A DNA stretch of 42,305 nucleotides from Thermoplasmata archaeon (GCA_021790425.1 JAJYEA010000014.1:1-42305); one strand, 5' to 3'; positions 1 through 42,305 are shown, counted from the first letter of the stretch. Notes: generated by a model from the letters alone, not told the origin. Made by a program: numbers and translations.

Positions 1-1285
1 GAGGTTCGAGTCCAGGTTTTCCAAGCCATGCGGCGGTCCGGTTGTCGACGTGTTGAACCATCTCGGAGCGACGCGCGCTCATGCGCGTGGCCCGAGGGGG
101 ACACGACGGGCCTGCAGGGATTCGAACTAGAAAGGGTTCGAACCCTTGTTTCCTCTACCCTGCGGGGCGGCTGGGCCCTCGAGAAACGGACTGAGCCATG
201 GGACCCGGTCGCGATGATGGCTGAGAGCTTCACCTGACGCTGTCGCCACTTGCGGAGTATGCCTCGGAGGTGACTGCTATTTCGCGGCGCGAATGCAGGA
301 CTCTCGCCGTGGACTCCGCTCTCACCACAGGACGCGCCGGCCGGTAGACCCCCCTGGACAAAGAACGTGGGGGAGCCCACGCGGGGTCGAGTCAGGGAGG
401 CCTCGAGTGACTCGCGACCATGTCGCATCCGTCGCGACAGTTGCCTTCGACAGGGACGCGGTTGAACGTGATCCCGGTCCGCGGTTCACCTGAAGTCACG
501 CAACATCTAGGTAAGCTAGTCAACCTAGCCGACTCCATTCTAAAGGGGTATGTGTCACTCGGCAAGAGCACTCGGCAAGGCATCTCGGCAAGGTCGCCGC
601 GCGGCCCCCGAGCCGTATGTATGCAACCCGACCGAGACCACCACTCCCGCTGTAGTTCAGCCAGCGACAGAGGGACTCCAACCGCGCCTTCCTCCCCCAC
701 GACCACCCCCCCACCTGTGTACCCCGACTGAGACCATGCGCGCGGCCGAGCGGGCGGCAGATGCCCCGCTCGGCCGCTTGTGGCCTTTCGCGGCGTGGCC
801 CACCGTGCCGCGCGCGAGGTCCGCGTCGGAGGTGGGGGAGCCGCGAGGGCGGGACGAGCGCGGTCCCCCCCGAGCCTCCGAACGGAACGAAGCGGCCCGG
901 AGGCGAGGTCGAACGGGGAGCGAGGCTCGGAGAGAGGCGAGGGGATGGAGGCGCGCCGAGCCCACGGTGGCGGGGGAGCTCCTGCCCCCCGCGAGACGCG
1001 GGAGGCGCCCGCTCCCGACGCCCGGAGCGCAGCGAAGCGTAGCGGAGGGCGGCCCCTGAGCGCCCCCGCACGGCGGAGGGGGTGACGCGAACGCGGGAGC
1101 CCGAGGGCTCGAACGGTGCGGACCGGGAGGAGGGGTTCGCGCTGGATCGCCCGCACCCCCCCGAGCTGAGCGAGGGGGGGGCAGGGGGGGCCGCCCACCC
1201 CTTCGGGGAAGAGACGGGCCTGAGGTGCGTTCGTGAGAAGGTATCTCTATGCGGCGGCCCCTGGTGGGTGGGGAGGGAGGAGGCG
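1..1285. other. GC-rich stretch without a supportable gene
   Basis: No reading frame here has convincing protein character; the open frames are arginine/proline-rich products of GC bias. Visible structure: three copies of CTCGGCAAG spaced 13 nt apart (558-592), a perfect 16-nt palindrome centred on TTCGAA near 135-150, and a strong hairpin at 742-777. From about 840 to 1230 the sequence is low-complexity G/C-rich DNA resembling other spacers in the window. Confidence 0.5.
742..777. repeat. 13-bp perfect hairpin
   Basis: The arms GCGGCCGAGCGGG and CCCGCTCGGCCGC pair perfectly around a loop of about 10 nt. It lies in a gene-free spacer, so a terminator or structured-RNA role is possible but unproven. 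It does not match the A or B repeat families described elsewhere. Confidence 0.6.
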
Positions 1286-1756
1286 ATGGCGTGGGGGCCC
1301 TTGACCGCGATCTGGGTCGCGGTGACGGTCGGGCTGGTGGGCGGCCTGCTCTACCTCGTCGCAATCGGGGACGATGAGGCGTGGCTCGGGCTGGTCGCGG
1401 GAGGGGCCGTGGCGATCGCTGCGCTGACCTTGGCCCTCGGGGCGCGGAGCCACGCCGGGACGACGTGGGGGAGGCGGGCCCGGAGGGCCGCTCTCCCCCT
1501 TGCGATGGGGCTCGCGCTTCTCGCGGTCTTCGCCGCGCTGGCGCTGAGCTTCCAGGCGAACCCCGGCTTCGGACCTTGTCCAAGGCCGCCGCCGTGCGAT
1601 GGCCAAACCGCCTGCGTCATCCCGTCCTGCCCAACGTCGTGGGCCTTTGCCTTCACCCTCTCGTTCGTAGCGGGTCCCGCCCTCCTCGCGGCCGCGGCGG
1701 TCGTCGCCTACGGCGGGCGCGAGCATCCCGCTGGCGCCCGGCCCACCGCGGCGTAG
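1286..1756 (+). CDS. Small four-helix membrane protein
   Basis: A 156-aa protein of unknown function. Residues about 5-25, 33-52, 66-85 and 120-142 are long hydrophobic stretches typical of transmembrane helices. A cysteine-containing loop (CPRPPPC, then two more Cys) sits between helices 3 and 4 and could be extracytoplasmic and disulphide-bonded. The frame is open upstream, but the extra residues are compositionally noise. The ATG at 1286 follows a purine-rich ribosome-binding site (GGGAGGGAGGAGG) and begins the first hydrophobic segment. No family was recognised. It stands alone, facing the convergent acetyltransferase gene. Confidence 0.65.
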   Translation: MAWGPLTAIWVAVTVGLVGGLLYLVAIGDDEAWLGLVAGGAVAIAALTLALGARSHAGTTWGRRARRAALPLAMGLALLAVFAALALSFQANPGFGPCPRPPPCDGQTACVIPSCPTSWAFAFTLSFVAGPALLAAAAVVAYGGREHPAGARPTAA

Positions 1757-1953
1757 GCGATCGGTCGCCGCAACGGACCCGCGTCCCGGTCGGCGGTGGG
1801 GGAGCCCCTGCCCCCCCACGCTCCCTTCCCCCCCCATCTCCGGTCCAGCGTGGGGGGGCAGGGGCGGTGGTGGGCGGGCAGGGTTGGGGGGGGAAGCGGC
1901 CACTGCGGCGGGGGCCCCGCCGCGGGGGCGACGGCCGAAACAATGTCGGGCCC

Positions 1954-2517
1954 TCACGAGGGGAGGAGGGGGTCTTCACGGAGGAGGCCGTACTGGTACA
2001 TGGCGACCCACCGGCGTCCATCCCGGAAGGCCTCGCGGAGGGTCCCCTCGCGCTGGAAGCCGAGGCGCTCCAGGAGGGCGATCGACCGCGGGTTGCCCTC
2101 GAAGACTCCCGCGTCGATGCGGTGGAGGCGGAGGTCGCGGAACGCCGCCCGGCAGAGGGTGTAGGTGGCCTCGGTGGCAAGGCCGCTCCCCCAGTACCAC
2201 GGTCCGAACCAGTACGCGAGTTCGGCCCGCCGGTGCTGGTGGTCCAAGCCCTTGAGCGCCACGCGACCGACGACCCTGTGGATGGAGCGAAGCTCGACTG
2301 CCAGGTCGTAACGGAAACCTTCGCGGGCCTCGCGCCTTCGCCGGGCGATGTTCGCCCGGACGTGCTCCCGCGTCCAGGGCTCGTCGGGGTGCATCAGCCG
2401 GCGCACCTCGGGCGCGCTGAGGATACGGAAGTAGTCCTCCGAGTCGGCGAGTGTCGGGAGGCGGAGCGTGAGGCGAGGAGATCCGAGGGGGAGTGGAAGG
2501 CGTCGGGGCGGCCTCAT
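1954..2517 (-). CDS. GNAT-family N-acetyltransferase (RimJ/RimL-like)
   Basis: This 187-aa protein is expected to transfer an acetyl group from acetyl-CoA to an amine, possibly a protein N-terminus or small molecule. The start LTLRLPTLADSEDYFRI, the central strand ELAYWFGPWYWGSGLATEA (acetyl-CoA pyrophosphate-binding loop region), and the C-terminal block IDAGVFEGNPRSIALLERLGFQREG are the hallmark order of RimJ/RimL-type GNAT enzymes (Acetyltransf_3). The length is normal for the family. The frame stays open about 100 codons upstream, but those residues are arginine-rich noise; the ATG at 2517 starts just before the first GNAT strand. The substrate cannot be deduced. Confidence 0.85.
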   Translation of the reverse strand: MRPPRRLPLPLGSPRLTLRLPTLADSEDYFRILSAPEVRRLMHPDEPWTREHVRANIARRRREAREGFRYDLAVELRSIHRVVGRVALKGLDHQHRRAELAYWFGPWYWGSGLATEATYTLCRAAFRDLRLHRIDAGVFEGNPRSIALLERLGFQREGTLREAFRDGRRWVAMYQYGLLREDPLLPS

Positions 2518-2838
2518 GAGAACCTTCGCGGTACCTACGACCGGCCTCTTGAACGCTCGTGACGAGCATCGCGCGGGCCGGATGGGGGGGAGGTGGCCAC
2601 TGCGACGGCGACTCCGCCGCAGGCGGGCGACCTGGGAGGCCTCGGCACAAGGAAGTAGGCGAGGCGCGGTCACGTACGCGTCGCGCCCTCGCTTGGCCAT
2701 GCCGAGAGCGGGTGGCGGCTGCCCCGCGCTCGACGCCGCGCCGGGAACGCGGGGTCGCGTGGGCGCTCTTGAGCGTGACCCTGCAGGAGATAGGCCTCCG
2801 GTCGCGGGGTTCATGGCCCGGGGCGCGATGGATCAATT
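2518..2838. other. Intergenic, nothing clear
   Basis: About 320 nt between the acetyltransferase start and the next small gene. Open frames exist on both strands but have no hydrophobic pattern or motif. It presumably holds the promoter of the acetyltransferase gene, but no clear box A was identified. Confidence 0.4.
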
Positions 2839-3102
2839 GTGCCAGTGAGCTATCGCTGGGCGAATCCCGCGAGCCGGGCCTTCACGGGAGTGCCCTTCGG
2901 AACCTGCGGAGCAGGGATACTGCTCGCTCAGTGGAACTGGACCGGTTGGATCTTCGGGGGTCTCTTTGTGGTCTGGGGGGTTGCATTGGAAGCATCGGCC
3001 GTGCGTGGCTGGCAGAGACGGAAGGCCGAGCGACCCGTAGGCCCGCTCGAGTGGACGGGCTCAGAGGGTGCCGCAGACGCCGCGTCGCGCGTAACACGGT
3101 AG
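2839..3102 (+). CDS. Small hydrophobic protein, unknown
   Basis: An 87-aa protein beginning with GTG. Residues about 15-55 form a nearly continuous hydrophobic region, likely two closely spaced membrane helices rich in Trp and Gly (WNWTGWIFGGLFVVWG). A basic segment (RGWQRRK) follows, consistent with a cytoplasmic C-terminal side. No family recognised. The start is uncertain because no good ribosome-binding site precedes the GTG. Confidence 0.45.
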   Translation: MPVSYRWANPASRAFTGVPFGTCGAGILLAQWNWTGWIFGGLFVVWGVALEASAVRGWQRRKAERPVGPLEWTGSEGAADAASRVTR

Positions 3103-3163
3103 GCAGGTGGACCCAGCGCGAGGCCCCCCCTACTTATGGGCGGGAGGTCCTACACCAAGTGCC

Positions 3164-3319
3164 ATGAGCGCTGTCGCGGAGGGGCGGAAGCACCTACCGG
3201 TGGCCGACGCCCACGACGCGCCTATGCCTCCCCCGGACCCGCTTTGGGCGGCCATCCTGGACAAGGTTCACACGCACCAGAAGGACCGCGAGAGCCTCTA
3301 TCGACTCTTGGCACGGTAG
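3164..3319 (+). CDS. Possible small protein convergent with the Doc-like gene
   Basis: A 51-aa frame starting at ATG, with GGGAGGTCC some way upstream. The C-terminal half (LWAAILDKVHTHQKDRESLYRLLAR) reads like an amphipathic charged helix rather than GC-bias noise. It converges with the Doc-like gene, overlapping its last codons by about 22 nt. Doc antitoxins normally lie upstream on the same strand, so there is no positional reason to call it the antitoxin. Confidence 0.3.
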   Translation: MSAVAEGRKHLPVADAHDAPMPPPDPLWAAILDKVHTHQKDRESLYRLLAR

Positions 3320-3714
3320 GCCCGGAAGAGCTTCGCGACCGCTGCGGCGGTTTCCTCGGCAGTGAGTTGGCCGTTTTCCACAGCGAGCACGACCCGCTCG
3401 ACGGCCTCGTCTTTCGCGACCAGGGCGTAGTCCATCGCAGACATGATCGCGAAGCAGACGGTCCACCCCGTCCGCTTGTTGCAGTCCCAGAACGGGCGAC
3501 CATACGTGATCGCGTGGAGAGCTCTACCCGCTGGCACCGACGGGTCCGTGCCGGGAGGGGTCGCGCGGAGGCCGCGGGCGAGTTCCTCCAGCTGCGTCAT
3601 GTTGATCGGCCCCTTGTTGTGGGGGCCACCCGCCCCCCACGTGGAACGCCAAAGCTCGACCAAGCGCTCAGCGGTGAAGGCCCTGAGCACCTCGCTGATG
3701 TCTTTCATGGCCAT
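3298..3714 (-). CDS. Doc/Fic-family protein with degenerate catalytic motif
   Basis: A 138-aa protein resembling death-on-curing (Doc) members of the Fic fold, which modify target proteins with a nucleotide or phosphate and usually act as toxins. The diagnostic motif is RPFWDCNKRTG at residues about 73-83. The family consensus is HPFxDGNKRT, so the motif is recognisable but the His is Arg (R73) and the Gly is Cys (C78). The helical N-terminus and the following helix (VCFAIMSAMDYALVA) fit the fold. The length is typical of Doc. No Phd-like antitoxin is seen upstream; the adjacent upstream feature is a tRNA. The His loss suggests an inactive or altered enzyme. The start ATG is followed by a second in-frame ATG two codons later, and AGGAGGCTCC lies upstream. 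Confidence 0.75.
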   Translation of the reverse strand: MAMKDISEVLRAFTAERLVELWRSTWGAGGPHNKGPINMTQLEELARGLRATPPGTDPSVPAGRALHAITYGRPFWDCNKRTGWTVCFAIMSAMDYALVAKDEAVERVVLAVENGQLTAEETAAAVAKLFRAYRAKSR

Positions 3715-3869
3715 GCCCGGCAGGAGCCTCCTCGCTCTTGAAGCGGGAGGCTCCGGACGGGAGAGGTGTGGGGCCGAGCGTTCGGGACGGCCTCGGGTGG
3801 CAGACCCCGAGGTCGGACCGGGCGCGAGGCCCCCCCACCCCCCGTCCCGCGACCCCGCGGAAAGGGCTA

Positions 3870-3982
3870 TGCGGGGAGGGGGACTTGAACCCCCGAGCGG
3901 GCGTCACCCCGCGGCCGAACCTGAGGACTGGCGCCTAACCCGAGCTCAGGTTCGGTCCGCCTTGCCTCTCGGCCATCCCCGC
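3870..3982 (-). tRNA. tRNA-Leu(GAG), intron-containing
   Basis: The minus strand folds as a class II tRNA. The acceptor stem is GCGGGGA/TCCCCGC with discriminator A, as expected for Leu. The T-arm is GGGGG-TTCAAGT-CCCCC. The long variable arm is GCGGG-loop-CCCGC, and the anticodon stem is CGAAC/GTTCG around CT-GAG. The anticodon GAG is at 3945-3947. The anticodon loop is interrupted by about 22 nt that extend the anticodon helix, as in archaeal bulge-helix-bulge introns. CCA is not encoded. The D-stem has a G.A mismatch at its base. It lies upstream of the Doc-like gene on the same strand. Confidence 0.9.
3923..3944 (-). other. tRNA intron (BHB type)
   Basis: About 22 nt between the anticodon and the 3' half of the anticodon stem of the tRNA-Leu. 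The exon/intron flanks ACCTGAG and CTCAGGT are complementary and form the extended helix recognised by archaeal tRNA endonuclease. The exact cut sites are ambiguous by one or two nucleotides; the canonical position is just after nucleotide 37. Confidence 0.7.
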
Positions 3983-4001
3983 ACGCACGGAGGTGGCCCC
4001 C

Positions 4002-4622
4002 CTACCGCCACGCCTCCTCCGACCCCGGGAGGGTGGCCTGTTCGCGTTCGAACAGCTCGCTCGACCAGGCCTCGGGGACCTGGGAGGACTCGACGGCCTC
4101 GCCCACTCCCGAGACCGTGTCCTGCGGGTCGGGCTGCCAGTGGTTCGCGTTCAGGCGGGGGCTCTCCCGCCCCCCCTCCCTGTAGGCGAGGTAGTCCTCG
4201 AAGCACGAGCGCGAGCCGTCCCGCCGTGCCCGACGCGACTCCTCCAACCCCCGCACGTGGTTCCGCGAGGCCCCGGGGGTGGGTGGCGCCCCGTCCGCGG
4301 CCCCGGGGGGCGCCCCCGCCCCCGACGGGGGGAGGGGTGCCGGGGCCGCCCTCCGCGGGGGGAAGTCGGAGGGCCGGAACTTGGTCAGCTCCTCGTAGGG
4401 GACGACACGGACCGTCAGGCCCAGCTTCTCGGTCATGAACCACACCCGGCCCTGGGAGGTGGTCCCGACCCACCCACGGGTGGGTCCTGCGTAGAGGAGA
4501 CCGACCTGGTCGTTCAGGTAGCGCTGGTACCTCCGGGTCTCTCCCTGGACGACCACGGGGACGGTCTCGGCGCTTGGGGGTTCGGCGGGGGCGGCGCTCT
4601 GGGGTTCTTGGCTTTCGCTCAT
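4002..4622 (-). CDS. Uncharacterised 206-aa protein
   Basis: The function is not recognised. A Pro/Ala/Glu-rich N-terminus of about 25 residues is followed by a compact conserved-looking block (GETRRYQRYLNDQVGLLYAGPTRG, then EKLGLTVRVVPYEELTKFRPSDF). A low-complexity Pro/Ala/Gly linker and an acidic C-terminal part follow. There is no signal peptide or membrane helix, so it is probably cytoplasmic. The ATG at 4622 is chosen because upstream codons are arginine-rich noise and because a decayed inverted copy 560 bp away preserves the same upstream context. It starts just after the tRNA-Leu 5' end. Having a paralogue next door suggests local duplication and that the block 'VPYEELTKFRPSD' is the functional core. 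Confidence 0.7.
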   Translation of the reverse strand: MSESQEPQSAAPAEPPSAETVPVVVQGETRRYQRYLNDQVGLLYAGPTRGWVGTTSQGRVWFMTEKLGLTVRVVPYEELTKFRPSDFPPRRAAPAPLPPSGAGAPPGAADGAPPTPGASRNHVRGLEESRRARRDGSRSCFEDYLAYREGGRESPRLNANHWQPDPQDTVSGVGEAVESSQVPEAWSSELFEREQATLPGSEEAWR

Positions 4623-5150
4623 GCGAAACGACCTCGACACGGGTCGGACGAGTCCGCCATCATGCCGAACGACCCGCGACCGCCCCCCCCCCCACCGCGT
4701 CCCGAGCGCGGCCTTCCTGGGGAGGGCGACCCGACGGTGCGCGCTCCTGGGGAGGGGACCCGAGTTCCCGCCCTCCTGGGACGGCCGTCCCGCTCGCCGG
4801 CTGGGAGCGCGCTCCCCCGAGCTGGCGACGCGGGGGCTCCCCCCTGTGAGCTGGTGGAGCGCGAGACCCCCGCGCGCTGGCGAGGCGCGAGACGTGGCGC
4901 GGTGCGACGCGGCTCGCGACTCCCGCGCGCCGGCTGGGTCTCGCGGTTCCCGCGAACGGGCCGGAGGCCCCGCGTCCCGCGAGGAGGCTGAGCGCACTCC
5001 CCCGCGAGCCGGCTGACGGCCGGCCCGAGGCGGGGTACCTCCTGGGTCCCCTGCCCGAGGCGCACCGTCCTGGGTCGCCCTCCCCGACGGCCGCCCTCCT
5101 CGGACGCGGTCTGGTGGCGGGCGCGGGCCGGACGGTTTGATGTGCGGACC
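4623..5150. other. Spacer between inverted gene copies
   Basis: About 530 nt of G/C-rich sequence with repeated GCGCGAG/CTCGCGC-type words between the 206-aa gene and its decayed copy. No credible coding frame or RNA was recognised. The outermost roughly 15-20 nt on each side are similar and belong to the duplicated unit. Confidence 0.4.
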
Positions 5151-5580
5151 TCGGCGGACTTGTGACGAGGTCGTTCTCGCAGGAGCGATGGACGAGAACC
5201 CCGGAACGACGACCCCGCCGTGTCCCCCGAGCGACGGGAGCGTCCGCGGGGGCGGTCGGGGAGAGGCCCGGAGGTTCCAGCCCTGCCTGGACGATCAGGG
5301 CGGCTCTCCTCCACGCGGGAGCCGCGCGGGGGTGGGCCGGGGCCACCCGCCGGGGCGGGCCGGGGCCACCCGCCGGGGCGGGCCGGGGGTGGGGCAGGGC
5401 CGAGAGGATGGGACGGGCGGTGCGCGGCGGCCCCTGCGAGGAGATGGCCAGGTTCGGGACCTCCGACCTCCGCCCGAGGGGGGTGGCCCCGGGCCCCCGG
5501 TCCCTGTCGGGAGCGGAGGAGGCCCACGAGGGGCCGGACCGGGCGCCACCCTTACTCCCCGGGGGCGGGCGGAGAATCGG
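5150..5580 (+). pseudogene. Decayed inverted copy of the 206-aa gene at 4002-4622
   Basis: Translating two frames in succession recovers the neighbouring protein. GEARRFQPCLDDQ matches GETRRYQRYLNDQ. After a frameshift near 5300, ALLHAGAARGWAGAT matches GLLYAGPTRGWVGTT. Further on, GGPCEEMARFGTSDLRPR matches RVVPYEELTKFRPSDFPPR. The DNA around the original start is also alike (TGACGAGGTCGTT against TGTCGAGGTCGTT), but the start codon position reads AGG instead of ATG. The copy is on the opposite strand, so the pair forms a large imperfect inverted repeat. Confidence 0.75.
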
Positions 5581-5702
5581 GCGGAGGGCGGGGGGCGGAG
5601 GAGGCGGGTCGGATGGAGGGGGGCCGCCTCTGGGGCGGGGACCCGGAGGCCAAGATGGGGATGCTCGGAATGACCTTACGGTCGAGACGCGATGGGAGTA
5701 CC

Positions 5703-5948
5703 ATGGGGCTGAAGAGGAGGGAACTCGCGGCCATCGGCCTGTTCCTCCTCGTGCTCGGGGGAATTGCCGCGTTCTGGGGGCTGACCACACCGGGGAGTTG
5801 CACCGAGGGGGGAAAGTTCTGTAGCAGCGGCTGGCCGCTCATCATCGCGGGGCTCGTGCTCATGGCTGTTGGAGCGGTGGCCATTGCGGTGGACAACCTG
5901 CTCGAGCGCAGGCGATCCCGGTCGGCGCACGGGGCCGTGCTGTCCTGA
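5703..5948 (+). CDS. Small two-helix membrane protein
   Basis: An 81-aa protein with two transmembrane helices (about residues 8-26 and 43-63). They are separated by a short loop with two cysteines (SCTEGGKFC) that probably faces outside, and a basic tail (RRRSR) probably faces inside. The ATG at 5703 has GGGAG five nucleotides upstream. Two further in-frame ATGs lie 11 and 16 codons upstream but add a segment with no hydrophobic character. Function unknown. Confidence 0.65.
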   Translation: MGLKRRELAAIGLFLLVLGGIAAFWGLTTPGSCTEGGKFCSSGWPLIIAGLVLMAVGAVAIAVDNLLERRRSRSAHGAVLS

Positions 5949-6001
5949 CAAGCGGAGGCCCGGGCGCGGCGCGCGGAGGGAGGGGACGGCGCTCGTTGGG
6001 A

Positions 6002-6292
6002 TCAGGGGCGGCGCGAGGATGCGAGATTCATGGAGAGCTTCGTGCCCTCCGAGCGGTCGAGGATCTCGATCCGCGTTGGCTCGAGCATGCCCCACCAGCG
6101 GAGGCCCAGGGCCTTCATCCCCGCGATGGTTCGCTGCACCTTCGCCGTCCCGGCAGGAGTGAGGAGCGCGCACGCGCATGGCCAACAGACCATGGCGCTG
6201 ACGTTCACGAGCCACAGCAGGTTTCCGAAGAGCTCGACGGCAGCGGAGGTCCGCACCATGGGCTTGCCGCACTTCCAGCAGGGGGTGCGCAT
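6002..6292 (-). CDS. Small zinc-ribbon-like protein
   Basis: A 96-aa protein. Two cysteine pairs, CWKCGKP near residue 5 and CWPCAC near residue 36, are spaced as in a zinc ribbon. The remainder (KVQRTIAGMKALGLRWWGMLEPTRIEILDRSEGTKLS) resembles a short alpha/beta tail. The ATG at 6292 starts directly before the first CxxC; the longer open frame upstream is noise. No known family could be named. A role in nucleic-acid or protein binding is inference from the zinc ribbon. Confidence 0.6.
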   Translation of the reverse strand: MRTPCWKCGKPMVRTSAAVELFGNLLWLVNVSAMVCWPCACALLTPAGTAKVQRTIAGMKALGLRWWGMLEPTRIEILDRSEGTKLSMNLASSRRP

Positions 6293-6459
6293 GGGATCCC
6301 CCACGACCGCCCCCTCAAAGGGGTTCGTGCTTCGCGCGGGCCACGGGAGGGAAGCGGGCACCCTGTAACGCGCGAGACCGACACAAGCCTCAAGCCCGCG
6401 GGGGCCGTCGCCTGTATGGCGGGCGGGCCGAGGGGACGGGGCCCTTGGTCCCCGAGGGA

Positions 6460-6689
6460 GGACCTGTTCCGCCGGCCAACAGGTCCGGTAGGTAGAGGCC
6501 TGCGACCGACACCCCACCCGCCCCCGCCTGGAGGGGGAGGACGGGCAGGTCGTCAATTGGCCTGCCCGTCCGTATCCACGGGAAGGTCTTCCGCGCAGGC
6601 GCTGGAAGACCGACCCGTGGCCGGGACCCCCCTCGGGGCCCTCAGGTCGGAGACAGCGTCGACCGACCGCTCGCGTGACCCGCGAGCGG
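6460..6689. repeat. Array of four consecutive strong hairpins
   Basis: Four perfect stem-loops follow one another in the spacer 6293-6817: 6460-6486 (9 bp, GGACCTGTT/AACAGGTCC), 6539-6571 (11 bp, GGACGGGCAGG/CCTGCCCGTCC), 6585-6611 (8 bp, GGTCTTCC/GGAAGACC) and 6667-6689 (9 bp, CCGCTCGCG/CGCGAGCGG). The stems differ in sequence, so this is not a simple tandem repeat. No coding frame explains the stretch. It could be a structured RNA or stacked terminators. Confidence 0.6.
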
Positions 6690-6817
6690 GAGGACCCGTC
6701 CGAGAACGGGGGGCAGGCGGGCCGTTCGAGGTAGGACCGTCCGAGACCCCGTTGGGGTGGAGGGCAGGGCCGGAGAGCGAGACGCCATGGCAGATGACGT
6801 CGCCCCGCCTCGGGAGT

Positions 6818-7339
6818 CTACGGAGACGCGGCCCGTTTGACCCCTACAAATGACAGGACAACCACGGACGCTTGGGCGAGGAGCCCAAAGAGGAAGACGT
6901 AGCCCCACACGTCGAGCGCTGGGCTGTTGAGCTTCCACCAGCCAGTGCAGGCGCCCCCTGGCAAGGGACCGCTCGCCATCCCGACTGCACCGACGAGCGG
7001 AAAGAACGCGAGCAGCGAAAGCCCGTAGGCACGACCGGGATGTGCGGTCCGCTGGAGCCACGCGCCCACGACCATCGCGAGGCTAAGGGCGCCGAGGCCG
7101 CACATCCAAAGCGCGGTGGATGCAAGCTGCTCGAGGTCTGCGACCGTGGGTGGAGGGAAGCCCGTTGGGCCACAAGCCGGGGCGGACGCGACGAGATCGG
7201 AGAGGACCGTGAAGACTAACTCGAACAGGAAGAAGAAGAGGAACAAGATCCCCAGAAGCCTGCGATCCTCCCAGGAGGGGAACCGGGCGGAGGCTCGGGC
7301 AGGTAGCGGGACCAGTCCCCCATCGCTCACGTCCTGCAC
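6818..7339 (-). CDS. Four-helix membrane protein
   Basis: A 173-aa protein with four clear hydrophobic helices (about residues 28-51, 76-95, 105-124 and 141-165) and a short soluble N-terminus. Loops contain single cysteines (SAPACGPTG, GGACTGWW). Strong alternation of hydrophobic helices with short polar loops makes the frame convincing. It starts with GTG; no close alternative ATG exists. No family recognised. It shares general design with the small membrane proteins at 1286 and 21510. Confidence 0.7.
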   Translation of the reverse strand: MQDVSDGGLVPLPARASARFPSWEDRRLLGILFLFFFLFELVFTVLSDLVASAPACGPTGFPPPTVADLEQLASTALWMCGLGALSLAMVVGAWLQRTAHPGRAYGLSLLAFFPLVGAVGMASGPLPGGACTGWWKLNSPALDVWGYVFLFGLLAQASVVVLSFVGVKRAASP

Positions 7340-7590
7340 GCCACCGATAACCCCGGCCGAGAGGTTAGACGTGTCGGTAGCTCAAGCGCGGTCCTCTGGC
7401 TGCTCCTTGTCCGGGTGCGAGCGTCCTCTTCGACCGCACCAGTCGAGGAGAATAGCACTCGAGGGCAGGACCACGCATCGGTGTTGAGCGGGCCGCCCAG
7501 ACGCCGCTCGTCTGGACCCATGACGGACCCCCGTCAGGTCCGCCCGAGGCCTCCCTCACAGAGGAGGGAGGCCGAGGGCCCCCCGTCTCT
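7340..7590. terminator. Spacer with a 10-bp hairpin at 7548-7573
   Basis: GGCCTCCCTC pairs with GAGGGAGGCC around a 6-nt loop at 7548-7573. A smaller hairpin TGACGG/CCGTCA lies at 7521-7536. The larger hairpin sits just downstream of the stop of the disrupted OB-fold gene on the minus strand, a terminator-like position, but no T-tract follows. Confidence 0.35.
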
Positions 7591-8021
7591 TCAGGGCCCG
7601 AGCACCGCCATCGAGGCGTTCCTCCCAAGGGAGAGCTGGAGCTCGCCCCGGTACTCCTTCACCCAGGCACCCGCGAGCCGCACGCGCTGGCCCGCCTGGA
7701 GCTTCGTGGTCTGGGGTCCCCACAGGACGAGACCGAGAAGCGGGGGCAGGCGTCGCTTCGAGGGAGGCCCTAGCGAGGTCCCGTCAGGGCCGAGCGGGTC
7801 CGTAGGACAGGGCCGGTATTCACGGTGCCGCTCGCGTCCTGGAGCACTGCGTCGGAGACCTCGGCGGGGCCTCGGGAGGTGGCCACGTGGCGGACCGGCC
7901 CGATAGAGGCCACGGTCGCCTCGAACGTGGCGCTGGTGTTCGGCCGTGGGGGGGGCGTTACCCGCGGGGGACCGGGACCGAACTGGTTGGCCCCTCGAGC
8001 CAGGAGACGTGTCGTGAGCAA
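7591..8021 (-). pseudogene. Disrupted OB-fold (RPA/SSB-like) gene
   Basis: This is a broken copy of the intact OB-fold gene at 12664-13059. The 5' part encodes ATFEATVASIGPVRHVATSRG and AEVSDAVLQDASGTV. The 3' part encodes LVLWGPQTTKLQAGQRVRLA and AWVKEYRGELQLSLGRNAS, then MAVLGP and stop. Between them, where the intact protein runs directly from GSVK to LVLWGP, lie about 88 extra nucleotides containing an in-frame TAG. The insertion falls inside the OB barrel between strands, so no functional protein is expected unless the segment is removed from the transcript. It lies immediately downstream of the large solute-binding protein gene. Confidence 0.75.
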
Positions 8022-8024
8022 CGA

Positions 8025-11000
8025 TCAACGGGCGGAAGGCTCGTCGGCCTGAGAGACACCCGATGGTGCAGAAACCTCGGGCGCCGCAGGAGACGTACCC
8101 TCGCCCGGCCCGTCGGATGGAGCGGGCACCTCCTTCGGCAGGCTCACGTCGGCCCCCGTCTCGTCGGGAACACCCACTCGTTCGGCGGGGGACCCCGGTG
8201 TGTCTCGCGCTTCCTGTTTCTCGGCCTCGCCCGATGGGATGGTTGCCGGCCGCTGCGGGGACCGGGTCTCGGTCCGTCGGCGTTTCCGCCTGGAGAGGCG
8301 GATGTTGAGACCGATCAGGAGCCCCAGGAGGGCGGCTCCCACACTGAATCCTACGAGTTCCTGACCGGTGAACCCCGTGCTACCCCCTCCCGACGAAGCG
8401 GGAGGTCCGACACTGATGGTGATCTCGCTGAAGGCTTCGTGCGTGATCCCGCCATACGTTACATTGACCACCACACCGACACCACCAGGGGACAGGCCCG
8501 CACTGAACGTGACCCAAGCCCCCCCGGTCGCGTTGAGCGATCCCATCCCTGCGGGGCGGAGGGACCAAGAGAACACCGCCGCGCCAGGCGCGAGCGGACC
8601 CTGCGAACCTTCGGCGATGGCCGTGAGAGCGACGCTTCCCCTAGCGGCGATCGAGGCCGCGAGGGGTGCGAGTTGCACTCCTGTGAGCGCGTTGCCGCTC
8701 GTGGCGCTTACGTTCACCTGGGCCGCGGCGAACGCCTGGAAACCCCACGGGTCCGTCACACTCCCCACGACGGAGTAGTGGCCCACGTTCGCGGGGGTGC
8801 AGGAGAGCGTGGTTGTGTTCGCGGATGTGCAGCCTGGGGGGAGGCCCAGATACGAGTAAGTGAGGGGCCCAATCCCGCCTGTGGCGACCAGGGAGAGGGC
8901 AATCGAACCTCCCAATGCGATGTTCCCGGGCATGATAGTGAAGGAGGAGATTGAGGGCCTGGCGATCACGGCCACCTGGATCGGGCCCGAGAGTCCCGTG
9001 CTCCCATGCGAATCGGTGACGAGGACTCGGACGGAGAACGTCCCGACCTGTTGTGGCGAGCACGAGAGCGCCGGCGAGTCCACCGAACTGCAGCCTCCGG
9101 GCAACCCGGTCCAAGAGAACTGATAGGACCCGGTCCCTCCCGTGACGCTCACGAGCGTGAGGAAGGCTTCCCCGGTCTCCAGTGTGGGGGAGCCTGTGCC
9201 GTTGGAGTGGGTTCCGGAGGATCGAGGAGTGGAGATGTCGATGTGGTATCCCGGTGGGATGGTGGTCCGGTACTGGACCATCCAGAAGGGCTGCGAGCTC
9301 GACTCGGTGGCCGCCGCATTGTAACGGTCCGGGTTGAGCTCTAGGCTCGATGGGTCAATCCAAGGAGCGAAGACGTAGGTGGCCGTCGTCTGGGAGAGCG
9401 GGCTGAACAAACCGAGCCCCGCGGTGATCCGCTCCGCCATGTTGTACAGGAGCGCGCGCTGCGCGGGAGGGCACGAGGGGGTCGTGAAACAGCCGTTGTC
9501 GGCTTCGTTGGCGTACGACCAGAGGGTCCGGTAGGCCGTGCCCTGACAGGTGGTGCTCACGACCGGGTCCGAGGCAGGCCCCGAGCAGGTGCTCCCGTAC
9601 TGCGGGAGCGAGAGTTCCTGAGCGAGCGCCATGGGGTAAGGGTACGAACTATTGGGTTCGAGGTACGGCGGAACGAAATCGGTGGGATCGAAATAGTCCG
9701 GGAGCCATCCCCCACCCCACACAGGGGCGGAGGCATTCCCCGGACTCGCACCAATGCTGCCGCCGAAGTTCCCCCAGGGGATCATGACCACGGTGGGTCG
9801 GATGGCTCCTCCCGAAATCTGCTGGATGGCTTGGGCCCAGGCCTGCATCACCGACGCGTCCGGCCAGCCGATCGTCTCCCCAAAGGTCGCCTCAGCGCCG
9901 GAGAATGTGGTGAGGGGGAAAGTGCACGGGATGGAGGATGTGCAGTTCTGGCCCACAAGCCCGTCTCCTTGCGTCTGGGACCACCACCACGCGGCGCCTC
10001 CCACATCGCCCGAGTTGGTGTCGGCGTTGGACATGGGCCAGCTGATGTTCGTGGGGTAGTAGTCGCCTACGCCAACGGGGATCACCCCTCCCATCGAGAA
10101 GCATGTCAAGATGCCATCGACCACACACTGGTCCTGCACGTACGTGAGATGCGGGAACGCTTCGAGAAGGAACTGTCGGAAATCGAGATCCTGCATCGCC
10201 CATCGGGGAAGGGTGGACGGCGACCCCATCAACGCTCCGGCCGCGGTCGAGTTGTATTCGAGAGCGAAGAATTGCTGAGTCATCCCGAGAGACGGCCCCA
10301 CGAGCAGACCGGAAGTCCCGGAGAGAACCTCGGATACGGCCGTCGAGAGGTTGCCAAGGACGTCTGCGAGGTCCGCGCCCCCTCCTGCGAGGGCGGTGAG
10401 GCCGGGACGGTCGGAGGACTCGAAAGCGACGTGCACCGTGGGGATGTAGGTCGGGTTCCGGCCTCCCGAGGTCCCTGCGGGGAGACAGCCTTCGAGCGCG
10501 CCCCCCGCGCAGTAGGTGCCCCCCCAAACGGGGCTCGCCTGCAACGTGAGACCCGACGCCGGATCGAAGGAAACCAAGTCGTAGGGACCGCTTCCCACGG
10601 CGTGGTAACTGAGGGGGGTTTGCGACGCGCCCGCCCCTGAGAAGCTCGCTAACTCGTAGGAGTCCCAGGCTTGGTCGCTCGGCACCGGGTTGGAGTTCCC
10701 CGGTGATCCGGGTGGGGCAGGGAGGCAGTTGCTCCCGCTCGACCACCCGGGGAGGCCCAGGCCCTCGGCTGTTGCCCATGAACAGCTCATCACGTCCGCG
10801 CCGAAACCTCCAGCGAGGAACTCTAGGAAGTCGGGCCACCCCCAGGGGGATGACTGTGCCGTGTCGAACGTGACACATCCGTTCCCGTGAATCCCATCCT
10901 CCATGCGGGGGGTGCAGTAGGTGGAGCTGTTCAACACCATCGATCTCAGGATGTGGGCAGGGGTGTTATTGAAGAGGTCGTGGAGGCCGCCGTCCCACCC

Positions 11001-12344
11001 CCCGTTGGCCTGGAAGGGCAGAAGGGCTTGACAGAGAGGGTAGTTCTCTCCCCCATTGACGAACCCGCGCTGTAGCGCCAGGTCCACGACGGCGCAAGAC
11101 CGGGCGATCGAGAAGGCCACGTCGTTGGGGCGGACGCTCGCCGAACCCCCAGTGGTCGCGTTGTAGAATGTGGCGTTCGGGTCAAGGACGAAGGTGTAAT
11201 TGTCGCCCTGGACCAGGGAGCTACCGTACAAGGCGGTGCACTGGGCCGAACCCGGAACGCAGGTGGCGAGGTCCGGAACGAAGTCCGTGGGGTCGGGGCC
11301 CGCCTTGGACCCATTGTAGACGATGAGGGTCTGGTAGATGTCCTGCAGGGTGGAAGCGTCACCCGAGTAGTCCACGAGGGCGGGGTCGAGCGAGACGTTC
11401 CCCGCCACGTTCGGAGGTCGGATCTGATACACCACGAGGGTGCCGTTGTGAGGGGACGTGGGGACCGGGGCCGCCGTCGCAGAAGCTCCGGCGGAAACGA
11501 TGACGGTGAATGTGAAGTTGTTCCAGACCTCGCGCTGCGGCGAGACGTGCCCGTTCATCGTTGGGACCGTGAAGTTGATCCAATAGGATCCCGGAGGGGT
11601 CGAGCTCGACCAACTGAGGGTCGTCCCGCTGAGTCCGGAGGAGTTGAGGAGACTCGCCGACACGTTCACGTACCTCGCGGCTGAAGGATCCAGCACATAG
11701 GACGGGGTCCCCGGGACCCATTGCGGGTCGGCCGGCACGTTGGTCACCCAGTTCTGGACCTCGACCAGTCCCCCGGGTCTCAGAACGGCTTGGGCGTCGG
11801 TCGAAGTGGTCGTGTTGGCCACGACGCTCCCTCCCACCTCGGCCTCGTTCCCCAAGGCATCGCGTGTGTAGGAGTTCAAGACCGCGAAATGGAGAACCGA
11901 GAGGAGGTTGTCATGGAAGTGACCCGCGGCATCGGTCCCCTCGGCATAGACCAGGTAGATGCCCGGGTCCTGGAACACGTGCTCCCCCGGATTGGAGGTG
12001 GCCACGGAGGTCGTCCCGTCCCCCCACCACCACGTCGTACTGACGGGTGAGGTCGTTCCGTTGATGGCCGCCGTGAAGTTCACGCCAAAGCCCGCGAGCG
12101 TGGTCGAGTTCGAGGCCGTCACGGTCAGGTCGTGGAGGACGGTGGAGCTGGTGGCTCGTGAACCGGGACCCTGTCTCGAGCGCTCCGCGAGCCCGTGACG
12201 CGCTTGGCCATGGGGCACCAGGAGGGTCGGAACCGTGGGATGCGTCGGAAAGGCCAGGGGTGACAACAGAAGGACGACACAGACCCCCAAGGTCCACGAC
12301 CATGAACGACGCCGGTTACGTGCTCCAGACGGGCCCCACGACAT
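8025..12344 (-). CDS. Membrane-anchored solute-binding protein with PKD and Ig-like repeats
   Basis: A 1439-aa surface protein. A basic N-terminus and hydrophobic segment (about residues 15-35) form a Sec signal. A PKD domain (about 70-155) contains the typical WWWGDGTTSV. About 285-1050 resembles the peptide/nickel-type ABC solute-binding domain (SBP_bac_5): VVYQIRPPNVAGNVSLDPAL near its start, DPTDFVPPYLEPN later, and YANEADNGCFTTPSCPPAQR near its end. Two or three Ig/PKD-like beta repeats follow (LPGGCSSVDSPALSCSPQQVG and LPPGCTSANTTTLSCTPANVG are duplicates). One transmembrane helix (about 1350-1370), a basic stop-transfer RRKRRR and an acidic Pro-rich tail of about 65 residues end the protein. 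N-x-S/T sequons are abundant. No permease or ATPase genes are adjacent. The start at 12344 precedes the signal peptide; a TATA-like TTCTTAACT lies about 25-30 nt upstream. Confidence 0.85.
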   Translation of the reverse strand: MSWGPSGARNRRRSWSWTLGVCVVLLLSPLAFPTHPTVPTLLVPHGQARHGLAERSRQGPGSRATSSTVLHDLTVTASNSTTLAGFGVNFTAAINGTTSPVSTTWWWGDGTTSVATSNPGEHVFQDPGIYLVYAEGTDAAGHFHDNLLSVLHFAVLNSYTRDALGNEAEVGGSVVANTTTSTDAQAVLRPGGLVEVQNWVTNVPADPQWVPGTPSYVLDPSAARYVNVSASLLNSSGLSGTTLSWSSSTPPGSYWINFTVPTMNGHVSPQREVWNNFTFTVIVSAGASATAAPVPTSPHNGTLVVYQIRPPNVAGNVSLDPALVDYSGDASTLQDIYQTLIVYNGSKAGPDPTDFVPDLATCVPGSAQCTALYGSSLVQGDNYTFVLDPNATFYNATTGGSASVRPNDVAFSIARSCAVVDLALQRGFVNGGENYPLCQALLPFQANGGWDGGLHDLFNNTPAHILRSMVLNSSTYCTPRMEDGIHGNGCVTFDTAQSSPWGWPDFLEFLAGGFGADVMSCSWATAEGLGLPGWSSGSNCLPAPPGSPGNSNPVPSDQAWDSYELASFSGAGASQTPLSYHAVGSGPYDLVSFDPASGLTLQASPVWGGTYCAGGALEGCLPAGTSGGRNPTYIPTVHVAFESSDRPGLTALAGGGADLADVLGNLSTAVSEVLSGTSGLLVGPSLGMTQQFFALEYNSTAAGALMGSPSTLPRWAMQDLDFRQFLLEAFPHLTYVQDQCVVDGILTCFSMGGVIPVGVGDYYPTNISWPMSNADTNSGDVGGAAWWWSQTQGDGLVGQNCTSSIPCTFPLTTFSGAEATFGETIGWPDASVMQAWAQAIQQISGGAIRPTVVMIPWGNFGGSIGASPGNASAPVWGGGWLPDYFDPTDFVPPYLEPNSSYPYPMALAQELSLPQYGSTCSGPASDPVVSTTCQGTAYRTLWSYANEADNGCFTTPSCPPAQRALLYNMAERITAGLGLFSPLSQTTATYVFAPWIDPSSLELNPDRYNAAATESSSQPFWMVQYRTTIPPGYHIDISTPRSSGTHSNGTGSPTLETGEAFLTLVSVTGGTGSYQFSWTGLPGGCSSVDSPALSCSPQQVGTFSVRVLVTDSHGSTGLSGPIQVAVIARPSISSFTIMPGNIALGGSIALSLVATGGIGPLTYSYLGLPPGCTSANTTTLSCTPANVGHYSVVGSVTDPWGFQAFAAAQVNVSATSGNALTGVQLAPLAASIAARGSVALTAIAEGSQGPLAPGAAVFSWSLRPAGMGSLNATGGAWVTFSAGLSPGGVGVVVNVTYGGITHEAFSEITISVGPPASSGGGSTGFTGQELVGFSVGAALLGLLIGLNIRLSRRKRRRTETRSPQRPATIPSGEAEKQEARDTPGSPAERVGVPDETGADVSLPKEVPAPSDGPGEGTSPAAPEVSAPSGVSQADEPSAR

Positions 12345-12420
12345 GACGCGGCTGATGGGGGCCTGAGTTAAGAATCTGCCTCCGAGCTTGTTCTTCCATC
12401 GCAGGGCCTTCTCCGCCACG

Positions 12421-12590
12421 GATGCCCGTGAGGGCGATTGGGGCGACGGCCACGACCGTCGCCTCGAAGGTGGCGACCGAAGGACCCCGGCGACTGTCCC
12501 TCGCTGGCCGAAGGGCCGAGGCGGGGCCCGTGCCCCCCCTCCTCCCGGGCCCGTTCAGGGCCCGAGCACCGCCATCGAGGCGTTGGCCCG
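12421..12590 (-). pseudogene. Remnants of a third OB-fold gene copy
   Basis: Two short pieces of the same OB-fold gene are visible on the minus strand. One is a C-terminal tail encoding NASMAVLGP and a stop at 12555, identical to the tail of the copy at 7591. The other is an N-terminal piece around 12421-12480 encoding ATFEATVVAVAPIALTG, like ATFEATVASIGPVRHVATS. The tail comes before the N-terminal part in minus-strand order, so this is not one simple decayed gene but rearranged debris. Hairpin repeat A2-3 abuts it. Confidence 0.55.
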
Positions 12591-12642
12591 GGGTCCCCCA
12601 TCCTCGCAGACAACCCGGAGGACCGGGGAGCGGGGCCCCGGG
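12588..12642. repeat. Palindromic element A2, degenerate copy (A2-3)
   Basis: It begins CCCGGGGTCCCCC and ends GGGGCCCCGGG. Its centre, GACAACCCGGAGGACCGG, matches the centre of the intact A2 copy at 18434 (GACAACCCCAAGGACCGG). The terminal arms have diverged from the CCGAAGGACCCC/GGGGTCCTTCGG of the good copies. It lies in the short gap between the intact OB-fold gene and a C-terminal OB remnant. Confidence 0.55.
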
Positions 12643-12663
12643 CGAGGACTCGGCCCCCGGCGC

Positions 12664-13059
12664 TCAGGCCTCCACGATGGTCAGGGCCGAGTCCGAACGG
12701 CCGAGGGAGAGCTGGAGCCTGCCCCTGTATTCCTTGACCCAGGCCCCGGCGAGGCGGACTCGGTTGCCCGCCTGGACCTTCGCGATCTGGGGCCCCCACA
12801 GCACGAGTTTCACGCTGCCGGTCGGGTCCTGGAGGACGGCGTCCGCGACCTCGGCTGGGCCCCGGGACGTGTCGACTTCCCTGGTCGGCCCGACGGAGGC
12901 AACGGTTGCCTCCAGGCTCGCTTCACTGTTCGGGCGAAGCGCGGCGATCCCTGGCGAGACCGGGGCCGCGGCGCCGATGGGGCGGCCGCAGGTGGGGCAG
13001 GTGGCGTGGTCGGCGCTGTTGTCGTGCTCGGAGGCGGGGTTGCCGCTGCTCTCGGACAT
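12664..13059 (-). CDS. Single OB-fold nucleic-acid-binding protein (RPA/SSB-like)
   Basis: A 131-aa protein. The first 30 residues are polar and include CPTCGRP (residues 21-27), a half zinc knuckle. Residues about 45-125 form an OB-fold like single-domain archaeal RPA/SSB proteins: EATVASVGPTREVDTSRG, AEVADAVLQDPTGSVKLVLW, GPQIAKVQAGNRVRLAGAWV, KEYRGRLQLSLGR. The segment D-x-T-G-x-V-x-L-V-L-W is the characteristic strand pair of this group. It likely binds single-stranded DNA or RNA. Only one CxxC pair is present, so zinc binding would need dimerisation or be absent. It lies upstream of the solute-binding protein gene on the same strand, with remnants of copies on both sides of that gene. 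Confidence 0.8.
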   Translation of the reverse strand: MSESSGNPASEHDNSADHATCPTCGRPIGAAAPVSPGIAALRPNSEASLEATVASVGPTREVDTSRGPAEVADAVLQDPTGSVKLVLWGPQIAKVQAGNRVRLAGAWVKEYRGRLQLSLGRSDSALTIVEA

Positions 13060-13109
13060 CGGTAGGATTGTCCGAGAGGAGCGTTGGGTGACCCGAGAGC
13101 TCGGCTCAA

Positions 13110-13184
13110 GCCCGCCGAAGGCGGGCCAGGGGGGGCGGACCGAAGGCGCGCAGCGCCTGAGGCAAGGACCAGCGAAGCTGGTCC
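13110..13184. repeat. Three short palindromes downstream of the peptidase gene
   Basis: 13110-13126 is GCCCGCC-GAA-GGCGGGC, 13144-13158 is AGGCGC-GCA-GCGCCT, and 13166-13184 is GGACCAGC-GAA-GCTGGTCC. Two have the cGAAg centre also found at 23037-23196. The stretch lies just past the stop of the minus-strand peptidase gene, so it may act in 3' end formation. Confidence 0.6.
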
Positions 13185-13227
13185 GAGGCCCCCCCCGCGT
13201 GCAGACGACCGAACCGAGGAAACTGCG

Positions 13228-14229
13228 CTAGAGTCGCCGCCAGAACCGGGCCGATCGCGTAGAGAACTGGGCCAGGTACGAATGGGGGTATTGGGCAGCC
13301 TTCTGGTACGTGGTGAAGAAGAGCGCGGGCTCTCCGACGCATCTCAGAAGCCGCTTCCTTCCGAGATGGCGAAGGATACCCCGCGCCATGTAGAACCCGA
13401 GCTGGTGCCCTCCGTCGGGCAGGAAGTTCATCAGCCAGTCTGCCACCCAGCTCCGCTCCTCTGGCATCGCAGAGCAGATCGAGAACGCTCCGTCGACGAC
13501 CTTCAGGAGTTCGGGAGCCTGTTTCACCCACTGGACGTAGGCCCGGTCCGTGGGACGCCGGGGTCCAGGGGGGCGGAACAGCGGTGACCTATTGATGAGG
13601 TCCGCCACGCCCTCGGACTCCACCGAATCGAGGAGGCGGAGCAGAGGGTCGGGGGGGCGGGCCGTAGGGTCCCGCGGTCGCTGTTCCATCGCCGTGCGCC
13701 GGAAGAAGTGGTGGTACTCATGGGCCAGGAGGAGCACCGGGTCCGGCCATTCGAGGCACGCCAGGGGATCCATCAGGACCGTCGAGAAGCCCCGGGCGTC
13801 GCTCTTGAAGACAATGAACGAGACGGGAGGGTCGAGGAGCCTCTCAAGTAGCCCTGGAGGGAGGAAGCGACCGGCTGCCACCCGCGCCTCGCCCGTGACG
13901 TCTCTGTGAGACCATACGCGGAGGAAACGGGCAATCTCTCCCCGTCGCTCCCCGACACGAACGTAGTGCGCCAAGAGCCTGTCGGTACCGTCCCGCAGCG
14001 CTCCTTGCCGCTCCTTGCGTCTCGAGGGGCGGTAGGCGAGAGAGAACTTCTCGCGAAGCAACTGTCTATGGAAGGAAGGGTCGTTCCGGAAGAGGACCGA
14101 GTAGCCCGGATCGTGGAAGAGGCGGTCCCACTGGTCGCGGGAAGGTTCTCTGTCCTGGCTCAGTCGCTCGTGGACGATCCAGAAGGCGTCCAGCCCCGTG
14201 AACCGGAAGTTGGGGTTGTGCAACGTCAT
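13228..14229 (-). CDS. Putative zinc peptidase, DUF5700-like (HExxH)
   Basis: A 333-aa protein with the zinc-protease motif HEYHH (H170, E171, H174) preceded by the hydrophobic strand DPVLLLA. Acidic ESEGVAD (about residues 204-210) follows and supplies a plausible third ligand. The order of a helical N-terminus, strand plus HExxH, then an 'E-x-E-G-x-A-D' helix resembles DUF5700-type putative metallopeptidases. There is no signal peptide or membrane helix, so it is probably cytoplasmic; the substrate is unknown. ATG at 14229 is the only good start. It is followed by GAA-centre hairpins and preceded by a perfect copy of repeat A1. Confidence 0.7.
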   Translation of the reverse strand: MTLHNPNFRFTGLDAFWIVHERLSQDREPSRDQWDRLFHDPGYSVLFRNDPSFHRQLLREKFSLAYRPSRRKERQGALRDGTDRLLAHYVRVGERRGEIARFLRVWSHRDVTGEARVAAGRFLPPGLLERLLDPPVSFIVFKSDARGFSTVLMDPLACLEWPDPVLLLAHEYHHFFRRTAMEQRPRDPTARPPDPLLRLLDSVESEGVADLINRSPLFRPPGPRRPTDRAYVQWVKQAPELLKVVDGAFSICSAMPEERSWVADWLMNFLPDGGHQLGFYMARGILRHLGRKRLLRCVGEPALFFTTYQKAAQYPHSYLAQFSTRSARFWRRL

Positions 14230-14328
14230 GACGCGGAGCGCGAGCGCAATCCGGGAGATGAACCCGCGCGTCGGCCCCCCCTCCGGGGGTTCGCCTCAGG
14301 GCCGCCCCCGGCGGCCCATACGCCCGAA

Positions 14329-14380
14329 CCGAGGGACCCCCGCCGACCTCCAACCAGCAGAAGGAAAGGGGGTCCCTCGG
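14329..14380. repeat. Palindromic element A1 (copy A1-1)
   Basis: A 52-bp element with perfect 13-bp terminal arms CCGAGGGACCCCC and GGGGGTCCCTCGG and the centre CAACCAGCAGAAGGAAA. The related copies at 15441 and 22591 share the centre (CCGACAAGCAGAAGGAAA, CCGACAGGCCGAAGGAAA) and similar arms. It lies about 100 bp upstream of the peptidase start. Confidence 0.8.
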
Positions 14381-14452
14381 GAAGACCCGGCCCCAGCACA
14401 CCTCACCCCCACGCCATGCTGGGACGGGTCTGAAGGGCGCATCTCGTGCACA

Positions 14453-14475
14453 CGGAGCGGAGCGGAGCGGAGCGG
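14453..14475. repeat. Short tandem repeat of GGAGC
   Basis: Four to five copies of the pentamer GGAGC/AGCGG. The tract sits in a non-coding spacer of about 490 bp (14230-14719) together with element A1-1. GCACAC and GTGTGC flank the array as a short inverted repeat. Confidence 0.6.
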
Positions 14476-14719
14476 TCGCGGAGCGAAGTGTGCGCGTATG
14501 ACGGCTCGAACCAAGACCTGGACTCCCTGCATCCGTTCACGCGTGATGACCAGCTCCTGTGGGTGCGGCCGAGGGGGGACCCCCAGGCGTCATCGCAGGG
14601 CGCCCCCCGCCCTGCGAGCGGACGCGTCCGACAGAAGGGAGGATGCGTCCAGACCCCGAGGCCGCTCCGCGGCGGCCCCATGGTCAGCCGGACCTTCTCC
14701 GGACGACGGCCCGGGGGAC

Positions 14720-15244
14720 CTACCGCGTCGCGGGAGTCTCGGTGCTAGGTGGTGGAGCGGGCCCGGTCGAATGTGGGTCAATCCGCGCAGGCCGTTGCCG
14801 CTCCGGGCGCCTCTTGAGAACACCCGCGCCCATCAGGACCGCGCCCACAATGATGAGCGCGGTCCCGATGTCCCCCCGCGTGGCGTGGACGTCGACGGTG
14901 GCCGTCCCGCTTGACCAGAAGATCAGATGGTGCCAGTTCGGGACGGTGAGCGAGAACGCTCCTCCATGTCCGTATTGGTGATAGAGGACAGAGTACGAGG
15001 ACGGGCAGTTGCCGCCGGAATCGGGTGGGCTCGTCCCGCAGTCCTCGATCTCGAAGTTGGTGGGCGGCGTGGCGTTCCAGGTGACGGAGAGGTCGGAGGC
15101 GACGAGAACTCCGTAGGTTCCTATCTCCAGCTCGGTCTCCCCCCCGAGCGTGCTCGACCCCGCGTCGAGGATCGCCACGAAGTTCAGGACGAGCCCCACC
15201 GCGAGGGCCACCGCGCCGAGGACGAGCAGTTCGACACGCACCAC
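14720..15244 (-). CDS. Two-TM surface protein, unknown
   Basis: A 174-aa protein starting with GTG. An N-terminal helix (about residues 5-27) and a C-terminal helix (about 126-146) bracket an external domain of roughly 100 residues. That domain contains a likely disulphide pair (DCGTSPPDSGGNC), N-glycosylation sequons and aromatic beta-strand-like segments (NWHHLIFWSSGTATVDV). A basic Pro-rich cytoplasmic tail (KRRPERQRP) ends it. The family was not recognised. The layout matches the other single-pass surface proteins at 17600 and 18541. Confidence 0.7.
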   Translation of the reverse strand: MVRVELLVLGAVALAVGLVLNFVAILDAGSSTLGGETELEIGTYGVLVASDLSVTWNATPPTNFEIEDCGTSPPDSGGNCPSSYSVLYHQYGHGGAFSLTVPNWHHLIFWSSGTATVDVHATRGDIGTALIIVGAVLMGAGVLKRRPERQRPARIDPHSTGPAPPPSTETPATR

Positions 15245-15371
15245 GGCGCACGCCTATCCACGGATGTGGCCATGAGAGACATGAACCCTGCGCCAACCCT
15301 CGCCAGTTCCAGGGGGCGAGTTCTGGTGTCTCGTTCGGCAGGATCGTGCGGGAGGGGACCGAAGGCCCCCC

Positions 15372-15420
15372 CGGGCCTGAGGGAGGACCGTGCCCGAGGG
15401 ACTCCGAGGAGCAGGTCCGG
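15372..15420. repeat. Repeat B, copy B3
   Basis: Contains the B-family core GGACCGTGCCCGAGGG followed after a few bases by CCGAGGAGCAGGTCC, aligning with the copies at 17460, 22801 and 22883. Element A1-2 lies 20 bp further on, with a short GCGC-GAA-GCGC palindrome (15423-15433) in between. Confidence 0.6.
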
Positions 15421-15440
15421 AGGCGCGAAGCGCGTTGGGG

Positions 15441-15491
15441 CCGAGGGACCCTCGGTCTCCCCGACAAGCAGAAGGAAAAAGGGTCCCGAGG
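15441..15491. repeat. Palindromic element A1, copy A1-2
   Basis: Starts CCGAGGGACCCTCGG, has the family centre CCGACAAGCAGAAGGAAA and ends GGGTCCCGAGG. The inner 7 bp of the arms pair; the outer bases have diverged from copy A1-1. It lies in the divergent spacer between the surface protein gene and the phosphorylase gene. Confidence 0.65.
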
Positions 15492-15619
15492 CGAGACGCG
15501 TCCGAGGCAAGCGGCCGAGGATACGTCGTAGAGGCGCCCCTTCCTCCCCAAGTAGGCGGCAAGAGTTCCCCGCGGCGAGAGCGCGCGCATCGGGCCAGGG
15601 AGCACCACCGGGTCGGAAC

Positions 15620-15628
15620 CTAATAAAC
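15620..15628 (+). promoter_or_regulatory. Box-A-like promoter of the phosphorylase gene
   Basis: CTAATAAAC is the only AT-rich patch in this G/C-rich spacer. It lies 26-34 nt before the ATG at 15654, the spacing expected for a TATA box and a very short or absent leader. A purine-rich GGGGGAAGGT also precedes the ATG. Confidence 0.45.
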
Positions 15629-15653
15629 CGAATGCGTGGGGGAAGGTCGCCAC

Positions 15654-16424
15654 ATGCCGTTCCCCCAGCATCCAAGGAAACACCGAGAAGGGGCCCTCTT
15701 CACACCCCGTCACTTCTTCCGCTACCTGAAGAGCACAGGGGAGTCGGTTCCGCGGGCGCCGTCGACAGTTATCCTGTGCTTCACACCCCACTTGACCAAG
15801 TTCGCGGTCGATGCCCTCCACGCGCGGCAGGCGAAGGACGCACCGGAGCTCATCCTGCGAACGCCCCTGGGTCCCCTCGGACTGGTCGTGACGCGAGGGA
15901 TTGGCGCGCCGGCCTTAGCGGTGACCGTGGAGGAACTCATGGCTCGGGGCACCCGCCGGTTCGTCTCCTTGGGGATCGCAGGTTGTCTTCAGGCCGACCT
16001 CAGCGTTGGCACGACAGTGCTCTGCACACGAGCGATCCGTGACGAGGGGACCTCATACCACTATGTCCGGGCAAGCAAGTACGCTTACCCGTCCGGCCCC
16101 CTCACAGCCCGACTGCGACGTGGGCTCGAGAGCCGGGGAGTGCAGGTCAGGACCGGGGCGAGTTGGACCGTCGACGCGGCCTATCGAGAGACCGTGAGGG
16201 AGTTGCGGACCTACCGTAAGGAGGGGGTCCTCACGGTGGAGATGGAGGCGAGCGCCCTCTTCACCATCGCGCGGGTGTCAGGCGTCGAAGCAGCCGCGCT
16301 CTTCACTGTCAGCGACATCCTCGACGAGACCGGCTGGGTCCCAAGGTTCGTCGAGGCCAGGACCCACCTCCATTCGCTTCTGAAGCAAACGGTGGCCGTG
16401 CTGGGCGCCGGCCGACCGCGCTAA
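15654..16424 (+). CDS. Nucleoside phosphorylase (PNP/UDP family)
   Basis: A 256-aa enzyme of the PNP_UDP_1 family, expected to cleave purine nucleosides or uridine with phosphate to give the base and (deoxy)ribose 1-phosphate. Family signatures occur in order: FVSLGIAGCLQADLSVGTTV (phosphate/ribose-binding Gly-rich loop, about residues 103-122), AIRDEGTSYHY, then the active-site block TVEMEASALFTIARVSGVEA (about 194-213) with Met-Glu for ribose and base recognition, and FTVSDIL. The length is that of uridine-phosphorylase-like members. The exact base specificity cannot be told. The ATG at 15654 is preferred over the upstream in-frame GTG at 15636 because the ribosome-binding-like GGAAGG lies between them. 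Confidence 0.9.
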   Translation: MPFPQHPRKHREGALFTPRHFFRYLKSTGESVPRAPSTVILCFTPHLTKFAVDALHARQAKDAPELILRTPLGPLGLVVTRGIGAPALAVTVEELMARGTRRFVSLGIAGCLQADLSVGTTVLCTRAIRDEGTSYHYVRASKYAYPSGPLTARLRRGLESRGVQVRTGASWTVDAAYRETVRELRTYRKEGVLTVEMEASALFTIARVSGVEAAALFTVSDILDETGWVPRFVEARTHLHSLLKQTVAVLGAGRPR

Positions 16425-16548
16425 TGCTCATTCAGGTACGCGATGTCGGGCCCTTGCGTTCATCCGCGTACGCGGCCGTGACTCGTGTCCCTGAGCGCAA
16501 GCGGGGAGTGAGGCGGGAGGAGGGCGGGGGCGTCCGTCCCCCGGGGGG

Positions 16549-16570
16549 CTCACCCGTCGTCGTAGTCCGA
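16549..16570 (-). pseudogene. Tail remnant of a CxWC-family gene
   Basis: The minus strand TCGGACTACGACGACGGGTGA differs at only two positions from the end of the CxWC gene at 17233 (encoding SECDDG and the stop). Nothing of the rest of the gene remains. Element A2-1 begins two bases further, as if a duplication or insertion endpoint lay here. Confidence 0.5.
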
Positions 16571-16571
16571 A

Positions 16572-16630
16572 CCGAAGGACCCCCCTTCCCCCGGAGAGAC
16601 CGGAGGACCGGCGGCCTCGGGGTCCTTCGG
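16572..16630. repeat. Palindromic element A2, copy A2-1
   Basis: A 59-bp element with perfect 12-bp ends CCGAAGGACCCC and GGGGTCCTTCGG. The right half (AGGACCGGCGGCC, then CGGGGTCCTTCGG) is almost identical to copy A2-2 at 18434, which has the same length and the same arms. Confidence 0.8.
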
Positions 16631-16716
16631 GACGATTCGTCCTCTGGACTCCCGGCGCCCGCCCCACTCCCAAGACGGGTCGGACCGGGTGAGGATGGGC
16701 ACCTCCCGCGCAAACG

Positions 16717-16725
16717 ATTGATAAC
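16717..16725 (+). promoter_or_regulatory. Box-A-like element of the Nudix gene
   Basis: ATTGATAAC lies 22-30 nt before the GTG start at 16747, with G/C-rich sequence all around. No ribosome-binding site is seen, suggesting a leaderless transcript. Confidence 0.4.
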
Positions 16726-16746
16726 CACCGAGCCCATCGCCACCCT

Positions 16747-17175
16747 GTGCCCGCGAATCTGAAGGCAGAGGTCTGTGTCGGGGCCGCGATCTTTCACCGC
16801 GGCAGGCTCCTTTTGCTGCGCCGCAATACGACAGTCCCCTTTCCCGGGTTATGGGAGATCCCTGGGGGTCATGTGGAGACCGGGGAGTCGCCCGGGGTGG
16901 CACTCCACCGTGAGGTCCGAGAGGAGACAGGGTTGTCCGTAACGGTGGGGCAGCCGTTCCATGTTTGGACCTTCGCCTACCCGTCGAGCCAGCGAGGGAC
17001 CGTACCGACGGTCGAGATCGACTTCCACTGTTCCATGACGGCGGTGAAGGCACCGCGAATGGACCCGAACGAGCACGTTGAGTTCGCGTGGGTACGGCGG
17101 GGCGACCTGTCGCACTATCGCACGGATCCACGTCTCGGCGCGCTCCATCGAAGGGCTTTCGAGACGCGGCACTGA
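16747..17175 (+). CDS. Nudix hydrolase
   Basis: A 142-aa protein with a complete Nudix box, GX5EX7REUXEEXGU, at residues 41-63 (G41, E47, R55-E56, E59-E60, G62). The protein should hydrolyse a nucleoside diphosphate linked to another moiety, using Mg2+ bound by the box glutamates. It has the usual core order: strand AAIFHRGRLLLLRR, substrate-loop WEIPGGHVE, box, then VEFAWVRRGDL (a typical C-terminal Nudix strand). The size is normal for single-domain members such as MutT/NUDT-like enzymes. The substrate is not predictable. The start is GTG at 16747; the sequence before it has no alternative in-frame start with homology. Confidence 0.9.
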   Translation: MPANLKAEVCVGAAIFHRGRLLLLRRNTTVPFPGLWEIPGGHVETGESPGVALHREVREETGLSVTVGQPFHVWTFAYPSSQRGTVPTVEIDFHCSMTAVKAPRMDPNEHVEFAWVRRGDLSHYRTDPRLGALHRRAFETRH

Positions 17176-17232
17176 CGCGCCGACCCCCTCCCGCCAGGGG
17201 AGGGGGACGGCGCAACTCCGGAGGGGGGTCCC

Positions 17233-17535
17233 TCACCCGTCGTCGCACTCCGACCCCGGCAGGACGGCCGCTTCCCGGGCCTGGACCTCGGCCATCCAGT
17301 CGTAGGGGCTCCTGAGGACCTCCTCCGCGTCCGCGACGTGGATCGGCTGCCATCGAGGGTTCCGCGCGGGCTGCCCCGAACCCGAGAGCGGACCGTCCGA
17401 GCCGGGCCCTCCCGGCGAGGCAGGTCCAGACCGAGGAGCCCGCGCTGTGTCCCCTGGTTCCGAGGCAAGACCGTCCCCGAGGGATTTCCGAGGGGCAGGT
17501 CGTTGCCCGTGCCGTCCCGAGCACCACCCGCACAT
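17233..17535 (-). CDS. CxWC-family small protein with in-frame repeat insertion
   Basis: A 100-aa member of a small paralogous family found only by comparison within this window. It starts MCGWCSGRHG. The conserved C-terminal block is QPIHVADAEEVLRSPYDWM followed by AEVQAREAAVLPGSE and DDG. The N-terminal CxWCxGxH may bind zinc. In the sister copy at 18387 the two blocks are contiguous. Here about 50 residues separate them, and repeat B1 sits in that segment without closing the frame. The upstream sequence CCCCGCGACGG before the ATG is shared with the copy at 18387, supporting the start. No known family was recognised. Confidence 0.6.
   Translation of the reverse strand: MCGWCSGRHGQRPAPRKSLGDGLASEPGDTARAPRSGPASPGGPGSDGPLSGSGQPARNPRWQPIHVADAEEVLRSPYDWMAEVQAREAAVLPGSECDDG
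17460..17501. repeat. Repeat B, copy B1, inside a reading frame
   Basis: Core words CCGAGGCAAGACCGTCCCC and TTCCGAGGGGCAGGTC match copy B2 at 22883 almost base for base; B1 is slightly shorter. It lies inside the CxWC gene at 17233-17535. Confidence 0.7.
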
Positions 17536-17599
17536 CCCGTCGCGGGGGGCCCCGGACGGACGGGCCGCGAGCTGCCGTAGGCAGTGCGACCTTCGTCGT

Positions 17600-18145
17600 C
17601 TACTCTATGTCCCCCGAGGCGATGTAGGCGTCGGCGTAGTAGTGGTCGTCGCTGCACCCGCAGGTTCGCTGATAGGGTCCGGCGTACGCGACCGTGAGTG
17701 CCCCTCCGGGAGCGCTGACGGGGACGTACGTCGGAACGCAGCCGTCCCCCACAACCGACGTAGCGTTCGCCCAGTCCTTTCCCCAGGCCACGGTCAGATT
17801 CCACATCGAGGAGGGGGGGTTGCCTGGGGAGCGGAACTGAAACTCCAAGGGCACGCCGTGGAAGGTGTAGGAGGTGGAAAGTTCGCCAGCGACCGAGGAG
17901 TTGTCCGAGGTCGCGTTCACCGTCGTCCACGCCGCCCCAGGTGCAGGGTGCGGGTCGCAGGTGGTCTGCCCGCGCGGATGCACGTTCAGTGGCGAACCCG
18001 GGATCTCGAACGCGCCAATCGGGGCAAGGGCCGCGACCGCGCAGAGCACAGCGACGATAGGCCACGTCCGCCTTATCGAGGATGACTCTCGGGGTGATGG
18101 GCCATAACTTTCGACCTCAGGTGGAGCCGGACGTTGCGCGGCCAC
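17600..18145 (-). CDS. Secreted or membrane-anchored surface protein
   Basis: A 181-aa protein. A basic N-terminus and one hydrophobic helix (about residues 27-47) form a signal anchor. The remainder is an external beta-rich domain of about 130 residues with several N-x-S/T sequons (NATSDNSS, NLTV, NATS) and four cysteines (TTCDP, GDGCVP, RTCGC) suitable for disulphides. The start is GTG at 18145, with CCAATAAC just upstream. Family unknown; organisation resembles the neighbouring surface proteins. Confidence 0.65.
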   Translation of the reverse strand: MAAQRPAPPEVESYGPSPRESSSIRRTWPIVAVLCAVAALAPIGAFEIPGSPLNVHPRGQTTCDPHPAPGAAWTTVNATSDNSSVAGELSTSYTFHGVPLEFQFRSPGNPPSSMWNLTVAWGKDWANATSVVGDGCVPTYVPVSAPGGALTVAYAGPYQRTCGCSDDHYYADAYIASGDIE

Positions 18146-18387
18146 GTTATTGGAACTGGTCCAGGGAGGAAATGAACTTGTGCGCCGACCCCCCCTCCCA
18201 CGCCGGGGAGGGGGGCGGCGCTATCCGGGGGGAGGGGGACTCCCCCTACGCGTCCGCCTCGGGGGAGGCACGCGGCCTCCCGGGCCCTCACCTCGGACAT
18301 CCAATCGGAGGGGCTCCGAAGAACCTCCTGCGAGTCCGCGACGTGGACGGGCTGCCAACCGTGCCGCCCGTGGCACCACCCGCACAT
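18073..18387 (-). CDS. CxWC-family small protein, probably frameshifted near its end
   Basis: A clean copy of the family: MCGWCHGRHGWQPVHVADSQ, then EVLRSPSDWMSEVRAREAAC and LP. The open frame continues to 18073 with low-complexity residues, overlapping the next gene's start by about 70 nt. A run of five C follows the codons for LP. Skipping one base there gives L-P-E-A-D-A and a TAG at 18246, close to the LPGAEA and LPSSEA ends of the copies at 21142 and 22023. The true gene is therefore probably 18246-18387, either frameshifted or with one sequencing error. Its first 10 residues nearly match the copy at 17535. Element A2-2 lies about 45 bp upstream. Confidence 0.5.
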   Translation of the reverse strand: MCGWCHGRHGWQPVHVADSQEVLRSPSDWMSEVRAREAACLPRGGRVGGVPLPPDSAAPLPGVGGGVGAQVHFLPGPVPITWPRNVRLHLRSKVMAHHPESHPR

Positions 18388-18433
18388 GCCGTCGCGGGGG
18401 GACCCCGGGTGGACGATCCGCGCCCCGTCCGGG

Positions 18434-18492
18434 CCGAAGGACCCCCCTGCTGGGGGACAACCCCAAGGACCGGCGGCCCCGGGGTCCTTCGG
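18434..18492. repeat. Palindromic element A2, copy A2-2
   Basis: 59 bp with perfect 12-bp ends CCGAAGGACCCC and GGGGTCCTTCGG, the same length and ends as copy A2-1 at 16572. The interior carries a second small palindrome (CCCCC-tgct-GGGGG-like). It lies immediately upstream of a CxWC gene. Confidence 0.8.
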
Positions 18493-18540
18493 GAGGCCTC
18501 GGCCAACCTGCCGGACGAGGCCGAATCCGCGTGGGGGCGG

Positions 18541-18963
18541 CTACCGGTCGTGGGCGATAGCGTCCAGGGGAGCCCCGTTCGGCGTGGGTTCGGGCTTCTC
18601 AGGGGCGGCGCCCTCACTCGCCCCTCGTTCGCCTACTCTCTTCGCACGACGTCGGCGCCGCGCTCGGCGAACGAAAGCGACCAAGACCACAGCTGAGAGG
18701 GCGATGATGACGGCCCCGAGGACGAAGACGGGGGACTCGTAGATCGGGAAATGTGGGAGGCCACAACCCGGCGACGGCCCGAATTGGACGGTCAGATTCG
18801 ACCACGCATGGCTGTTGATGGAGTCGTTGGCCTCCAAAGACACGTTGAAGGGCGCGAGCGAGGTGAAGCGCGGGTCCGGGTCTTGGTTGTGCGAGACGGG
18901 GCTCTGACCGGACTTTGGCGGTCGTGCCCCTTTCACCTCGAGGGAGTGTAGGGGGCAATTCAT
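18541..18963 (-). CDS. C-terminally anchored surface protein lacking a signal peptide
   Basis: A 140-aa protein. A polar first half with sequons (NVSL, NDS, NLTV) and two or three cysteines looks extracellular. One helix (about residues 76-97) and a strongly basic stop-transfer sequence (RRARRRRRAKR) with an acidic tail complete it. No N-terminal signal sequence is present, which is unusual for this topology; an in-frame TAG lies shortly upstream. The transposon at 19003 starts only about 40 bp upstream of the ATG, so the original 5' end may have been lost. Confidence 0.55.
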   Translation of the reverse strand: MNCPLHSLEVKGARPPKSGQSPVSHNQDPDPRFTSLAPFNVSLEANDSINSHAWSNLTVQFGPSPGCGLPHFPIYESPVFVLGAVIIALSAVVLVAFVRRARRRRRAKRVGERGASEGAAPEKPEPTPNGAPLDAIAHDR

Positions 18964-19002
18964 TCTAATTCTGGACGCCCCTTGTTTCTAATGGCATGTG
19001 AT

Positions 19003-20745
19003 GGGTAGCGCTTATCCACGTAGGTGGCATGCCCCAATGTGCAGTTCCGTTTCCGCCGCCGGGGAAAGTCCACCTACGTCTACCTCATCCAGAAAGGACG
19101 GCGCGACGGGCACGTTGTCAACACCGCCGAGGTCTACCTCGGCACTCAGGACGAGGTGATCCAGCGCCTCACCGCCCCCTCCGAGGGTGGCCTCCAGGGC
19201 TTCGAGTTCCTGCCCTATCCCTTCGGCATCTCGGCGGCGGTCCTCGCCGCCGACGAGGCCCTGGGGTTCTCCCGGACCATCCAGGAGGTCACCGGGAGCC
19301 GCGCCGCCGCCGGAGCCCTCCTTGCCTTCATCGCCGGTCGCGCCCACGAGCCGGTCAGCAAGAACGGCATGGAGGAGTGGGCCTCCCGCTCGCTCTTCCA
19401 CTTCCTCCCCGGGGTCCCTTCGCTCTCCTGCCGACGCTACCTCGACGACATGGACCAGCTCACCCCGCAGGTCGTGGAGACGGTCACCCTCCGCCTGGGC
19501 GAGCGGCTCGTCGCCCAGGGGCACCGCCCCTCTCTGGTCTTCTTCGACCCCACCAACTTCTCCACGGAGCAGGAGCCCGACCTCGACGACCTCGACCGGC
19601 AGCTCCCCCGCACGGGCTATCCCAAGGATGGGAACCACCAGGCCAAGCTCGTGGGGCTCGCGCTCGCCACCACCGAGCGGAGCCTGCCGGTCTTCCACCG
19701 GACCTACCCCGGGAACGTGAACGACGCCCGCCTCTTCCGGGAGATGGTGGGGGAGATGACCGAGAAGCTGGTGAAGATGGGGGCGGCCGCCGAGGAGCTC
19801 TGCTTCGTCTTCGACAAGGGGAACAACTCGAAGCCGGGGTTCGCCGCCCTGGGGGCGGCGAAGGCGCACTTCGTCTCCTCGCTCAAGCGCAACCAGGTGA
19901 AGGACCTCCTGGCGAGGCCCGCGAGCGCGTACCGAAAGCTGTACACGACACAGAAGGAGACCGAGATCCGGGGGTTCCGAGCCCCCCGAGAGGTGATGGG
20001 GGTGAAGGGGGTCGTGGTGGTGGCGTACAACGAGGCTGGGAGGAAGCGGCAGGAGCGGGACTTCGAACGGGCGAAGACCCGCTTCCTCGAGGGCAGCCGG
20101 GAGATCGCGAGGAAGCTCTCCAAGCCGCACCGGGGACGGAGGAGCACCCGGGAGAGCGTGGCGCTGAGGGTGAGCGACCTGGTGCCGAAGAAGTGGCGCG
20201 GGGTGTTCCGGTACCGGGTCGGGGTCACGCTCGACCAGTCGTTCGGGAAGAGGCAGCCTCGGTTCACGGTGCGGGCGTGGGTGGACAAGGAGGCGGAGGA
20301 GAGGAGGAGGCAGGGGTTCGGGAGGACGGTGGTCTTCACGGACCGGGTCGACTGGGACGCCAAGAAGATCGTGCAGACCTACTTCGCACGGAGCGGTCAG
20401 GAGGAGGACTTCCACGTCCTGAAGGACGTGCTGCTGATGCCGGTGATGCCGATCTTCCACCGACGGGACGGCCGGATCAAGGTGCACGCGTTCCTGTGCG
20501 TGGTGGGGCTGCTCTTCTACCGGTGGATCCAGTGGCGAGTGGAGAAGGCCGCGAGGCAGAGGGTCCCTATCGAACACCTGGCGAACGTGCTGCGACAGAT
20601 CCAGGTGGTGGCGCTGCTGAGGACCGAGGGGAAAGAGGTCTCGGTGGCGAAGGTGGTCCTGCAGAAGCTGAGCGAGGAGCAGGCGATGGTCGCGAAGGCG
20701 CTCGAGCTAGCCCGGTTCGTCCCGAAGTGACGCGGGGGGCTACCA
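19003..20745 (+). mobile_element. IS1634-type insertion sequence
   Basis: A single transposase gene with short flanks. GGGTAGC at about 19003 and GCTACC near 20739-20744 are the best candidate inverted ends, but they are short and no target duplication is obvious, so the boundaries are approximate. Truncated-looking secreted-protein genes lie on both sides. Confidence 0.6.
19024..20730 (+). CDS. IS1634-family transposase
   Basis: A 568-aa DDE transposase of the DDE_Tnp_1/IS1634 type. The N-terminus GKSTYVYLIQKGRRDGHVVN is the short beta domain common to this group. The catalytic positions fall in LVFFDPTNFS (about residue 175), CFVFDKGNNS (about 264) and GQEEDFHVLKD (about 460). The latter is followed by the typical VHAFLCVVGLLFYRWIQW helix. 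The length is full, with no internal stop, so it appears intact. The start is GTG at 19024; a later in-frame GTG at 19039 is possible. It is related to the transposases at 25617/28678 and 30440 but clearly divergent from both. Confidence 0.9.
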   Translation: MACPNVQFRFRRRGKSTYVYLIQKGRRDGHVVNTAEVYLGTQDEVIQRLTAPSEGGLQGFEFLPYPFGISAAVLAADEALGFSRTIQEVTGSRAAAGALLAFIAGRAHEPVSKNGMEEWASRSLFHFLPGVPSLSCRRYLDDMDQLTPQVVETVTLRLGERLVAQGHRPSLVFFDPTNFSTEQEPDLDDLDRQLPRTGYPKDGNHQAKLVGLALATTERSLPVFHRTYPGNVNDARLFREMVGEMTEKLVKMGAAAEELCFVFDKGNNSKPGFAALGAAKAHFVSSLKRNQVKDLLARPASAYRKLYTTQKETEIRGFRAPREVMGVKGVVVVAYNEAGRKRQERDFERAKTRFLEGSREIARKLSKPHRGRRSTRESVALRVSDLVPKKWRGVFRYRVGVTLDQSFGKRQPRFTVRAWVDKEAEERRRQGFGRTVVFTDRVDWDAKKIVQTYFARSGQEEDFHVLKDVLLMPVMPIFHRRDGRIKVHAFLCVVGLLFYRWIQWRVEKAARQRVPIEHLANVLRQIQVVALLRTEGKEVSVAKVVLQKLSEEQAMVAKALELARFVPK

Positions 20746-20822
20746 GCCCCTCGGCGACCTCGAATTAGCCGCGTGTGCCCCCAACGCCCTTTCTCTCGAG
20801 GAATCGGCCGTGACCGCCAAAC

Positions 20823-21128
20823 TCAGGTCTGACTCCCGAAGTACCAAGTGTAAGTGTAGGGGGGGACGCCACCGCCCGCCGTACCCGTGAACTGTTGGTT
20901 CCAAGAGGAGGGGGAGTCGCAGTTCGAGTCGGAGGCCCAGAAGCTCTCGCCCCCACGCGTTGCCTGAGCCCAGAACGAAGAGTCGACCTCCCCGCCCGGA
21001 ACTCCGGCGACCGTCCCGGTCTCCGAAACTGCCGGATCTGGTCTCGGAGCGTGAGCCACCCCCAGGAGGAGGATCCCCACGGCAACGAGCGTCAAGGCGG
21101 CCAGATTCACGGCAAGGTCACCCCCCAA
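20823..21128 (-). CDS. Truncated secreted PKD-type protein
   Basis: A 101-aa product. Residues about 5-27 are a signal or anchor helix. The rest begins a PKD-like domain, GGGVPPYTYTWYFG, that ends in a stop just where the rest of the PKD fold should follow. PKD proteins normally continue with a GDG turn and several strands, so this looks like the 5' stump of a longer gene. The IS1634-type element lies about 80 bp downstream. The start is TTG at 21128 or the in-frame GTG at 21110. Confidence 0.5.
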   Translation of the reverse strand: MGGDLAVNLAALTLVAVGILLLGVAHAPRPDPAVSETGTVAGVPGGEVDSSFWAQATRGGESFWASDSNCDSPSSWNQQFTGTAGGGVPPYTYTWYFGSQT

Positions 21129-21141
21129 CCCCGACCTAAGC

Positions 21142-21369
21142 CTATGCCTCGGCCCCAGGAAGGACGGCCGCCTCCCTCGCCCTCACCTCCGCGAGGTAGT
21201 CGCAGGGCGAGCGGAGCACATCGGTCGCGTCCTCGACACGGACGGGGCGGAACCCGTTGTGGACCCCGCGGCACCAGCCACACCGCGTTCCCGCAGGGGA
21301 AGGCTCCTCGGCGTGCGGGCAGACCGAGAAACCCGCCTCGCTTCCGCAGAGGCCGGATGACTGTGGCAC
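21142..21369 (-). CDS. CxWC-family small protein
   Basis: A 75-aa member starting at GTG. It reads CGSEAGFSVCPHAEE, then RCGWCRGVHNGFRPVRVEDA, TDVLRSPCDYLAEVRAREAA and VLPGAEA. The extra upstream cysteines (CGSEAGFSVCP) together with CGWC could complete a four-cysteine zinc site; similar residues occur before the CSWC of the copy at 22023. The frame is open upstream, but that part overlaps the membrane protein gene at 21510, so the GTG at 21369 is the best supported start. Function unknown. Confidence 0.55.
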   Translation of the reverse strand: MPQSSGLCGSEAGFSVCPHAEEPSPAGTRCGWCRGVHNGFRPVRVEDATDVLRSPCDYLAEVRAREAAVLPGAEA

Positions 21370-21509
21370 GGGTTTTTCGGGAGAACTCGGACCTCGTGGC
21401 CCCTCCAGGGACGAGTCCGAAGGTCCTGGCGAGTGACGCGGTCCGAACGCGCCGGAAGTGTTCGCCGTCGGTCTGGACGGGGAGCAAAAAGAACTGGCCG
21501 ATGGCCAGC

Positions 21510-21917
21510 TCACAAGGTGAGAAGGGAGAGGAGAACGAGGACACCGACGCCGATGAGCGCGGCCGTGTAGCCACCTACAACTCGAATCGGCTGGGGAGCG
21601 GGAGACCAGCCTGCTCCGCGGGCGGCCCGGGCGTAGGTCCGCCGAGCAGTTAGGCCCCCTACCCCGCCAACTATGCTCAGCGATAGGGATGTGGCGAAGG
21701 TCGCTGCGAACCTCATCACGATAGAAGGAATGGGAGGGCCAGGAGGAGGACCGCTCGTCACGAGGAGGTAGTTTAGCAGCACCACCGATACAACGCCACC
21801 GGCGCATGCAAGGTCCAGCCAGGCTTCGGCGAGAAGCTTCCATTCACGAACGTCCCGAGGCTGGGGCGGCCTCAGTCCCCGAAGAGGCGCCCCCCCCACC
21901 ACGCTGAGGTCGTTCAT
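21510..21917 (-). CDS. Three-helix membrane protein
   Basis: A 135-aa protein with hydrophobic helices at about residues 34-53, 66-86 and 113-133 separated by short basic loops (TARRTYARAARG). ATG at 21917 is chosen; upstream codons are arginine-rich noise. No family recognised. It lies between two CxWC genes on the same strand. Confidence 0.65.
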   Translation of the reverse strand: MNDLSVVGGAPLRGLRPPQPRDVREWKLLAEAWLDLACAGGVVSVVLLNYLLVTSGPPPGPPIPSIVMRFAATFATSLSLSIVGGVGGLTARRTYARAARGAGWSPAPQPIRVVGGYTAALIGVGVLVLLSLLTL

Positions 21918-22022
21918 CTGATCAGCCGCGGGACGCGATGGTCGCCGGGAATCATGAACCCCGCCATTCCCGGCCCGCCGGGGTAGGGGCCGGCGCAACG
22001 GGGGGGAGGGGGCCCACCGCTC

Positions 22023-23009
22023 TCACGCCTCGGACGAGGGCAGAACCGCCGCCTCCCTGGCTCGGACTTCCGCGAGGTAGTCGCAGGGCGAGGTCAGGAC
22101 CTCGCTCACGTCGTCGACGTGAACGGGCGTGAAGACCCCGTGCCGCCCCCGGCACCACGAGCAACGCTCGGTGACCGACTCCGACATCGGGCAGATGTCC
22201 GATGGGGTGATGGAGAAGCGCGCGCAGAAGAGACGGAGCTTCGTCTGGTCGCGGAAGACCTGCTCGCGGGCCTCGGGGTGAGCCTCCAGGGCGGCCAACG
22301 CCGCGCACACGCGGCCCCGGCGCTGGGCCTCGACCCAGGCCCTCGCCCGCTGGTCCGCGTCCCGCGAATCGTCGGGGAGACCGCTGGTCACGTCCAGGGC
22401 CGTGAAACGGCGGTCGTCGAGGCCATCGCCTTCCGATTCGCGGAAGGCGAGGCGGGTTTCCGACCGTGTGCGACGGGCGTCCCGGGGAGCCCCCGACGCT
22501 CGAGCGCCGCCCAGGACCTGGACGGGACCGACCTCGACGGCGGCGAGGGCCGTGTCGAGCTTCGCCCTGAGCTTCTCCGCGTCGACCGGGCCGAGAGAGC
22601 CCCCATCCCTCCGACAGGCCGAAGGAAACGGGGTCTCTCGGAAGGACTCGGCCGCCGCTGGACTGGCCTCACCGGGGGACACGGACGAGTCCGAATGGCC
22701 GACCAGGCGCTCGAGGCGGGCGAGCGTGGGGGCTCGCTTCGGGTCGTGGCCGAGAGACCCCGCTTCGGCGAGAGAGGTCGAAGGACCTGGGCAGGGGTCT
22801 CGAGGGAGGTCCGTCCCGGAGGGCTCGGCCTGACGGGCAGGACCGGTATAGGCGAGTCCGAGGGACGAGGGACACGCGTCGTCCCGAGGCAGGACCGTCC
22901 CCGAGGGCAAAACCCGAGGGGCAGGTCCGATGTCGGCGGGGGCTCGCGGCGTGTTCGGCGTCTTGGCGGGCTCGGCGTTCGTGGCGCTTGCGGCGCTCAT
23001 CGCTGGCAT
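22023..23009 (-). CDS. Long CxWC-family protein with three repeat elements in frame
   Basis: A 328-aa reading frame. The C-terminal part is the conserved family: CARFSITPSDICPMSESVTE, RCSWCRGRHGVFTPVHVDDV, SEVLTSPCDYLAEVRAREAA, VLPSSEA. Before it lies a charged, probably helical region (AEKLRAKLDTALAAVEVG and WVEAQRRGRVCAALAALEAH). The first 140 residues are low-complexity and contain repeats B2, B4 and A1-3 in frame; B2 and B4 both translate to a PSGTxLPRD motif. No stop interrupts. The true start is uncertain: ATG at 23009 is the furthest, and an in-frame TGA lies upstream. The function is unknown. Confidence 0.55.
   Translation of the reverse strand: MPAMSAASATNAEPAKTPNTPRAPADIGPAPRVLPSGTVLPRDDACPSSLGLAYTGPARQAEPSGTDLPRDPCPGPSTSLAEAGSLGHDPKRAPTLARLERLVGHSDSSVSPGEASPAAAESFRETPFPSACRRDGGSLGPVDAEKLRAKLDTALAAVEVGPVQVLGGARASGAPRDARRTRSETRLAFRESEGDGLDDRRFTALDVTSGLPDDSRDADQRARAWVEAQRRGRVCAALAALEAHPEAREQVFRDQTKLRLFCARFSITPSDICPMSESVTERCSWCRGRHGVFTPVHVDDVSEVLTSPCDYLAEVRAREAAVLPSSEA
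22591..22641. repeat. Palindromic element A1, copy A1-3
   Basis: Arms CCGAGAGAGCCCC and GGGGTCTCTCGG pair with one unpaired base. The centre CCGACAGGCCGAAGGAAA is the A1 family centre. It lies inside the reading frame of the long CxWC protein. Confidence 0.65.
22801..22844. repeat. Repeat B, copy B4
   Basis: Contains CGAGGGAGGTCCGTCCCGG, then GGGCAGGACC, aligning with B1-B3 with several substitutions. In the minus-strand frame of the long CxWC gene it reads PSGTDLPRD. Confidence 0.5.
22883..22928. repeat. Repeat B, copy B2
   Basis: CCGAGGCAGGACCGTCCCCG and CCCGAGGGGCAGGTCC flank an A-rich GCAAAA spacer. It is near-identical to B1 at 17460 apart from a few bases and a small length difference. 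In the minus-strand frame it reads PSGTVLPRD. Confidence 0.7.
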
Positions 23010-23036
23010 GCCCCGATCAGGCCGCGACGAGGCCGA

Positions 23037-23196
23037 GGGTCCGAAGGACCCGAGGGAGGACGACCTTCAGGTCGTCCGAAACGCGAGGACCTGCGGGGCC
23101 TCGCGGCCGAGCTTGCCCCCCATGAGGGCGCGGGACGGCCCCGAGCCGCCGAAGGCGGCGAGGGAGGACCTGGCCGACCTCCTGACCCGAAGGGTC
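23037..23196. repeat. Cluster of four GAA/TTC-centre palindromes
   Basis: 23037-23051 is GGGTCC-GAA-GGACCC. 23058-23077 is GGACGACC-TTCA-GGTCGTCC. 23145-23159 is GCCGCC-GAA-GGCGGC. 23184-23196 is GACCC-GAA-GGGTC. Each stem is different, yet the centre is nearly constant. The whole stretch 23010-23451 has no convincing gene. Confidence 0.65.
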
Positions 23197-23451
23197 GGCG
23201 GAAGGACAGGTCCGGTCCGAGGGATCGATATGCGGTCCGCGTTCGACGCGGACCCTTACGAGACCTCGGGGCCGGCGGCTCACGCGGCCCTCATGCGGGG
23301 TCGCGGCACCCTACCCCATGCCAGCGAGGAGCGGCCCGGCGACACGAACCCGAACCACGAGCGAAGCCCGCGACACCCCCAGCCTCATCCCCGGGCGGGG
23401 GGCGACGGCCCGAAACCCCATTGTGGCCGCCGAGGGTTGTACCTGACGTGA

Positions 23452-24834
23452 TCAGCCCGAAAGCCCCGTGAGCAGTTTCGCCTGCTCAAGGGCGGCCGGA
23501 CCGACCCGGCCCAGGCGCTCCGCCACCCGGGATGCGGAGCCGTACATGATACGGACGTAGGCCGGGTCTCGCAGGTTCCCGAGGAGCAGCAGCCCCGGAC
23601 CTTCCCGTTGGACCGGTCCCTCCACCTCGGCCACACCCTTCACCCGACGGCCGTGCCGACGCAACTTGCGGAACTCCCCCTCCGCAAGCGCCGTGGTCCG
23701 GGGCACCGGTCTCACCCGGTTCCCCACCTTCACGTTCGGAGCCAGGAGTTCGCCACGCCTACGCTCCAGGTCCTCGCGCAGGCGGCCCAGAGCACGACGG
23801 AGCTCCCGTTCGTCGTGGTCCCCTCCCTTCTGTTCCTCCTCGGCCCGGAGCTTCCCCAAGAGCCAGTCCAGCCGCCGCCGGCCGTGCTCCAGCGCCCGCT
23901 CGCTGAGATGGCCGGTCGTCGCCAGGGGCACCGGACCGTTGCGGAACTTGAGCGCCTTCCGCAGACGCTCGAACCAAGTCCACCTCGCCTCCAGACGACG
24001 GACCTCCCTCGCGAGACCATGCTGGCGCGGGGAGGGCGCCAGCAGACGGTCCAGGACCCCCTCCAGCTTGCGGTACGGCGCGCCCGTCGCCCGCCGCCCT
24101 GCCCGGTGGAGGCGCGCTTTCAGCTCGCTCCGCACCTCCTCGCACCGACGCCAGAAGGCCAGGGCCGAGAGGGAGAACGGGTAGGGACGACCCTTCGCCT
24201 CCTTGCCGGAGGCGAGGATTGCCTCGGCCCAGGTCCGGGTCTGCACGGCCTCGCGGCTCTTCCCTCCCTCTCGCCGAAGTCTCTTGGCCAGGGCCCGCAG
24301 ACGCCGCTTCACTCCGATGCGGTCGATGGCGCTGCGGAGTCGGGCGTAGGAGACCTCGAAGAGGCGGAGCCCTGCCGCCTTGAGATAGTGGAAGTGGCAC
24401 GTCAGGATGTAGAGCCTCGGCCAGACCACGCGGAGCGCCTGGTCGAGTCCGTCGCTCATGTCCCGCACGGCGACCACGGGAGGGCCCAGCGCGTCATCGA
24501 GGATCCGGAGGATGCGGGAGACGTCCTCCCGGCTCTCCTGGGCGACCGAGGCGGAGAGCAGCGCGATGCCACTCCACCCGTCGAGGAGCTGGAGCGTGAG
24601 CCGTCCCGGGATCCCGGTGGTGTCCAGAAGCAGCACGTATCCTCCCTGCTGACGAAGATGTCGAGCGAGGAGAGGCCAACTCTCGAGGTGGACCGCCACC
24701 ACGCGCAGGGCGAACCCGTCAGCCAGGTGCTGGAGGGTACGGCGCGGGACGCGCACACCCCGCGCCGTGAGGAGCGCCTCGATCTCCCCGAACTGGCGGT
24801 GTTCGAGGAAGTGGAGGCGCCCCACCTCGGCCAT
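23452..24834 (-). CDS. Transposase, MULE-like DDE
   Basis: 460 aa from the first ATG. The catalytic core resembles the Mutator/MULE group. The first Asp is in YVLLLDTTGIPG, followed by DGWSGIALLSAS. The second Asp lies in VVAVRDMSDGLDQAL, and the CxH signature is TCHFHYLKAAGLRLFE. A long, basic helical insertion follows. The same frame is open upstream to about 25050 and encodes a zinc-finger-like stretch (HACAPNCGRPLQV, VCDVTLCCPHHRRR) without an ATG, GTG or TTG. The real protein therefore probably begins there, by an unusual start or by frameshifting from the preceding gene. Confidence 0.75.
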   Translation of the reverse strand: MAEVGRLHFLEHRQFGEIEALLTARGVRVPRRTLQHLADGFALRVVAVHLESWPLLARHLRQQGGYVLLLDTTGIPGRLTLQLLDGWSGIALLSASVAQESREDVSRILRILDDALGPPVVAVRDMSDGLDQALRVVWPRLYILTCHFHYLKAAGLRLFEVSYARLRSAIDRIGVKRRLRALAKRLRREGGKSREAVQTRTWAEAILASGKEAKGRPYPFSLSALAFWRRCEEVRSELKARLHRAGRRATGAPYRKLEGVLDRLLAPSPRQHGLAREVRRLEARWTWFERLRKALKFRNGPVPLATTGHLSERALEHGRRRLDWLLGKLRAEEEQKGGDHDERELRRALGRLREDLERRRGELLAPNVKVGNRVRPVPRTTALAEGEFRKLRRHGRRVKGVAEVEGPVQREGPGLLLLGNLRDPAYVRIMYGSASRVAERLGRVGPAALEQAKLLTGLSG

Positions 24835-25048
24835 CAGTTCGAAGGTGAGGTTGCTGCGATAGGGCGTGAGGGGAGGCGGTGAGAAGACCCGCCTCCGATG
24901 GTGAGGACAGCATAGGGTGACATCGCAGACCGGGAGGGGCCCGGTCGGGGTGAGGACGGTGTGGGTCCGGGTCTTCAGGACCTGGAGAGGACGCCCGCAG
25001 TTCGGCGCACAGGCGTGCTCGTGGGGTTCACGGCGGAGGGGTCCGGGA

Positions 25049-25375
25049 TCATTGGCAATGGAGAGAGTACCTCCGCAGGGGGGGGTTGTAGGTGAGCGAG
25101 ACCTGTTGCGGGCGACCGGGGAGGTCGAGGCCGAGGTCCTTGAGCCGGTCCCAGATCACGGTGGAGGAGGGCTTGCCCTCCAGGAGCGCGAGAGCGACCC
25201 TGGCGGCGAGGGCCGGGTCGAGGGGGAAGGTCCGGCGTTGGGGATTGACCCCGAGGTACTCCAGGATCTTCTCTCGGGGACGCCCCTTCACGTCGCGGAA
25301 CGCTTCGCATCGGTACCAGTAGACCTGGATGCTCCCGTCCGCAAGCTTTCGGGGCTTGCGCTTCAGGTAGCTCAT
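25049..25375 (-). CDS. Accessory first ORF of the MULE-like element
   Basis: A 108-aa protein beginning MSYLKRKPRKLADGSIQVYW, then YRCEAFRDVKGRPREKILEY. This resembles the small N-terminal beta domain that precedes the catalytic core in the IS1634-type transposases here (compare TYVYLIQKGRRDGHVVN). The last codons overlap the open frame of the transposase, which is shifted by one base, so a +1 ribosomal frameshift could join the two. A 23-bp palindrome directly precedes the ATG. Confidence 0.6.
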   Translation of the reverse strand: MSYLKRKPRKLADGSIQVYWYRCEAFRDVKGRPREKILEYLGVNPQRRTFPLDPALAARVALALLEGKPSSTVIWDRLKDLGLDLPGRPQQVSLTYNPPLRRYSLHCQ

Positions 25376-25398
25376 GTACGTCCCATCATGGGACGTAC
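25376..25398. promoter_or_regulatory. 23-bp palindrome directly upstream of the element's first ORF
   Basis: GTACGTCCCA-TCA-TGGGACGTAC, 10-bp perfect arms, abuts the ATG at 25375. The position suggests an operator or a hairpin controlling translation, or a transposase-binding subterminal site. Confidence 0.5.
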
Positions 25399-25586
25399 GT
25401 AATGAACCCTTCCCCCGAGGGAAACCGCGTGATCAGCTCAACCTGGACAGCCGGCGAGATCTCTGACGTGAAAAGTGTAGCACATACATAGTTGTCCGGC
25501 CGCCGACCCCCCCGGGGGCCCCTGGTCGCCCTCACGACTCTCGAGGTAGATGGGGTGACACCTGGGCACCTTTTCGACCGAACCGG

Positions 25587-25602
25587 CTATATACCCGGAG
25601 GT
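25587..25602 (+). promoter_or_regulatory. TATA box and ribosome-binding site before the split transposase
   Basis: CTATATAC (25587-25594) is followed by GGAGGT (25597-25602), with the ATG at 25617. These lie just outside the left inverted repeat (GTAGCAC...), so the transposase may be read from flanking DNA. Confidence 0.45.
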
Positions 25603-25616
25603 AGTGTAGCACATGG

Positions 25617-25838
25617 ATGGCGTGGTCCTTCGAGCGGAAGAACTCCCGAGGCCGCCACTACATGTGCCTCGTCCAGAAGGTGCGGACCCCGAAGGGCCCC
25701 CGCAACGTCAAGCAGATCTACCTCGGGACCGCGGACGCCCTCTTCGCGAAGCTCCAGGGACCTCCCTCCACCCCGCTCCGCTCCTTCCCGTTCGGTTTGG
25801 GAGCGGGCCTCCTCCACGCGTTCAGGCCCTGGTATTGA
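25617..25838 (+). pseudogene. 5' part of the split IS1634-type transposase
   Basis: Encodes MAWSFERKNSRGRHYMCLVQ, then KVRTPKGPRNVKQIYLGTAD, a normal IS1634-type N-terminus. It runs into the Tn3-like left end after codons for LLHAF, at 25823; a stop follows four codons later inside the transposon. The rest of the gene resumes at 28675 with the duplicated TTCAG. Confidence 0.85.
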
Positions 25839-25890
25839 CTGAGAACAACTTCTTTCGTTTTTGACCCGTTTCCTCGATAGCCGGGGCATC

Positions 25891-28602
25891 CTAGGTGAAC
25901 CCCTGTCTCCCCATCATCGCCACGTGGTCCCACATCACGGGCGTGGCCGCAGGGATCTTTCGTAGCTTCGAGCCGTACCTCTTGGCCGTCCAGAACACGA
26001 TCGCGTTCATCAGTAGGACCCGGCAGAGGACGTTCACCTCTTGGCGACGTGGATCCCGGGTTTGCATTCGGCCCGCGTGACCCCAGTTCACATCCGTCTC
26101 GAAGAAGTTCCACCGCTCCACCCGGTTGCACGCCTCCCGTACCTGGCGCCGGAGATTGGGGGAGAGGGCGTACCTCAGGACGTAGATGGTACGCACGGCC
26201 TTCCCCAGCTCTCGAAGGGCCTCGCTGACGTTCCTCCCCTCCTCGTCGTAGATGTTCCAGGCCCGGAGCATGTCCCGGGCGTGGACCTTGCCTTCCTGCA
26301 ACGCCTTCACCAATCGCCCCAGCGAGGGGAGCGCACGCTCGATCTTTCGCCAGTCGATCTGTCCCACCCCCTCGACGGGAAGTCCCTCCGCAGGCTCGTC
26401 ATAGTAGAGCTTCACCTTCCCCAGGCCCCGGAAGCGGGCCAGAATCCTCTTGCCCATCAGGAGGGAGAGCGCCCACAGCGCCAGGTGTTGCCCGTGCGTG
26501 TCTCCGGCCGCCCATTCCGGGCTCGTCCCTCCGAAGGGCTCGAGGATCGAGGATAGGAGGTACCACGATTCCCATTCCCTCGGCGAGATCAGCCCCATCT
26601 GCACGGCTACGCCGTCGTTCCGAATCATCCAGTACACGGTCATCCCCACCTTCTTGTGCCGAGGGTGGAAACCCGACTGGAGCGTCTTCTCCGAGGAGAT
26701 CACGGACTTCCCGTCCGCCGCCGACCCCTTCCCGTCTCCCCACGGGAGCCCCAGCCCCTCCCGCTCCCAGGCTTCCAGCAACTGCCGAAGGGCCACGCGC
26801 AACGTCGATGCGGTCAGATGGACCTCATCGAAGTTCTTCAGCTTCCCCAACGTCATCCGTTTGGAGAAGAGGCCGGCCATCGCCCGGACCCCCACGTTCA
26901 TGGCCCGGGCCAGGATGCAAGCTATGGCCTGGGTCTCCCGTTCCAGCTTCGGCAGTCGCCGCGCTTCGGGATGCTTTGGGGCGAATGCCTCCAGGAACCC
27001 TGTCCACCCGTGAACATCCCGGAGCACCCCGGCGGGGGTGACGTCCGGGACACTGCCCAGGAACCGTTGCCGGGCCCGCTCGTTGGCCCGCTCCTGCGCC
27101 TTCTCCCACTTCCGTGAGGGCCGTCGCCCGATCAGCCGTCCACCCTCGATGGCCAGGCCTCGTGGGGCTTGCGCCAACTCCTCCCATGCCTGTCCAATCT
27201 CCCGTCGGGTCGTCGCCAGGGCCTCGACGAGAGGGGCGATGGAGGGAGTGCTCACCTCCCGCACGGGCTTCCATTCGTCCCTGAACTGACGGGAGGCGGG
27301 GCAGACCACCCTTCTCGCCCACAGCATGTCGGCCAGCGTGAGCAGGACGATGGTGTCGAAGACGCGACGCTCGGTCATCAGTTCGTCCGGGACGGGGAGG
27401 AATCTTAGGCGCCGCCGGAGGTGGGCCGGAACAGGTGTTCGGAAGGGCTTCACCTCGAGGACCTCCGGGAGGATGGCCACCACGGCTCGTGCGTGGGCGT
27501 CCTTCCCCTCGAAGGGAACACCTCGCAGGTGGGGGACCATCTGCCGGGCGACGACGGCCTTCCTGGCGAGGATACGGTAGAAACCACGGCGGGAGCGTAC
27601 CTCCGTCTCGTGCTCGGCCAGGGTCCTGGCCAAGGGCCGGAACCGATGGAACCTCTCGGGGGGACCGTCCCGGGGCGAACCCAGAAGGGCTCGATAGAGG
27701 GGCTGGAACTTGAGGTCTCCGCGCTCGAAGAGGGCTTGGCTGGCCTCGGCGATGCTCTCCTTCGCCTGCTTCTTGGACCTCTTGCGAATCGAGCTGCACC
27801 GGCGCGCGAAGATGAACAGGCAGTTGTCCAGAGCCTGCTGGCCACGGAACGCGAGGTAGAATCGATGGGCGTGGAGGACCTGTTTCTCCTCCCAACGGTC
27901 GAGGGTGCTGTTGGCCCTGCGCTCAAAGAAGTCGTAGAGCTCCTCGCAGGCGGGATGAGCAAGGAGGCGTTCTTGGAAGAGCCCCATGGACCGGAGGGTC
28001 TCCTGGACCTCCCGCCGGCAGGTGCTCTCCGCGACGAGCCTGTCGAGGTTGGGCTTGCCGTGGGCCGCAGGAGGAAAGCGCAGAAGCTCTCGAACTATGA
28101 CGACCCTACGTGGAAGGGCCCGTCGTGACATCGCGATCCCGGCTGCGCGGGCAAGGAAGGCCTGTCGCTCGAGTCGAGATTGACGGTGGAGCCTGCCGCG
28201 GAGCGTCTGGAGGAATCTCCGAAGACGGTCGGGCGTGGGAGGAATCGCCCCGCGTCTCGAAAGGTAACGGCCCGCCGTCGTGACGACGGAGCGCGCAGGG
28301 GCCGCTGGGTCCCAAGCCCCCTCGGCGACCCCTTCCGCGAGAAGCCGGAGGAGCGCGGTGGGATGGAATCGCCGGAGTCGGTGGTCCTTGTAGAAGGCCG
28401 TCCAGACCCGGCTGTAGGTGGCTGGGGAGGGATTCGGGAGTTGGGCCCTCAGCGCGGCGGGGAGCCTGCGGCGCCGTTCTTCCAGGCCTCGGCAAAACGT
28501 GGGGTACGTGATCCGTGTTGAGCCATCCCAGAGCCTGTCGACGGTTGAGCGATAGGCCGCCCACCGATCCAGAGTCCCCACCCTTCCCCTGGTGTAGGGC
28601 AC
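25891..28602 (-). CDS. tnpA: Tn3-family-like transposase (TnpA)
   Basis: A 903-aa protein filling the transposon. The catalytic region matches DDE_Tnp_Tn3 in layout. It has GSAADGKSVISS (first Asp, about residue 629), then WAAGDTHGQHLALWALSLLM (second Asp, about 700, in the position of the Tn3 'TDT' motif), and finally CNRVERWNFF (Glu, about 829). The last of these is preceded by RNVSEALRELGKAVRTIYVL. The first 550 residues are basic and helical, as in the DNA-binding N-terminus of Tn3 TnpA. It is slightly shorter than the usual roughly 1000 aa. The ATG at 28602 is about 70 nt inside the right inverted repeat. The frame is intact, so the copy may be active. Confidence 0.8.
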   Translation of the reverse strand: MPYTRGRVGTLDRWAAYRSTVDRLWDGSTRITYPTFCRGLEERRRRLPAALRAQLPNPSPATYSRVWTAFYKDHRLRRFHPTALLRLLAEGVAEGAWDPAAPARSVVTTAGRYLSRRGAIPPTPDRLRRFLQTLRGRLHRQSRLERQAFLARAAGIAMSRRALPRRVVIVRELLRFPPAAHGKPNLDRLVAESTCRREVQETLRSMGLFQERLLAHPACEELYDFFERRANSTLDRWEEKQVLHAHRFYLAFRGQQALDNCLFIFARRCSSIRKRSKKQAKESIAEASQALFERGDLKFQPLYRALLGSPRDGPPERFHRFRPLARTLAEHETEVRSRRGFYRILARKAVVARQMVPHLRGVPFEGKDAHARAVVAILPEVLEVKPFRTPVPAHLRRRLRFLPVPDELMTERRVFDTIVLLTLADMLWARRVVCPASRQFRDEWKPVREVSTPSIAPLVEALATTRREIGQAWEELAQAPRGLAIEGGRLIGRRPSRKWEKAQERANERARQRFLGSVPDVTPAGVLRDVHGWTGFLEAFAPKHPEARRLPKLERETQAIACILARAMNVGVRAMAGLFSKRMTLGKLKNFDEVHLTASTLRVALRQLLEAWEREGLGLPWGDGKGSAADGKSVISSEKTLQSGFHPRHKKVGMTVYWMIRNDGVAVQMGLISPREWESWYLLSSILEPFGGTSPEWAAGDTHGQHLALWALSLLMGKRILARFRGLGKVKLYYDEPAEGLPVEGVGQIDWRKIERALPSLGRLVKALQEGKVHARDMLRAWNIYDEEGRNVSEALRELGKAVRTIYVLRYALSPNLRRQVREACNRVERWNFFETDVNWGHAGRMQTRDPRRQEVNVLCRVLLMNAIVFWTAKRYGSKLRKIPAATPVMWDHVAMMGRQGFT

Positions 28603-28655
28603 GGCGGCATGGAGATGATGGCGCCCGGTCGCGGAATAATCTGAAAGGAATAGTG

Positions 28656-28674
28656 CTCAGTCAATACCAGGGCC
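28656..28674. repeat. Right terminal inverted repeat of the Tn3-like transposon
   Basis: The 19-bp complement of the left end at 25825-25843; the next 15 or so bases also match imperfectly. TTCAG follows immediately, matching the flank before the left end. Confidence 0.85.
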
Positions 28675-28677
28675 TTC

Positions 28678-30159
28678 AGGGCCACCGGGCTCCAGGAGGG
28701 GTTCGCCCAGCACACGCCCCGCCGCCTCTTCGACGGCTACCGGGTCGAGAACGTCCTCTTCCTGCAGCTCGTCGGCCGTGTCGAGAAGCCGCTCTCTCGT
28801 GAGGAGATGGCCCCGTGGGTCTCCCGCTCTGCGCTCGACCTGCTGGTCCCCTCGATGGGCCGTCCCTCCTCCCGGACCCTCCGTCGCTATCTCAAACGCC
28901 TCTACGGGAAGGGCGAGGGTCCCGAACGCGGTGAGGGGACCCTCTCCCGAGCGGCCACCCGCAAGATCGAGGAGCAGGTTTTTCGTACCCTCCTCGCGAA
29001 GGGGATCGACCCCCGCTTCCTCCTCTTCGACACGACCAACTTCTTCGCCTACCACCGGGGCGGGTCCCTCTGGAAGAGGGCTCACGGGAAGGAGAAGCGC
29101 TACGACAAGCTCCACGTCGGGCTCGGGATGGTCACGCTGGGGAACCTCCCCTGCCTCACCGAGGTCTACCCGGCCAACGAGGCGGACCCCAAGGTTTTCG
29201 CCCGGGTGTTCGACACGCTGGTGAAGCGCCTGGTGGATCTCGAGGTGGCCACGAAGAAGCTGATCATGGTCTTCGACCGGGGGATCAACTCCGAGGACAA
29301 CTTCGCGCTTGTTACCGACACGATGCATGTGATCGCGGCGCTCAACCGGTCCCACGCCCGCAAGCTCTTCGAGACCCCCCTCGAGAAGTTCCACGAGGTG
29401 ACGAAGGACCGGGAGGAAAGGCAGGTCCTGGGGTTCGCCACGCGCTGGAACGGGTTCGGGCAGAACTGGAGGGTGCTTGTCGTCCACCGTAAGGCCGAGG
29501 CAGAGCACGATCGGAAGGCCTGGGAGGAGATCCGAGCCCGGGTCCTCGCGGGTGCGGAGAGGCTGCGGAAGGCCCCGGCGTTCCAGGAGAAGGCGCTCTG
29601 GCGGAAGATCACCGAGCTCGTCCCGAGGGACTACTCCTCGGAGTTCGAGGTGAAGGTCGAGGTGGTGAAGGTGATGCGAAAGGGGGAGGTGGTGAACGGG
29701 TACCTCCCGGCGGTCCGGGTGGACGAGGCCGCGGAGGCCCGCCTGATCGCCTCGTTCGGGAAGGCGGCGCTGATCACGGACCTACCGGTGAAGGGTCTCT
29801 CGGACGCCGAGCTGGTGGAGGGGATGACGGCGCGGGCCCAGGTCGAGGAGGACTTTCGGTGGCTGAAGGACCGGCACGTGGTGTCGGTCAAGCCGTTCTA
29901 CCTGTGGCACGACGCGACGGTGCCCGGGCACATCTTCCTGTGCGTGATGGGGCTGCTGCTGCTCCGCTACCTCCAGTGGGAGCTACGGGAGCTCAAACTG
30001 TCCATGCCGAGGCTGGTGGAGCTCCTGGAGCGTATCCGGGTGGTCCTCGTGAGAGGTCCGGACGGCTCGCCGAAGATGGTCCTGGAGCAGATGGACCGTG
30101 AGGAGGCCCTGGTGTTCTCGAAGCTGAACCTGGGGCGGTTCATCCCCTCGGTGGAGTGA
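28678..30159 (+). pseudogene. 3' part of the split IS1634-type transposase
   Basis: Continues exactly in frame from the 5' part: FRATGLQEGFAQHTPRRLFD, then GYRVENVLFLQLVGRVEKPL. Catalytic positions are LLFDTTNFF, MVFDRGINS and VEEDFRWLKDRHV. Joined to the 5' part it would give a protein of about 562 aa, close to the 568-aa relative at 19024. No other stop or frameshift is seen, so inactivation by the Tn3-like insertion is probably recent. An internal ATG at 28807 could still express a shortened product. Confidence 0.85.
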
Positions 30160-30310
30160 GAGATCCTCCTCGAGAGGCCGGGGCTCCCGGCGTCCAGGTG
30201 CTACGCGGTTCACCTCGGAGATTCACCCCTGCTGTCCAGGTCGAGATCAGTGGGCCGTACGCGGCCCTATCCAACGCTCAGTGGCCGCAATGGGTGTAGC
30301 AGCCCGTGCA

Positions 30311-30353
30311 GGGCGGGCCCCTACTTGGGGCTCGTCCTTACCCCTGCCCGCCC
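30311..30353. terminator. Hairpin between two insertion elements
   Basis: GGGCGGGC (30311-30318) pairs with GCCCGCCC (30346-30353), with a small inner CCCC/GGGG stem. It lies in the roughly 190-bp gap between two transposons, which has no gene, and could block read-through between the convergent transposase genes. Confidence 0.4.
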
Positions 30354-30399
30354 CTCAGAACCAACCGGTCACGAAGGGGGACCGATTCGGAGGAAGTTT

Positions 30400-32187
30400 G
30401 TACACCGCACAAGACACCCAGGCCTGGGTTCCGTGAGGCTTACACCACAGGCAGATAGCGTGTCGCCCCGAGGGCGGTGAGGACCTCCTCCTGCTTGCCC
30501 GAGAGGCGGGGCACCCCTTCCCGGACCGATTTCCCCACGCCCGTCCTCACCCACGGCACTTTCTCGAGGAGCCTCAGGGCCTCGGCGAGGCTCATCTTCG
30601 GGAGTTTCCTCTTCAGGGTCCGCTCCGTCCAGCTCCAGAGCAACCATGCCGTGTAGAGCACCGTCGCGCTCGCATACATCCGGTCCAACCGGTGCTTTCG
30701 AACCGGCTCCAGGTGGAGCTCCCCCTTCCCCGTTCGGAAGACCTTCTCGATCCCGTCCCTCGCGAAGTAGGTCTCGTACATCTCCGGTCCGCTCAGGGTG
30801 AGGTCCGTGCTGAACACCAGGAACCGCCCGTCCCGCCCCCGGTCCCGCTGGACCGCCTCGCGGTCCACCTCCGCCCCCCGTCGCCCGGCGCTCTTGATCA
30901 GGAGCCCCGGGGCATACCGCTTCTTCATCCTCAGCTTCGGGTTCTGCACCCGAAGCTCTCGCTTGAGCTCCTCGATGCGCCCTTTCGAGAGGGTTCCTTT
31001 CTCCCACTCCAGGAGCGCCAGGTCCCTCGCCTCCCGGGTCTCCATCTTCCGTCGCGGGTTCACCACCACGGCCACCCTCACCCTCGGAAGTCCGAAGAGG
31101 GGGACCGTCATCGCCCGGGTATACACCGACCCCCGAGAGGTCTCCACCGCGTTCTCGTGCTGCTCCATTCCCTCCTCCGACCAGCGGGAGGCCAGAGCGA
31201 TCGTCTCCCAGTCCCATCCCCGGACCAACCCCACCAGGTGGTAGCCGGCCCCTCTCACCAGCTCGACGTTCTCCTTCGAGAGCATCCCGCGGTCCATCAC
31301 CAGTCGAAGCTTGCGGTAGCCGCGCTCCTGGAGCATGGTCACCACATCCTCGACGCTCAGCGAATCGTGCAGGCTGCCGGGGAGGGGTTGGCACAGGTAG
31401 GGGTGGTGCTCGCGCTCGGAGACCACCAAGCCGAACCCGATCACCATCGAGACCCCTCCGTTCGCGTCGTGGCCCGGCTCGGCAAGGGGGTTGGCCCAGC
31501 CGTGGTAGTCGACCTTCGTCACGTCATAGTAGACCCCGGGGCGCTCCCGAGTACGGGAGCGCCAGGCCCGGGTGAGGGCCTTCTGGAGCTCGACCCCGCG
31601 GTCCGTCATGGTGTTCGTCTTCGGTGAGAGGTCACAGAGGGAGGACCGGACGCGCTCGAAGGCCTCGGGCGTGAGGTCGCCCGTCGGAAAGGAGAGGAGA
31701 TGGGGCAGGGGACCCGCCTGGACCCACTCCGGCAGGTGTTCGTCCGCCACGCCATCGCTGACCTGGTTGAGCACCAGGGACACGAAGTGTGCAGCCCCTT
31801 CCTCGTCGACCTGGAGGGCCCGGCGGGCCAGTTCCCGAAGTCGGAGCTCGACCACCGCGGGGTAGAAGGCGAGGAGGCGGCCCCCGGAGAGGAAGGTGGT
31901 GGTCCCCACGAAGCGGGAGCGAGGCGGCCTCAGGAGGTTCCCGCCCTTGTCGCAGGGGCCGAGGTAGCGGACCATCCGCTGACGGGAGCGCCTGAGCTTC
32001 GGGTCGTAGTAGGACTCGTACTCGTAGGCGTAGTAGCCGGGGTAGCCGTTGTGGCTCGGGCAGACCTTCTTGAACGACACGGGGAGGCCATTCTGTACGT
32101 ACACCACATGACCTACTTGAGACCTTGCCTCGACCGATGGGCAGCCTCGAGGTGAAAGCGGGGGTCAGCTCAGGACCTGTGGTGTAC
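30400..32187 (-). mobile_element. IS1634-type insertion sequence
   Basis: One complete transposase. GTACACCGCA at 30400 and, in reverse, GTACACCACA ending at 32187 are candidate inverted ends (one mismatch in ten). The target duplication is unclear. It lies about 190 bp from the composite element on its left. Confidence 0.65.
30440..32107 (-). CDS. IS1634-family transposase
   Basis: 555 aa, intact. The N-terminal GYPGYYAYEYESYYDPKLRR, then RQRMVRYLGPCDKGGN, is a longer version of the beta domain seen in the other copies. Catalytic positions are VYYDVTKVDY, LRLVMDRGMLSKENVEL and FARDGIEKVFRTGKGEL, the canonical 'E-x-x-F-R-x-x-K' region. It is divergent from both other IS1634-type transposases in the window, so at least three lineages are present. 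The start is ATG at 32107; a TGTACGTACA palindrome overlaps the first codons. Confidence 0.9.
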   Translation of the reverse strand: MVYVQNGLPVSFKKVCPSHNGYPGYYAYEYESYYDPKLRRSRQRMVRYLGPCDKGGNLLRPPRSRFVGTTTFLSGGRLLAFYPAVVELRLRELARRALQVDEEGAAHFVSLVLNQVSDGVADEHLPEWVQAGPLPHLLSFPTGDLTPEAFERVRSSLCDLSPKTNTMTDRGVELQKALTRAWRSRTRERPGVYYDVTKVDYHGWANPLAEPGHDANGGVSMVIGFGLVVSEREHHPYLCQPLPGSLHDSLSVEDVVTMLQERGYRKLRLVMDRGMLSKENVELVRGAGYHLVGLVRGWDWETIALASRWSEEGMEQHENAVETSRGSVYTRAMTVPLFGLPRVRVAVVVNPRRKMETREARDLALLEWEKGTLSKGRIEELKRELRVQNPKLRMKKRYAPGLLIKSAGRRGAEVDREAVQRDRGRDGRFLVFSTDLTLSGPEMYETYFARDGIEKVFRTGKGELHLEPVRKHRLDRMYASATVLYTAWLLWSWTERTLKRKLPKMSLAEALRLLEKVPWVRTGVGKSVREGVPRLSGKQEEVLTALGATRYLPVV

Positions 32188-32215
32188 CTTCACGCGGAAT
32201 CCAGGCCAGGATGCG

Positions 32216-32773
32216 CTACTTGGGACCGAACTTCTCCTCGTTCTTGAACGCCCTCACAAGCTTGCTTGCCTCAGTACCGTAGACATCGCGTAGCTGTGAG
32301 GTCTCCCTATGCCTAGCGAAGAAGCCTTGATACTGCGCCCGAACGGAGTCGACGTACCAACAGCGGCGATGAACGCTCCAGACGATGAAGGAACCCACAT
32401 CCTCCACCTGCTCCTCGTACTCAGCGAGAGACCGCAGTTCCCCGGCAATCTTGGACTCGGCTACCGTCCGCCATCGGCGCGAGCTCGAGTACTCAAGCCA
32501 AGTCTGTGTTGAGGAAAGTCGTCCCGTACGTGGAAGGGGGATTGCAATCGTCCGATGAACTCGCGAAGCACCCACCATCTCAACGGTCTCATGGAGTTGA
32601 AGAGTTCCAGGGGCGGACCAGTCGTCATGATGGCTCCGATTCCAGTTCTCCAGCCATCTTAGGACGAATGGAAGCGGTGCGTCGACTCTCAGGTCAACTC
32701 TATCATCGAGGTCTGGTTCGCGTCTTGGGAGCATCACCGGTACCCACCCTTGACCTTCCGTCTCCAATGCCAT
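32216..32773 (-). CDS. Possible SRPBCC-like protein
   Basis: A 185-aa protein without signal or membrane segments. The strand pattern DLDDRVDLRVDAPLPFVLRW, RVHRTIAIPLPRTGRLSSTQ and RRWRTVAESKIAGELRSLAE, followed by a helical end (QYQGFFARHRETSQLRDVYG), resembles START/SRPBCC ligand-binding proteins. Those have a similar DAP-x-x-V-W element near the N-terminus. This is a weak assignment. ATG at 32773 is preferred because GGAGG lies 8 nt upstream; a GTG five codons earlier is possible. It lies next to an insertion element but reads intact. Confidence 0.55.
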   Translation of the reverse strand: MALETEGQGWVPVMLPRREPDLDDRVDLRVDAPLPFVLRWLENWNRSHHDDWSAPGTLQLHETVEMVGASRVHRTIAIPLPRTGRLSSTQTWLEYSSSRRWRTVAESKIAGELRSLAEYEEQVEDVGSFIVWSVHRRCWYVDSVRAQYQGFFARHRETSQLRDVYGTEASKLVRAFKNEEKFGPK

Positions 32774-32914
32774 TCTCAGTTCCTCCACGAATCTACGACC
32801 TGCACGTCGGTGCGTGGAGGAACCGTGAGTGGCCTTGAGCTCGTCCCCCTCTTCACCGCGTGCTCCCTATCCTGTCGGTTGCGTGCCCAATGAGAGAGGT
32901 TCCCACTTCCTCGT

Positions 32915-33403
32915 TCAAGCACCCCCAGTGATGCCCTTCGCGGGTCCCCCCGCATGCATGTGTCGCGCAATTTCAAGTACATCCTCCCTCGAAAGATAGG
33001 CAACCTCCCTAACATCGAAACTACCCATTCTGAAGGTGACCCCCACTCCCAGAATCGTCCTCAAACTCACGATGTCAGTGTAGCTCACATTCACGGGGGG
33101 GGTGTCCGCCCCGTCGCGTATTCTACGTGCTCCTAGACCTTGGAAAGAGACAGTGTCGCTCGACATGATCACCCTTCTCGGAATCCTTGGAAGGATGGTC
33201 AGAATCGAGATTAGCAGAAACAGCGGTATCCACACAAGCAACGATATTAGCGCCCCAACTCCGAACAAGTACGCCAGGGGCAGATTGACCGCAACACCGA
33301 TACCCCATACCGGTAGAAGGAATCGGAGGAGAATCGCCCAACGGTCCCTATCCACTTGCCCAGGCGGCGCACTGCGCGGATGCTCGGCATCCGTTCTACG
33401 CAT
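32915..33403 (-). CDS. Membrane protein with bacterial-PH-like domain
   Basis: A 162-aa protein. Two adjacent helices (about residues 22-44 and 47-70) are followed by a cytoplasmic beta-rich domain: RRVIMSSDTVSFQGLGARRI, VSYTDIVSLRTILGVGVTFR, SFDVREVAYLSREDVLEIAR. Two helices plus a short beta barrel ending in a helix is the layout of bPH2/YdbT-like PH-domain membrane proteins. ATG at 33403 is contained in the end of the upstream giant gene (ATGCGTAG includes both start and stop), so the two are probably translationally coupled. Confidence 0.65.
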   Translation of the reverse strand: MRRTDAEHPRSAPPGQVDRDRWAILLRFLLPVWGIGVAVNLPLAYLFGVGALISLLVWIPLFLLISILTILPRIPRRVIMSSDTVSFQGLGARRIRDGADTPPVNVSYTDIVSLRTILGVGVTFRMGSFDVREVAYLSREDVLEIARHMHAGGPAKGITGGA

Positions 33404-36400
33404 GGTAATTGACCAACCAGAACTGGAAGATTCCAAGGTCGAGGGCCACTCCCGAAGCTATGGCCACGTAAGGGTTCTTCGTGGCGATTAGGGCCATAAG
33501 AGCGCCGACGAAGTCCAAGACGCAAGTGATTGTGAGGAGAATCTCGTCGGCCGCATGAACCTTCTCGTTCGCCTGGAAGGCGAGAACGATGGCCCCAATG
33601 ACCAGACCCGTGATCGCAAGGGCGAGGCCTATGCCCGCGACGGCCACGTCCAAGGAGAGAGCGTCTCCTTCTGTCTTCATTGCGTCTTGGTAACTAATCT
33701 TGGCTGGACCGATGATATTGTCGAGGTTAGTGTAGGCCTTGGCGAAAACGCGCCATGCAGAGAATGCTCCGAGGAACGAGAAGAGCGCGTCGAGCGTGAT
33801 TGCCGCTCCAATTGCGAACCTCGTCCACTCTACTGCCGTGGAAGCATTGGAGCGACCAGTGGTGTCCACTCCTGCGTAGAGGATCGATATGTTGGTGAAC
33901 GACACACGGTTAGTCGAGTCCACGAAGTGCGTCCGGTTGTCATTGTACGGCATCGGAGTTGTGGAGGGGTGACTAATCACCTTGTTGGTCATCCCAGTCA
34001 GGAAGAGTTCAGTCGAAAGCCCGTAGAATGCTCCGGTCAGGCCCGCGGCGCCAATCATGCCGTTGGCCACTCCCAATCCGTCGCCGATGAGTCCCCCACC
34101 CATCGCGATTCCCCCGAAGGCCTGAAACAGTGTGTTGAGCAGTTGCTGTGAACTCGGTGGTAGGTACGGGAGCAAGAGTTGCAGCACCGTGCTATATGGG
34201 TCTTGGACCGCTGCCGCCATGGAGAAGATGCTCGAAATGCCCCCTCCTCCGAGGAATGACAGAAACAAGTTCGTGGTAGAGTTCCATCCGTTTCCCAGCT
34301 CGGGTGATGTGCCGAAATCCGTCTCGAAAGAGCCGATGTAGCCGTTCGCTGCGGCATTGAGCGCTTTCTCGTACCCATGAGCTAGGTTCACAATCGCTTG
34401 AACCGCCGCCTCCAGAGTCGCCAGCGCCCACTGGAGCGTCAGCGTGGCGAGAGTTCGGAACACGCCCACCCAGAACGAGAGCGCGTTGCCAAGGAGAGAA
34501 CCACACGACCCGAACTGCCCACACAAAAGCAGGCCTAGAGGCCCCAACAGCAGACCTATCGCCAGGAACGTGGCCAGAGCAAGCAAACCCCCGGCCAAGG
34601 CATTGAACCCGTTCAGAGCTGCCTGCCCAAGATCGGACAAGAGATTGGTAGGGGGGGTCCCAGAAGCCGTCGAGTACCCCGACGGAACCAGGTAGGGCAC
34701 CAAGAACAAGGTCTGCGGGTTCAGACCGAGCAGCTCAAGCTGGGTGGTGTTCAACTGCTGCCAGGCCTGGCTCGTGGAGAGAGGTAGTTGGGAACCGGTG
34801 TTGTTCAGCGGGAGCAGCTCTTGCAGGAGGCTCGTCCCACATGAGGGATTTGTGCTGAGATTCGCCTGCCAGGATTCTGCTGCTCCCCATTCTCCGCTCT
34901 GATTGTTCGGCCTGGCCTCGACCTGGGCACTGGAAAGGCAGCTGAGAGCCGTGAGGTTCGAGACACTCGCCGCAGACTGTAGGTAGGCGGCGCGACTTTC
35001 CAGAATCACGTTGAGTCCGGGTTTGAAGTACGGGCCCAGCCCAGCCCCCATCTGGAAGTCGAACGAGAACATCTGCTGCTCGCCAATCCAGCGTAGGCCA
35101 TACCCTGAAACGTTCTGAAGATCGGCCGACTTGTTGACCAGAAGCACCGGCGCTCTGGAGAGAGGAACAATCTGGAAGCTTGCATTGATGGGCGCTCCGT
35201 TCGGGGTGTACTGGGGATAGCGGTCGTACACCGATCCAGTGACCGTGACGGTCGCACGCGGCGGCTGTTGAGTTAGACTCTGGTTCTGCCACAGGTTGAA
35301 TGTCAGCGGGAACGAGGTCTGGCCGGCCTGGAGGGGGAAGAAGTAGGATAGTCCTGCTACCGATCCCCAAGAGAATCCATAGCCGCTCTGACCCGTGTAG
35401 ACACAACTGATGGAGCATGAGCCGGGTACGGGAGCACAGCCACTCCCTCCACCACCAAAGCCGGCGGGAGTGTAGATCGTGCGACCCTGTGAGAGCAGAG
35501 TCCCGAGAAGGGCGCTCTGGGCCCCCATTCCTACCGAGACAATGTCCTGCGGCGGGCCAAAGAGTTGGGCGGCCAAGTAGCAATAGTTGTCGGTCGCTGA
35601 GTGGATTGTGACCCTCAGCCCCAGCGCGTGAATCGGATCAGGAGCCTCACTGTCTGGAGCTCCGCTGCCTGACGTGCTCAGCGCTGTCGGGTTCAGAGGT
35701 CCGAAGTACCGGCCCATGGGGTCCGCCGGGTAACCTGCGAAGGCCGAGTCGATGCTCTGCATGGCGCTCGTGGCCAAGGGCCCCGATGCGCCGGTAAGGA
35801 GGTACTGCCCACGCGTCCAGTTGTAGGTGGCAGACCCGAGCGCCTTCATGCCATTCGTGAGGACAGGATCGCCCGCGGCATGCGCGTTCCAAGCCGAGAT
35901 TCCGAAGTCGGCGTCGCCGAGGTACGTAGCAGTCGCCTCGAACATTGCGGTGGTTGTGGGACCAGCATAGGGGCCGCCTGACTTGGCACAAGCAGTTCCA
36001 CTGTTCGTTCTTCCAAGGAGGGAAGCATTCTCCGAGGTGACGTAAGGGACACCTTGTTGCACGCTGAGCTTGAAGTAAGTCAGAGTGTAGGGCCAGTAGG
36101 TGTACACCTTCACCGAGAACGTCGCTGGATCGAACGCAGAGAAGTTCTCGGTAACGTTGGCAGAGCAGTTGAAGATTGGAGTGGTGAGCCCGTGCCCTTG
36201 GAGCATTCCCTGATGGAGCGGGTCGGCGTGACCGGGATCACCGAAATACGATGTGGAAAGCGTGGCGGTCGAGACTAACCCCGAGGTCCCCATCGCGGGG
36301 TTCGCCCAGATGGTCCAGGTCCCCGACACGAAGAGATCGCTCGGAGACAGGCCGAATCGTGAGGATGCGCCGCTCATTGGGCTGTTGTTGAGGAGATAGT

Positions 36401-39400
36401 AGGTTTCGGCAGCAACGTTCTGCGTCCCCAAGGAGATGTTCTTACCGGAGGGTGTCTGCAAATAGAGCGGGACGCCTGTCGTTGTGAGCTGGACCATCAA
36501 GCGTGTCTGATTCAATGCTATCGCAGGCCCGAAGTAGGAAACCCCGGGAATCGCATCGCTCGCCGGCGTTCCGTTGAAGAAGGTCGATTCGTTCGCAGAG
36601 AACGCATCGGTGAAGAAGTGTTGTCCGTCGGGGATTCCATCTCCGGCCGTGTTCGCTTGCAGAGGGTCGCTGTAGAATCCGGTCACAAGACCCAGCATCT
36701 CTTGGATATTCGTGAGCCCATCTCCATCTGCGTCTGCGTTGAACGCTCCGACACCGGGAATCGTGTTGCAGTTGGCTCCCACATAGTCCGTGCATCCCGT
36801 CCCAGCTTGACGAGCGAATGGCGGCGGGCCCGGGGGAGGTGTATAAGTGGTGGTAGCTGCAAGGTAGGGGTTCGTCTGAGTGACCGCAATCTCATACGAA
36901 TCTGGCAGACCGTCTCCATCCGAGTCGATGGCCGAAATCATCGAGTCCGACACTAGAGCTGAGGGAGCACCTAGTGTTCTGTACGGCCCGGATGCGTTCA
37001 CGGACAGCTGAACCGGACCCGAGTAATTGTACGTGTGGACCTGGACGCTACGGTTACCAGTATTTGTCGCGTTGTTCCAGCTGGTCCCGTCGCCCCAGTT
37101 CCAAGTGAAGTTCCATGACTTTCCTTGGTCGGCGTAGTCCCCGAGCACCGAGGCATTGAAGATCATCGAGTGAAGCTCGCCATAGATTTCCGCCGCGCCA
37201 AATGGAAGCGAGATGACCGGCGTTCCATCCAAGACCGTGGTATTTGCGAAGCACGTGTGGGTGCCCATATTCGGGCCGGTGAGCACTACGCTTAGTTCCC
37301 AGGTTCCCGGGTAGAGGTAGGTGTGCTCCGTGTTGAGACCCCAGCTCGGCAGCGAGCCGTCGCCCCAATTCCAAGTGGCGTTGACCAGGGGTACCTTCGC
37401 GAACGACGACCCCGCGGGAACCGTCACGTGGTACCAGGACGCAATGTCGGCCGTGGTCGAGCCGCTCGCGACAGCGGGGAACGGTGACTGGATTGGGGTG
37501 GGAGAGACAGTGACGCTCTGGCTCAGATACCCATACCGCCCTTCGGGGTCCTGCACCGTCAGCTGGGTCGTGTAGGTGCCCACGCTCGTGTAGACGAAGT
37601 TCGAGAGGAAGCCTGCGAGGTCCTGGCCTCCAGACACATGATGTGCTGCGTCCCCGAACATCCAGCCAAAGCTCAATCCCAGGTTCCCGAACATGTCGTC
37701 CGAGCTATTCGCTCCAAGGAACTTGACCGGCTCGCTTGCGTACGGGGCCACGGGCGTGATGTTATAGAGCGCAACCGGCGAGGGATTCGCGACGTTGACC
37801 CACGTCCAATTCACGCTTGTCGATCCGCCGCACGAGGGGGGGCATCGTATGCCGAGGTGACCCGGTCCCGAGCTCGCGTAGACGACGAGCGCATACCTCC
37901 CGCCGTAGTTGTAGATGTGCGTGCCGTAGACCGTCCCTCCCATCGAGGTGTTGGTCGACGTGCCGCTGTCGCCCCACTGCCACTTGATCTTCGCAGGTCC
38001 CGTCAAGTTGTCCTGGTTCGTGACGTAGAGTGGGACGGTAGTCGTCCCGTCCTCCACTGTCGCCTTGTTCGTGGCCGCCAGCTGGACGAACGGCGCTGTG
38101 TCGCTGACGGTCAAGTTGAGCGTGCTGTCGATGGTAATTTGGTCGTACCCGCAGAGCTCCCACTCGTCGCAGGCTGTGATGTTGAACACGTAGTTCGCTC
38201 CCACGTTATAAGCCGCTTCGAAGGTCCAGGTGTCCATCGTCGGCTCGGGCGTCGCCGGCCTGGAGGTGTTGCCGTGGAACCAAGGACTGCCATCGCCCCA
38301 CGCCCAAGTCTCGGTCAGATGGGTCTGGGCGGGTGAGAAGAAGACAACGCTACCGAAAATCGGCTCTCCCAAGGCCTCGTAATTGACCGAGTCGTAGACC
38401 GTGTTCTGGGCGGTCGTGTTGGAGTTCGAGAACCAGATGTGGGTGGTGTCGGACGAGGCATCGGTCTCCGTCGCGTCATAGTTGTCGGTGATGGTGTTGT
38501 CGTCGAGCCAGTTGTAGACAACGTCGACGTAGGTCCCTCCGGAGTCCCCGTACGGCGTGTATTTCAGCTGGACCTTCCAGTTGTCAGACATCTGGAAGTC
38601 GATGGGCGCGAACGTGACCGTGTTGTAGTCCTTGAAATACGACATGTTGTACCACCCCTGGGTCACGCCGTTCTCGAGCAGGGTAAAGTTGAGGTAGCTG
38701 TAGTAGTACGGCGACTCGACCTTGAGCGTGATCGACGCTTGCGTGTAGACCGAGTCGATGCCCACCGTCGGGGCCACATCATAGAACTTGGCCCATGTGT
38801 TGACGTTGACCGGCGTGGAGCTGCAGCAAGGGAGGGCGGTAGTGTTGGCTGTCGCGGTCAGCGTGACCGTCTGATTGACCGGGCGGAACGCCGTGATGCG
38901 CCCAATGTCCCCGTACGTGGGACCGAGTGTTCCCGCCGCCCAAGTCATGTTGTAGAAGGCGGCGTCGTTCGGGAAGGTGATTGCCGGCCGGCCAGGGCCG
39001 GCCGACTGCGAGAGCGTGTTGGTGGCGTTGAGGAAGGCCGTCGTGCCGACCGGGGTCGTGTAGTTCGCTATCTCACCGACGGGTGGGGCAGCGAGATTGA
39101 CGACGTGGACTTCCAAAGGCCGGTATGAAGTCGAGTTCGCCCGTTCCTCGTCGATGACTGTCGTGGTGATGTTGTACCACCCGGGGCAGGCGAAGGTGTG
39201 GCTCGTCACGGTGAGCACCGGCGCTGCTGACAGGCCACTCACGCCGGGCAACGGCGGTCCCGGAATGCAGAGATCCTGTCCGAGAGCCGCCGGTGGGACG
39301 ATGTTGCCGGGATCGGGGTAGGAGTAGGAATAGCCCCAGTCGTTCGCTCCGAGGAACCTCCATTGGAACGTGAGGTTGGGCTCATCGATAGGCTCGTAGT

Positions 39401-40478
39401 CGTAACCGATGGCGCATAGCTCCACCGGGGTGCCAACAACAACGGTGTACGGGTTGGAAGTCACCTTGGGGTAGTAGGCGATGGGATTAGGTCCTACGAG
39501 ACTGCCCGGGCGGGATGAGACCCCTCCGAAGGGCGGGAGGTTCGTGACGTTGGTGAGCGCGAAGGTGCGGTTCATGGCGTTTGTAGTGGAGTCGATCCCC
39601 GTGAGGGTCACGGCGTACTGTGCTCGTTCGAGATAGGTGTGCGCTGCGGACGTTCCGTATCCCACGCTCCCGTCCCCAAAGTTCCATTTCAACAGCACGT
39701 TCGCACAGCTCTGCGTCGAACCGAGGCACTGTCCCGAAAACATAGCCGGGACTCCCTCGAGGAGTCCCGCCACACCATTCGGTGTCGCCGAGGACGTGAT
39801 TGAGTTGATCTTCACCCCGAAGTGCGGAGCCACGACCGTCACCTCGGTCTGGGCTATCACGAAGTTGAAGTTCGCGTCGTAGGCCGTGAGAGAGACCACG
39901 TAGGTTCCAGCGTGGCTGTATGTTGTGTCAGCTTCAAAACAGTCTTGGCTACACCCACTTGGGACTACGGGGACACAACTGGTATTCGTGGTCCCCTGGG
40001 AACATGACGAATACCCCGGCGGGACTCCCGCAGGGAGTGTCATTTGGAACGCCGTGTCGTTCGTGACGTTCCCTGTCGTGTTGGTCTTTCCAAAGAACCA
40101 ATAGAGGTGATACCCGGGATTCGTCAGCCCATTCGCCGTGATGGGGGAGAGACAGGTCGGTCCACCATTAGTGAAGCAGACATGGCCTGGGTTCTCGGTG
40201 ATATTCCCGTAGAAGTGAACGACCTGCCCCGGAAGGACGACACCGCCGGTCTGGGGGTTCGCATCAAAGTTGGTGATGTGGAGCCCGTTCGGTCCAACGG
40301 GGGACTGGTAGCCCTTCGCGAGCTGACTTCCAGCGGTAAGAACGAGGATTGCGATGAGAAAGTAGCAGAGGCTTGCGGTGAACGGATGGTGACGCTTCCC
40401 CTCCGCCCGAGGCTTCCTTGCCGCGACACGTTCCGTCGATGGCTGGCTTTCCGCTGTGAAAGGCGCGGTCGGGTTCAT
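33396..40478 (-). CDS. Giant PKD/TSP3-like surface protein with C-terminal membrane domain
   Basis: 2360 aa. An N-terminal hydrophobic segment (about residues 30-52) is a signal or anchor. A long extracellular part follows with repeated PKD domains: examples are LLKWNFGDGSVGYG, ETWAWGDGSPWFHG, KWQWGDSGTSTN, NATWNWGDGSLPSWG and FTWNWGDGTSWNN, each followed by HTY and a V-x-L-T strand. Around residues 1178-1285 are calcium-binding thrombospondin-type-3-like motifs (DSDGDGLPDSYE, DADGDGLTNIQEM, TAGDGIPDGQHF). Further beta-rich domains lead to a C-terminal region (about 1940-2360) with several membrane helices. Very many N-x-S/T sequons suggest glycosylation. A role in envelope structure, adhesion or cell contact is inference. 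ATG at 40478 follows GGAG; residues encoded upstream do not fit. Its stop overlaps the start of the PH-like gene. Confidence 0.85.
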   Translation of the reverse strand: MNPTAPFTAESQPSTERVAARKPRAEGKRHHPFTASLCYFLIAILVLTAGSQLAKGYQSPVGPNGLHITNFDANPQTGGVVLPGQVVHFYGNITENPGHVCFTNGGPTCLSPITANGLTNPGYHLYWFFGKTNTTGNVTNDTAFQMTLPAGVPPGYSSCSQGTTNTSCVPVVPSGCSQDCFEADTTYSHAGTYVVSLTAYDANFNFVIAQTEVTVVAPHFGVKINSITSSATPNGVAGLLEGVPAMFSGQCLGSTQSCANVLLKWNFGDGSVGYGTSAAHTYLERAQYAVTLTGIDSTTNAMNRTFALTNVTNLPPFGGVSSRPGSLVGPNPIAYYPKVTSNPYTVVVGTPVELCAIGYDYEPIDEPNLTFQWRFLGANDWGYSYSYPDPGNIVPPAALGQDLCIPGPPLPGVSGLSAAPVLTVTSHTFACPGWYNITTTVIDEERANSTSYRPLEVHVVNLAAPPVGEIANYTTPVGTTAFLNATNTLSQSAGPGRPAITFPNDAAFYNMTWAAGTLGPTYGDIGRITAFRPVNQTVTLTATANTTALPCCSSTPVNVNTWAKFYDVAPTVGIDSVYTQASITLKVESPYYYSYLNFTLLENGVTQGWYNMSYFKDYNTVTFAPIDFQMSDNWKVQLKYTPYGDSGGTYVDVVYNWLDDNTITDNYDATETDASSDTTHIWFSNSNTTAQNTVYDSVNYEALGEPIFGSVVFFSPAQTHLTETWAWGDGSPWFHGNTSRPATPEPTMDTWTFEAAYNVGANYVFNITACDEWELCGYDQITIDSTLNLTVSDTAPFVQLAATNKATVEDGTTTVPLYVTNQDNLTGPAKIKWQWGDSGTSTNTSMGGTVYGTHIYNYGGRYALVVYASSGPGHLGIRCPPSCGGSTSVNWTWVNVANPSPVALYNITPVAPYASEPVKFLGANSSDDMFGNLGLSFGWMFGDAAHHVSGGQDLAGFLSNFVYTSVGTYTTQLTVQDPEGRYGYLSQSVTVSPTPIQSPFPAVASGSTTADIASWYHVTVPAGSSFAKVPLVNATWNWGDGSLPSWGLNTEHTYLYPGTWELSVVLTGPNMGTHTCFANTTVLDGTPVISLPFGAAEIYGELHSMIFNASVLGDYADQGKSWNFTWNWGDGTSWNNATNTGNRSVQVHTYNYSGPVQLSVNASGPYRTLGAPSALVSDSMISAIDSDGDGLPDSYEIAVTQTNPYLAATTTYTPPPGPPPFARQAGTGCTDYVGANCNTIPGVGAFNADADGDGLTNIQEMLGLVTGFYSDPLQANTAGDGIPDGQHFFTDAFSANESTFFNGTPASDAIPGVSYFGPAIALNQTRLMVQLTTTGVPLYLQTPSGKNISLGTQNVAAETYYLLNNSPMSGASSRFGLSPSDLFVSGTWTIWANPAMGTSGLVSTATLSTSYFGDPGHADPLHQGMLQGHGLTTPIFNCSANVTENFSAFDPATFSVKVYTYWPYTLTYFKLSVQQGVPYVTSENASLLGRTNSGTACAKSGGPYAGPTTTAMFEATATYLGDADFGISAWNAHAAGDPVLTNGMKALGSATYNWTRGQYLLTGASGPLATSAMQSIDSAFAGYPADPMGRYFGPLNPTALSTSGSGAPDSEAPDPIHALGLRVTIHSATDNYCYLAAQLFGPPQDIVSVGMGAQSALLGTLLSQGRTIYTPAGFGGGGSGCAPVPGSCSISCVYTGQSGYGFSWGSVAGLSYFFPLQAGQTSFPLTFNLWQNQSLTQQPPRATVTVTGSVYDRYPQYTPNGAPINASFQIVPLSRAPVLLVNKSADLQNVSGYGLRWIGEQQMFSFDFQMGAGLGPYFKPGLNVILESRAAYLQSAASVSNLTALSCLSSAQVEARPNNQSGEWGAAESWQANLSTNPSCGTSLLQELLPLNNTGSQLPLSTSQAWQQLNTTQLELLGLNPQTLFLVPYLVPSGYSTASGTPPTNLLSDLGQAALNGFNALAGGLLALATFLAIGLLLGPLGLLLCGQFGSCGSLLGNALSFWVGVFRTLATLTLQWALATLEAAVQAIVNLAHGYEKALNAAANGYIGSFETDFGTSPELGNGWNSTTNLFLSFLGGGGISSIFSMAAAVQDPYSTVLQLLLPYLPPSSQQLLNTLFQAFGGIAMGGGLIGDGLGVANGMIGAAGLTGAFYGLSTELFLTGMTNKVISHPSTTPMPYNDNRTHFVDSTNRVSFTNISILYAGVDTTGRSNASTAVEWTRFAIGAAITLDALFSFLGAFSAWRVFAKAYTNLDNIIGPAKISYQDAMKTEGDALSLDVAVAGIGLALAITGLVIGAIVLAFQANEKVHAADEILLTITCVLDFVGALMALIATKNPYVAIASGVALDLGIFQFWLVNYHA

Positions 40479-40789
40479 CTGATACTCCGTGAGCGTTTTC
40501 TTGACTTGGGACGGCAGAGCCAGTAGAGCCGACCTTCTACTTGAACCACGGTGGTCCGCGACGCATGTGGAATCTCCGAGAACGCATGGAGGGAGAAGCA
40601 ACCATCCGGTTTCCGGAAACTCACGAGAGCCTCGCGGGCTGGTGACACACTTACTCCGCGAGCGTGTTGGGAGTCGCCCACTCGCGACGTTCGACTGCGC
40701 GCGTGCCCGTCGACCCCGGAGAGATTCAGGACTCGACACCCGGCTCTACGAGAGACATCTCCAAGAGGCTAGAGGCAATTAGGCGTCCA
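40479..40789. promoter_or_regulatory. Divergent promoter region
   Basis: About 310 nt between two divergently transcribed genes (the giant PKD gene and the SRPBCC-like gene). It must hold both promoters. GGAG precedes the PKD start by a few bases. No unambiguous TATA box, repeat or RNA was recognised. Confidence 0.4.
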
Positions 40790-41299
40790 GTGCACCTCAC
40801 TTACCGCGCGCGCCACTTCATCCCGGCACCGATCTCGGTCGTCGAGCCCCTCTGGCTCAAGCTCTCCCAACTGAGCGACTCCTTCGATCCCCCGTCTGGC
40901 TCCTGGGACGAGACCGAGAAGACCTCGGACGGAGGCGTCCTCCGGACCATCCATCGCCCTCGTCTTCGGTGGACCTACCGCTGCACCGCGCACCTCCCGG
41001 AGCCACGGGCGCTCGCGGTCGACATTCGGATTACGAAGGGTCGCGTTGTCGTGGCACACCTCGAGAGCCGCGAGAGGATCTTCGCGGCGGGACTCCAGAC
41101 CGCGTGGGACGTGGAGTGGGACGGCCGACCGGGCCCGGGCCTCGCGAAGCTCGCCTGGGGCCGTGTGGCCGCGCGCCTGAACCGGGAGCTCCCCGCCGAG
41201 GGACAGCATCGCTACCACCGCATGTTCGAGGAGGCGGCGAGGAGCCCTTGGGCAAGGGGACTCGAGGCGGAGTCAGAGACGGTCGCGCCTCCGCCCTGA
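40790..41299 (+). CDS. SRPBCC-like (polyketide cyclase/START fold) protein
   Basis: 169 aa, cytoplasmic. The sequence begins VHLTYRARHFIPAPISVVEP (strand plus 'pA-x-x-V' typical of the fold). It continues with beta strands (LRTIHRPRLRWTYRCTAHLP, ALAVDIRITKGRVVVAHLES) and the final long helix LQTAWDVEWDGRPGPGLAK to AARLNRELPAEGQHRYHRMF. The length and order match SRPBCC superfamily members that bind lipids or other hydrophobic ligands. The ligand is unknown. The start is taken as the GTG at 40790, directly before the first strand; the frame is open upstream with noise. Its end overlaps the convergent zinc-ribbon gene by 27 nt. Confidence 0.6.
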   Translation: MHLTYRARHFIPAPISVVEPLWLKLSQLSDSFDPPSGSWDETEKTSDGGVLRTIHRPRLRWTYRCTAHLPEPRALAVDIRITKGRVVVAHLESRERIFAAGLQTAWDVEWDGRPGPGLAKLAWGRVAARLNRELPAEGQHRYHRMFEEAARSPWARGLEAESETVAPPP

Positions 41300-41671
41300 T
41301 CCGAACACCGCCGCTGACCGGTACTCCCTGATCGCCTCCGTCAGGAGCGCCTCCTCCTCGTGTCTGCGCTCCTCCATCTCCTTCCCGATGGCGTCCCAGT
41401 CGGGTTGATAGGGCGGGAGGCCTGGCCGATCCCGCCCGCACCCTCGGCACGCGAGTGCCCACTCCTCGCCCCCGTTCCCGCAGTGAGGACAGATCCAGTA
41501 GTGCCGACGGCCTTCCCAGCATGGTCCACACACGAACGACTCGATCTGCCAGCCCCTCACGGGATCGTCACGGGCACCGAGGGCGCCACCCGAGGCAGGG
41601 AGGCTGGCTCCTGGGCCAAGAGCGTGCTCGGCCCCGCACCAGTCGCACTTTGCCTTGAGAGATGCCGCCAT
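41273..41671 (-). CDS. Zinc-ribbon protein with four CxxC pairs
   Basis: 132 aa. Eight cysteines form CDWC (residues 9-12), CGPC (about 48-51), CPHCG (about 61-65) and CRGCG (about 75-79), followed by a charged helical tail. CDWC-CGPC and CPHC-CRGC each suit one zinc ribbon, so two zinc ions are likely. The beginning CDWCGAEH has the same CxWCxxxH pattern as the small CxWC family of this window, though the rest differs. GGAG precedes the ATG. Such proteins often bind nucleic acids or act as complex subunits; here that is inference. Confidence 0.75.
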   Translation of the reverse strand: MAASLKAKCDWCGAEHALGPGASLPASGGALGARDDPVRGWQIESFVCGPCWEGRRHYWICPHCGNGGEEWALACRGCGRDRPGLPPYQPDWDAIGKEMEERRHEEEALLTEAIREYRSAAVFGSGRRRDRL

Positions 41672-41710
41672 CGTGTCCTCTCCTCGCGAACCGAGGAGAG
41701 GACGGACGGT

Positions 41711-41980
41711 CTACGCCGGTTCGAGGAATCGCTTTGCTTCCCAGTCGTCGAACCAGTCGACGAGGGGCTTCGGGAACCTCACGTGGTAGCCCGGACCGTA
41801 GACGTTGGCCTCACCTGGGAGCTCCCACTGGATTGGCCACCCCGTGTGGTCCTTCGCCACCACAACCCCGACGGTTCCCTTCGGGACGTTCGCGAAATCG
41901 ACCTTGGAGCGGACCCGGGCGCCTTCCTTCATGAAGGTGGTCGTCGCCCAAGCCTTCCTCGCATCTCGGTCTGGGATCAT
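41711..41980 (-). CDS. Small SH3-like domain protein
   Basis: 89 aa. The core EGARVRSKVDFANVPKGTVG, then VVVAKDHTGWPIQWELPGEA, alternates short strands and Gly turns like small SH3-like barrels that regulate or bind partner proteins. It ends with WFDDWEAKRFLEPA. The ATG at 41980 is 7 nt after the stop of the upstream gene, with GAGGT overlapping that stop, so the two form an operon. A shorter start at MKEG is possible. No family was identified with certainty. Confidence 0.6.
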   Translation of the reverse strand: MIPDRDARKAWATTTFMKEGARVRSKVDFANVPKGTVGVVVAKDHTGWPIQWELPGEANVYGPGYHVRFPKPLVDWFDDWEAKRFLEPA

Positions 41981-41987
41981 GGTGACC

Positions 41988-42305
41988 TCACGCGGGGGCG
42001 ACGAGCCGTTCCTCGAACTGCGGCGCGGGGACCCCGTAGTCGGCATGGATCGACCAGTCGTCGATCCTTTCGAAGGTCTTGAGCAGAGCCTCCAACGCAT
42101 CGATGTCCGCGCTCCCGCATTGGCGGAGACTCTGGAGCCCCCGAAGCTCGCAGAATCGCTTGGCGGCCTTGTCCTTCGCCTGCCGTCGCTTCACGGAGAT
42201 GTCGGTCACCAGGTCAGCGAGGGCGCGGCGGACGAGGTCGTTGACGGGACAGTCCGTTCGGGAGGGGGCGGATGACCGTTCCGAGGAGCCAGGAGATCCG
42301 AGGGA
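41988..42305 (-). CDS. Partial gene at the window end, upstream partner of the SH3-like gene
   Basis: The minus-strand frame is open from the stop at 41988 to the window edge, so the 5' end may lie outside. A GTG at 42209 would give only 73 aa, but the residues before it (DCPVNDLVRRALADLVTDIS) look equally protein-like, so a longer product is likely. The visible part is helical and charged (KRRQAKDKAAKRFCELRGLQ, DALEALLKTFERIDDWS). Function unknown. It is co-directional with the downstream SH3-like gene after 7 nt. Confidence 0.55.
   Translation of the reverse strand, partial: SLGSPGSSERSSAPSRTDCPVNDLVRRALADLVTDISVKRRQAKDKAAKRFCELRGLQSLRQCGSADIDALEALLKTFERIDDWSIHADYGVPAPQFEERLVAPA

Follow-up and report, generated by a model that had tools for sequence, protein, structure and literature searches.

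The palindromic elements of Rickettsia (RPE) were reportedly described by Ogata et al. in 2000. RPE and the palindromic elements of Wolbachia are dispersed palindromic repeats of about 100-150 nt, present in frame within unrelated genes and also in intergenic DNA; the inserts have a preferred open frame and are tolerated by the host protein (PMC2229807, PMC3767692, PMC10969869). Prokaryotic MITEs such as ERIC, Correia and RUP are small, non-autonomous and hairpin-forming, and are sometimes fused in frame to genes (PMC2229807). Most of what is known of protein-coding palindromes comes from Rickettsia and Wolbachia, and archaea have supplied one report: as cited in PMC2229807, Suyama, Lathe and Bork reported in 2005 a family of palindromic repeats with coding potential in Methanocaldococcus jannaschii. 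On the strength of that citation, palindromes within genes are not new to archaea, and the view that such elements would be notable in an archaeon, taken in an earlier reading of the present DNA (here the sequence-only reading), needs qualifying.

The DNA analysed here, referred to as the window, is 42,305 nt long and is the entire contig C9 of an archaeal assembly of 2.5 Mb in 153 contigs. Its closest named relatives are the Thermoplasmata MAGs REEB18 (here G021) and clean3262 (G011). All the genomes compared are draft assemblies, part of them MAGs. We consider it highly probable that the repeats in the window belong to one family of small, non-autonomous, dispersed two-hairpin DNA elements, which are tolerated in frame within genes and presumably translated. 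Direct support comes from the family itself, its structure, the empty sites, the reading frame and phase, and the constraint on the host genes.

The observation made in the sequence-only reading is confirmed and proves to have a greater extent than was noted there. The four copies of repeat B proposed in it were all found, at 15385-15418, 17466-17500, 22808-22844 and 22892-22928. Repeat B and the repeats A1-3 had been treated there as separate, but they are the two halves of one element family. The order within the element is hairpin 1 (CCGARRGACCCC...GGGGTCYYTCGG, with the conserved interior CCGANANGCCGAAGGAAA), then GAG, then hairpin 2, which is often repeat B, and finally the end sequence GTCCGAA or similar. 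The size is usually 78-108 nt. Repeat B folds into three stems, the first of 5 bp and the third with its loop, separated by internal GT/CA and GA/GA loops, in the order stem-GT-stem-GA-loop-GA-stem-CA-stem.

Both sides have changed in 9 of the 12 pairs of hairpin 1, with 33 double-change cells against 10.3 on shuffling. The corresponding figures for hairpin B are 6 and 1.4, and its internal GT/CA and GA/GA are invariant. A strict motif for hairpin B (5 bp, GT, stem, GA, stem-loop, GA, stem, CA, 5 bp) was matched 10 times in 316 kb of related loci and never in five Markov-shuffled controls, and the hairpin is therefore not a chance occurrence. A search of Rfam 15 gave no match for window positions 14000-24000 at E-values up to 1, and 11 related loci gave only a tRNA. 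Folding energies computed in sliding steps along the window gave no useful signal; low scores were common in coding stretches too, and for the minus strand the shuffles were those of the plus strand.

One host gene of the window and its elements are as follows.

22023-23009, minus strand: host gene of the CxWC family, with a conserved MxAxSAxSATNAE start (seen also in relatives) and a C-terminal CxWC domain; orthologue in G021 (L062, P0006).
22591-22695, plus strand: E5, a complete element of 105 nt, with hairpin 1 at 22591-22641, hairpin 2 and a GTCCGAA end (R1 and R2 covariance matches; exact gap against the orthologue).
22750-22847, plus strand: E6, with hairpin 1 at 22750-22805 and a repeat B hairpin at 22808-22844, in the same gene (R2, E=8e-8; B motif scan).
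22858-22930, plus strand: third unit in this gene, a hairpin CCGAGGGACGA...TCGTCCCGAGG and a repeat B hairpin at 22892-22928 (B motif scan).

Comparison of orthologues with and without inserts, as suggested in the sequence-only reading, revealed exact empty sites. For E5, query positions 318-390 and 496-549 match contiguous positions 863-935 and 936-989 of the G021 orthologue. The element is apparently read, on the minus strand within the gene, as the insert SDSSVSPGEASPAAAESFRETPFPSACRRDGGSLGP. Besides E5, the gene has two or three more units near its N-terminus, where E6 reads PSGTDLPRDPCPGPSTSLAEAGSLG in the frame of the gene and the third unit reads PSGTVLPRD. As had been described, the open frame holds two B hairpins together with two type-A hairpins, and the two B copies encode the peptides PSGTVLPRD and PSGTDLPRD.

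The other CxWC genes of the window, with the elements in or beside them, are listed next.

17233-17535, minus strand: CxWC gene with a 153-nt insert.
17353-17505, plus strand: the 153-nt in-frame insert of that gene, made up of two units with B hairpins at 17390-17427 and 17466-17500 (flanking blocks contiguous in the 18387 sister).
18073-18387, minus strand: CxWC sister gene, with no insert between the two blocks (dN/dS 0.15 against the 17233 domain).
18434-18525, plus strand: E4, which adjoins the CxWC domain of the 18387 gene on its upstream side and shares its frame, with GGSFG followed by PDGARIVHPGSPRDGM (R2, E=1.8e-6; phase).
21324-21396, plus strand: weak element match close to the CxWC domain of the 21142 gene, on its upstream side (R2, E=0.006).

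The insert in the 17233 gene lies between CGWCSGRHG and WQPIHVADAEEV, and in the 18387 sister CGWCHGRHG runs unbroken into WQPVHVADSQEV. The sequence-only reading had correctly placed repeat B exactly between these two blocks, but it counted one copy in the gene and missed the second, at 17390-17427. Nor does the PSGTxLPRD peptide extend to this gene, as its B copies are read in another frame. The 18387 sister has an apparent one-base frameshift near the C-terminus, with the expected end, PEADA and a stop, in another frame, as read from the sequence. Other CxWC inserts, of about 75-81 nt, occur in G021. The element in one further CxWC copy (L061) is not in frame and disrupts the gene, and three copies (L059, L065, L068) are frameshifted and may be pseudogenes.

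The CxWC family (window 21142-23009, L062, L063, L117, L121) has a conserved MTAxSAxSA start, and some members have a DUF5710-like segment. It is multi-copy and clustered, and in other genera the N-terminal half alone is recognisable. Against Pfam, NCBIfam and PHROGs it gave no match beyond a weak resemblance to DUF5710, and searches of viral contigs, phages and plasmids for this family found nothing.

The remaining elements of the window lie in OB-fold genes or between genes.

7732-7818, plus strand: element that breaks a second OB-fold gene copy, where 87 nt replace 1 nt, with an in-frame TAG and a net frameshift.
12587-12700, plus strand: element towards the C-terminus of an OB-fold gene, which adds a new stop after SLGRSDSALTIVEA (R2, E=2.6e-4).
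14329-14434, plus strand: E1, 106 nt, upstream of the DUF5700 gene at 13228-14229 (R1 and R2 matches; flank homology and Pfam).
15359-15418, plus strand: intergenic unit with the repeat B hairpin at 15385-15418 (B motif scan).
15441-15507, plus strand: E2 (hairpin 1), intergenic (R1 and R2 matches).
16572-16646, plus strand: E3 (hairpin 1 with a 35-nt interior), intergenic (R2, E=1.5e-7).

The two OB-fold genes (7590-7960 and 12554-12990, minus strand) are small RPA-like paralogues with weak matches to PF01336 and REPA_OB_2, both struck by elements, and more OB-fold copies lie near CxWC genes in G021. A C-terminal element supplies the stop codon in two OB-fold genes. It is worth adding that a short conserved sequence (GACCAGCTCCTGTGGGTGCGG and the DNA upstream of it) is found near elements in the window at about 14500-14565, at L062:3930-3990 and at L099:7440-7480; the L099 copy carries a B-type element of about 78 nt and the other two are without one. 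The contig is also rich in transposons, with one transposase ORF of the Tn3 family and several ORFs resembling DDE transposases (25891-28602, 19024-20730, 28807-30159, 30440-32107).

Comparison with empty-site homologues defined three exact 105-nt insertions, none of which has a target-site duplication. A small conserved protein on contig C72 of G021 (L098, element 56460) contains a 105-nt element, and its paralogue on C46 of the same genome, with 90% DNA identity, is without it; in BLASTN, the two matches abut at one base of the empty copy. The insert, 35 residues long, is absent from five homologues, one of them in the window's own genome. In a second G021 protein (31875), comparison with the paralogue on C25 likewise shows an exact insertion of 105 nt. 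Several unrelated protein families are interrupted, including a Zn-ribbon family with 99-nt copies on C46 and C90 of G000 (the window genome), copies of 108, 81 and 99 nt in G001 and G021, and uninterrupted members elsewhere. A gene of G016 has a 108-nt copy, and its homologues are contiguous in many genomes. The flank on the hairpin 1 side, as read from the sequences, is often GTCCGGG or GTCCGAA, resembling the other end of the element. Yet another copy of the 56460 host gene (L209, G021:C92:47500-51500) is interrupted at about 1040-2965 by an element that resembles a group II intron and has an ORF for a reverse transcriptase/maturase, some 8 codons from the insertion point of the palindromic element.

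These occupied and empty copies bear on the idea that the elements are functional structured RNAs (antisense or cis-regulatory, for example) that overlap genes by chance and are not mobile DNA. Such RNAs would fit the covariation with invariant internal loops, and also the tandem GA/GA, which forms on the plus strand only, antisense to the hosts. However, the occupied genes are unrelated, close paralogues have empty sites, hairpin 2 varies strongly among copies and there is no Rfam family, and we regard this explanation as unlikely.

The frame of the insertions argues in turn for dispersed elements that are tolerated within genes. Among the 16 internal insertions whose boundaries are defined by homologues, 14 keep the frame (nominal p = 1e-5 against an expectation of one third), though the tally is small and its in-frame share is inflated because several cases were found through open frames, which alone mean little since stops are rare in GC-rich DNA. 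The frame is lost in two cases, the CxWC copy L061 and the OB-fold gene at 7590-7960 with its in-frame TAG; the earlier statement that the repeats leave frames open does not hold for every copy. Every copy with a known host is antisense to that host. One reading phase (...GGSLG, then P) is shared by 10 of the 14 phase-scored copies, and over 23 elements this preferred phase contains a single stop where about 7 would be expected.

If the inserts were small introns, or intervening sequences of another kind that are excised from the mRNA, their frame would not matter. Strong hairpins at precise positions in genes would suit this proposal, as would the group II intron in the C92 copy of the 56460 host gene, so close to the same point. 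It is nevertheless very improbable, given that 14 of 16 inserts have a length divisible by three and stay open when read in the host frame, that the preferred phase is depleted of stops, and that Rfam gave no match; a length of 3n is moreover not built into the element, because the non-genic E1 has 106 nt.

Host genes have dN/dS values between 0.06 and 0.47, indicating purifying selection, and their substitutions are concentrated at codon position 3. The sequence-only reading had itself raised the possibility that the CxWC frames are pseudogenes kept open by GC bias, and more generally the host ORFs might all be decaying in this way, with the repeats as incidental debris. The frameshifts in L059, L065 and L068 and the broken OB-fold copy are what such decay would produce. 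Against this, dN/dS is 0.064 between the interrupted L098 host and its empty paralogue and 0.29 between the 22023 gene and its orthologue, with substitutions favouring position 3, and conserved homologues occur in many genomes. For the 56460 host and the 22023 gene decay is refuted by dN/dS; it may hold for individual CxWC copies, and as a general account it has little probability.

For elements tolerated within functional genes, the codon periodicity inside and outside the inserts is informative. GC3 is 0.91-0.96 in the hosts, whereas the inserts have a nearly flat GC content across codon positions (0.61-0.80) and no comparable third-position rise, and for this reason they look passively translated. 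Flat GC is the expectation for passive translation of a structure-constrained element. An AlphaFold model of the L098 host, run with six sequences, places the insert between helices 2 and 3 with a pLDDT of about 40, compared with about 90 for the flanking helices, and the insert is thus predicted to sit in a disordered loop. The interrupted proteins seem to have gained about 35 residues and yet look whole. Candidate peptides that would span an insert are ESFRETPFPSACR and GTPFPSVGAR.

The covariance model R2 gave 62 matches (E <= 0.01) in 8 of 14 near relatives: 17 in G021, 14 in G016, 11 in G000, 9 in G011, 6 in G001, 2 each in G010 and G020, and 1 in G006. A class-wide covariance search, with a cut-off of E <= 0.001 and stricter filters than the near-relative search, found matches only within the window's own family, in 7 of the 400 Thermoplasmata genomes and 3 of the 104 genera covered. 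Within these searches, the element-bearing genomes also have matches to the CxWC protein family, mostly strong. Contigs with at least two matches have a single orientation per contig without exception (39 matches on 10 contigs, tandem copies not being independent). This does not separate an effect of replication from one of genes, because most host genes there also run one way, and GC skew did not separate the two. Pattern scans of IMG/VR for hairpin B and hairpin 1 gave no matches.

We propose that an element would insert at a precise point, in fixed orientation and without target-site duplication, beside a GTCCGGG-like sequence resembling its own GTCCGAA end. The copies that survive within genes would be those with a length that is a multiple of three and a reading phase without a stop. 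Translation, which we presume, would then yield a disordered loop of low complexity, about 35 residues long and tolerated by the host protein. The targets of selection would be the host protein and the nucleic-acid hairpins rather than the inserted peptide. Mobility may be conferred by an enzyme that acts in trans and recognises the element as a folded single strand. We suggest more tentatively, and with considerable doubt, that this is a miniature mobile element of a single-strand, orientation-locked, duplication-free and mostly intragenic kind, moved without a Y1 transposase by a putative archaeal enzyme with specificity for the paired hairpins. A candidate source of such an enzyme is the CxWC/DUF5710-like family, found together with the elements.

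Among known systems, REP/REPIN sequences and IS200/IS605 single-strand transposition share with these elements hairpins near both ends, the lack of target-site duplication, one orientation per contig and a target flank resembling the element end. A Y1 transposase was sought as the mobiliser, and PF01797 had no match in the three genomes searched (the window genome, G006 and G011). Like MITEs, the Thermoplasmata elements are small, non-autonomous and hairpin-forming, with in-frame fusions, but they are not classical MITEs, as the three exact junctions have no target-site duplication and there is no single terminal inverted repeat pair. Integron attC sites are provisionally set aside, GTTRRRY boxes not being evident.

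The likeness to RPE noted in the sequence-only reading stands for size (about 100 nt), palindromes with covarying stems and a conserved fold, dispersal (with E1, E2 and E3 intergenic), insertion in unrelated genes, frame (14 of 16), phase and empty sites. The elements fit RPE in functional effect, and are likened to them by description, not by sequence. They differ in having two adjacent hairpins where RPE have one long stem, a GC-rich archaeal host, invariant GT/CA and GA/GA loops, and about 10-20 detected copies per genome. The M. jannaschii repeats, compared through the description in PMC2229807 alone, are likewise repetitive archaeal palindromes with open frames fused into protein genes, but belong to another archaeal lineage. 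The Thermoplasmata family is independent. It interrupts several host families, its junctions are exact and free of duplication, and a single genome has occupied and empty copies of a gene that are nearly identical; these features make both mobility and the tolerance of proteins to sudden 35-residue insertions directly testable. The family offers a way for GC-rich archaeal proteins to acquire disordered loops. What distinguishes it from the systems described before is its two-hairpin architecture, its fixed internal loops and its exact, duplication-free empty sites.
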